Positions 1 through 43,089 of a stretch of 43,089 nt of DNA are shown one piece after another (position 1 is the first letter of the stretch; every line of letters begins with the position of its first letter). The position numbers and the translations under genes are program-made. The notes under the pieces were generated by a model. That model ran no database searches, was not told the DNA's origin, and saw only the letters and a list, made by a program, of their open reading frames with translations. This stretch comes from Acidimicrobiia bacterium. GTDB taxonomy: Bacteria > Actinomycetota > Acidimicrobiia > Acidimicrobiales > Poriferisodalaceae. The DNA is taken from assembly GCA_022824805.1 (NCBI GenBank), contig JAJDZE010000193.1, forward strand, positions 1 through 43,089, in the 5' to 3' direction.

Positions 1-60
1 CTGGCTGCCAGCGCCCATACTGGGCACTCTTGGATTCCCCGCAACGACAAGGCGATGTGA
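1..60 (+). CDS. Possible C-terminal end of an upstream gene
   Basis: The first 60 bases read without interruption from base 1 to a TGA, ending in the peptide WIPRNDKAM. The stop lies one base before the next start codon, a spacing typical of an operon. Nineteen residues are too few to assign a family, and an open frame this short can arise by chance in high-GC DNA. The call rests on position and tight spacing only. Confidence 0.35.
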   Translation: MAASAHTGHSWIPRNDKAM

Positions 61-61
61 C

Positions 62-1114
62 ATGAAGCTTGCAACCGGTGTCGGCTACTGGGCGGCTGGC
101 CCGCCGCCTGATGCGTTGGAGACGCTGCAACTCGCCGAGCAGCTCGGCTTTCATTCCTTCTGGACCGCGGAGGCCTACGGCTCCGATGCCCTGACGCCGC
201 TGGCATGGTGGGGCAGCCACACCGAGCGCATCGGGTTGGGCACCGGCATCATCCAGATCTCTGCACGCACTCCGGCCGCTGTGGGCATGGCGGCGATCAC
301 CATGGACCACCTCAGCGGCGGCAGGTTCATCCTGGGGCTCGGCGTGAGCGGTCCGCAGGTGGTCGAAGGCTGGTACGGACAGCCCTATCCCCGCCCGCTG
401 GCACGCACCCGGGAGTACATCGAGATCGTCCGGGCGATCCTCGAACGAGACAAGCCGGTGAGCTTCAGCGGCGACCACTACCAGATGCCCTTCCCGGGGG
501 GCATGGGCCTCGGCAAGCCGCTGAAGTCCACCGTGCACCCGCTGCGGGCAGACGTGCCGATCTACCTCGGCGCAGAAGGCCCCCGCAATGTGGCCTTGGC
601 AGGCGAGCTGTGCGAGGGCTGGCTGCCGCTGTTCTTCGCCCCCAAGGACAACCAGTTCTACGCGGATGCGCTGAACGCCGGCTTCGCCGCGGCGGGCAAA
701 CCGCTCGTCGGCGACGACGGGCGAATCCCTGACGATGCCGACTTCGAGGTCGTGTGCCCGATCAGCGTGGTGCCCGACGACGACTTCGAGCGAGCGGCCA
801 ACCGCATCCGCCCCATGCTGGCGCTGTACATGGGCGGGATGGGTGCCCGCGATGCCAACTTCCACTACGACGTGTTCTGCCGGATGGGCTACCAGCACGT
901 CGCCGACGAGGTGCAGGACATGTACCTCACCGGCCACAAGCAGGAGGCAGCGGCGACCATCCCGATCGAGCTGGTCGAGGAGGTCGCGCTGATCGGCCCG
1001 ATGGACAAGATCGCGGCAGACCTGCGGCGCTGGGACGACACCGTGGTGACCGTGCTGCAGCTCTCCGGCCCGCCGACGCTGTTGGCGGCCATGGCCGAAC
1101 TCGTCGCCGACTGA
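62..1114 (+). CDS. LLM-class (luciferase-like) F420-dependent oxidoreductase
   Basis: A 350-residue TIM-barrel protein of the luciferase-like monooxygenase superfamily. The N-terminus (MKLATGVGYW, then ETLQLAEQLGFHSFWTAE), the IGLGTGI strand near residue 60 and the GGRFILGLGVSGPQVVEGWYG segment near residues 86-108 are standard for the actinobacterial branch that uses coenzyme F420 rather than FMN. Length is normal for the family. The substrate cannot be read from sequence. It leads a same-strand run with a short-chain dehydrogenase, a sulfatase and a VOC protein, so a role in breaking down an organic substrate is plausible. F420 use is inferred from family resemblance, not from a diagnostic residue. 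Confidence 0.88.
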   Translation: MKLATGVGYWAAGPPPDALETLQLAEQLGFHSFWTAEAYGSDALTPLAWWGSHTERIGLGTGIIQISARTPAAVGMAAITMDHLSGGRFILGLGVSGPQVVEGWYGQPYPRPLARTREYIEIVRAILERDKPVSFSGDHYQMPFPGGMGLGKPLKSTVHPLRADVPIYLGAEGPRNVALAGELCEGWLPLFFAPKDNQFYADALNAGFAAAGKPLVGDDGRIPDDADFEVVCPISVVPDDDFERAANRIRPMLALYMGGMGARDANFHYDVFCRMGYQHVADEVQDMYLTGHKQEAAATIPIELVEEVALIGPMDKIAADLRRWDDTVVTVLQLSGPPTLLAAMAELVAD

Positions 1115-1174
1115 GCGGGCGGCACAGTCCCCGACACTGAACCGCGCGAGGCGCTGATCGAAAGGCAACCGAAC

Positions 1175-1933
1175 ATGGACCTGACAGGAAAGATGGCCGT
1201 CGTCACCGGGGGTTCCGGCGACATCGGGCGTGCCATCTGCGAAGCGCTGGCTGCGGCCGGCTCTGACGTGATCGTGACCTACGTGGGCGATCAGGACCGT
1301 GCCGAAGCCAGCGCCGGGCTGGTGCGCGACGCCGGCCGGCAGGCCAGCATCGTGCAGCTCGACCAGCGCGACGAGGCGTCGATCGACGCAGCGGCCGCCG
1401 CGATCGCCGAGCACGGGCGTTGCGATGTGCTGGTCAACAACGCGGCATGGAACATCGGCATCCCATTCAGAAATCTCGAGACGCTCGACTCGGCGACGTG
1501 GGACCGAGTGCAGGAGACCAACCTGCGCGGCCCCTACCTGCTGACACGGGCGCTGGCCGAGCTGCTGGCTGCCGACGGTGGCGGGCGGGTCGTCAACATC
1601 GCCTCGGTGGGCGGCCTGTTCCCCGGTTCGAGCAGCATCGCCTACAGCTGCTCCAAGGCTGGCCTCATCCACCTCACCCACTGCCTGGCCGTGGCAATGT
1701 CGCCTTCGGTCACGGTGAACTGCGTGGCACCGGGCCTCGTCGAAGGCACCCGCATGGCGGCCCGCCTGCCCGACGAGGTCTCCGAAGGCGCCCGCCGAGG
1801 TGCGCTACTGGGCCAAGTGGGCAGTCCGATAGACATCGCCAACGCCACAGTCATGCTGTGCGAGGCCGAGTCGATCACCGGCCAGACCGTGGTGGTCGAC
1901 GGCGGCAACCCAGCCGCCATGAACTTCGGCTGA
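1175..1933 (+). CDS. Short-chain dehydrogenase/reductase (classical SDR)
   Basis: A 252-residue NAD(P)-dependent oxidoreductase with a Rossmann fold. The cofactor loop TGGSGDIG is at residues 11-18 (classical TGxxxGxG), NNAA is near residue 88, the catalytic Ser lies in NIASVGG, and YSCSK supplies the YxxxK pair. The C-terminus ITGQTVVVDGG is the usual SDR ending. A GAAAGG ribosome-binding site lies upstream of the ATG. It sits 60 bases after the LLM gene and 55 bases before the sulfatase, probably in the same transcript. Family assignment is firm; substrate is unknown, with a hydroxy- or ketoacyl or alcohol substrate possible from the neighbours. Confidence 0.92.
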   Translation: MDLTGKMAVVTGGSGDIGRAICEALAAAGSDVIVTYVGDQDRAEASAGLVRDAGRQASIVQLDQRDEASIDAAAAAIAEHGRCDVLVNNAAWNIGIPFRNLETLDSATWDRVQETNLRGPYLLTRALAELLAADGGGRVVNIASVGGLFPGSSSIAYSCSKAGLIHLTHCLAVAMSPSVTVNCVAPGLVEGTRMAARLPDEVSEGARRGALLGQVGSPIDIANATVMLCEAESITGQTVVVDGGNPAAMNFG

Positions 1934-1988
1934 GCCGGCCGCACCGCCCCGGCCACTCCGCCGCCCACACCATCGACGGGAGATCGCC

Positions 1989-3614
1989 ATGACCGCAGCC
2001 GCCAACGGCGCTCCGGAGCAGCCGAATGTGCTGTTCATCATCACCGACCAACAGCGCGCCGATCACACCGGCTTCGGCGGCAACGAGGTGGTACGCACGC
2101 CCAACCTCGACGCGCTGGCGGCCCGGGGAATGGTGTTCGACAACGCCTGGGTGGCCAATCCGATTTGCATGCCGAACCGCTCCACGATCATGACCGGACG
2201 CATGCCCAGCGCGCACGGCGTGGTCTTCAACGACCGGTCGCTCGAGCCGGGCGCCAACACCCACGTCCGGCAGTTCCGGGCGGCTGGCTACCGCACAGCG
2301 CTCATCGGCAAGTCGCACCTGCAGCACGGAATGTCCCGTAACGCGGGGCTACCGACGGGTGCGCCCGCCGGCGCAGTCGACCAGTACTGGCCGGCGGGTT
2401 GGGACACGCTCGAAGATGCAGAGCGCTACGTGAACGGAGCTCCCAAGTTCCCCGACAGCTTCTACGGATTCGAACATGTCGAGATGGCTATCGACCATGG
2501 TGCACGCGTCAGCGGTCACCACCTGCTGTGGGCACTCGACCGCGGCGGCCGCCTCGAAGACCTCATGGTGCCGTTGACGCCAGAGTCGCCGGCGCGGCGC
2601 CGCTCAGAACGCTGGTGGCAGGTGTACGAACCGTCCTACGGGCCGGAGCTGCACTCCACGACGTTCGTCACCGAGCGCACCATCGCCTTCATCGAAGACG
2701 CAGCCACCCAAGGCGGACCGTGGCTGGCGTGGGCCTCCTTTCCCGACCCGCACCACCCGATGACGCCGCCCGGCGAGTGGTTCGACCGTCACCGTCCCGA
2801 CGACATGGAAGTCCCGGTCTCGGTCGACGATCCGCTGGATGGTGCTCCAGAATATGTGCAGCGCATCAGCCAGCTACACCCGAGCAGGCAGCGCGGCTGG
2901 GTCACGCCGTGCGGCGTGGCCGGCGACCACCAGATGCTGCGGGAGGCCTTGGCTGCCACCTACGGGATGATCGAGATGATCGATGACGGCATCGGCCAGA
3001 TCCTGACTGCGCTCGACCGGCTCGGCCAGACCGGCAACACCATCATCGTGTTCACCAGCGACCACGGCGACATGATGGGCGACCACGGGCTGATGCTGAA
3101 GGGCTTCCTGCACTACCGCGGCACCCTTGCAGTGCCGTATGTCATCGTCGACCCGCGGCGCTCGCCAGGCCGCACCCAATCGCTGGCCGGCAGCATCGAC
3201 CTGGGGCCGACGCTGCTGGAGCTTGCCGATGTTCCCGGCTACGACGGCATCGGAGGCCGCAGCCTCGTGCCCATCCTGGACGACCCCGCGGCGTCTGTGC
3301 GTGACGACGTGCTCATCGAAGACGACTTCCCCGGCGCGCTGACGATGGACATCTTGACACCGGTCAAGACCCGAACCCTCGTCACCGCCGACCTGCGACT
3401 GACCCGCCACAGCGACGGTGCCGAGCAGCTCTTCGACACAGCGGCCGACCCCGACGAGATCGCCCCGCTCGGCCACAGCGAGCCCGCACGTCGTGCCGAG
3501 ATGTACGAACGCCTGGCTGCTGCCCTGATCGAAGCCGACGACATCGCCCGCGGCATGCCCCTGAACCCGCCCTCTGCCTCGCCCAACGGGAGCGAATCCT
3601 CCTTTCGCGCGTAG
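1989..3614 (+). CDS. Type I sulfatase (arylsulfatase/choline-sulfatase-like)
   Basis: A 541-residue alkaline-phosphatase-superfamily hydrolase expected to cleave sulfate esters. The sulfatase signature CMPNR (residues 60-64) followed by STIMTGR fits CxPxR, whose Cys is converted to formylglycine in active enzymes. Metal-binding regions are visible as IITDQQRADHTG near the N-terminus and TSDHGDMMGDHG near residue 357. No signal peptide is seen, so it is probably cytoplasmic. A GGGAG ribosome-binding site precedes the ATG. No formylglycine-generating enzyme gene lies in the window. The natural ester is unknown, and phosphonate-ester hydrolases share the same signature. Confidence 0.92.
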   Translation: MTAAANGAPEQPNVLFIITDQQRADHTGFGGNEVVRTPNLDALAARGMVFDNAWVANPICMPNRSTIMTGRMPSAHGVVFNDRSLEPGANTHVRQFRAAGYRTALIGKSHLQHGMSRNAGLPTGAPAGAVDQYWPAGWDTLEDAERYVNGAPKFPDSFYGFEHVEMAIDHGARVSGHHLLWALDRGGRLEDLMVPLTPESPARRRSERWWQVYEPSYGPELHSTTFVTERTIAFIEDAATQGGPWLAWASFPDPHHPMTPPGEWFDRHRPDDMEVPVSVDDPLDGAPEYVQRISQLHPSRQRGWVTPCGVAGDHQMLREALAATYGMIEMIDDGIGQILTALDRLGQTGNTIIVFTSDHGDMMGDHGLMLKGFLHYRGTLAVPYVIVDPRRSPGRTQSLAGSIDLGPTLLELADVPGYDGIGGRSLVPILDDPAASVRDDVLIEDDFPGALTMDILTPVKTRTLVTADLRLTRHSDGAEQLFDTAADPDEIAPLGHSEPARRAEMYERLAAALIEADDIARGMPLNPPSASPNGSESSFRA

Positions 3615-3617
3615 CCT
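3612..3617 (+). promoter_or_regulatory. Candidate -10 element for the VOC gene
   Basis: TAGCCT fits the actinobacterial TAnnnT -10 pattern and ends 8 bases before the VOC ATG at 3626, with no Shine-Dalgarno sequence between. It overlaps the sulfatase stop codon. This suggests an internal promoter giving a leaderless transcript. The -35 region is not recognisable. Confidence 0.35.
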
Positions 3618-3625
3618 CACCCGCC

Positions 3626-4471
3626 ATGCCGACCGACACCCTCGTCATGGATCACGTCGCCGTGGTCAGCGACCGTGCCTGGGACAACGTGATCCGCTAC
3701 TCGCGTGATCTGGGCGGGCGCTGGATTGGCGGGCCTGACAACGATCCGTCGTCGGACGCAGGCGACGACTTCTACTTCTGTCAGGTCGCGTTCGAGGGCG
3801 GCACCCGGGTCGAGATTCTGGAGCCGGTCCCTGGCGAGGGCAGCGACTTTCTGCGGCGCTTCCTGGCGCGCAACGGACCAGGTACGCACCACTTCACGTT
3901 CAAGACGCCCGACTTCGCCGACACCGTCGGCGCGCTCGGCGACGCCGGTTACAACGTCATCGGGGTCAACGAGGAAAGCCCCACGTGGAAAGAAGCGTTC
4001 CTGCACCCCAAGGACAGCTGGGGCATGGTCATCCAGGTCGCCTGGGCAGGCGGCGATGGCTGGGACGACGCCCCGCCGCTACCGCCAACCCGTCACGCAC
4101 AGTCCACGTCGCTGGCGACGGTGGTCCATCTGGCATCCGATGTGCAGGCTGCCGCCGCGCTGTTCAGCGGACCGCTCGGCATGGAGCAGGCCGACGAGTG
4201 GAAGGATCCCAACGTCGGGGCCGGCGTCGACCTGCGCTCGGGTCCGTGGAACCTGAAGCTCATCCAGCCGACCGAGGCCAACTTGGCCCACTGGATGGGC
4301 AACCGGCCCGGCCGCCTGCAGCTCCTGCACTTCCAGCTCGACGACCCCGGCCTCGTCCCCGGCGCGCAACGGGTGGGCGCGTGCGGCGGAGGCGAGCAGC
4401 AGGACGCGATGTTCATGGTGCCGCCCGAGCACAACCTGGGCGTGCGTCTCATGCTCACCGAGCACAACTGA
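3626..4471 (+). CDS. VOC-superfamily protein with two glyoxalase-like domains
   Basis: A 281-residue protein with two vicinal-oxygen-chelate modules, roughly residues 6-135 (MDHVAVVSDRAWDNVIRYSRDLG; GTHHFTFKTPDF; later KDSWGMVIQV) and 152-280 (TVVHLASDVQAAAALFSGPLGM; LLHFQLDD). His and Glu residues in these strands are the usual metal ligands of VOC lyases, epimerases and ring-cleavage dioxygenases. Length fits a duplicated-domain member. The exact reaction cannot be given. It begins 11 bases after the sulfatase stop, supporting a shared catabolic function. The ATG at 3626 is chosen because the first beta strand starts immediately after it. Confidence 0.82.
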   Translation: MPTDTLVMDHVAVVSDRAWDNVIRYSRDLGGRWIGGPDNDPSSDAGDDFYFCQVAFEGGTRVEILEPVPGEGSDFLRRFLARNGPGTHHFTFKTPDFADTVGALGDAGYNVIGVNEESPTWKEAFLHPKDSWGMVIQVAWAGGDGWDDAPPLPPTRHAQSTSLATVVHLASDVQAAAALFSGPLGMEQADEWKDPNVGAGVDLRSGPWNLKLIQPTEANLAHWMGNRPGRLQLLHFQLDDPGLVPGAQRVGACGGGEQQDAMFMVPPEHNLGVRLMLTEHN

Positions 4472-4477
4472 CAGCCA

Positions 4478-5242
4478 CTACTCCCCAGCAGGCGGCACCC
4501 AGAGGTCTACTGGCACCAGACAGAGGCGGCGGCCAGCGATCGGGGCTGGGTGAGCGGTGGCATCCCGATGACGGCAGCGGTCGCTGGCGGACGTTGTGAT
4601 GATCTCATCGAGCACGCCGTCGGTCTGCGGCCAGTCGCACCCCACCGTGAACAGCGTGCCATCGGGATCAAACCAGAAGCACTCCCCCACCTCGAGCGCC
4701 GCAACCCTGGATTGATCGACGTTGTCGCTGGCGGTCATATAGGCGCTGGCCACGAAGATCACCATGCCCACCACCGCAATCGCCGCCCACGGCAGCACCC
4801 GCACCACCAGCGCCGCGCTGCGGTGACGGACCACGAAGCCGCCCGGACCACCGGGCTCCACCGTGGCGCCGCTGCGTTCGTGAGCCCACGGATCACCGAG
4901 GTCGGGCTCACGCGGCTCAGTGCCCGCGCTCGACGCCGGCCGCGCCGCGGTCGCCGCTCCGGCCGCATGGCCGCCAGCGGCGCCCGAAGGCCGACTGCGG
5001 GCCTCCAGTTCGGCTCGCTCGGCGTCATAGGAGCGGCGCGAGTCGGCGGAACCGAGGACGCGCCACGCTTCGTTCACCGACCGCATCCGGCTGTCGGAAC
5101 GCTCGCTCTGAGCTTCTGTGACATCGCCGCGCCGATCAGGATGATCGGCCCGCGCTGCCCGGATCCACGCTCGCCGTATCTCGGCGGTGTCGGCGTCCGG
5201 GCGTACTCCCAGCGTCGCGTAATGATCGGGCAACTTGGCCAC
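4478..5242 (-). CDS. Membrane-anchored J-domain (DnaJ-like) protein
   Basis: About 254 residues from a GTG at 5242 with a GGGAGG ribosome-binding site just upstream; the frame is open further up, but the J domain begins at this start (LPDHYATLGV). J-domain residues are 6-75 with the Hsp70-stimulating HPD at 34-36. A low-complexity Ala/Gly/Pro/Ser linker follows, then one hydrophobic span near 145-168, then about 85 outward-facing residues with four Cys (GECFWFDPDG, FTVGCDW, DRCRHR, RRLCLVP) recalling small extracellular septum-formation-type domains. Cytoplasmic J domain with extracytoplasmic tail is inferred. It is convergent with the VOC gene (6 bases apart) and divergent from the thiolase-like gene. 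Confidence 0.8.
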   Translation of the reverse strand: MAKLPDHYATLGVRPDADTAEIRRAWIRAARADHPDRRGDVTEAQSERSDSRMRSVNEAWRVLGSADSRRSYDAERAELEARSRPSGAAGGHAAGAATAARPASSAGTEPREPDLGDPWAHERSGATVEPGGPGGFVVRHRSAALVVRVLPWAAIAVVGMVIFVASAYMTASDNVDQSRVAALEVGECFWFDPDGTLFTVGCDWPQTDGVLDEIITTSASDRCRHRDATAHPAPIAGRRLCLVPVDLWVPPAGE

Positions 5243-5472
5243 CGGAGGCCTCCCACCGGCGACGCTACTTGCGCCTGCCGACCACACGGCCACCCCAAGC
5301 CATTGCCGGGCGAGGCTCGCTACTGTGCACGGGAAACCGGACCGGGGACGCGAGCCATCCAACCTGTGGACCAACCGCAGCAGGCCGGTCCGGCAGAAGC
5401 ATTCACCGCGAGCCGCCGAGCGTCCTCGGCACGCAGCAACCGTCAAGCGAGTCAACACGAGGCAGAACTGAC

Positions 5473-6951
5473 ATGACGAACAGCAACATCCCGCCCCGCA
5501 CCCCCGTTCTTGTGGGCGCTGGACAGTTCAAGCAGCGCCCTGAGGTTCCCGTCGACGCGCTCGAACCGGTCGCCATGATGGCCGAGGCACTGGCCGCGGC
5601 TGCGCAAGATGCTGGCGCACCGGGGCTGACCAGCCGAGCCACCCACACCTGGGTCGTGAAGGGCGCCTGGCCCTATTCCGACCCGGCCGCATTGCTCAAC
5701 GAGCGCTTCGGGGCCAGCGGCAAGACCGGGCTGTCCACCGACGGCGGCAACACACCGCAATCGCTGGTGAATGAAGCCTGCCGACGCATCAGCACCGGCG
5801 AAGCCGACATTGTGCTGATCGCCGGGGCGGAAGGCATCTGGAGCCGACGCCGAGCGCGTCGGGCAGAGCAGCGCATTCCCTACACCGACCAGAGCGACGT
5901 GCTGCCCGACGAATACCTCGGCAAAGACGTCGTGATGAACAACAAGGTGGAAGCCGAACGCGGCCTGAGAGACCCGATTTGCCTCTACCCGGTCTTCGAG
6001 TCGGCCTTTCGTGCGTCGCGAGCCGAGTCGATGGACGGCCATCGCGACCGCGTTGCCGCGATGTGGGAGAAGTTCAACCAGGCAGCGGTGGCCAACCCGT
6101 ACTCATGGGTGCGAACGCCCATGACCGCAGAGGAGATCCGCAACCCGAGCCCCAGCAACCGGCTCGTCGGCTTCCCCTATACGAAATCGATGAACTCCAA
6201 CTGGGATCTCGACTTGGCCGCAGCGCTCATCGTGTGCTCCGCGGAGGCGGCGACGGCAGCGGGGGTGTCCGCCGACCGCTGGGTATTCCCCCATGCCGGC
6301 ACGGACGGGCGCGACACCGACTTCGTGTCCAACCGGGGCGATCTGCACAGCTCGCCCGCCATCCGGGTGGCGGGCCGGCGGGCGATGGAGCTGGCGGGCG
6401 TGGACGTCGACGACATCGACTACGTCGACCTGTACTCGTGCTTCCCCTCCGCGGTGCAGATCTCGGCCACCGAGCTGGGCCTCGGCCTTGAGCGCGACCT
6501 GACGCTCACCGGCGGGCTCACCTTCGCCGGCGGGCCGCTCAACAACTACGTCACCCACTCCATCGCCACGATGGCCAACACACTGCGCGAGAACCCGGGC
6601 AGCATCGGGCTGTGCTCGGCGAACGGCGGCTACCTCACCAAGCACGCCTTCGGCGTCTACTCGACTACGCCGCCTGCCGACGGCTTCCGCCATCAAGACT
6701 GCCAACACGAGATCGACCGGTTTCCATCGGTCGAGTTGGACGACGACTACAGCGGCGACGCCACAATCGAGGCGTACACCGTCATGCACGGCCGGGAGGC
6801 GCCCGAAGTGGCCTTGGCAGCGGTGCGGACGCCGAACGGGCGGCAGTGGGCGCGCAGCAGCGACCCTTCGCTCATGGACGAGATGACGCAGACCGAGTTC
6901 GTCGGCACTGACGTCGTCATCAGCGACGCATTCGAGTTCGCCCCGGCCTGA
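5473..6951 (+). CDS. Thiolase-like protein lacking the nucleophilic Cys
   Basis: A 492-residue thiolase-fold protein of the acetyl-CoA acetyltransferase-like group common in Actinobacteria. The ATG at 5473 is preferred to upstream in-frame codons because PVLVGAGQ (residues 11-18) is the first thiolase strand. At the position of the catalytic Cys of true thiolases it has GGNTPQSLVN (91-100), with no Cys. The His-containing segment GGPLNNYVTHSI and the C-terminal CSANGGYLTKHA are kept. The C-terminal extension (VELDDDYSGDATIEAYTVMHGR) matches an extra OB-like domain seen in such proteins. Thiolytic cleavage by the classical mechanism looks unlikely; hydrolysis, retro-Claisen or CoA-ester binding roles are possible. 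Confidence 0.82.
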   Translation: MTNSNIPPRTPVLVGAGQFKQRPEVPVDALEPVAMMAEALAAAAQDAGAPGLTSRATHTWVVKGAWPYSDPAALLNERFGASGKTGLSTDGGNTPQSLVNEACRRISTGEADIVLIAGAEGIWSRRRARRAEQRIPYTDQSDVLPDEYLGKDVVMNNKVEAERGLRDPICLYPVFESAFRASRAESMDGHRDRVAAMWEKFNQAAVANPYSWVRTPMTAEEIRNPSPSNRLVGFPYTKSMNSNWDLDLAAALIVCSAEAATAAGVSADRWVFPHAGTDGRDTDFVSNRGDLHSSPAIRVAGRRAMELAGVDVDDIDYVDLYSCFPSAVQISATELGLGLERDLTLTGGLTFAGGPLNNYVTHSIATMANTLRENPGSIGLCSANGGYLTKHAFGVYSTTPPADGFRHQDCQHEIDRFPSVELDDDYSGDATIEAYTVMHGREAPEVALAAVRTPNGRQWARSSDPSLMDEMTQTEFVGTDVVISDAFEFAPA

Positions 6952-6967
6952 TCGGGTGCGCGGGCGG

Positions 6968-7064
6968 ATGTCCACAAGACGCCCCCCTATGCACACACAT
7001 TGTCCACAGGACGCGCCCACAGGCGTCGGCGATCTGCGGAGACTTCGCCGCCCCCTTGTGGAAA
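6968..7064 (+). promoter_or_regulatory. Cluster of DnaA-box-like 9-mers upstream of ppk
   Basis: Within about 100 bases are ATGTCCACA (6968-6976), TTGTCCACA (7000-7008, exact match to the high-GC actinobacterial DnaA box) and, on the opposite strand, a TTTCCACAA-type box (7056-7064). The last overlaps the proposed -35 of the ppk promoter. This could bind DnaA to tie expression to replication, or simply be DnaA-titrating DNA. No dnaA or dnaN gene is nearby, so it is not an obvious origin. Confidence 0.45.
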
Positions 7065-7085
7065 GTGACCCCGATTGCGTACTCT
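7056..7085 (+). promoter_or_regulatory. Candidate sigma-70-type promoter of ppk
   Basis: TTGTGG (7056-7061) and TACTCT (7080-7085) are separated by 18 bases, a good fit to an actinobacterial housekeeping promoter. Transcription would start near 7092, giving a leader of about 55 bases before the ppk ATG. Confidence 0.45.
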
Positions 7086-7148
7086 CACGGGCGCAGGGTG
7101 CTTCGCCCCGCTGTGCCTTGCATTGACCGCACAGGGGCTTGAGCCATC

Positions 7149-9251
7149 ATGTCCGCCGCCAACGGGGCCCCATCATCCCAGCGCTATCTCAATCGAGAAT
7201 TGTCTTGGCTCGACTTCAACCATCGCGTCCTGGCACTCGCGCATGATCGAGAGCTTCCGCTCCTTGAGCGCATCAAGTTCGTGGCCATCCATGCGTCGAA
7301 TCTCGACGAATTCTTCCAGGTGCGGGTGCCCACGGTGCTTGACTCCATCGAGGCCGGAGTGCGCCAGGCCGGCGCCGACGGCCTGACCCCGCGGGCACAG
7401 CTCGAGGGGATCCGGGAGGCCGCGGCCGAACAGCTCGAGGACGCTTCGTCGCTGTTCGAGGACGAGCTGAGGCCGGCGCTCGCTGCCGAGGGCATCTCCT
7501 TCGTCGAACCCGACGATCTCGATGCCGCCAGCCGCGCCTGGGTGGCCGAGCTCTTCAGCGAGCAGGTGTTCCCGGTGCTGACCCCGCTCGCTGTCGATCC
7601 GGCTCATCCCTTTCCGTACATCTCGGACCTGTCGCTGAACCTCGCCGTGTTCGTCGAGCACTCGCGCAGCGGGCCGTCGTTCGCCCGGGTGAAGGTGCCG
7701 CCGATCCTGCCGCGTTTTCTGGCCCTGCCCGGTGAGAGCCGCTTCATCACGCTGGAATCGGTCATCGCCGGACACCTCGGCGACCTGTTCCCGGGCGTGA
7801 AACTGCTGAGCCACAGCACGTTCCGGGTCACTCGTGACGCCGATCTCGACATCGACGACACCGAGGCCGACGACCTGCTCAAGCACATGGAACTCGAGTT
7901 GCGCCAGCGGCGCTTCGGCGGGGCCGTGCGACTCGAGGCTGCGCCCGACTTGGGCGACGACGCGCTGGACATGCTGACCCGCGAGCTGAAGCTGACTCAC
8001 GACGACGTCTACACCTCGAAAGGACTGCTTGGCCTGTCCGACCTGTTCGAGCTCTACGGCATCGACCGTGACGATCTCAAGACGCCGCCGCACAACCCGC
8101 GAACGCCGCTGCCGCTGCGCGCCGCGACCGAAGCCAGTGCGCGGCTCGCCGGCGGCACCGCGAGCCGGCGGGGGGCCGCAGAGGAGCCCGAGACCGGCGT
8201 CGACTTCTTCGACGTCCTCAAGCGCCAGGACGTCCTGGTGCATCTGCCGTACGAGTCGTTCACGACCAGCCTCGACGCCTTCATTCGCCAAGCCGCCGAC
8301 GACCCCGATGTGCTCGCCATCAAGCTGACCATGTACCGGACCTCGGAGCGGACTCGACTGGTGGACTCGCTCATCCGTGCGGCGGGGCGGGGCAAGCAGG
8401 TCGTCGTGGTGGTCGAGCTGAAGGCCCGCTTCGACGAGCACGCCAACATCGAGTGGGCACGCATCCTGGAGCGCGCGGGCGTGCATGTGGCCTACGGCGT
8501 CGTGGGACTGAAGACTCACTGCAAGCTGGCCATGGTGGTGCGGCGCGAGCCCCGTGGCATCGGCCACTACTGCTTCGTCGGCACCGGCAACTTCAACGCC
8601 GACACCGCCCGCATCTACGAGGACTTCGGGCTGCTCACTGCCGACCGCGACTTCGCAGCCGATGTGGCTGCACTGTTCAACTCGCTCACGGGCTACAGCC
8701 GCAAGACCGACTACCGCAAGCTGGCCGTAGCACCGCACAGCCTCGGCCAGTCGCTGGTCAAGCACATCGCAGCCGAGGCCGCTGAGCCCGACGGCCACAT
8801 CTTCATGAAGATGAACGCCATCGTCGACAGCGAGGTGATCGACGCCCTGTATGAGGCGTCACAGCAGGGCTGCCGCATCGACCTGGTGGTGCGCGGCATC
8901 TGCTGCCTCGTCCCCGGCGTCGAGGGCATGAGCGAGAACATCTCGGTGCGCAGCATCGTCGGCCGCTTCCTGGAGCACAGCCGCGTGTACCGGTTCGGCA
9001 ATCGCGACCGGGGCTACACGATCCTGCTGGGCTCGGCCGACGCCATGCCGCGCAACCTGCGCTACCGCGTCGAGGCGCTGGCGCCCATTGAGGCGCCTGC
9101 ACTCGTCAGCGAACTGGTCGATCTCACCGACATGTACCTCGACGACGGCATTGCTCGCTGGGAGCTCGGCAGCGGCGGCGAGTGGACCAAGCACTGCGGC
9201 ACCGATCTGCACCAATCGATGCTGACGCTGCACGCCGACCGCCGCCGCTAG
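7149..9251 (+). CDS. ppk1: Polyphosphate kinase 1
   Basis: A 700-residue PPK1, which reversibly transfers the ATP gamma-phosphate onto inorganic polyphosphate. The N-terminal signature YLNRELSWLDFNHRVL is at residues 12-27. The catalytic His that becomes phosphorylated is in GLKTHCK (His457), followed by GTGNFNADTARIYEDFGLLT and the second phospholipase-D-like half (MKMNAIVDSEVIDALYEAS; LRYRVEALAP). Length matches the family. It is monocistronic upstream, with the leucine attenuator starting 22 bases after its stop. No exopolyphosphatase or phosphate-regulon gene is adjacent and no pho box was recognised. Confidence 0.97.
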   Translation: MSAANGAPSSQRYLNRELSWLDFNHRVLALAHDRELPLLERIKFVAIHASNLDEFFQVRVPTVLDSIEAGVRQAGADGLTPRAQLEGIREAAAEQLEDASSLFEDELRPALAAEGISFVEPDDLDAASRAWVAELFSEQVFPVLTPLAVDPAHPFPYISDLSLNLAVFVEHSRSGPSFARVKVPPILPRFLALPGESRFITLESVIAGHLGDLFPGVKLLSHSTFRVTRDADLDIDDTEADDLLKHMELELRQRRFGGAVRLEAAPDLGDDALDMLTRELKLTHDDVYTSKGLLGLSDLFELYGIDRDDLKTPPHNPRTPLPLRAATEASARLAGGTASRRGAAEEPETGVDFFDVLKRQDVLVHLPYESFTTSLDAFIRQAADDPDVLAIKLTMYRTSERTRLVDSLIRAAGRGKQVVVVVELKARFDEHANIEWARILERAGVHVAYGVVGLKTHCKLAMVVRREPRGIGHYCFVGTGNFNADTARIYEDFGLLTADRDFAADVAALFNSLTGYSRKTDYRKLAVAPHSLGQSLVKHIAAEAAEPDGHIFMKMNAIVDSEVIDALYEASQQGCRIDLVVRGICCLVPGVEGMSENISVRSIVGRFLEHSRVYRFGNRDRGYTILLGSADAMPRNLRYRVEALAPIEAPALVSELVDLTDMYLDDGIARWELGSGGEWTKHCGTDLHQSMLTLHADRRR

Positions 9252-9259
9252 CACCCGTG

Positions 9260-11209
<1,950 letters not shown>

Positions 11210-11274
11210 GCCCGCTCTCAAGTTTCGCCGGCGGCAGCCTGTTCGGCAGCCGCGTCGGCGACCCGCCAGCCGAC

Positions 11275-11973
11275 GTGCTGGCGCTGCACGGTTGGGGCCG
11301 CAGCCACTCAGACTTCGACGCGGCGCTGTCCGGCCTGGTCGAGTCGCGCGCAACCGCCGGCGCCATCGCGGTTGACTTGCCCGGCTTCGGTGCCAGCCCA
11401 GCGCCGGCTGCGCCATGCGGTGCCGCCGGCTACGCGGAGATGGTCTGTCCCGTCCTCGACGACTGCAGCCCGCGGGTCGTGCTGGTAGGCCACAGCTTCG
11501 GGGGGCGGGTTGTGGTAGAGCTGGCCACGCGTTTCCCGGACGCTGTTGCTGCGCTGGTGCTGTGCGGGGTGCCGCTGCTTCGGCGCACCGACCGCCCCGC
11601 CGTGCGGCCGGCCATGCGGTATCGCCTGGCTCGCACGCTGCACCGGCGCGGTGTGCTCGGCGACGACGCGATGGAGCGCATGCGGCAGCGCTTCGGCAGC
11701 GCCGACTACCGGAGCGCGACCGGAGTCATGCGAGATGTGCTCGTGACGGTCGTCAACGAGACCTATGAAGCTCAGCTCAGCGAGATCGCTCAGCCGGTGG
11801 AGCTCGTCTGGGGTCGCCATGACAGCCAAGTACCCGTCGAGATCGCCCACCGGGCAGGCCAGATGCTCGCAGATGCACAGATGACGGTGCTCGACAGCGC
11901 CGGTCATCTCGTGCCCACGGAAGCTGCACCAGCACTGGTCGACGCCATCGCGCGGCGCCTCGACGTGCTCTGA
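11275..11973 (+). CDS. Alpha/beta hydrolase
   Basis: A protein of at least 232 residues with the alpha/beta-hydrolase fold: oxyanion-hole HGWGRS at the N-terminus, nucleophile elbow GHSFGG near residue 74, acid Asp in VWGRHDSQVP and catalytic His in SAGHLVPTE. The GTG at 11275 is the first ordinary start in frame but falls inside the first core strand (VLALHGWG). The preceding residues (LFGSRVGDPPAD, beginning with CTG at 11239) look coding, so the true start is probably upstream and non-canonical. It lies 65 bases after leuA on the same strand, ahead of the Mur-ligase/Ddl-like pair. Substrate unknown. Confidence 0.85.
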   Translation: MLALHGWGRSHSDFDAALSGLVESRATAGAIAVDLPGFGASPAPAAPCGAAGYAEMVCPVLDDCSPRVVLVGHSFGGRVVVELATRFPDAVAALVLCGVPLLRRTDRPAVRPAMRYRLARTLHRRGVLGDDAMERMRQRFGSADYRSATGVMRDVLVTVVNETYEAQLSEIAQPVELVWGRHDSQVPVEIAHRAGQMLADAQMTVLDSAGHLVPTEAAPALVDAIARRLDVL

Positions 11974-12135
11974 ACTCCGGACCGCCCGCGGCTGACACCG
12001 CCTCAAGCTTGCCATCGCACAGCACGCAGGCCAGCCCAGCCGTGTCGCCCCGCCAGAATGCACCCGTGGACGACCTGACAGCCAGCAGACTTTGAGGCGC
12101 GTGCCGAACGAACGACTGCCTGCGAGCAGGATCCG

Positions 12136-13767
12136 ATGAACCAGATCGTGCTGTGGACGTCGGTCGTGGCCGGCATGATCTCGGCTGCTCGCTGGCTGCG
12201 GGTCGCCCAGCGTGAGCACTACGGCGTCGGACGAACGTCGCGGTTCGCCCGGCGCTGGTGGCTGCTCGACAGGAACAATCGCGTGCTGGCGCTCGCGGCC
12301 GCCGCCGGAGTGGTGCTGAGCGGCACGTTCTGGTGGGCGCCGGCGATTACTGCGGCCGCCGTCGCGGTCGGTCCGCACGGCCTCGATATTCGGGGGCGGT
12401 CGAGCCCGCTGGCGTGGACCCGCCGGCTCGCCACCGTGGCAACCGCGCTGGCGCTGTTGTGGGCCGTGCTGGTGGGTGCGGGACTGCTGACCGGACTGGC
12501 TGAACCGGTGGTGGCGGTGCTGCTCTTCGGCATGCCGCTGTGGGTGGACGTCTCGCTGGCGATCTTGACACCGCTCGAAGCCGTGCTGTCTCGCCGCTGG
12601 GTGCACCGCGCACAACAGCGCCTGGACGAGGTCGATCCGGTGCGAGTCGCAGTGACGGGCTCGTATGGCAAGACCACCATCAAGGGCTACCTGCGCCAGC
12701 TCGTGGAGGGATCCCGCGCGGCGGTGGCAACGCCGGCCAGCTTCAACAACACCGCAGGGATATGTCGCAGCGTCAACGAGCACTTGGTGCCCGGCACCGA
12801 GGTGTTCATCGCGGAGATGGGCACCTTCGCCGCCGGCGAGATCGCCGCCATGACCCGGTGGGTGCGGCCGTCGGTGTCGATACTGGCCTCGATCGGTCCG
12901 GTTCACCTCGAGCGCTTCGGCAGCCTCGACCGCATCGTGGCCGCCAAGGCGGAGATCTTCGCAACGAGTCGCACGGCAATTCTCAACATCGACGCCTACG
13001 GATTGAGCGCAGAAGCCGACCGGTTGGCCGCCTCGGGTCTGCGAGTCATCCGGTGTTCGACCCAGGACCCGAGCGCTGATGTGACGGTGCTGCCCGTCAA
13101 TGCGCCCGCCGACGCGCCGGCCAGCGCATTCGTGAACGAGGCCGCCGTCTCGCGTCGCATCACTGTGTTCGGCAGGGAGATCGCCATCGGACCGCTCGGC
13201 GGCGCAGCGCCGGCGAATGTCGCGTGCGCCGTGGCTGCGGCATCGGTCCTGCGAGTGTCCGACGCAGATATCGCGAACCGCCTGGGCGACCTGCCGACGC
13301 CCGACCACCGCCGCACCGCCGGGCGCAGCCCCGGGGGGGTCATGGTCATCGACGACACCTATAACTCCAATCCGGCTGGGGCGCGCGCTGCGCTGTCCAT
13401 GCTGGCGAACACCGATGCCGGACGGCGCGTGGTGGTCACGCCGGGCATGGTCGAACTCGGCCGCAGCCAAGCACACGAGAACCACCAGCTCGGCGAGCAG
13501 GCCGCCCAGATTGCCGACGACGTGATCATCGTGGGCAGGACCAACCGGATCGCGCTGCTGGGCGGCGCAACCGGGTGGGACAGGGCCACCGCGCGCCGTG
13601 TGACGCGCGGTCGAGGCGCACGCACCCTGATCCACGACGGCACCGACGATCGCGCCACGGTTCGCTGCATGGCAGACCGCGAGGAAGCGGTGGAGTGGGT
13701 GCGCGCGCATCTGGGTCCCGGCGACGCGGTCCTCTACGAGAACGACCTCCCCGACCACTACCCCTGA
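12136..13767 (+). CDS. Membrane-embedded MurF-like Mur ligase
   Basis: A 543-residue Mur-ligase-family ATP-dependent amide ligase. Mur features are the P-loop TGSYGKTTIKG (about 174-184), FNNTAGI (MurF-like NN.xGI), and DDTYNSNPAGARAAL near residue 405, which closely matches MurF. The first 145 residues lack the UDP-binding domain of MurF and instead hold about four hydrophobic spans (near 3-20, 51-72, 97-120, 123-145). The catalytic domain is thus predicted to sit at the inner membrane face. It is followed 65 bases later by a Ddl-like ligase, which could supply a dipeptide. The acceptor may be lipid-linked or unrelated to UDP-muramoyl peptide; this is inference. PgsB/CapB-type ligases are an alternative comparison but have a different P-loop. 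Confidence 0.83.
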   Translation: MNQIVLWTSVVAGMISAARWLRVAQREHYGVGRTSRFARRWWLLDRNNRVLALAAAAGVVLSGTFWWAPAITAAAVAVGPHGLDIRGRSSPLAWTRRLATVATALALLWAVLVGAGLLTGLAEPVVAVLLFGMPLWVDVSLAILTPLEAVLSRRWVHRAQQRLDEVDPVRVAVTGSYGKTTIKGYLRQLVEGSRAAVATPASFNNTAGICRSVNEHLVPGTEVFIAEMGTFAAGEIAAMTRWVRPSVSILASIGPVHLERFGSLDRIVAAKAEIFATSRTAILNIDAYGLSAEADRLAASGLRVIRCSTQDPSADVTVLPVNAPADAPASAFVNEAAVSRRITVFGREIAIGPLGGAAPANVACAVAAASVLRVSDADIANRLGDLPTPDHRRTAGRSPGGVMVIDDTYNSNPAGARAALSMLANTDAGRRVVVTPGMVELGRSQAHENHQLGEQAAQIADDVIIVGRTNRIALLGGATGWDRATARRVTRGRGARTLIHDGTDDRATVRCMADREEAVEWVRAHLGPGDAVLYENDLPDHYP

Positions 13768-13832
13768 TCGCCTCTCGTCCATGAGAACATGGCCCACATG
13801 GCCAAGTGGATCAGCCTGTTCGAGGCACGCCC

Positions 13833-14957
13833 ATGACCCGTCCCGGCGTGTGTTTCGGCGGACCGTCGCCTGAACACGACATCTCGATCCTCACTGGATT
13901 GCAGGCGGTGCATGCGCTTGCCGATGCGGGGCGCAACCCAGTGGCGCTGTACTGGTCGCCGGTCGGCACATGGCACGAAGTGCCGCCCGATATCGAGGCG
14001 TCGGCCTTCGCCGAGGGTCTGCCTCGAGGCGCCAGCGAGGTAGAGCTGGTGGGACGGCCAAGCGTCGGGTTCGTGCGGGCCGATCGGCGGCGGCGACCTG
14101 TACCGGTAGACGTCATTGTCAACTGCTGCCACGGCGGGCCCGGCGAAGACGGCGGGCTGCCTGCCGCATTGGATCTGGCAGGTGTCGCCTACACCGGTCC
14201 GGGGCAGTTGAGCGCAGCGATCTGCATGGACAAGCTGGCGTTCAGCGGCGCCGTCGCCAGCGCTGGACTGCCCACGCTGCCGCTCTGGTTGCTCACCGAC
14301 GAATTGCCCGGCGATGATGCAGCAGCAGAGCTGGACGGCGTCCCGCTGATCGTAAAGCCGCGCTTCGGCGGATCTTCGATCGGCATCGAAATCGTCGACG
14401 ACCTCGCGACGGCCCGGGCTCTCGCGGGCACGTCGCCGCTGCTGCGCGACGGCGCCGTGGTGCAGCGCTATCTGACCGACATCATCGACCTGAACATCTC
14501 GGTGCGGACCTGGCCAGTGCTGCGGCTCAGCGCAGTGGAACGGCCGCTGCGCAGCGACAGCACCATCTACACCTACGCACAGAAGTATCTGACGGGCGGC
14601 GGAGGCATGGCTACCGCGCCGCGTGAACTGCCCGCCGCGCTCCCCGAGTCCGTCGAATCAGCGCTGATGGCGGCAGCGGCCGATGTGGCCCGCCTGGTCA
14701 TGGCCCGGTCGGTCATGCGCATCGATTTCCTCTGGGATGGCGGCGACGACCCGAGCGGGTTGTGGGTGAACGAGATCAACCCGATCCCCGGCTCGCTGAG
14801 CTGGTACTTCTGGTCGCACGAGGGCGACAGTCTCATCGAGCTGCTCGACGACCTCATCGCCGAGGCGCTGGACGGGCCCACACGCCGCTTCGTCACCCAG
14901 GGCGCCGACGGCACAGCCCTGCGCTCCGTGGGGTCCATCGCCGCGAAGCTGGCGTAA
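13833..14957 (+). CDS. D-alanine--D-alanine ligase-like ATP-grasp protein
   Basis: A 374-residue Ddl-family ligase starting at ATG 13833, with GAGG seven bases upstream. Family motifs are CFGGPSPEHDIS (residues 5-16), HGGPGEDGGLPAALDLAGV with YTGPG and MDK, the ATP-grasp segment VKPRFGGSSIGI, YAQKYL, and the Mg-binding VNEINPIPG. The last replaces the common EVNTxPG, and some binding-pocket residues differ from textbook Ddl. Length is normal. It directly follows the membrane Mur ligase, mirroring the ddl-murF functional pair. It may make D-Ala-D-Ala or a related dipeptide or depsipeptide. Whether it is the genome's only Ddl cannot be told here. Confidence 0.85.
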   Translation: MTRPGVCFGGPSPEHDISILTGLQAVHALADAGRNPVALYWSPVGTWHEVPPDIEASAFAEGLPRGASEVELVGRPSVGFVRADRRRRPVPVDVIVNCCHGGPGEDGGLPAALDLAGVAYTGPGQLSAAICMDKLAFSGAVASAGLPTLPLWLLTDELPGDDAAAELDGVPLIVKPRFGGSSIGIEIVDDLATARALAGTSPLLRDGAVVQRYLTDIIDLNISVRTWPVLRLSAVERPLRSDSTIYTYAQKYLTGGGGMATAPRELPAALPESVESALMAAAADVARLVMARSVMRIDFLWDGGDDPSGLWVNEINPIPGSLSWYFWSHEGDSLIELLDDLIAEALDGPTRRFVTQGADGTALRSVGSIAAKLA

Positions 14958-14964
14958 CGCTGCG
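14942..14964 (+). repeat. 23-bp direct repeat, copy 1
   Basis: Matches 16989-17011 at 21 of 23 bases. This copy spans the end of the Ddl-like gene and its TAA stop. The two copies bracket the lower-GC lipoprotein gene, about 2.05 kb apart. Confidence 0.6.
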
Positions 14965-15127
14965 CCGATGTTCCGCCGCACCGCCAGCGCAGCGGCCCGA
15001 AAGCTCCTCCGAGTGCTGGCGCGACAGCGAATCCTTCGACTTCCGTCCCGATTGAGACACCAGGCGCTCCCACATGCCGCAGGCCATAGGCATCTTGGAT
15101 GCCAGCGCACTCGCAAGGACATCTCGT

Positions 15128-16414
15128 CTACGGGATCTTCAACGCCCACAAGACGCCTACTGGCACATGCAATCTTCGCTCGATGAATTCTTCAATAGCG
15201 GCAAGCACCTCTTCATGTCGGATATGGGCAGTGTCGGAATAGTCGTTTTGTTCGATATCCAGCACTGCGGCAGCAACTTGGTGCGGTATCCAATCCGGGT
15301 CAATGGCAATAGCGAGCCGGTTGTTCGGGTGGTCGATCCAGACCTTGGTAACGGCACGCCCGAGTTCGAAGCTCTCGGCATCATCAGTATTGTTCACGTC
15401 AGGCACGAAGAACTGTTGCCCATCCGCAAAATTCTCCAGCGCCTTCGTTAGCTGGGCGAAGCTCATGGTGGCACCGATCCGGATTTCAAGATCGTCGTAG
15501 TCCCCAGCGAGTGCCTGAGCGGCGTCACTCGGCAGCTCGGGACCCGTCAGAGCGAACCACGCCACGAAGTTCAATCCATGATCAAACCCCCACGCGGCCG
15601 CACGGTCTGTTTCGATCCGTCTCAATTCCTCAAACGCAGCTTGCAAAACCGGGAAAAGATCGAAACGCCGCTGGGCCTCGCCTCGCTGAACGCGACGATG
15701 GCGAGCATACTCTTCAGTCTCACACAAGGGGTGATTTGCCGTTGGCCAGCGTTGGCAGCCCCAGATTGTATCAGTGGCTACGATGATCTCATTTTCACAA
15801 GCTTGGCTTCGACTCCCATAGGTGCCTCCGACGCTTACGCGCTGGCCGGTAACTAGAGGACCTTCGATTTGTCCGGCCCTATGGTGCATCCAAAGCTCAC
15901 CAGATTTCGAGTCGTATTGGAGGCTGCCACGAGGCAAAGACAGCACTATTCTTTCTGGCTCCGCGACAGCGAATTCATAGTCAGGCCGCAGGTCGAGATA
16001 TACACATCGGCCGTCGATCACCAGTGTGCCACTGATGTCCATGCCTTCCCCGTCCGTCGTCGGATCATGCATCTCATAAAAGTCTGCCCAGGGAATTGGC
16101 AGCGTGTCATCCGGATGAAGAACATAATCTGTTGTTGTAGTCGGCACCGGGATCGGTTCAGTGGGCAACCTCGATTGCACGGGCCCTACGCTCTCTACGT
16201 TGGCGTGTGCACCATCGCGTACCAGTTCCAGGTCATTTGACGGAGTCTCAGTTCTCGGACCAGTTGACGTGCAGCCCGCTACGAACAGCCAAACGCCCAA
16301 CACAATGTGGAGTGCGTGCGTCGCAGGCCAGCAATGTTTGTTGCCATGAGCGAATTGCTTCTCCAGAAAGCCATGCCGGCCCCACAACGCTCTGCACCGT
16401 TGACTCATTCTCAT
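15128..16414 (-). CDS. Lower-GC secreted lipoprotein of unknown function
   Basis: A 428-residue protein with a predicted lipoprotein signal: hydrophobic IVLGVWLFVAG then Cys48 (lipobox FVAGC). The n-region is unusually long if the ATG at 16414 is right; ATG 16408 is also possible, and no good ribosome-binding site is seen. The mature part has a Thr/Pro-rich linker, a domain with GTLVIDGRCVYLDL resembling small secreted beta-rich domains, two further Cys (QACENE, WGCQRW), and a C-terminal half with acidic helices. No enzymatic motif was recognised. Lines I counted are about 48-57% GC, against roughly 65-70% for neighbours, and codon choice looks different, suggesting foreign origin. It is convergent with the Ddl-like gene and divergent from the next lipoprotein. 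Confidence 0.7.
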   Translation of the reverse strand: MRMSQRCRALWGRHGFLEKQFAHGNKHCWPATHALHIVLGVWLFVAGCTSTGPRTETPSNDLELVRDGAHANVESVGPVQSRLPTEPIPVPTTTTDYVLHPDDTLPIPWADFYEMHDPTTDGEGMDISGTLVIDGRCVYLDLRPDYEFAVAEPERIVLSLPRGSLQYDSKSGELWMHHRAGQIEGPLVTGQRVSVGGTYGSRSQACENEIIVATDTIWGCQRWPTANHPLCETEEYARHRRVQRGEAQRRFDLFPVLQAAFEELRRIETDRAAAWGFDHGLNFVAWFALTGPELPSDAAQALAGDYDDLEIRIGATMSFAQLTKALENFADGQQFFVPDVNNTDDAESFELGRAVTKVWIDHPNNRLAIAIDPDWIPHQVAAAVLDIEQNDYSDTAHIRHEEVLAAIEEFIERRLHVPVGVLWALKIP

Positions 16415-17000
16415 GGTTCACGACCTAGCGACGATTTCACCTTGGCTCGCTACCGATCCGCGCGCTTGACAGATGGACCCCCATGTCAGTGCTACCACGG
16501 CTCCTGCCAGTCGACTCTGTAGAGCTCGCTAAGGAACGCAGCGGGCAAGCCAACACAAATTCGGTAAACCCGGTGGCGCATCGGATCGCCGCGGGCAGAT
16601 CCACTGACTGGATGATGAAGAGGTCGCATGATTCAATCCTTTGAGGTTGCGGCTCCGGTCCCTGAAATTGCCGTGAGCTCTTTGTTCACCGACCATACGA
16701 CTCTCCCAGGGCGCGGAAATCACACATGGCGTTAGAAAACGCGCCGCATTAGAAAACTGATTGTCCGGGACTCAGGATCGGCCCGAATCGGTTGCAGCCA
16801 CAGTGCTCAGCCCGGTATCCGTACGGACAACTCGACTCCAAGCGATGGACTTGCAGCTGCCAGGGAGGCGGCAGACTGACAGCAATGCAATGCGGTCCCG
16901 CGCGTCCATGACAAATACAGCAGCGCCCTCGTCGCCGGGACGCAGCCCGACTGCGGTAACGAGTCGCAGGTGGGTCTGGCAGCACAGTCGCGAAGCTGGC
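16415..17000. other. Divergent intergenic region, no gene recognised
   Basis: These 586 bases separate two divergent lipoprotein genes. The plus frame of the downstream gene is open from 16761, but the stretch before 17001 has a Ser/Arg-rich composition without domain character. A short direct repeat TTAGAAAAC occurs at 16732-16740 and 16749-16757. A small hairpin GCGTT-AGAA-AACGC spans 16729-16742. The left part shares the lower GC of the adjacent lipoprotein gene. Confidence 0.5.
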
Positions 17001-17011
17001 GTGACTCTGCG
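16989..17011 (+). repeat. 23-bp direct repeat, copy 2
   Basis: Partner of 14942-14964 (21/23 identical). This copy overlaps the GTG start and first codons of the cysteine-repeat lipoprotein gene. Confidence 0.6.
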
Positions 17012-17987
17012 GCGGGCGCTCGGCGGGTGCGCGGTGGCAGTGCTGCTGTCGGCGGCCTGCAGCGGTTCGGGGCTGACGCCCAGCGGCGGTGAGTCGAGCA
17101 GCCGTGACGACCTCACGGCATGCGAGCGCGAGCGTCTGGCCGCCGCCCTCGGCCTGGCCGATGCGGCGGAGCTGTCGCTGCCGCTCGAACCCGCTGATGA
17201 ACCGCTCGCCGACATCGCCCGCGACATCTGCGCGCTCGACACCGGCACGGCGGGATCTACGACACCGTCGGATACCGGGGTGCGCTCCCCTGCACAAGAG
17301 CGTGACGCGGCCTTGCCCGCAGCGCTGGTGCGCGCGCCGGCGCTCTTCGATCCAGACGACAGCCCGCCCGGAGACGATCCAGCACTCGACGAACTCTGGG
17401 CGGTATGCGGGCAGGGCTCGGCCAGCGCCTGCAATGCCTTGCTGTACGAGTCACCCGCCGGCAGCGACTACGAGGCCTTCGCATTCAGCTGCGGGGGGCG
17501 CGAGAACCTGCACTGCAGCGTGCTGCTCGGCGAGCCGGGCGCCGACGCCGGCCTGCTCGGCATCGAATTCGATCCCGAGTCTGCGGCGCCAGGGAACATC
17601 CCCGAATTGGACGGCTGGTGGGCGGCGTGCGGCGACGGGAGCAGCCGTGCCTGTGCACAGCTGGTGCTGTCGGCACCAGGCGGTTCGACCTACGCCAGCT
17701 TCGGCTGGACCTGCGGCGGTCGCACTACCCGGGATTGCGTCTTGCTGGTGGGCGACGACGGCGCTCCGCCTGCGCTCGCCGGCCGGTCTCCCCGGGATCC
17801 GCCTCCCGGCGACGACGAGTACCTGGATCAGCTGTGGGAACGCTGCGGCGCTGCCGACGCACCGGCATGCCGCGACCTGGCCGCCTTCGGACCTCCCGGA
17901 AGCGACTACGAGCGGTACGCCCTGTCATGCGGATGGCGAGCCGTCAGGGCGTGCGCCCGACTCTTCGCCGAGCTGTCCGGAGGCTGA
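17001..17987 (+). CDS. Lipoprotein with three four-cysteine repeats
   Basis: About 328 residues from the GTG at 17001, chosen because it gives a compact lipoprotein signal (TLRRALGGCAVAVLLSAAC, lipidated Cys20); the frame is open to 16761. After a Ser-rich and then acidic linker come three tandem repeats of about 65 residues (near 118-185, 190-255, 258-328). Each follows the pattern W-x2-C-G, AC-x2-L, P-x-G-S-x-Y, [ST]-C-G-[GW]-R, C-x2-L. Four Cys per repeat suggests two disulfides. Acidic spacers (PDDSPPGDDP, PPPGDDEYLD) precede repeats. Probably displayed on the outer face of the membrane for binding or structure; no catalytic motif was seen. Confidence 0.75.
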   Translation: MTLRRALGGCAVAVLLSAACSGSGLTPSGGESSSRDDLTACERERLAAALGLADAAELSLPLEPADEPLADIARDICALDTGTAGSTTPSDTGVRSPAQERDAALPAALVRAPALFDPDDSPPGDDPALDELWAVCGQGSASACNALLYESPAGSDYEAFAFSCGGRENLHCSVLLGEPGADAGLLGIEFDPESAAPGNIPELDGWWAACGDGSSRACAQLVLSAPGGSTYASFGWTCGGRTTRDCVLLVGDDGAPPALAGRSPRDPPPGDDEYLDQLWERCGAADAPACRDLAAFGPPGSDYERYALSCGWRAVRACARLFAELSGG

Positions 17988-17992
17988 ACCCC

Positions 17993-18101
17993 GGGCCCGA
18001 GCAGCCCGTGAGCCCAACCGCATGAGTATGGGGAACAAGAGCGGCAAGCTCAGGGCGAAGCCGTGGCCCGAGCGGCCCGTCAGCGAAGCGAACAAGAGCG
18101 G
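17993..18101 (+). repeat. Tandem copies of an intergenic repeat
   Basis: Downstream of the lipoprotein stop, the sequence at 18054-18100 (47 bases) matches the reverse complement of 30787-30833 at 45 of 47 positions. A degenerate copy of its right part lies at 17993-18044, sharing GGCCCGAGC, GCCCGT and GAACAAGAGCGG with an internal insertion. The unit contains near-palindromic GGCCCGAGCGGCCC. It resembles REP-type extragenic repeats: intergenic, in both orientations, palindromic. Confidence 0.7.
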
Positions 18102-18176
18102 AGAGCACGGGTGAAGCGCGGACGAATGAGGCGGTCGTGCGCGTAACTGGCGCTCGTCGGGGCTAAACAACACGTC

Positions 18177-20573
18177 GTGATCGCCGACGCGTTGGCTGCA
18201 AAGCGCATTGCCATCACCGGTGCAACCGGTTTCTTGGGCACGGCGCTCGTCGAGCGGCTGCTGCGCTCGGTGCCCGATTGCGAGTTGGTGCTACTGGTGC
18301 GGCCGGGCCGCCGCACCGACGTGAACCGGCGTGTGCAACGCGAGATTCTGCGCAACGACGCCTTCGAGCGCCCCCGTGATGCGTGGGGCGAGGAGTTCGA
18401 CGAGATCTGCAGCAGGCGCATCACCGCGGTGTCCGGCGACGTAAGCGTCGACGGCCTCGGCCTCTCCCCCGGCGACCTCGAGCTGCTCTGCGGCTGCGAC
18501 GTCATCATCCACGCAGCCGCCACCGTCAGCTTCGACAGCCCGCTGGACGCATCGATCGAGACCAATCTCCTCGGTCCCAACCGATTGCTCGAGGCCTGCC
18601 AGTCCCAAGGCGCCACGCCGCATTTCATCGCGGTGTCGACGTGCTACGTCGCTGGGAATCGGCGGGGTTCAGCAGCCGAGGTGTTCCTGGCCGACACACC
18701 GTTCTCGATGGACGTCGACTGGCGCGCCGAGGTGTCGGCCGCGCGCCGTACCCGCGCCGATCTCGACGCCGCCAGCCGCACGCCCGAGCGCCTGCGCCGC
18801 TTCCATCGTGATGCACGTGACGAACTCGGCCCCGCCGGCCTGCCGCTGCTGGCCGCCAAGACCGAGCAGTTGCGCCGGGACTGGGTGGACTCCGAGATGG
18901 TCACAGCCGGCCGCAGCCGCGCAACCTCGCTGGGCTGGCCCGACGTCTATACGTACTCGAAGGCGCTGGGCGAGCAGGCGCTGATGGAGCTGCAGGGCGA
19001 TGTGCCCATCTCCATCGTTCGCCCGTCCATCATCGAATCGGCCTTCGCCGAACCGTCGCCGGGCTGGATACGTGGCTTCCGCATGGCCGAGCCGCTGTTC
19101 GTGTCGTTCGCCAAAGGCGAGCTCGACACGTTCCCGGGCTACCCCGAAGGCATCATCGACGTCATCCCGGTCGACATGGTCGCAGCAGCGATCATTGCCG
19201 TGGCGGCACGAGGGCCGGTGCCCGAGCCGGAGGTCTTTCAGGTGGCCTCGGGTGCGGTGAACCCGCTGCGCTTCAAGGTGCTGACCGAGACGACGATGCA
19301 GTGGTTCCAAGACCACCCCGTGTATGACGCCAAGGGTCATCCCACGGCCAGCACCCAGTGGAACTACGCCGGAGCAAGCGGTCTGGAGGAGCAACTCGAC
19401 CGGGCCATGTCGCTGTTCAACACGGCAGAGAAAGTGGTGCACCGCCTGCCGATGCGGGGCCGCAACGACTTCACCATCCGGCTCGCGCAGCGGCGAGCCG
19501 GACTCGAACAGATCCGCGACTACGTCCTGCTGTACGGCGCCTACGGCAAGTGCGAAGCGCTGTACGAAATCGACCGCACGACCGAGCTGTGGGAATCGCT
19601 GCCTGAAGCCGACCGCGAACGGTTTAGCTTCGACCCCCGGGTCATCGACTGGGCCACCTACATCGCCGACGTACACCTGCCCACCGTCATCGCCCAGGCA
19701 CGCGTCAAGACCACGCCCCAACCCCGCACCGGGCCGAGCCGCAACGAGCGCCTGCGCACCGCCGTGCTCGACCCGGCACGCCACTTCGCCGCATTCGACC
19801 TCGAGAACACGCTGATCGCCAGCAACGTGGTCGAGACCTACGCATGGCTCGCAACCCGGCGGCTCGACACCCCCCAGCGAGTGCGCTTCGCCCTGCGCAC
19901 CCTCGCAGAAACGCCCGGCCTATGGCGACGGGACCGCCGCGACCGCACCGATTTCCTGCGCTACTTCTACCGGCGTTACAGGGGTGCGCCGGTGGGCCAG
20001 CTCGACGCCGACGCGGCGGAGATGCTCAGCCACCTGTTCTTGACCAAGGCGTTCCCGGCGGGGCTGCGACGGGTGCGTGACCACCGTGCCGCCGGACATC
20101 GCACGGTGCTCATCACCGGTGCGCTCGAGCTGGCGGTGCAGCCGCTGGCGCCGCTTTTCGACCACATCATCGCAGCGCGCATCGACAGCCGCGAGGGGCG
20201 CTATACCGGCGAGATGATCGATGTGCCGCCCACCGGCGAAGTGCGCGCCCAGATGATGGTGGACTGGGCCGCAGCCGAAGGGCTCGACTTGGCACAGGGC
20301 GTCGCATATGCCGATGCAGCCTCGGACATGCCCATGCTGGAAGCCGTGGGCTACCCGGTGGCGGTCAATCCGGAGACCCGGCTCGTGACCATCGCCGACA
20401 AGCGGGGCTGGCTCTGCGAGAACTGGGAGCGCTCCCCCGGCGGCCCCCGGCCCCTGCTGCCGATCGCGCCGCCGTTCCGGGTTCGCGCCAACACCGACCG
20501 GCTCGACCGCACGCATCGGTCCCGCCGGGCGCGCGCCACGGTCGGGGACATTGCTGAAGGGTCTCGACGGTGA
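18177..20573 (+). CDS. Acyl reductase-like SDR fused to HAD-IB phosphatase-like domain
   Basis: A 798-residue two-domain protein starting at GTG. Residues 1 to about 400 are an extended SDR of the fatty-acyl-CoA reductase/male-sterility type: ITGATGFLGTALVERLL at the N-terminus, TVSFDSPLDASIETNLLG, STCYVAG and YTYSKALGE (YxxxK near 258-262). After a linker, residues about 540-770 are a HAD-IB domain: FDLENTL (motif I), LITGALELAV (motif II), ADAASDMPML (motif IV). In motif I the second Asp of DxDxT is Glu. Plausible roles are reduction of an acyl thioester and dephosphorylation of a lipid phosphate. It overlaps the next gene by four bases. Confidence 0.85.
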   Translation: MIADALAAKRIAITGATGFLGTALVERLLRSVPDCELVLLVRPGRRTDVNRRVQREILRNDAFERPRDAWGEEFDEICSRRITAVSGDVSVDGLGLSPGDLELLCGCDVIIHAAATVSFDSPLDASIETNLLGPNRLLEACQSQGATPHFIAVSTCYVAGNRRGSAAEVFLADTPFSMDVDWRAEVSAARRTRADLDAASRTPERLRRFHRDARDELGPAGLPLLAAKTEQLRRDWVDSEMVTAGRSRATSLGWPDVYTYSKALGEQALMELQGDVPISIVRPSIIESAFAEPSPGWIRGFRMAEPLFVSFAKGELDTFPGYPEGIIDVIPVDMVAAAIIAVAARGPVPEPEVFQVASGAVNPLRFKVLTETTMQWFQDHPVYDAKGHPTASTQWNYAGASGLEEQLDRAMSLFNTAEKVVHRLPMRGRNDFTIRLAQRRAGLEQIRDYVLLYGAYGKCEALYEIDRTTELWESLPEADRERFSFDPRVIDWATYIADVHLPTVIAQARVKTTPQPRTGPSRNERLRTAVLDPARHFAAFDLENTLIASNVVETYAWLATRRLDTPQRVRFALRTLAETPGLWRRDRRDRTDFLRYFYRRYRGAPVGQLDADAAEMLSHLFLTKAFPAGLRRVRDHRAAGHRTVLITGALELAVQPLAPLFDHIIAARIDSREGRYTGEMIDVPPTGEVRAQMMVDWAAAEGLDLAQGVAYADAASDMPMLEAVGYPVAVNPETRLVTIADKRGWLCENWERSPGGPRPLLPIAPPFRVRANTDRLDRTHRSRRARATVGDIAEGSRR

Positions 20574-22159
20574 CTGCGCGCAAGGGCCTCGTGCTCGAGG
20601 TGGATCGCACGACCCCGCCGATCCTGTTCCACCACGGCGAGGGGCTCCGTCTGGAAAAGCTGCCCATCGGCAGCCGGGTCGTCTATCCGAACGAGCCGCT
20701 GGATCCGGTGCGCGATCCCGAACGCGCCATCGCCGAGGCCTTGGCCAATCCGCTGGGCGATCGCGATCCCCTCGCCTCCTACATGCAGCCGGGCATGAAG
20801 CTGACCATCGCCTTCGACGACCTCTCACTGCCGCTGCCCCCGATGGCCGCCCCCGACATCCGCGGCCGGATCATCGAGCAGGTCCTGGACATGGCGGCCT
20901 CTGCCGGCGTCGACGACGTCGAGCTCATCGCTGCGCTTGCGCTGCATCGCCGCATGACCGAAGCAGAGCTGCGCCATGCTGTCGGCGACCGCGTGTACGA
21001 CGCCTTCGCCCCTCACGGCCAGCTCTACAACTTCGACGCCGAGGATCCCGACGAGCTCACCCACCTGGGCACCACCGACGCGGGCGAGGAGGTGGTGATC
21101 TCCAAGCGCGCCGCCGAGTCGGACCTGCTGGTGTACGTCAACATCAACCTGGTGTCGATGGACGGCGGCCACAAGAGCGTCGCCACCGGGCTGTCGCCCT
21201 ACACGGCGCTGCGCCACCACCACAACGTGCACACGATGCTGCACTCGACATCGTTCATGGACCCCGAGAGCTCGGAGCTGCACACGCGCAACTGGCGCCA
21301 GGGACGCCTGCTGGCGGAGGCCGGCGTGAAGGTGTTCCAGATCGAGACGACGCTCAACAACAACGAATTCCCGTCGCCGTACGACTTCCTGAAGCGGCGC
21401 GAGTGGGAGATGACGCCGCGAGACCGCATGATGCTGATGGGCACCAAGACGGCGCTCGACCTGATGTCCCGCCGTCAGGCCCGGCGCATCTTCCAAGGCA
21501 TCCGGGCGCCGTACGGGCTGACATCGGTGCAGGCCGGCGAGGTCGAGGCCGTGCACCGCCAGACGCTGACCCACGTCTACCGCCAGCACTTGGTGCGAGT
21601 GGAAGGCCAGACCGACGTGCTGACGATGGGGCTGCCCTACATCTGCCCCTACAACGTCAACTCGATAATGAACCCGATCCTGGTGGCGTGCCTAGGCCTC
21701 GGCTACTTCTTCAACCTGTACCGGGGCCGCCCGCTCGTCCGCCACGGCGGCGTGGTGATCATGACGCACCCCACCCCGTGGGAGTTCCACCCGGTGCACC
21801 ATCCCAGCTACATCGACTTCTTCGAAGAGGTGCTGGCCGACACCACCGATCCGGCGGTCATCGAGCATCGCTACGAGAAGCGCTACGCCGAGGACGAGTG
21901 GTACCGGCACCTGTACCGCACCTCCTACGCCTACCACGGCGTTCACCCGTTCTACATGTGGTACTGGTGCGCGCATGCACTCGAGCATCTGGGCGGGGTG
22001 ATCATCGTCGGCGGCGACAAAGCCGCCACCCAGCGCATGGGCTTCCGTTCGGCTTCGACGATGAATGATGCGCTCGAGATGGCAACCGACGTGGTCGGGC
22101 GCGACCCCTCGATCACTCATTTCCACAATCCGCCCATGCTGATGGCCGATGTCGTCTGA
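20570..22159 (+). CDS. LarA-like (DUF2088) protein
   Basis: A 529-residue member of the lactate-racemase (LarA) superfamily, whose active members use a nickel-pincer nucleotide. Recognisable are FDDLSLPLPP (82-91, in place of DxTRP), ALHRRMTEAEL with His126, GGHKSV with Lys202 (position of the cofactor-linking Lys) and HHHNVH (216-221). The His normally about ten residues before the Lys is not evident (VNINLVSMD). It is about 100 residues longer than LarA, with a His/Tyr/Trp-rich C-terminal half (PTPWEFHPVHHPSYIDFFEE). No larB, larC or larE is in the window. The start overlaps the previous stop (GTGA) and its end overlaps the acyltransferase start, implying translational coupling. Substrate unknown; a hydroxyacyl lipid is plausible. 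Confidence 0.78.
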   Translation: MTARKGLVLEVDRTTPPILFHHGEGLRLEKLPIGSRVVYPNEPLDPVRDPERAIAEALANPLGDRDPLASYMQPGMKLTIAFDDLSLPLPPMAAPDIRGRIIEQVLDMAASAGVDDVELIAALALHRRMTEAELRHAVGDRVYDAFAPHGQLYNFDAEDPDELTHLGTTDAGEEVVISKRAAESDLLVYVNINLVSMDGGHKSVATGLSPYTALRHHHNVHTMLHSTSFMDPESSELHTRNWRQGRLLAEAGVKVFQIETTLNNNEFPSPYDFLKRREWEMTPRDRMMLMGTKTALDLMSRRQARRIFQGIRAPYGLTSVQAGEVEAVHRQTLTHVYRQHLVRVEGQTDVLTMGLPYICPYNVNSIMNPILVACLGLGYFFNLYRGRPLVRHGGVVIMTHPTPWEFHPVHHPSYIDFFEEVLADTTDPAVIEHRYEKRYAEDEWYRHLYRTSYAYHGVHPFYMWYWCAHALEHLGGVIIVGGDKAATQRMGFRSASTMNDALEMATDVVGRDPSITHFHNPPMLMADVV

Positions 22160-23129
22160 GAAGCCCCCGATCTCCCACCTCGGGGCCAAGCGCGCTCAGC
22201 GCACGAGGGCGTCGGTGACGCGCATCATGCGCGGCACCGAATTCCCGCTGCGGGCAGCCGCGACCCCGCGGGGCGAGGCGCCCCTGCCGGTCAACGTGGG
22301 CGCCAACTACGACACCGACTGGGCACGGCGCTTCCCGGCTCGGGTTGCCCGACGGGTGGCACGCGACACCATTGTCCGCACGCTGGTGCGCTACTACGCC
22401 CAGCCGACGATCAAGGGCGTGGACCGGCTCAGCGAACTCGACGGACCGGCGGTGTTCGCAGCCAACCACCAGAGCCATGTCGATACAGCGGTCATCGCCA
22501 CCTCGGTGCCCGAGCCGTGGTGCAACCGGCTCGTGGTTGGCGCCGCGGCCGACTATTTCTTCGGGAACCGGGCGACCTCGGCGATCTCTGCGCTGTTCGT
22601 CGGCGCCATCCCCATCGAGCGAACCGCGCTCAACCGACAGACCATCGACAAGGCCGTGGCGCTGCTGCGCAGCGGCTGGAGCTTGGTGATCTATCCGGAG
22701 GGCGGTCGTTCCCGCGACGGCTGGGGTCAGCAGTTCCGGCCCGGCGCGGCCTTCCTGGCCAAACAGGCGGGCGTACCGGTGGTGCCCGTGCACATCCGGG
22801 GCACCTTCGACATCTTGCGCAAGGGCCGTGCGTGGCCCCGGCGAGCCCGCTCAGTGATCAATTTCGGCCGCCCGCTGAGCTTCGACGAGGGCGAGAACAA
22901 CCGCCGCTTCACGCGGCGGCTGCAAGCCGCAGTGGAAGGGCTCGCCGACGAGACCGCCACGGGGAACTGGTTCGCGGCCCGCCGGCGCCTGCACAGCGCC
23001 GACAGCCCGGGCCTCGAGGGCCCCACGGCTTCGGCGTGGCGCCGCCGCTGGGCACTCACCGAACCCACGCGGCCCGATGAAGCCTCTGCCGCCGCCGCAG
23101 CCTCAAAGCGCCGCTGGCCCTACGTCTGA
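22149..23129 (+). CDS. PlsC-like 1-acyl-glycerol-3-phosphate acyltransferase
   Basis: A 326-residue lysophospholipid acyltransferase-superfamily protein. Catalytic NHQSHVD (106-112) gives H-x4-D; FVGAIPIER (150-158) and YPEGGRSRDG (182-191) are acceptor-binding motifs, and VPVVPVHIRG is the fourth block. The first 70 residues are basic, with no clear transmembrane helix, so peripheral membrane association is likely. It starts inside the LarA-like gene (11-base overlap), the third member of a coupled operon. A role in acylating a lipid handled by the two upstream enzymes is inferred; conventional phosphatidic acid synthesis is the default alternative. Confidence 0.88.
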   Translation: MSSEKPPISHLGAKRAQRTRASVTRIMRGTEFPLRAAATPRGEAPLPVNVGANYDTDWARRFPARVARRVARDTIVRTLVRYYAQPTIKGVDRLSELDGPAVFAANHQSHVDTAVIATSVPEPWCNRLVVGAAADYFFGNRATSAISALFVGAIPIERTALNRQTIDKAVALLRSGWSLVIYPEGGRSRDGWGQQFRPGAAFLAKQAGVPVVPVHIRGTFDILRKGRAWPRRARSVINFGRPLSFDEGENNRRFTRRLQAAVEGLADETATGNWFAARRRLHSADSPGLEGPTASAWRRRWALTEPTRPDEASAAAAASKRRWPYV

Positions 23130-23272
23130 GCTGGCTCGCTCGCCGACAGGCACATGTTCTAGCTGCGGGGGCGGCAGGCGACTCTGCGACGTCGCAACCT
23201 GCCGGATCGCGGGTCGCTGAAGGTCCTGCCGTCTCCGCAGCGGGCGCACGTACCCGCGCGCCTCGCGGCTCG

Positions 23273-23278
23273 TATCGT
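23273..23278 (+). promoter_or_regulatory. Candidate -10 of the ABC exporter gene
   Basis: TATCGT, 7 bases before the ATG at 23286, with no Shine-Dalgarno sequence between: another leaderless arrangement. Confidence 0.4.
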
Positions 23279-23285
23279 TCGATCC

Positions 23286-25175
23286 ATGCAGTCGATGGCT
23301 TCCGCACACGGCGCGATGGGGCACGACCCAGCCGGTGTGGAAGGACGTCACATTGCGCCGGGCACGGTCCGCCGGGCAGCGGCTCTGGCACGGCCGTACC
23401 GGACGATGCTGTCGGGATTCCTCGCAGCGCAACTGCTCGGAGCGCTGGCGTTCCTGGTGCCGCCGATCCTGTTCGGGCGCATCATCGACGAGGCCATCCC
23501 GGCGGGAGACCGATGGCAGCTCAACGTGCTGGCCGCGATCATCGTGGCCGCAGCGTTCTGCGAGGCCGGCCTGTCGTTCGTCGAGCGCTGGTGGTCGGCA
23601 CGCATCGGCGAAGGGCTGATCTTCGACCTGCGAGTGGGCCTGTACGACCATGTGCAGCGGATGCCGATCGCGTTCTTCACCCACGTGCAGACCGGGTCGT
23701 TGATCAGCCGGATGAACAACGACGTCATCGGCGCCCAGCGGGCGTTCACCGGCACGCTCAGCTCGGTGGTGTCCAACACGATCGTGCTTGCCACGACGCT
23801 CGTGGCCATGCTGGCGCTCGAATGGCGCCTGACGCTGCTCGCGCTGGCGCTGCTGCCGGTGTTCATCGCACCGACGAAGCGGGTGGGCCGGCGGCTCCAA
23901 GCACTGACTCGCCAAAGCATGGAGCACAACGCCGCGATGAACACCGTGATGACCGAACGCTTGAACGTGGCCGGTGCGCTGCTCGTCAAGCTCTTCGGGC
24001 GGCATGAGATCGAGCGGGCCGGGTTCAGCCGCTCGGCGCGCACCGTGCGCGATATCGGTGTGCGCAGTGCGCTCTACGGGCGAGCGTTCTTCATCGGCCT
24101 CAGCCTGGTGGGGGCCGTCGGGGCCGCGATGCTGTACTGGGTCGGCGCGCATCTGGTGATCTCCGGCGCGCTCACGGTCGGGACACTGGTGGCCATGGGG
24201 CTGATGGTGGTGCGGATCTACATGCCGCTGACCAGCCTCACGAACGCCCGGGTCGACGTGATGACAGCGCTGGTCTCATTCGAGCGCGTGTTCGCGGTGC
24301 TCGACCTGCCGAACCCGATTGCCGATCGCTCAGACGCCGTCGAGCTCGACACCGTGGACGGTCGGATCGAGCTGCGCGACGTGACATTCGCCTACCCCGT
24401 CGCAGACAGCCAGATGCTCCTAGAGCTGGGCGGAGCACCTGCGACGCCCCAGCAGCACAGCGACACAGCTACGGGACCGGTGCTCGACAGGGTGTCCGCA
24501 GTCATCGAGCCGGGCCAGACGGTTGCGCTCGTCGGACCGTCGGGCGCCGGCAAGACCACGCTGGCTGCGCTGATCGCGAGGCTGTACGACGTCGACGGCG
24601 GCGCCGTGTCCATCGATGGGCACGACGTGCGCGACGTGACGTCGGCATCGCTGCGATCTCACATCGGCGTCGTCTCGCAGGACCCGCACCTGTTCCACGA
24701 CACCATCGCCGCCAACCTGCGCTATGCACGACCGGGCGCGACCGACGAGGAACTTGCCGCGGCCTGCCGGGCGGCGCACATCGACGAGCTGATCGAGAGC
24801 CTGCCGGAGGGCTGGAACACCGTCGTGGGCGAGCGCGGCTACCGGCTCTCTGGCGGCGAGAAGCAACGTCTCGCAATTGCGCGGGTGCTGCTGAAGCACC
24901 CAGCGATCGTGGTACTCGACGAGGCCACGAGTCACCTCGACAGCGAGAACGAGGCGCTGGTGCAGAGCGCGCTCGCGACGGCGCTCGCCGGTCGCACCGC
25001 GGTGGTCATCGCGCACCGTCTCTCGACCATCGCCGACGCCGACCAGATCCTGGTGCTCGATCACGGGCGTCTCGTCGAGCAGGGTCGCCACCTCGAACTG
25101 CTCGCTGCAGAGGGTCTCTACGCCGACCTGTACCGCACGCTGGTGGGGGCTGATGAGCCTGCTGGCGTCGCCTGA
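23286..25175 (+). CDS. ABC exporter, fused permease and ATPase
   Basis: A 629-residue half-transporter. The transmembrane domain (about residues 30-330) has the type I exporter pattern, including the coupling-helix region FFTHVQTGSLISRMNNDV. The ATPase domain carries Walker A GPSGAGKTT (about 417-425), the Q-loop VSQDPHLFHDTI, signature LSGGEKQRLAIARVLL (about 521-536), Walker B VVLDEATSHLD and H-loop IAHRLS. An insertion near residue 380 interrupts the first ATPase strands. Homodimer formation is likely, as no partner half-transporter is adjacent. It overlaps the VanY-like gene by 23 bases. Lipid or drug export is typical; the cargo is unknown. Confidence 0.94.
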   Translation: MQSMASAHGAMGHDPAGVEGRHIAPGTVRRAAALARPYRTMLSGFLAAQLLGALAFLVPPILFGRIIDEAIPAGDRWQLNVLAAIIVAAAFCEAGLSFVERWWSARIGEGLIFDLRVGLYDHVQRMPIAFFTHVQTGSLISRMNNDVIGAQRAFTGTLSSVVSNTIVLATTLVAMLALEWRLTLLALALLPVFIAPTKRVGRRLQALTRQSMEHNAAMNTVMTERLNVAGALLVKLFGRHEIERAGFSRSARTVRDIGVRSALYGRAFFIGLSLVGAVGAAMLYWVGAHLVISGALTVGTLVAMGLMVVRIYMPLTSLTNARVDVMTALVSFERVFAVLDLPNPIADRSDAVELDTVDGRIELRDVTFAYPVADSQMLLELGGAPATPQQHSDTATGPVLDRVSAVIEPGQTVALVGPSGAGKTTLAALIARLYDVDGGAVSIDGHDVRDVTSASLRSHIGVVSQDPHLFHDTIAANLRYARPGATDEELAAACRAAHIDELIESLPEGWNTVVGERGYRLSGGEKQRLAIARVLLKHPAIVVLDEATSHLDSENEALVQSALATALAGRTAVVIAHRLSTIADADQILVLDHGRLVEQGRHLELLAAEGLYADLYRTLVGADEPAGVA

Positions 25176-26052
25176 CATCCCCTTCCCGCGCTGGCGGCGC
25201 TGCTGCTGGGCGATTGCCGCCCTGACACTCGGTCTGACGACCCTGGTCTTGCCCCGCCCGCTCGGAGCGGCGGTCGCCGAGTCGGGCGCTTGGATTCGCG
25301 AACCGATCATCGGACCGTGGGCACCGCCGCCAGCCCTCGACGAACCCGTGTCGCGATGGCAGGCGCCGGCACCCACAGGCGTCGACTCGCTGTCCTTCCC
25401 GCACTTCACCGGCCCGGAGTTCAACGAGCTGTTCACCACGGCAGAGCTGCCGAACCTGTCGTCGATCTCAGCCCCGCCGACGATCACCGATTCGGCCGAG
25501 ATGGACGAGCAGATCCGTGCCGAGGCCATCGAACGCGGTTACCAGCGCCGGGCACTGCCAGCCGAGTACGCACTGATGCGTCTGATCGACGATGGCTTGG
25601 CGCTGCAGCGTCCCGCCGCCGTGGCGTGGCTGGCCCTCGAACAGGACGCTGCCGAGCACGGCTTCGAGCTGGTGCTCAATTCGGCGTACCGGGGGCACCG
25701 CTACCAGCGAACGGTGTTCTTGCGCCCGCTCGAGACGCCGTATGAGCTCGAGGACGTGGCGGAGCGCCTGAAGATGTCGGCGCCGCCGGGTTACTCCAAG
25801 CACCACACGGGATATGCGATCGACATCGGCCAGGTGGGGCACTCCTACTTCGGCGGCTCGCCGGCCTATGAGTGGATGTCGGCCGACAACTTCGCCAACG
25901 CCAAGAAGCACGGCTGGATCCCGAGCTACCCGCCTGATGGGGGTCGGCAGGGCCCGGTGCCCGAGCCTTGGGAGTTCACCTATGTCGGCGTCGAGGCGAT
26001 CCTGTGCTTCCACCAGCCCCCCGCCAGCGACGATCCTCTCTGCACCAGCTGA
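25153..26052 (+). CDS. Secreted VanY-like (M15) peptidase with altered zinc motif
   Basis: A 299-residue protein with an N-terminal signal/anchor (RRCCWAIAALTLGLTTLVLP) and a C-terminal M15/VanY domain. SKHHTGYAID (215-224) fits SxHxxGxAxD, providing His217 and Asp224 as zinc ligands; NSAYRGHRYQ (176-185) is the usual upstream block. The last motif is EPWEFTYVG (271-279) where family members normally have W-H, so the third zinc-ligand His appears replaced by Glu274. Such enzymes trim D-Ala from peptidoglycan stems outside the membrane. Activity with a Glu ligand is possible but unproven. Overlap with the exporter gene suggests co-expression. Confidence 0.85.
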   Translation: MSLLASPDIPFPRWRRCCWAIAALTLGLTTLVLPRPLGAAVAESGAWIREPIIGPWAPPPALDEPVSRWQAPAPTGVDSLSFPHFTGPEFNELFTTAELPNLSSISAPPTITDSAEMDEQIRAEAIERGYQRRALPAEYALMRLIDDGLALQRPAAVAWLALEQDAAEHGFELVLNSAYRGHRYQRTVFLRPLETPYELEDVAERLKMSAPPGYSKHHTGYAIDIGQVGHSYFGGSPAYEWMSADNFANAKKHGWIPSYPPDGGRQGPVPEPWEFTYVGVEAILCFHQPPASDDPLCTS

Positions 26053-26089
26053 GTACCCGACCGCCTGGGAGCAGCGCCACGTTGGCGAG

Positions 26090-26095
26090 TAGCGT
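26090..26095 (+). promoter_or_regulatory. Candidate -10 of the methyltransferase gene
   Basis: TAGCGT, 7 bases before the ATG at 26103, without a ribosome-binding site; suggests a leaderless transcript. Confidence 0.4.
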
Positions 26096-26102
26096 TCTGC
26101 GG

Positions 26103-27188
26103 ATGGCTGAGACTGCAACCGAGCGGCGTGAGATCGACCCTGACCTCCTGAAGAAGCTCGCCTTCCAAGTGTGGACATACAAGAAGGGCGAGATGGTGTC
26201 GGCGATGCTGCACATCGGCGACCAGCTCGGGATGTTCGCAGCCCTCTCGCAGACCCAGCCCGCTACGAGCCACGACGTGGCTGAGGCGACCGGCCTCGCC
26301 GAGCGGCTGGTGCGAGAGTGGCTCTACGGCGTGGCCGCTGCCGGCCTCGTCACCCACGACGACGGCGCTTTCTCGCTGTCGCCCGAGGCAGAGGCACTGC
26401 TCGTCGATGAGGAAGGCTCGCTGCATTTCGCCATGGGCGCCTTTCGCGGCGGGCTCGGCGACCAGGTCTTGGATCTGATCCTCGACTCGTTCCGCACCGG
26501 CATCGGCATGACCTACGAGCAGCAGGGTCCTCGGGCGGCAGCCGGCCTTGCCCGCACCACCGGGCCATTCAGCCGCCAGAACCTCACCTCGGTCATCCTG
26601 GGCGGTCTCGACGGCGTCGTGGCCAAGCTGGAACGCGGGGCCAAGGTGCTGGATGTGGGCTGCGGAGCGGGCGTGTCAGCCTGCTTGATCGCGCAGAAGT
26701 GGCCCAACACCGAGGTCGTCGGGTTCGATCCGTCGGCCATCGCCATTCAGCAGGCGCAGGATCGTGCCGAGGACGAGGGTCTGGAGAACACGACGTTCGT
26801 CGAGGCCGGCGCCGCCGATGTTCCCGCCACGGGCGACTTCGATCTGGCGCTCACGTTCGACTGCCTGCACGACATGCCCAGGCCCGACGACGCGCTGGAT
26901 GCCATCCGGGCTGCGCTCGACGCCGACGGCACGCTGCTCATCAAGGACATCCGCTCCAAGGGCGACTTCAACCTCGACCAGCGCAACCCGATGCTGGCCA
27001 TGTTCTACGGCTTCTCCATCACGAGCTGCCTGCAGTCGGCGCTGAGCGAGCCGGGCGGCATGGGATTGGGCACGCTCGGTCTCTATCCCGACAAGGCCCG
27101 GGAGATGACCGCCGCCGCCGGATTCACGCGCTTCACCGAGCACGACTTCAGCGACGCCGCGAACCTCTACTACGAAGTGCGCCCCTGA
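26103..27188 (+). CDS. Class I SAM methyltransferase with N-terminal winged helix
   Basis: A 361-residue protein. The start at 26103 is preferred over upstream in-frame codons because the preceding frame overlaps the VanY gene and lacks domain character. Residues about 30-90 form a winged-helix dimerisation domain (GMFAALSQTQPATSHDVAEATGL, LYGVAAAGLV), as in O-methyltransferases. The SAM site is KVLDVGCGAGVSA (181-193) with GFDPS as the acidic-strand motif and LTFDCLHDM as the post-motif. The C-terminal region has LLIKDI and an aromatic tail. Substrate unknown. It lies 50 bases after the VanY gene and before aconitase, apparently as its own unit. Confidence 0.9.
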   Translation: MAETATERREIDPDLLKKLAFQVWTYKKGEMVSAMLHIGDQLGMFAALSQTQPATSHDVAEATGLAERLVREWLYGVAAAGLVTHDDGAFSLSPEAEALLVDEEGSLHFAMGAFRGGLGDQVLDLILDSFRTGIGMTYEQQGPRAAAGLARTTGPFSRQNLTSVILGGLDGVVAKLERGAKVLDVGCGAGVSACLIAQKWPNTEVVGFDPSAIAIQQAQDRAEDEGLENTTFVEAGAADVPATGDFDLALTFDCLHDMPRPDDALDAIRAALDADGTLLIKDIRSKGDFNLDQRNPMLAMFYGFSITSCLQSALSEPGGMGLGTLGLYPDKAREMTAAAGFTRFTEHDFSDAANLYYEVRP

Positions 27189-27218
27189 GAGGCAGGGTCG
27201 ATTTCAGCACTCAACCCG

Positions 27219-27224
27219 TAGTGT
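27219..27224 (+). promoter_or_regulatory. Candidate -10 of the aconitase gene
   Basis: TAGTGT fits TAnnnT and would give a leader of roughly 22 bases containing the GGGAGG ribosome-binding site ahead of the ATG at 27254. No -35 is obvious. Confidence 0.35.
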
Positions 27225-27253
27225 CGTAGGGCGCCGACGAAACGGGAGGACAT

Positions 27254-29533
27254 ATGGCCGTTCACGCGAGTACTCCGATCGAGCTGATCCAAGGGGTGTA
27301 CGCCGGGCTGGCCGATGCCGCGGCGTTCGGGCGCGAGCGGCTGGGCCGCGCGCTCACGCTGTCGGAGAAGATCCTGATCGCGCACCTCTCCCACCGCGAA
27401 CAGGAACTCGAACGGGCCGTCTCCTACGTCGACTTGGCACCCGACCGTGTCGCCATGCAGGACGCCACAGCGCAGATGGCGTGGCTGCAGTTCATGACTG
27501 CCGGGCTGGACGAGGTGGCGGTGCCCACCACGACCCACTGCGACCATCTCATCCAGGCTCGCGAGGACGGCAAGCGTGACTTGCTCGCCGCTTCGGAGAA
27601 CAACGAGGAGGTCTACGACTTTCTCGAGAGCGTGTGCGCCCGCTACGGCGCAGGCTTCTGGAAGCCGGGCAGCGGCATCATCCACCAGGTCGTGCTCGAG
27701 CAGTACGCCTTCCCCGGCGGGATGATGATCGGCACCGACAGCCACACGCCCAATGCCGGCGGGCTGGGCATGGTGGCAGTCGGCGTGGGCGGCGCCGACG
27801 CGGTCGATGTCATGACCGGCTTCGCCTGGAACGTGCGGTGGCCCAAGGTCATCGGCGTGCACCTGGTCGGTGAGCTGTCGGGCTGGAGCGCGCCGAAGGA
27901 CGTCATCTTGAAAGTGGCCGAGATCCTCACGGTGTCCGGCGGCACCGGCGCGATCGTGGAGTACTTCGGCCCGGGCGCTGAGTCGCTGAGCGCGACCGGC
28001 AAGGGCACGATCTGCAACATGGGTGCCGAGATCGGCGCCACCACATCGCTGTTCGGCTACGATGCCGCCATGGCTCGCTATCTGGCGGCCACCGGGCGCG
28101 CAGACGTAGCGGCTGCGGCCGACGCGGTCGCCGAGCACCTGCGGCCCGATGACGAAGCGATGGCCGACCCAGGTGCCCATTACGACCAGGTCATCGAGAT
28201 CGACCTGTCGCAACTGCGGCCTCACATCAACGGCCCCCATACGCCCGACCTCGCCCGTGAGGTGTCCGCCCTGGGCGCGGAGGCCCAAGCCGAGGGCTGG
28301 CCGCTCCAGATCAGCGCAGCGCTCATCGGAAGCTGCACCAACTCCAGCTACGAGGACATCACCCGGGCTGCTTCGATTGCCCGCGACGCCGCCGCCAAGG
28401 GGCTGCGGGCCCGGACGCAGCTGCTCGTGACCCCCGGCTCGGAGCAGGTGCGGGCCACCATCGAGCGTGACGGGCTGCTCGCCGACTTCGAGGCGCTGGG
28501 GGCGGTGGTGCTCGCCAATGCCTGCGGACCCTGCATCGGCCAGTGGGACCGCTCCGGCGACGCGAACTACGTCCCCGGCCAGGCGAACGTGATCGTCACG
28601 TCCTACAACCGCAATTTCCCCAAGCGCAACGACGGCGACGCCGCGACACTGGCATTCGTCACCTCGCCCGAGACCGTGATGGCACTGGCGCTGGCGGGAA
28701 CGCTCGACTTCGATCCGGTCGACGGCGTGCTGCACACCGATGCCGGAGAGCCGGTCACGCTGCCGACGCCGGTGGGCGTCGAGCTGCCGCCGGCCGGCTT
28801 CGATCCCGGCGAGAGCGGATTCGTGGCCCCGCCGTCTGACCCCCACAGCGTCGAGGTGCGGGTCTCGCCCACGTCAGACCGCTTGCAGGTGCTCGAACCG
28901 TTCGATGCGTGGGACGGCAACGACTACGCCGATCTCCCGGTGCTGGTCAAGGCCAAGGGCAAGTTCACCACCGACCACATCTCCATGGCCGGCCCATGGC
29001 TTCGCTACCGGGGCCACCTCGAGAACATCTCGGGAAACCTGTACCTCGGCGCGGTGAGTGCGTTCGACGGCTACGAGGTGGGGCACGGCAAGAACCAGTT
29101 GACCGGCGAGACGCAGCCGTACCCGGAGATCGCGCGGGCGTACCACACCGCCGGCGTGAACTGGGTGGTGATCGGCGACCAGAACATGGGCGAGGGTTCG
29201 AGCCGCGAGCACGCCGCCATGGAGCCGCGCTTCCGGGGCGGTCTGGTCGCGCTGTGCCGCAGCTTCGCCCGCATCCATGAGACCAACCTGAAGAAGCAGG
29301 GCATGCTGCCGCTCACGTTCGCCGACCCGGCCGACTACGACCGCATCGATGAGGACGACCGGATCTCGGTGGTGGGGCTCGCCGATCTGGCGCCGGGCCG
29401 TCCCGTCACCGTGGAGGTGCGCAAACCGTCGGGTGACACGTTCTCGTTCGAGGCCAACCACACGTTCAGCGCTGACCAGGTGGAATGGTTCAAGGCGGGC
29501 TCAGCGCTCAACATCATCCGAGCTTCGCTCTGA
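27254..29533 (+). CDS. acn: Aconitate hydratase, mitochondrial-type
   Basis: A 759-residue aconitase interconverting citrate and isocitrate in the TCA cycle. The [4Fe-4S] cysteines are in [11 protein letters not shown] and [10 protein letters not shown], spaced as in the family. Other blocks are [30 protein letters not shown] and the C-terminal swivel domain ([42 protein letters not shown]). Length and motifs match the mitochondrial/AcnA-like subgroup of about 750 residues rather than the 900-residue AcnA. GGGAGG precedes the ATG and a strong GC hairpin follows the stop. Citrate synthase is encoded 2.75 kb downstream. Confidence 0.95.
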
Positions 29534-29552
29534 CTCTGCGCCGTGACGCGAG

Positions 29553-29581
29553 GAAGCCGGCCCGGGGGGAGGGCCGGCTTC
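29553..29581 (+). terminator. Hairpin terminator after aconitase
   Basis: GAAGCCGGCCC (29553-29563) pairs perfectly with GGGCCGGCTTC (29571-29581) around a 7-base loop, 20 bases after the aconitase stop. Only two more T residues follow, so it is a strong hairpin with a weak T tract, common in high-GC actinobacteria. Confidence 0.65.
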
Positions 29582-29707
29582 TTCGCTGAGGTCGCTGGGC
29601 GTGGGGACGCTTCGACCTGTTGCCGGTCGGAGCGGGGGCTTCCGATCCGGCACTCGCCCGCCTGGGTGGGGGGACACCGTGCGGCGGTGCGATATGTCGA
29701 GCGGTAT

Positions 29708-29736
29708 GGGGTAACCGCTCACGAGCAAATTACCCC
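29708..29736. promoter_or_regulatory. Inverted repeat upstream of the LysR gene
   Basis: GGGGTAA (29708-29714) and TTACCCC (29730-29736) form a perfect 7-bp inverted repeat with centres 22 bases apart, about two helical turns: an operator-like geometry. Confidence 0.35.
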
Positions 29737-29777
29737 GGTTCTCGCTATCGGGCCAGCAGTTAGCGCAGATAGTTTCA

Positions 29778-29792
29778 ATCTCTTTTGGAGAT
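29778..29792. promoter_or_regulatory. LysR-type (T-N11-A) binding-site candidate
   Basis: ATCTC-TTTTG-GAGAT is a 15-bp dyad containing T-N11-A, the LysR-family box, about 30 bases before the LysR start. It is nested inside a wider TAGCGC (29761-29766) / GCGCTA (29806-29811) inverted repeat. Autoregulation is likely. Confidence 0.45.
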
Positions 29793-29809
29793 GGTCTGCA
29801 GCCGGGCGC

Positions 29810-29815
29810 TAGCGT
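29810..29815 (+). promoter_or_regulatory. Candidate -10 of the LysR gene
   Basis: TAGCGT, 6 bases before the ATG at 29822, giving a leaderless or nearly leaderless transcript. The LysR-box candidate lies where a -35 region would be contacted. Confidence 0.4.
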
Positions 29816-29821
29816 GGCCGT

Positions 29822-30739
29822 ATGGATCTGAAATACCTCGACGCGCTGGCTGCGGTTGCTGCACACGGACGGTTCTCCGCAGCGGCACGAGCGCTGCACA
29901 CCGTGCAGTCGAACGTGTCCAGCCACGTCGCAAGACTGGAGGACGAGCTAGGCGCTGTGCTCGTGGATCGCGCCGCGGGATCGTTGACACCCGAGGGTGA
30001 GGTCGTGCTGGCTCGCACCAAGCGCATCAACGGTGAGATCGCAGCCATGCGGGCTGATGTGGCCTCGATGACGTCCCATGTCACCGGCGACGTGCATCTG
30101 GGCATCATCGGCACCCCCGGACGCTGGCTGCTGCCGCCCTTCCTCGACGAACTGCGCCGCCAGCACCCAGATGTCGACGCCACGGTGGTCGACGCCACGA
30201 CTTTGGCACTCACCCGATTGCTCGAGGGCGGCGAACTCGATCTGGCCGTGGTGAACGCCCCGCTCGATCATGAGGAGCTGGTGGCCACGCCGCTGTTCGC
30301 CGAAGAGTTCGTGGTCATCGCCCCCACCGGGCACGCCCTCTCGGCGCTCGGCGACCGTGAGGTGAGCTTCGCCGAACTCGAACAACACCAGCTGCTGCTC
30401 GGCCCCCCCGGCTCGGTGATGCGCATGCTCATCGACTCGGCCGCGGCGCGGCGCGGCGTGTCGTTGCGGACCATGGCACAGCTCGACGGCATCCGGCTGA
30501 CCGCCACGCTCGCGTTCCAGGGCTACGGACCAGCCATCGTGCCCATCACCTCCATCCCGGTCTGGACCGACCGGGGCGATTGGAGCGTGCTGACCGTTGC
30601 CGATCTGCCCCCTCGCCAGGTGGCGCTCGCCATCCGTCGCCGAGGGATGCTGTCGGCGCCGGCGGCGGCGGCCCGCGACATGCTTCGCTCAGTGATCCGC
30701 AGCGTGTCCCGTCGCATCCCCGGCGTCACCGCGACGTAG
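29822..30739 (+). CDS. LysR-family transcriptional regulator
   Basis: A 305-residue regulator. The N-terminal winged helix-turn-helix (residues about 3-60; GRFSAAARALHTVQSNVSSHVARLEDELGAVLVDR) is typical of LysR proteins. The C-terminal two-lobed effector domain follows (GDVHLGIIGTPGRWLLPPFLDELRRQHPDV; LAVVNAPL; FVVIAPTGHAL). It lies between aconitase and an acyl-CoA carboxyltransferase gene on the same strand; possible targets are itself and the downstream carboxyltransferase. Effector unknown. Confidence 0.92.
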   Translation: MDLKYLDALAAVAAHGRFSAAARALHTVQSNVSSHVARLEDELGAVLVDRAAGSLTPEGEVVLARTKRINGEIAAMRADVASMTSHVTGDVHLGIIGTPGRWLLPPFLDELRRQHPDVDATVVDATTLALTRLLEGGELDLAVVNAPLDHEELVATPLFAEEFVVIAPTGHALSALGDREVSFAELEQHQLLLGPPGSVMRMLIDSAAARRGVSLRTMAQLDGIRLTATLAFQGYGPAIVPITSIPVWTDRGDWSVLTVADLPPRQVALAIRRRGMLSAPAAAARDMLRSVIRSVSRRIPGVTAT

Positions 30740-30786
30740 CGCATGCGCTGAGCGCATCACCCTCTCGTCGCTCCGGCATCCTTTCC

Positions 30787-30833
30787 CGCTCTTGTTCGCT
30801 GCGCTCACGGGCCGCTCGGGCCACGGCTTCGCC
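30787..30833 (-). repeat. 47-bp intergenic repeat, inverted copy
   Basis: Reverse complement of 18054-18100 with two mismatches. It occupies the space between the LysR and carboxyltransferase genes and ends 16 bases before the latter's GTG, so it lies in the presumed promoter region. Confidence 0.7.
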
Positions 30834-30849
30834 TCGTAACCTCGCGGCA

Positions 30850-32187
30850 GTGGATCTGCAGCTGCGCGCCGGTGCGAGCGGACATGTCACGGCGGGCATC
30901 GCCGCCCTCGGCGAGCGGACGGCCATGCTCATCTCGGCTGACAGCCCACTCCGGCGCGGCGCCCTGTCGCCAGCCGACAGCGAGACCATCGTCGCAGGCC
31001 TGCAGACGGCGCTCGCCAAGCGCATGCCGGTGGTGCTCATGCTGTCGTCGAGCGGCGCCGACGCGCACTATGGCGTCGCCGCGCTGCACGGCTGGGGCGA
31101 AGCCGCGCGGGTGCTCGTGCAGTGCTCGGGAGTTGTCCCGGTCCTGGCGGGGGTGACAGGGCAGGCCATCTCGGGCATCGCCTTGCTGATCGGGTTGTCC
31201 GATGTCGTCGTGATGTCCGACGATGCCTATGCCTTCGTGAGCGGACCCGTGCCGGTGCGCGAGATGACCGGCGTGGCCATCGGGCCCGACGAACTGGGCG
31301 GCGCCCCGATTCATGCCACCGCCTCGGGAACTGCGTCAGCCGTGACCTCCACCGAGGGCGTGCTCGACATGCTCACCGAGATCCTGAGCTACCTGCCGCC
31401 GCACTGCGACGAGCTGCCGCCGCGCATCGAGACCGGCGATCCGCGTGAACGCTTGACCCCTGGTGCGGGCGAGATGCTGCCATCGGCACCGACGGGTGCC
31501 TACGACGTGCGCGACATCATCATGGAACTCGTCGACGAAGGCTGCCTCACCGAGCTGCGGGCGGGATGGGCGCCGAACCTCGTCACCGGCTTCGCCACAC
31601 TGGACGGCTACTCGGTGGGCGTGCTGGCGAACCAGCCGATGAGCATCGCCGGCACGCTCGACATTGCCGCCAGCCAGAAGGGTGCCCGCTTCGTCAATTT
31701 CTGCGACGCCTTCGGCCTGCCGCTGGTCACCTTGGTCGACACGCCCGGCTTCTACCCCGGCAAGGACCTCGAATGGCGCGGCATGATCCGCCACGGCGCC
31801 CAGCTGGCCTTCGCCTATGCCCGCGCCACGGTGCCGCGGGTGGCTGTGGTGCTGCGCAAGTCGTACGGCGGCGCCTACATCGTCATGGACTCCAAGACGA
31901 TGGGCAACGACGTGTACCTGGCGTGGCCGAGCGCCGAGCTGGCGGTGATGGGTGCATCGCAGGCGGCCCAGATCCTCCGCCGCGGCGCCGGCGAGGACGA
32001 GATCGCCGATTACGTCACCGGCTACGAAGACACCTACCTGAATCCCTACGTCGCCGCCGAGCGCGGCTACGTCGACTGCGTCATCGACCCCGCCGACACC
32101 CGCCGCGAGCTCATCGACACGCTCGACATGCTGGCCACCAAGCGCGAACGGCTGCGCCAGCGCCGCCACGACAACGCCCCCCTCTAG
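30850..32187 (+). CDS. Acyl-CoA carboxylase beta subunit (carboxyltransferase), short form
   Basis: A 445-residue PccB/AccD-type carboxyltransferase that would move CO2 from biotin to an acyl-CoA. Visible regions are VVLMLSSSGADAHYGVAALHGWGE in the first half, then LVTLVDTPGFYPGKDLEWRGMIRHGAQLAFAYA and VAVVLRKSYGGAYIVMDSKTMG in the second, including oxyanion-hole glycines. The usual length is 510-540; about 70 N-terminal residues (KLTARERI region) are missing, and no upstream coding sequence supplies them because the 47-bp repeat lies there. The GTG at 30850 is the best start. No biotin carboxylase or carrier is in the window. Probably functional with unlinked alpha subunits, but the truncation leaves doubt. 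Confidence 0.85.
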   Translation: MDLQLRAGASGHVTAGIAALGERTAMLISADSPLRRGALSPADSETIVAGLQTALAKRMPVVLMLSSSGADAHYGVAALHGWGEAARVLVQCSGVVPVLAGVTGQAISGIALLIGLSDVVVMSDDAYAFVSGPVPVREMTGVAIGPDELGGAPIHATASGTASAVTSTEGVLDMLTEILSYLPPHCDELPPRIETGDPRERLTPGAGEMLPSAPTGAYDVRDIIMELVDEGCLTELRAGWAPNLVTGFATLDGYSVGVLANQPMSIAGTLDIAASQKGARFVNFCDAFGLPLVTLVDTPGFYPGKDLEWRGMIRHGAQLAFAYARATVPRVAVVLRKSYGGAYIVMDSKTMGNDVYLAWPSAELAVMGASQAAQILRRGAGEDEIADYVTGYEDTYLNPYVAAERGYVDCVIDPADTRRELIDTLDMLATKRERLRQRRHDNAPL

Positions 32188-32253
32188 GAACCCGAACCGC
32201 CGGATCGTGCCACCGCAGCAGCGGTCGCGCTCGCGGCGGAGCGACATATTGGC

Positions 32254-32280
32254 TACATTCGGCGGCGCGAACAAGGGGGA
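32254..32280 (+). promoter_or_regulatory. Citrate synthase promoter -10 and ribosome-binding site
   Basis: TACATT (32254-32259) is a TAnnnT -10 candidate; AAGGGGGA (32273-32280) is a strong Shine-Dalgarno sequence three bases before the ATG at 32284. Confidence 0.4.
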
Positions 32281-32283
32281 CTG

Positions 32284-33555
<1,272 letters not shown>

Positions 33556-33611
33556 CCGGAGATCCGCACTCTGCTCTGGGGCAGACGAGGACGTTCCGGT
33601 GAGGGAGCGAC

Positions 33612-33818
33612 ATGCACGTCGTACGAATCCACCCGAACGCAGATGAAGGCGTCTCGTTCTGGGCCGAGGATGACCGTGGGTTCAACGGAGGCGCGGACGA
33701 CCTCGCCGATCTCTTGGCGATGATTGCCGAGTACGCGGATGCCGACTCTCGTATTGGCGAGTGGCGGGCGGAGTTGGTCCCCGATCAGCAACCGCCCAGC
33801 GTCGCGGCGCAGCCCTGA
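33612..33818 (+). CDS. Small protein, weakly HicB-like
   Basis: A 68-residue acidic protein preceded by a GAGGGAG ribosome-binding site. The pattern HVVRIHPNADEGVSFWAEDDRGFNGGADDLADLLAMIAEYA recalls the beta-beta-alpha core of HicB/DUF1902-type antitoxins, but the match is weak and no DNA-binding domain is present. It lies 56 bases after citrate synthase and 30 bases before another tiny gene. A partner in a toxin-antitoxin-like pair is possible; function unassigned. Confidence 0.5.
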   Translation: MHVVRIHPNADEGVSFWAEDDRGFNGGADDLADLLAMIAEYADADSRIGEWRAELVPDQQPPSVAAQP

Positions 33819-33835
33819 CCATCGAGCCGAGTCAG

Positions 33836-33841
33836 TAAGGT
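33836..33841 (+). promoter_or_regulatory. Candidate -10 of the 71-residue protein gene
   Basis: TAAGGT, 7 bases before the ATG at 33849, with CCTGAC (33814-33819) as a possible -35 at 16-base spacing. Predicted leaderless. Confidence 0.4.
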
Positions 33842-33848
33842 ACGCGCT

Positions 33849-34064
33849 ATGGCGAATCGCATCAGCACCCGGACCGGATTCCTGTTCGCCACGCCGAGCG
33901 CGCTGCACGGCGCCGCTCGTATCTTCGATGCATGGGGCACCTACGACGACTACAACTTGGGCGACCCGCTTGAGCACGACGTCGCGCTCGGATTCGCGCA
34001 GGACTGGCTCTCTCTGGAGGATGACCTCCGCGCTGCCTTCTCCGGCCACCGCGTCGTCGGTTAG
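33849..34064 (+). CDS. Small conserved-looking protein of unknown function
   Basis: A 71-residue protein (GFLFATPSALHGAARIFDAWGTYDDYN, then ALGFAQDWLSLEDDLRAAF). I associate this pattern with short unannotated bacterial proteins found in accessory regions, but know no function. It has no signal or membrane segment and looks helical. It lies between a HicB-like small gene and the methyltransferase/nuclease operon, 195 bases upstream of the latter. Confidence 0.5.
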   Translation: MANRISTRTGFLFATPSALHGAARIFDAWGTYDDYNLGDPLEHDVALGFAQDWLSLEDDLRAAFSGHRVVG

Positions 34065-34259
34065 AGCACCGACAGGTACAACCCTCGGCATCGGCCGCAG
34101 TGCGGTCGATCAAGTAGGCCGACCCTGTCTTGTCGCACCCCTTCGGCAAGCTCTGGGTCATGTTCTGGCATCAAGCGGCATCCCCGGCCCACACTTCGAG
34201 GCGTCTTAGGCTTGAACGGGTGCTTGGGCCCTGCATGAGCGGCACGGAGGTGTCGCGCA

Positions 34260-36020
34260 ATGGCTGATTCGACCCGGCGGGTTGTGGCACCCGGCGACGC
34301 TGAGATGCGGTTCCCGATGACCACGGATATCCGAGGCAGCAAGGGAAGCGTGTTCTACAGGGCGCACTCGTATCACACGAAGGTGCCGGTCGAGAGCATC
34401 GTGCAGCTCATCGAGCACTACACGGATGTGGGCGATGTGGTGGTCGATCCGTTCTGCGGATCCGGCCAAACCGGTGTGGCCGCGGTGCTCACTGGTCGGC
34501 ACGCCGTCATCTCGGACTTGTCTCCTGCCGCAGTGCACATCGCACGCGGCTATACAGCGCGCGTTGACCCCATCCGCTTCGGTCAGGCCGCTTCGAGGTT
34601 GCTCGACCGGTTCGCACCGCTAGAGCAAGAGCTGTACGGGGTGCCCGGGGGACGGGTCGAGTACACGGTCTGGTCTGACGTGTACCGCTGCTCGACGTGC
34701 GGGAGAGAGATCCTGTTCTGGGAGGCGGCCGTCGATCACCGGGCGGGGCAGGTGATGCGCTCGCTCTCATGCGCCGCGGGCCACGGACCTTTCGCAAAGA
34801 CCGATCTCGATTGGCTTGGCTCCCGGCCGGTGCAACGGAACATCAGCATCGACGGTCAGCGTGCCCGCGCAGTGGAACCGGTGCGTGCGGTGGGAGACGA
34901 ACTCCTCATCGATCGATCCAGCATTCCCTATTGGTTCCCGACCGAGCCGTGGGAACGCTGGCGCGAGATGTGGCGCGCTCAGCACGACGCGCAAGGGATC
35001 GTCGCGTCCGCAGACTTCTTCACGAATCGCAACCTCTATGCGCTGGCGGCATTGTGGGAGGCGATCAGACAAGTCGACGACGAGGCGATTCGGGTCGGCT
35101 TGCAGTTTGTCTTTACCGCCAGCGTCAATCGGGCGTCACGCCGGTACCAGTGGCATCCGACGCGCCCGACCAACGTCCTGTCTTCGACGATGTACCTCGC
35201 GTCGCTGAACTACGAGTTCAACGTGTTCAGCCTCTTCCGCCGCAAGCTCTCCACGATCACTCAGATGTATGAGCGGACGTGGCAGGCACCTGGTTCATGC
35301 GAGGTGCACCAGGGCTCTGCCGAGAGCCTCGACTGGCTCGGCGGCGCTGCTGCGGATTATGTCTTCACCGATCCTCCGTTCGGCTCCAACATCTTCTATG
35401 GCGATTCGTCGTACCTGTGGGAGGCGTGGCTCGGCGAACGGACCGATGTTGCGGCTGAGACCGTGATCAACAAGCGGTTGACTGACGAGCTCGGTCGCAC
35501 AACTTTGGATGGCTACGCGAAGGCGATGAGCCGTGCGATGGAAGAGATCGGCCGCGTGCTCCGGCCGGGTGCGTGGGCTTCACTGCAGTTTCACAACTCC
35601 GATGACGCAGTGTGGTCCGCGATCCAGAACGCTGTCGATGCTGCAGGGCTGAGGGTCGAAGCCGCAGTCGTCATGGACAAGGGCCAGGCATCATTCAAGG
35701 GCCTCCGCCACCACCAACGAGGCGAGAAGGTAGCCAGTTTCGATCTCGTGCTGCACCTCGCTGCGGGGCCGCGACACGAGACTTGCCCTGAGCGTTACGA
35801 GATCGCACGAGCGGACATTGAGCAAATGCTCGAGTCATATGTCGCGCTCGAACCGCCATCGCGCTGCACCACGCCGTGGCTGCATTCCCAAGTGATGCGT
35901 CATCTCATTGCAATTGGTGCGTCACCGGCGGGATGGAGCTTCGCGGCGGTGGAAGCACTGTGCGAAGAGACTTTTGAGAGGAAGGGCAACTCATGGCGCC
36001 TGCGGGCAAGGGCGGTGTAG
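34260..36020 (+). CDS. Zinc-ribbon DNA methyltransferase 1 (amino-MTase)
   Basis: A 586-residue DNA adenine-N6 or cytosine-N4 methyltransferase. SAM motif DPFCGSGQTG (63-72, FxGxG type) comes first and catalytic DPPF (371-374) far later, the alpha-class order, with about 300 residues between as the likely target-recognition region. That region begins with a zinc-binding candidate, C144-x2-C147 ... C171-x3-H175. The N-terminal YHTKVP motif precedes the SAM site, as in Zn-ribbon methylases related to COG1743. A GGAGGTG ribosome-binding site precedes the ATG. It overlaps a paralogous methyltransferase by 28 bases. DNA here is about 60% GC, lower than its surroundings. Target sequence unknown. 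Confidence 0.88.
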   Translation: MADSTRRVVAPGDAEMRFPMTTDIRGSKGSVFYRAHSYHTKVPVESIVQLIEHYTDVGDVVVDPFCGSGQTGVAAVLTGRHAVISDLSPAAVHIARGYTARVDPIRFGQAASRLLDRFAPLEQELYGVPGGRVEYTVWSDVYRCSTCGREILFWEAAVDHRAGQVMRSLSCAAGHGPFAKTDLDWLGSRPVQRNISIDGQRARAVEPVRAVGDELLIDRSSIPYWFPTEPWERWREMWRAQHDAQGIVASADFFTNRNLYALAALWEAIRQVDDEAIRVGLQFVFTASVNRASRRYQWHPTRPTNVLSSTMYLASLNYEFNVFSLFRRKLSTITQMYERTWQAPGSCEVHQGSAESLDWLGGAAADYVFTDPPFGSNIFYGDSSYLWEAWLGERTDVAAETVINKRLTDELGRTTLDGYAKAMSRAMEEIGRVLRPGAWASLQFHNSDDAVWSAIQNAVDAAGLRVEAAVVMDKGQASFKGLRHHQRGEKVASFDLVLHLAAGPRHETCPERYEIARADIEQMLESYVALEPPSRCTTPWLHSQVMRHLIAIGASPAGWSFAAVEALCEETFERKGNSWRLRARAV

Positions 36021-37759
36021 CCCGACGGCCGTTGGCCGCTCGTCTTCCGCTGCCGAACTACGTTGCCGGCTCCAAGGGCGGTCCCTGGTACACGGCGCAT
36101 ACCTACCCCACCAAGATCCCTCCGGAAACCATCACTCCGTTCATCGAGGCGTCGACGCTGCCCGATGGCGTAGTCGCAGACCCGTTCTGCGGGTCGGGTA
36201 TGACAGGTGTTGCGGCGGCGCTCGTCGGCCGTCGAGCGCTGCTGTCTGACCTCTCGCCCGGCGCAGTGCACCTCGCCCGCAACCACACGCGTCGTGTGTC
36301 CGCAGCGTCGCTCCATGAGGCAGTCGCGCAACTCGACGGTGCGTGGATGCTTGACGTTGAGCGCGACCTGTACTGGTGCTCAGTAGACACTGTGGACGGC
36401 GTCATCTGCGGGCTGATGCGACATATGGTGTGGTCCGAGGCGTACGAGTGCGCATCGTGCATGTCGACGGTTGTGCTGTGGGACGTAGCCAAGCCCGACC
36501 GGCCTCTCCGACGTCAGGTCGAATGCGATGTCTGCGGACAGTCGTTTGACCGGACTCGCAGCAGGCCGGTCGATTCAGTGCCCCGCTGGCTGACGCTCGC
36601 ACCTGAGTCGGGGGGAAAACTGATCCAAGGCGATCCGACTGCCGATGCAACCCGGCGGATCGACGCGATCGGGCGCCGACGGCTCAAGCACCGGGTGCCG
36701 AGGATGCGAATCGACTCATCCCGCGAGATGTATATCCGATCCGCTCTTCATCTACGAGGCGTACGCACGGTTGCCGACATGTTCGCTCATCGCCCCAAAG
36801 TCGCGCTGTCTCGCCTGTGGCACGAGATCGGTTTCATCACGGACGCAGCTGTGAGAGAGGCCCTGCAATTCGCGTTCACCAACACGGCCTGGCATTCCAG
36901 CCGCATGCGGCGCTACAACGCGAAGGGCGGCCAGCGCCCGCTGACGGGCACCCTGTTCATCCCGCAGCTCGTCTCGGAACCCAACGTCTTCGAGGTATTC
37001 CGCCACCAGGTCCGCCAAGTCTGTCGGTTGTACGAAGCGCTCCCCGACAGTGATGTCGAAGTAGCTCAGTCTTCTGCGACGGACCTGCGTTGGATAGCAG
37101 ACCGTTCCGTGGACTACGTGTTCACGGATCCGCCGTTTGGCAACAACATCCACTACGCCGACTGCAACATCGTCTGGGAATCGTGGCTGGGCAACCCGAC
37201 CGATCACGACCAAGAGATCGTGGTGAACAAGTCACGCAGTGCCGCGGCCGGGGGCAAGACGCTCGCCGACTACCAGCAGCTGCTCACGGATTCGTTCCGA
37301 GAAGCGAAGCGGGTCGTGGTCGACGGTGGGCGCATCTCGGTGGTCTTTCACAATTCTGACGACGCGGTGTGGACTGCGCTTCTCGACGCCGTTGAGGACG
37401 CCGGTTTGCACCAGGCGGAGGTGTCGATACTCGACAAGGGCCAACGAAGCCAGAAGGGCTACAAGGCCAGACGGGGCGAGCTCGTGCCGTTCTACGACCT
37501 GGTCATGACCTTTGATACGGCAAAGCGAAGCGCAGCACGACTGAACGGTGCCGGCGAGATTGCGCTCGACGCCGTCATGGCGCATCTCGAAAGCCTCGAT
37601 GACAAGCCTTCCCAAGCACGTCACCTCGACTACCTGTACTCCGTCGCCGTGGGTGCAGTGATCGGTGGCGGCGTACGGCCGATCGGGCTTTCGTTGCGCG
37701 CGTTCGAGCATCTGTGCAATGAACGCTTCGAACGTATCGGAAACTCGTTCCACCTATAG
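35993..37759 (+). CDS. Zinc-ribbon DNA methyltransferase 2 (amino-MTase)
   Basis: A 588-residue paralogue of the preceding enzyme with the same architecture: YPTKIPPE (39-46), DPFCGSGMTG (63-72), a complete four-Cys ribbon (C153-x2-C156, C178-x2-C181) and DPPF (379-382). Flanks are conserved (YVFTDPPFG; VFHNSDDAVW; LDKGQ), while the 100-330 region diverges, as expected if the two enzymes recognise different strands or half-sites. A GGAAGGG ribosome-binding site lies inside the first methyltransferase gene. The nuclease gene follows 23 bases after its stop. Two methylases beside one nuclease is typical for asymmetric recognition sequences. Confidence 0.88.
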   Translation: MAPAGKGGVARRPLAARLPLPNYVAGSKGGPWYTAHTYPTKIPPETITPFIEASTLPDGVVADPFCGSGMTGVAAALVGRRALLSDLSPGAVHLARNHTRRVSAASLHEAVAQLDGAWMLDVERDLYWCSVDTVDGVICGLMRHMVWSEAYECASCMSTVVLWDVAKPDRPLRRQVECDVCGQSFDRTRSRPVDSVPRWLTLAPESGGKLIQGDPTADATRRIDAIGRRRLKHRVPRMRIDSSREMYIRSALHLRGVRTVADMFAHRPKVALSRLWHEIGFITDAAVREALQFAFTNTAWHSSRMRRYNAKGGQRPLTGTLFIPQLVSEPNVFEVFRHQVRQVCRLYEALPDSDVEVAQSSATDLRWIADRSVDYVFTDPPFGNNIHYADCNIVWESWLGNPTDHDQEIVVNKSRSAAAGGKTLADYQQLLTDSFREAKRVVVDGGRISVVFHNSDDAVWTALLDAVEDAGLHQAEVSILDKGQRSQKGYKARRGELVPFYDLVMTFDTAKRSAARLNGAGEIALDAVMAHLESLDDKPSQARHLDYLYSVAVGAVIGGGVRPIGLSLRAFEHLCNERFERIGNSFHL

Positions 37760-37782
37760 GTGCCGAGAAGAGAGGCGAAGCG

Positions 37783-38775
37783 ATGGCCAATCGGTTGTCC
37801 AAGGCAGAGCTGCAGGAACGATTCGTCGCGGCCATTGGTTCGGGCGCGGTGGCGGCCGACACCGACGATGCAGGAGAACTGGTGATCGAACTCCGTTCTC
37901 CGTTACCCCGTCGTGTCCGCGTCTACATCTACAACGCAACCGACGCGCAAGGTCCCGATCGCACCTCGGAGTACCGAATACAGCTCATTCTCACCGACCA
38001 AGGCAGGGGCCAACGGGCCGACTTCGACGGATCCGAGGTCGATTTCGTGCTGCTGTGCGGTTACGTCCCAGAACAGGACGTCTTCGTGTTCTGGGACGCG
38101 TCCCTGCACCGGGACTTTGCATATTCGAAGAACCTGCAGGTGCGGTCTGAGAACGTCATCGGTGCCGCAGCGGCTGGTGTCACAGTGCGTCAGGAGCGCC
38201 TCTTGGACTCTGGTCGTGAAACCGTCCTCTGCGCACCGAGCCGATTCGTCTCGGAAGCGATGGCCGAACGGTTCGCGAGCCCAATCCTCGTTCCCCAAGG
38301 GCCTGGCGCCGTGGCACCGAATGGCCAGCCCTACATGCGACCTCCGCGCAGCGGAAACGGGGAATCGACGCTGCGGGTGTTCAGCGTCGACCCAGATGCC
38401 ATCGACCGGGGAACGAATGCCCACAAGGACATCCAAGACCAGCTCGCCAACGCGCTCTCGGCTCGGGGATGGGAACCGCTCTCTCCGAGCAGCACCGATC
38501 CACTCTTCGACATCGGCTGGATCGTGATCGACACGGCGTGGATCGCCGAGGTCAAGAGCCTCACCGAATCCAACGAGGACCGACAGCTTCGACTGGGCCT
38601 CGGACAGGTACTCAGCTACGCGTACCTGATCGATTGGGGTGTGGCGGCATATCGGCCCGTCTTGGCAGTTGAGCGCGAACCGTCATCTTCGTACTGGCCT
38701 GATCTCTGTGCGTCACACGGCGTCAAGCTGTCCTGGCCCGAGACCTTCGAAACGATGCTCGACGCCTGCACCTGA
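37783..38775 (+). CDS. PD-(D/E)XK restriction endonuclease candidate
   Basis: A 330-residue protein. The C-terminal domain (about 205-300) shows a PD-(D/E)XK pattern: DPLFDIGW (Asp243), AEVKSL (Glu256, Lys258) and GLGQVLSYAYLI (Gln275), in a helix-strand order like other restriction nucleases. The N-terminal 160 residues (VRVYIYNATDAQ; SEYRIQLIL; DFVLLCGYVPEQDVFVFWD; SKNLQVRSENV) look like a beta-rich DNA-recognition domain of the kind placed before nuclease domains; I cannot name it securely. GAGAGG precedes the ATG. Operon position after two DNA methyltransferases makes it the likely cleaving subunit of a restriction-modification system. Cutting of modified DNA is an alternative. Confidence 0.8.
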   Translation: MANRLSKAELQERFVAAIGSGAVAADTDDAGELVIELRSPLPRRVRVYIYNATDAQGPDRTSEYRIQLILTDQGRGQRADFDGSEVDFVLLCGYVPEQDVFVFWDASLHRDFAYSKNLQVRSENVIGAAAAGVTVRQERLLDSGRETVLCAPSRFVSEAMAERFASPILVPQGPGAVAPNGQPYMRPPRSGNGESTLRVFSVDPDAIDRGTNAHKDIQDQLANALSARGWEPLSPSSTDPLFDIGWIVIDTAWIAEVKSLTESNEDRQLRLGLGQVLSYAYLIDWGVAAYRPVLAVEREPSSSYWPDLCASHGVKLSWPETFETMLDACT

Positions 38776-38823
38776 CAGGCAGCCGATAGCGCCGCATGCA
38801 TCCTTGCGGTGACAGGGGTCCCT

Positions 38824-38859
38824 GATTTGGATCCGGGTGACTGGGCTTCCCCCCAAATC
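38824..38859. repeat. Imperfect inverted repeat at insertion-sequence end
   Basis: GATTTGG (38824-38830) is complementary to CCAAATC (38853-38859), extended by imperfect CCT/AGG flanks. It lies just outside the transposase remnant, where an IS terminal inverted repeat would be expected. Confidence 0.4.
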
Positions 38860-38872
38860 TAGGAGGGTTTGG

Positions 38873-38962
38873 TCAGTCGTTGTTGGCTTGTTCGTAGTCG
38901 GTCGGGCTGGTCATGTCGAGGGTGCTGTGGAGCCGTCGGGTGTTGTACCAGTCGGCAAACCC
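38873..38962 (-). pseudogene. IS3-family transposase (OrfB) C-terminal remnant
   Basis: The last 30 or so codons of the minus-strand frame read FADWYNTRRLHSTLDMTSPTDYE, the typical IS3-family integrase C-terminus (WYN-x2-RLHS...SP). Upstream of about 38962 the frame loses all transposase character, so the rest has been deleted or replaced by the 23-bp repeat array. Non-functional. It marks the right edge of the restriction-modification segment. Confidence 0.8.
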
Positions 38963-38996
38963 GACTGGACACTCCTCGCCACCATCACACCCCGCT

Positions 38997-39185
38997 GATT
39001 TCCGAAGTGCCGCCAAATCGACATCAAACGATGCGCGATAGTGACATCTGTTGCTGCGCCAAACCGACATCACGTGGTGCGCGAAAACGGCATCCAGACC
39101 TGCGTCGAACCGGCATGAGCGCTTCCGCAATCGTCGCAGCGTGATGCCTGCAAATGTTCACACGCATCACCTGCAAACATTCACA
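38997..39185. repeat. Array of 23-bp periodic repeats
   Basis: GACATC or a close variant begins at 39020, 39043, 39066, 39089 and 39112, exactly 23 bases apart, with a weaker GATTTC at 38997. Each of the middle units continues as six variable bases, then TGCG and an A-rich end (GCGAAAAC, GCCAAACC, GTCGAACC). Two further related repeats, CCTGCAAATGTTCACA (39147) and CCTGCAAACATTCACA (39170), are also 23 bases apart. No spacers of CRISPR type are present. It resembles multiple transposase-binding sites at the end of an IS21-like or Tn7-like element; iterons or an operator array for the ATPase gene are alternatives. Confidence 0.7.
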
Positions 39186-39213
39186 TAGGTGGAGTCTGCA
39201 AGGCTGAGTTCGC

Positions 39214-39219
39214 TACAGT
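39214..39219 (+). promoter_or_regulatory. Candidate -10 of the ATPase gene
   Basis: TACAGT, 9 bases before the ATG at 39229. The repeat array ends about 30 bases upstream, where a regulator could act. Confidence 0.35.
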
Positions 39220-39228
39220 CAGGCTGCA

Positions 39229-40542
39229 ATGGACGCGACGGCAGACACAGTTGCCTACCTGCCGCGCGTCGTCGATGTACTGCTGGCCGAACGGCTGAGG
39301 ATCATGCCGATGGCCGTCATTGACGGACCGCGCGCGTGCGGCAAAACCACGACAGCCAGCCGGCTGGCACAGCGCATCCTGCCGCTCGATCGCGACAGCG
39401 CCGCCCGGGAGCACGCCGCCCACGGCACGCTGCCGTTAGACGATGGGCCGTTTCCGACACTGCTCGATGAGTGGCAGCTCGCCGAGCCGTTGTGGAACCA
39501 GCTAAGGCGCATCAGCGACCGCCTCGGTCGGCCAGGACTCTTCCTTCTGACGGGGTCGGCCCAGCCAGCCGATGACATCACCCGTCATTCCGGCGCCGGC
39601 CGGGTCGCTCGGCTGCGGATGCGCACGCTGTCGCTGTTCGAGTCGGGTGACTCGCCCGGCTTGGTCAGCCTCGCAGGCCTGTTCGACGGCGAGGCATGCG
39701 CCGCATGGCCCAGCGACTCGCCAGCCACGGCAGACCAGACCTACGACGGTGATGCTGCAGCACAACTGCGCTCCGTCGTCGATGTGCTCTGTCGTGGCGG
39801 TTGGCCCGCATGTGTAGCGATGAGTCCGTCCGATGCCCAGCTGTATCTGACGGACTACCTGGAAGAAATCTGCCGGGTAGACATCAGGCAGCTTGCCGGC
39901 CGCAGACACGACCCCACCAACGTGCGCCGCACGATTGCCTCGCTGGCACGTCACAGCGGCTCAGCGCCGACAATGAAGACGCTTGCTGCAGACATCGCGG
40001 GGCGGCAGCCGCTCGCTCACGCAACGCTGCAGAGCTACCTGTCCACGCTCGAAGCCATCCACATCAGCGAAGACCAGCCGCACTGGTCACCCCATCTGGC
40101 GTCGCGCGCCCGCCTGCGCCAGGCAGCGAAACGGCATCTGGCTGACCCGGCGCTCGCCGTCAACGCATTGAGCGCGAACGCGCAACGACTCCTCGACGAC
40201 CGTGCGCTGCTCGGCCACCTGTTCGAATCGTTGGCAGTCCGCGACCTGCGCATCTACGCCCATGCGCTCGGTGGCAGCGTGTACCACTACTCCGACAGCA
40301 ACGAACTCGAAGCAGACGCAATCATCGAACTGCGCGACGGTCGCTGGATCGCTGTCGAGGTCAAGCTCGGCGAGCCAAGTTCCATCGACGAAGCCGCTAC
40401 ATCGCTGAACAGGCTCTGTGACCACATAGACACCGACCGGATGGGTCCGCCCGCCAAGTTGCTCGTCATCACGGCCACCGGGTACGCCTATGAGCGCAGC
40501 GACGGCGTGGCGGTCGCGCCCCTCACGCTCCTCGGCCCGTGA
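39229..40542 (+). CDS. AAA-type ATPase with DUF4143-like C-terminus
   Basis: A 437-residue ATPase of the AAA_14/DUF4143 type. Walker A is GPRACGKTT (33-41), Walker B-like LLDEWQ follows near residue 79, and the sensor segment is LFLLTGSAQP. The C-terminal part (HLFESLAVRDLRIYAHALGGSVYHYSD, then ELEADAIIE and WIAVEVKLG) has the E...EVK pattern of a PD-(D/E)XK-like fold. Proteins of this group are widespread singletons of unclear role, often linked with mobile or defence DNA. It lies beside IS debris and the repeat array. Intact length suggests it is functional. Confidence 0.85.
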   Translation: MDATADTVAYLPRVVDVLLAERLRIMPMAVIDGPRACGKTTTASRLAQRILPLDRDSAAREHAAHGTLPLDDGPFPTLLDEWQLAEPLWNQLRRISDRLGRPGLFLLTGSAQPADDITRHSGAGRVARLRMRTLSLFESGDSPGLVSLAGLFDGEACAAWPSDSPATADQTYDGDAAAQLRSVVDVLCRGGWPACVAMSPSDAQLYLTDYLEEICRVDIRQLAGRRHDPTNVRRTIASLARHSGSAPTMKTLAADIAGRQPLAHATLQSYLSTLEAIHISEDQPHWSPHLASRARLRQAAKRHLADPALAVNALSANAQRLLDDRALLGHLFESLAVRDLRIYAHALGGSVYHYSDSNELEADAIIELRDGRWIAVEVKLGEPSSIDEAATSLNRLCDHIDTDRMGPPAKLLVITATGYAYERSDGVAVAPLTLLGP

Positions 40543-40778
40543 CCGCACGACACACCACCCGCTCGGCCTCCGAACCCTGCCATCGCTATTGGATCGCGCC
40601 GAGTGCCTCTGCGAGCTTGACTGAGCCGTACAGGATTGCTCCTACTGGCGCGTAAACGTGCTTCGTCCAACGGCGCAACGACTCGACGGCGTTCATTGCG
40701 TTGATCCATCCGGTTGGCAAGGCCTCGCGATCTGCTGATCCTCTCGTCCCACTACCAGCAGCACGACATGGGTCGGCC

Positions 40779-41762
40779 TCATGCGATGTCCAGCAGGATC
40801 TTGCCGACGTTCGCGTTGGTGGCCATGTACTCGTGGGCCTCGGCGATGTCGTCGAGTGCGAAGCGGGAGTCGATGACCGGTCGCAGCGAGCCGTCGTCGA
40901 AACGCGGCAGCAGTTCGGCGCAGAAGCGCTGGTTGGCGTCGATCTTCTGCTCGATGGGCCGTGATCGCAGCACGGTGCCGATGAGCGCTGCCCGCTTCGG
41001 CAGCAGCGCGCCGAGCGGGAACGTTGCTGTCGGCTCGCCCATGACGCCCACTTGGATGATGCGCCCCTGTACGCGCACTGAGGCAATGTTGCGCGCCAGG
41101 TAGTCGCCGCCGATCACGTCGAGCACCACGTCGACGCCTTGGCGGCCGGTCCAGTCCTTGATCGCATCGGCGAAGTCGGTCTCGGTGTAGTCAATGACGA
41201 GTTCGGCGCCGAGATCGGTACAGGCCGCCACTTTCGACGTCGAGCAGGTGACGGCGATGCGGGCGCCGATGGCCTTGACGATCTGAATCGCGGCGGTGCC
41301 CACGCCCGAGGCGCCTGCATGCACCAGCGCCGTGCCGCCTGAGGCCAAGCCGCCCTGGGTCATGAGCGCATCGTGTGCGGTCATGAAGACCTCGGGAATG
41401 GCTGCGGCATCGCGCAGCGCTACCGAGGCGGGGATGCGCTGCAGCATGCGCTCGTGAGTGACGACCTGCTCGGCCTTCGCACCGCCCGACACGATGCCCA
41501 TGACCTCATCGCCCACCGCCCAGCCGGTGACTCGCTCGCCGAGCGCGGCGACGGTGCCGGCGAACTCCAACCCCGGGATTTCGAATTCGGGCTTGGGGCC
41601 GGGTGCGGGGTACAGGCCCATCCGCTGGAGCAGGTCGGCGCGGTTCATCGCTGAACACGCCACCTGCACCAGCACCTCTTCGGGTCCCGGCACTGGGTCT
41701 GGCACGTCCCGCACCTGGAGCACGTCGACGCCGCCGTATTCGGGAATCACCACTGCACGCAT
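40779..41762 (-). CDS. NAD(P)H:quinone oxidoreductase (zinc-independent MDR)
   Basis: A 327-residue medium-chain dehydrogenase/reductase of the quinone oxidoreductase (PIG3-like) group. Markers are the N-terminal MRAVVIPEYGGVDVL, NRADLLQRMGLYPAPG (40-55), PGLEFAGTV, and the Rossmann AGASGVGTAAIQIVKAIGA (149-167). Catalytic-zinc Cys/His residues of alcohol dehydrogenases are absent. It reduces quinones or related enones using NADPH. It is divergent from the tyrosine phosphatase gene with 41 bases between starts, so the two promoters must overlap. Confidence 0.93.
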   Translation of the reverse strand: MRAVVIPEYGGVDVLQVRDVPDPVPGPEEVLVQVACSAMNRADLLQRMGLYPAPGPKPEFEIPGLEFAGTVAALGERVTGWAVGDEVMGIVSGGAKAEQVVTHERMLQRIPASVALRDAAAIPEVFMTAHDALMTQGGLASGGTALVHAGASGVGTAAIQIVKAIGARIAVTCSTSKVAACTDLGAELVIDYTETDFADAIKDWTGRQGVDVVLDVIGGDYLARNIASVRVQGRIIQVGVMGEPTATFPLGALLPKRAALIGTVLRSRPIEQKIDANQRFCAELLPRFDDGSLRPVIDSRFALDDIAEAHEYMATNANVGKILLDIA

Positions 41763-41789
41763 GAGCGGCGACGGTACTTCGGAAGTCGT

Positions 41790-41795
41790 TACCCT
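41790..41795 (+). promoter_or_regulatory. Candidate -10 of the phosphatase gene
   Basis: TACCCT, 8 bases before the GTG at 41804, with no ribosome-binding site; leaderless arrangement in a 41-base divergent region. Confidence 0.35.
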
Positions 41796-41803
41796 GCGAA
41801 CCC

Positions 41804-42631
41804 GTGCGTCGGGATGCTGTCATCACCCTCGAGGGCGCGAACAACTGCCGTGACATCGGCGGCTACCCCGCAGTGGGCGGGCGTCATGTGCGGTCTGGGG
41901 CGCTGTTCCGCTCCGATCGCCTGAGCGCGCTCACTGACGACGATCTCGACGAACTCGGCAGCCGCGGCATACGCACGGTGGTGGATTTCCGAGCTGGGCC
42001 GGAGATCGAGCGCGACCGTTCGCGGCTGTGGCCCGGGGTGACCTCGCACATCTCGCTGCCGGTGGGCGACACCGTGGACGGCGACATCAGCATGGTGGAC
42101 CAGATCTTCGAGGGTCGGCTGCGGTCGGTCAGCGAAGAGGACATGGCCGGGCTGTACCTGCAGATGATCGGCACCTACGGCGAGCGGTTCGCTCAGCTCG
42201 TGGCCATTGCCGCCGACGTCGACCATCTGCCGATGCTGTTCCACTGCACAGCCGGCAAGGACCGCAGCGGCATCGCGTCAGCGCTGCTGCTGGAATCGCT
42301 CGGCGTCGCCCGCGAGACCGTGCTGGACGACTACTGCCTCACCAACGAGCTGCGATCGCACCAGCGCATGGCTGAGCTGGCACCGGTGTTCGCGAAGATC
42401 GGCATCAACATCGACGACGTGCGGGCCATTCTGAGCGCCCCGCGGGCGGTGATGGCCGCAGTGTTGGCCGACCTCGACATCCGATTCGGTGACGTCGGCG
42501 CTGCGGCCCGCGACAGCCTGAATGCCAGCACGACGGACGAAGTACCGCAATGCGGCGCAGTGGGTTACCTGCTTGCCCGCGGACTCGACCCAGCGGCGCT
42601 CGAGATGCTGCGGGCGAACCTGCTGATCTGA
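41804..42631 (+). CDS. Protein-tyrosine/dual-specificity phosphatase family protein
   Basis: A 275-residue cysteine phosphatase of the Y_phosphatase3 group. The P-loop HCTAGKDRSG gives Cys148-x5-Arg154. The N-terminal NCRDIGGYPAVGGRHVRSGALFRSD and TVVDFRAGPEIERD are characteristic of the PtpB-like lineage that hydrolyses phosphotyrosine and often phosphoinositides or phosphoserine/threonine. No signal peptide, so cytosolic unless exported by another route. The GTG start is supported by the immediately following conserved region. It is convergent with the solute-binding protein gene. Confidence 0.92.
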   Translation: MRRDAVITLEGANNCRDIGGYPAVGGRHVRSGALFRSDRLSALTDDDLDELGSRGIRTVVDFRAGPEIERDRSRLWPGVTSHISLPVGDTVDGDISMVDQIFEGRLRSVSEEDMAGLYLQMIGTYGERFAQLVAIAADVDHLPMLFHCTAGKDRSGIASALLLESLGVARETVLDDYCLTNELRSHQRMAELAPVFAKIGINIDDVRAILSAPRAVMAAVLADLDIRFGDVGAAARDSLNASTTDEVPQCGAVGYLLARGLDPAALEMLRANLLI

Positions 42632-42666
42632 GGCTGCTCGCGACCAATCCGAGCCGACACCCCTCG

Positions 42667-42695
42667 GGCCGGCGCCGATCGCGTCGACGCCGGCC
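42667..42695. terminator. Possible bidirectional hairpin between convergent genes
   Basis: GGCCGGCG (42667-42674) pairs with CGCCGGCC (42688-42695) in the 79-base space between the convergent phosphatase and solute-binding protein genes. There is no T tract, so terminator function is only suggested by position. Confidence 0.35.
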
Positions 42696-42710
42696 GGCCG
42701 CAGGCGCCTC

Positions 42711-43089
42711 CTACCGGTCGGTGCGGTACAGGTAGCGGATGTCCCAGTAGCCGTGCAGCGTGGGCGTGGTGTTGCCGAACACGTTGCGCACGGCCCCCAG
42801 CCGTTCGCCGAGCGTCGTGTAGATCAACGGCACGTTTGCTGCGGCGATGGCCTGCGCCTCGCGATAGAGCCGGACTCGCTTCTCGTGATCGAGTTCCTGG
42901 CTGGCCTCGATATAGAGCCGGTCGATCTCGGCTTCCCAGGCGGTCGCGGGTTCGTCTTGGAACGGATGCCACAGGTGCAGCGCCTGGGAGCTGTGCCACA
43001 AGCCGATGCCGCTGTAGGGATCGGGGCCGCCGGTGAAGCCGATGACCATCGCCTCCCAGTCGTAGGTGGTGGTGAGCTGCGACACCAGG
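42711..43089 (-). CDS. C-terminal part of an oligopeptide-type ABC solute-binding protein (partial)
   Basis: About 125 residues at the window edge, with the N-terminus outside. The sequence YDWEAMVIGFTGGPDPYSGIGLWHSS, then RLYIEASQELDHEKRVRLYREAQAIAAANVPLIYT and a terminal YLYRTDR, is the C-terminal lobe of family 5 solute-binding proteins (DppA/OppA/nickel-binding type), which capture peptides or other solutes outside the membrane. The Met near 43085 is internal, not a start. Its transporter genes are not in the window. Confidence 0.85.
   Translation of the reverse strand, partial: LVSQLTTTYDWEAMVIGFTGGPDPYSGIGLWHSSQALHLWHPFQDEPATAWEAEIDRLYIEASQELDHEKRVRLYREAQAIAAANVPLIYTTLGERLGAVRNVFGNTTPTLHGYWDIRYLYRTDR

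Follow-up and report, generated by a model that had tools for sequence, protein, structure and literature searches.

The window is the whole stretch of DNA analysed here, 43,089 nucleotides long, and belongs to a genome of 3.69 Mb in 211 contigs. Three adjoining genes on this contig (C68), designated M1, M2 and R and together called the trio, lie in a variable insert. The features of the region are as follows.

32284-33555: citrate synthase gene, gltA by our own naming.
33558-40783, no strand assigned: variable insert between gltA and the gene at 40779-41762.
34260-36020, forward strand: M1, 586 aa, predicted DNA amino-methyltransferase, BrxXI/PglXI-like, of alpha order (motif I, recognition insert with zinc site, motif IV).
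35993-37759, forward strand: M2, 588 aa, paralogous predicted methyltransferase of the sister clade, with a Cys4 zinc site (C153/C156/C178/C181).
37783-38775, forward strand: R, 330 aa, an MTaX1 domain followed by a predicted PD-(D/E)XK-like nuclease domain; starts 23 bases past M2.
38876-39130, reverse strand: integrase-core (rve) remnant directly behind R, a weak match below Pfam cut-offs.
39229-40542, forward strand: AAA_14-DUF4143 ATPase gene, a separate item in the same hotspot.
40779-41762, reverse strand: gene bordering the insert on the far side.

The M1 and M2 reading frames overlap by 28 bases and their products align with 37% identity over 605 columns. Both proteins carry a DPFCGSG motif at residue 63, and a DPPF motif lies at residue 371 of M1 and residue 379 of M2. 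Coordinates, motifs and identity thus bear out the sequence-only reading of this DNA, which had described two overlapping methyltransferases of shared motif layout with a nuclease candidate close behind. The recognition insert of M1 spans residues about 130-310 and contains the zinc-type ligands C144, C147, C171 and perhaps H175; position 174, where the fourth ligand is usually found, is Gly in M1 and Cys in 30 of 35 aligned rows. The Pfam family N6_N4_Mtase matches M1 (E 2.1e-15) and M2 (E 9.3e-19), and the best stretch covers motif I. A fold search with M1 gave class I methyltransferase matches that were partial, with TMq values up to 0.24.

The PADLOC Type II methyltransferase model PDLC03312 comprises 1344 positions, of which M1 matches best in the first half (183-560) and M2 in the second half (773-1268). 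Thus, a fused M1-M2 form exists elsewhere, and fused proteins of 1261-1351 aa are indeed present in the surveyed loci. PglXI of BREX type 3 (PDLC02541; E 1.1e-95 for M1 and 2.2e-83 for M2) ranks second among the PADLOC models, and M1 aligns at 31% over 521 columns, zinc insert included, with a plasmid BREX-3 methyltransferase that adjoins brxF and pglZ (locus L019). BrxXI is described as having a large insert of about 250 residues, which separates strands 2 and 3 of the core and bears a zinc finger of four cysteines (PMC12839542). The predicted architecture of M1 and M2 fits this description, so that the alpha order with a zinc-bearing insert, earlier singled out as unusual, is that of the known BREX-3/BrxXI type.

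In a tree of 115 methyltransferases, built by a quick method and with several long branches flagged, the M2 proteins group in a clade of their own (SH-aLRT 99). So do the paired M1 proteins, whose clade also takes in a long-branched single gene from the host's own genome (SH-aLRT 99). The BREX-3 proteins and the remaining single methylases fall outside both clades, and M1 adjoins or is fused to M2 in 39 of 41 M2 rows. Because each protein forms its own clade, the duplication is an old one that seems to have taken place before the pair spread to Actinomycetota, Pseudomonadota, Myxococcota and further groups. A pair that has long been kept and is non-interchangeable fits the two strands of one asymmetric site; Type II R-M systems of the Type IIS style employ two methyltransferases for such a site. 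The DPPF sequence (motif IV) would be compatible with either adenine or cytosine as the methylated base. BrxXI is presented as an N6-adenine methyltransferase in PMC12839542, and the permuted methylases of CxC/Pbe systems as cytosine-N4 enzymes in PMC10853773.

The N-terminal part of R contains MTaX1 (PF20296) at residues 44-155, with an E value of 7.7e-19 and 68.7 bits against a curated cut-off of 25. The beta-rich domain of the nuclease that had been taken to be unnamed therefore has a Pfam name; R outside this stretch matched no Pfam family. The AlphaFold model of R has a mean pLDDT of 73.4, with 57 residues under 50, and is confident in the MTaX1 part (well modelled over residues about 1-165) and moderate in the nuclease part. 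The nuclease-like domain covers residues about 196-330, and its candidate active site of D243, E256-V-K258 and Q275, as proposed earlier, is intact: the four residues D243, E256, K258 and Q275 do not vary among the 12 full-length R rows. D, E, K and Q are also kept in all 14 rows of a diverse set of nuclease domains, five of them from R proteins and nine attached to other N-terminal parts.

The top Foldseek rows for the R model include Cdn1/Card1, I-Ssp6803I and Hjc, which we take to be members of the PD-(D/E)XK superfamily. Their E values are 1e-3 at best, the best row has a TM score of 0.26 and an rmsd of 18, and unrelated proteins are among the rest. The same search returned no trusted row for MTaX1 and no recognised relative of solved structure. 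A profile of the nuclease domain gave weak matches in the PDB to 2inb (E 0.0021) and 2okf (E 0.0028), the latter presumably XisH. When R by itself was searched against PDB sequences, the matches were to a spermidine synthase (E 0.0029) and to light chains of antibodies, and these were dismissed as noise. The nuclease domain of R looks like a PD-(D/E)XK domain.

No Pfam family exceeded its cut-off in the N-terminal parts of five other nuclease-domain proteins scanned; those of L143 and L023 gave no rows, and those of L136 and L140 gave Mrr_N, HTH and BRCT rows below the cut-off. MTaX1 is fused elsewhere to HNH or AAA domains. Since the nuclease domain occurs with other N-termini and MTaX1 with other effectors, R is a fusion of two portable domains. 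In the MTaX1 tree, the R rows fall into two clades (11 rows, and L045 with L027) that are united in only 9% of bootstrap trees, so that R may have more than one origin. The MTaX1 domains of R group with those of the Pbe type, and those of the AAA_5 type branch separately (support 100/99).

Recurrence of the trio was surveyed in two ways. When genome contigs were scanned with the M1 alignment, 77 loci were obtained, representing the best 80 of 125 confirmed matches. Paired loci were defined as those in which both the M1 and M2 profiles exceed 200 bits, and 39 of the 77 are of this kind; L052 was left out, its 962-aa frame having been called as M2 alone despite a match to M1 in the scan, L101 is M2-like only, and the other 36 hold either a single methylase or fragments. 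Of the 77 loci, 11 show the gene order M1-M2-R, as does L027. A search of 397 genomes of the order with the R profile gave matches in 19, with full-length R in 10, the window's own genome included, and M2 lies directly upstream in all ten. The two surveys share most contigs and are not independent, as eight of these ten loci are on the same contigs as loci of the M1 scan. The distinct R loci number 14, namely the 11 of the M1 scan, the window, L027 and L133 (where M2 and R alone were read). Neither the 397 genomes of the order nor the loci of the M1 scan contained a full-length R that was not behind M2.

The M2 profile at E<=1e-100 matched five of 385 genomes of the class, with R behind M2 in each of the five, and MTaX1 exceeded the Pfam cut-off in five of 396 genomes of the phylum, three of which, the window's own included, hold the trio. 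R was seen in Acidimicrobiia and in genomes of the same class or order only, apart from one record labelled simply 'bacterium'. The dN/dS ratio of R is 0.085-0.218 (nine pairs), and comparison of the window with L034/L035 shows purifying selection on M1, M2 and R alike. The recurrent order and these dN/dS ratios indicate that the arrangement is not due to chance. The neighbourhood survey thus supports a two-methylase, one-nuclease operon that recurs in the same order and has no specificity subunit or translocase. A phage origin of the trio is unsupported: M2 had no match at 1e-10 in 50,697 phage records, and none of five R pattern matches in viral contigs was confirmed.

Restriction modules of several kinds are exchanged beside the methylase pair. 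Among the 39 paired loci, R follows M2 in 11 (five with and six without called Pbe genes), Pbe-type genes without R occur in 17, an AAA_5 ATPase with a 668-aa-type protein in six, and other MTaX1 proteins in three (L058, L064 and L066); the last two (L043 and L082) have no restriction module and are both cut at M2. L058 encodes MTaX1-HNH, and L024 likewise shows MTaX1 with HNH. L064 encodes MTaX1-AAA with an adjoining McrC-like DUF2357/PDDEXK_7 gene, and L066 was classed with it by gene layout. Assignment of the Pbe genes was checked with PADLOC on L057 alone, where PbeA (E 7.5e-198) and PbeC (E 2.4e-220) were called. The 668-aa protein of the AAA_5 class may be McrC-like, a reading based on a DPK motif; a PDB profile search with it returned one chance-level row.

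MTaX1 is present in 36 of the 39 paired loci, that is 34 by profile count, with profiles for MTaX1, Pbe and others built partly from the same loci that were later scored, together with L047 (109 bits) and L050, whose next gene, bearing MTaX1, sits on the overlapping locus L138. The three loci without MTaX1 end early, L043 and L082 at M2 and L053 inside PbeA, and at the very end of L043, in the place expected for R, the beginning of an MTaX1 domain scores 20 bits. The constant partner of the methylase pair across the family is therefore MTaX1 rather than the R nuclease, which is found in 11 of 39. Loss of the nuclease from most relatives that keep the methylases had been named beforehand as a refuting outcome. 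The answer is mixed: such loss is seen family-wide, where 26 of the 28 pairs without R have another restriction module and the final two are cut at M2; it is not seen in the nearest clade, where R is kept in 10 of 11 relatives with sequence behind M2, L050 being the exception.

M1 and M2 might mark DNA for gene control, with R inactive or regulatory. The trio is known from metagenome-assembled sequence alone, which leaves some room for such orphan methylation, but conservation of D, E, K and Q in 12 of 12 R rows and the restriction module beside 37 of 39 pairs (the other two being cut at M2) make it highly improbable.

A modification-dependent, Type IV-like defence was also raised by the sequence-only reading. 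R would then cut at foreign or wrong marks, and M1 and M2 would serve another purpose or compete with it for sites. In McrBC, the reader domain sits in front of the AAA domain, and L064 recalls this layout, with MTaX1 preceding the AAA domain and the McrC-like gene adjoining; the L064 form, however, also carries the methylase pair. A nuclease that cuts marked DNA is expected to occur also without methylases of its own, as Type IV enzymes do without a cognate methylase, whereas in the order-wide search each of the ten full-length R genes lies behind M2. The 11 R loci of the M1 scan agree, but were found through M1 and so provide no independent test. Since all the full-length R genes examined adjoin M2, this part of the earlier proposal is the less likely one, and we regard it as unlikely.

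Pbe genes accompany R in five of the 11 loci: L037 and L038 have them whole, L042 has a split PbeA, and in L036 and L044 the set is reduced. Beside R, L037 and L038 hold DndE, PbeC, PbeA and MTaX1 whole, with MTaX1 running off the locus end. This Pbe-side MTaX1 groups with other Pbe copies (90/81) and apart from the R of its own locus; L037 and L038 thus appear each to combine two readers with different ancestries. No Pbe genes were seen in L034, L035, L039, L041, L045 or L027, a weak 28-residue DndE-like scrap of 15 bits occurs in L040, and neither PbeA nor PbeC was found in the six frames of the window. L050 contains Pbe genes and has no R within 6.2 kb behind M2. This distribution is what separate loss of either effector would give, and assembly errors in metagenome-assembled genomes may contribute.

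A further PbeA/CxC-type module of the host lies on contig C189, where the neighbouring genes resemble dndA/C/D/E by eye. Its PbeA, cut by the contig start, scores 220 bits over 437 residues, compared with 1056-1346 bits for complete methylase-linked PbeA proteins (L049: 576) on a profile built from that clade, and belongs to another clade. Since the host has this divergent Pbe-like module, it may supply a helper in trans for the trio. Alternatively, R may serve the Pbe/CxC ABC ATPase machinery as an accessory, for instance as a backup or suicide nuclease, and the window may show a decayed system that no longer has its main effector. The Pbe genes in five of 11 R loci, the scrap in L040 and the second module of the host are in line with this idea, but six of the 11 loci have no called Pbe gene, none is present in the window in six frames, the other PbeA of the host is of a different clade, and M1, M2 and R remain under purifying selection between the window and the Pbe-less L034/L035. 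An accessory role is accordingly considered quite improbable.

The citrate synthase gene is present in 10 of 11 genomes of the genus, the window's own included, and no DNA match to the trio was found behind it in the nine others (stretches of 6.9-16 kb). The two sides of the insert (33558 and 40783) are about 50 bases apart in five of these nine, the AAA_14 part stands alone at the site in three, and the far side was not found in one. Genomes G685 and G718 carry M1-M2-R on another contig, with the site itself lacking the trio. The trio is thus accessory and movable DNA, in the way of defence genes. The AAA_14-DUF4143 gene was considered as a fourth member and rejected, being present without the trio in three of nine same-genus genomes; it was also not found in 14 related loci with M2 (13 with R, plus the cut L043) within the stretches read.

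Compared with known systems, the trio resembles two-methylase Type II R-M systems in having two amino-methyltransferase genes and one endonuclease gene without translocase or specificity subunit. It differs in that its methylases are of the BREX-3 nested-insert type and its endonuclease carries MTaX1, a domain also found with ATP-dependent effectors. BREX type 3 (BrxXI/PglXI) shares the methyltransferase family and the nested insert with a zinc site, whereas the trio has two methylases instead of one, with a shorter C-terminus, and has a citrate synthase gene and an AAA_14 gene as neighbours rather than BrxC, PglZ, BrxF and BrxHII. CxC ABC ATPase/Pbe systems, for which Krishnan 2020 is the founding paper cited in PMC10853773, contain M1/M2 homologues (fused in most) and MTaX1. 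The methylases and MTaX1 of their methylase-bearing subset are present in the window; PbeA (an HKD-SF2 helicase), PbeC and DndE are absent from the trio locus, where MTaX1 instead forms one protein with a PD-(D/E)XK-like nuclease. The M1/M2 homologues are probably the 'circularly permuted cytosine-N4 methylases' of PMC10853773, where MTaX1 is placed beside methylases in CxC ABC ATPase systems and is 'also found in several R-M systems'. The L058 and L064 modules likewise combine an MTaX1 nuclease module with methylases, there fused as M1-M2, and have a different nuclease and come from a different phylum.

A new restriction-modification architecture, as suggested at the outset, is therefore too strong a description, and a categorically new one is rejected: MTaX1, BrxXI-type methylases and methylase-linked Pbe systems are all known, the PADLOC model holds the fused M1-M2, and MTaX1 beside methylases is in print. 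The open-licence papers searched yielded no description of the three-gene form, of an MTaX1-PD-(D/E)XK fusion or of dual-effector loci, although MTaX1-nuclease fusions may already be mentioned in Krishnan 2020. The parts are known and the combination is new as far as that literature goes.

The preferred reading, to which we assign a probability of roughly 0.72, is that the trio is a minimal Type II-like R-M system in which M1 and M2 form a strand-split pair on an asymmetric site and R cuts unmarked DNA. Consistent with a Type II system, the methyltransferase and endonuclease-candidate genes are linked, and the candidate nuclease has conserved catalytic residues. No ATPase, translocase or S subunit lies within the trio; the AAA_14 gene lies behind it and the divergent Pbe-like module elsewhere in the host. 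M1 and M2 would each read one strand of the same asymmetric site via the zinc-bearing insert, and each would place a methyl group on one amino group of that site, as N6-adenine or N4-cytosine methylation. R would scan DNA through its MTaX1 domain, and its PD-(D/E)XK-like C-terminal domain would cut DNA that lacks the expected marks. We infer the asymmetric site, the strand split, the methylated base and the cutting rule from the fact that the pair is kept and R is tied to it; the enzyme activities and the ability of MTaX1 to tell marked from unmarked DNA are likewise attributed rather than observed.

The trio places, by homology, a zinc-finger recognition insert of the BREX-3 style in a setting without BREX machinery. 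In a 2026 survey, searches with the insert reportedly gave zero homologues outside BREX systems, and the same architecture was noted in BREX-related DUF499 systems (PMC12839542). With three genes, the trio is also a very small natural form in which to ask what MTaX1 reads, a question that is open in the larger Pbe-type systems. Loci with two effectors beside one pair, and relatives with only one, make effector exchange directly testable. More tentatively, MTaX1 could be a portable mark-checking adapter, through which a single code, written by a fixed methylase pair, would govern a range of unrelated killing machines, from simple and HNH nucleases to a McrBC-like pair and a Pbe-type helicase/ABC machine. 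Some Acidimicrobiia would then run two of these in parallel on that code, either of which can be lost. If this were true, the effector would be a plug-in to a constant code, which turns the usual view of R-M systems around.

Besides the M1-M2-R trio, the host genome (G000) carries a further member of the same methyltransferase family and two defence-like clusters, located as follows.

L031 (G000:C1), 6234-8036: third methyltransferase of the M1/M2 family, solitary, 37% to M1
L193 (G000:C189), 3-11092: PbeA-like gene and CxC-like ABC ATPase (profiles), then dnd-like genes (names by eye)
L033 (G000:C5), 2090-11243: consecutive DUF499, DUF1156-type methyltransferase and helicase-NOV_C genes

The PbeA-like gene of L193 is truncated at the contig start, and the genes that follow the CxC-like ABC ATPase look like dndA, dndC, dndD and dndE. 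These names were assigned by eye, and on that footing the cluster looks like a phosphorothioation-type system. The L033 cluster, in which the DUF1156-type methyltransferase match falls slightly below the family cut-off, is a BREX-related system in the same genome as the trio, and L194 (G000:C130) seems to hold a similar cluster.

Within the hotspot that holds the trio, the AAA_14-DUF4143 region (39011-40748), which corresponds to PDC-S01 in PADLOC, shows 98.5-98.9% identity in three genomes of the same genus, whereas their flanks reach only ~80-96%. Such a pattern points to recent spread or gene conversion at the same hotspot.

The nuclease domain of R, for which there is no Pfam family, also forms the C-terminal end of proteins with very different N-terminal parts (L136, L137, L139, L140, L142, L143, L145, L023 and L025). 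The Pbe-side MTaX1 proteins at loci L138 and L146, from the genomes of L050 (Pbe genes, no R within 6.2 kb behind M2) and L038 (R with Pbe genes), possess an extra N-terminal domain of ~180 residues with no Pfam match. The AAA_5 version is carried by a Pseudarthrobacter conjugative plasmid (L018, 7144-15630), with an HTH gene, M1, M2, MTaX1, AAA_5 and the 668 aa protein.

The solitary L031 methyltransferase occupies a very long branch in the methyltransferase tree, and no recognised nuclease was found adjoining it. Single methyltransferases of ~650 aa followed by a ~325 aa protein occur at L090-L107 (for example L094, L096, L098, L103 and L107); the ~325 aa protein of L094, the one scanned, had no Pfam or PADLOC match. 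This pair is perhaps another restriction-modification type of the M1/M2 family.
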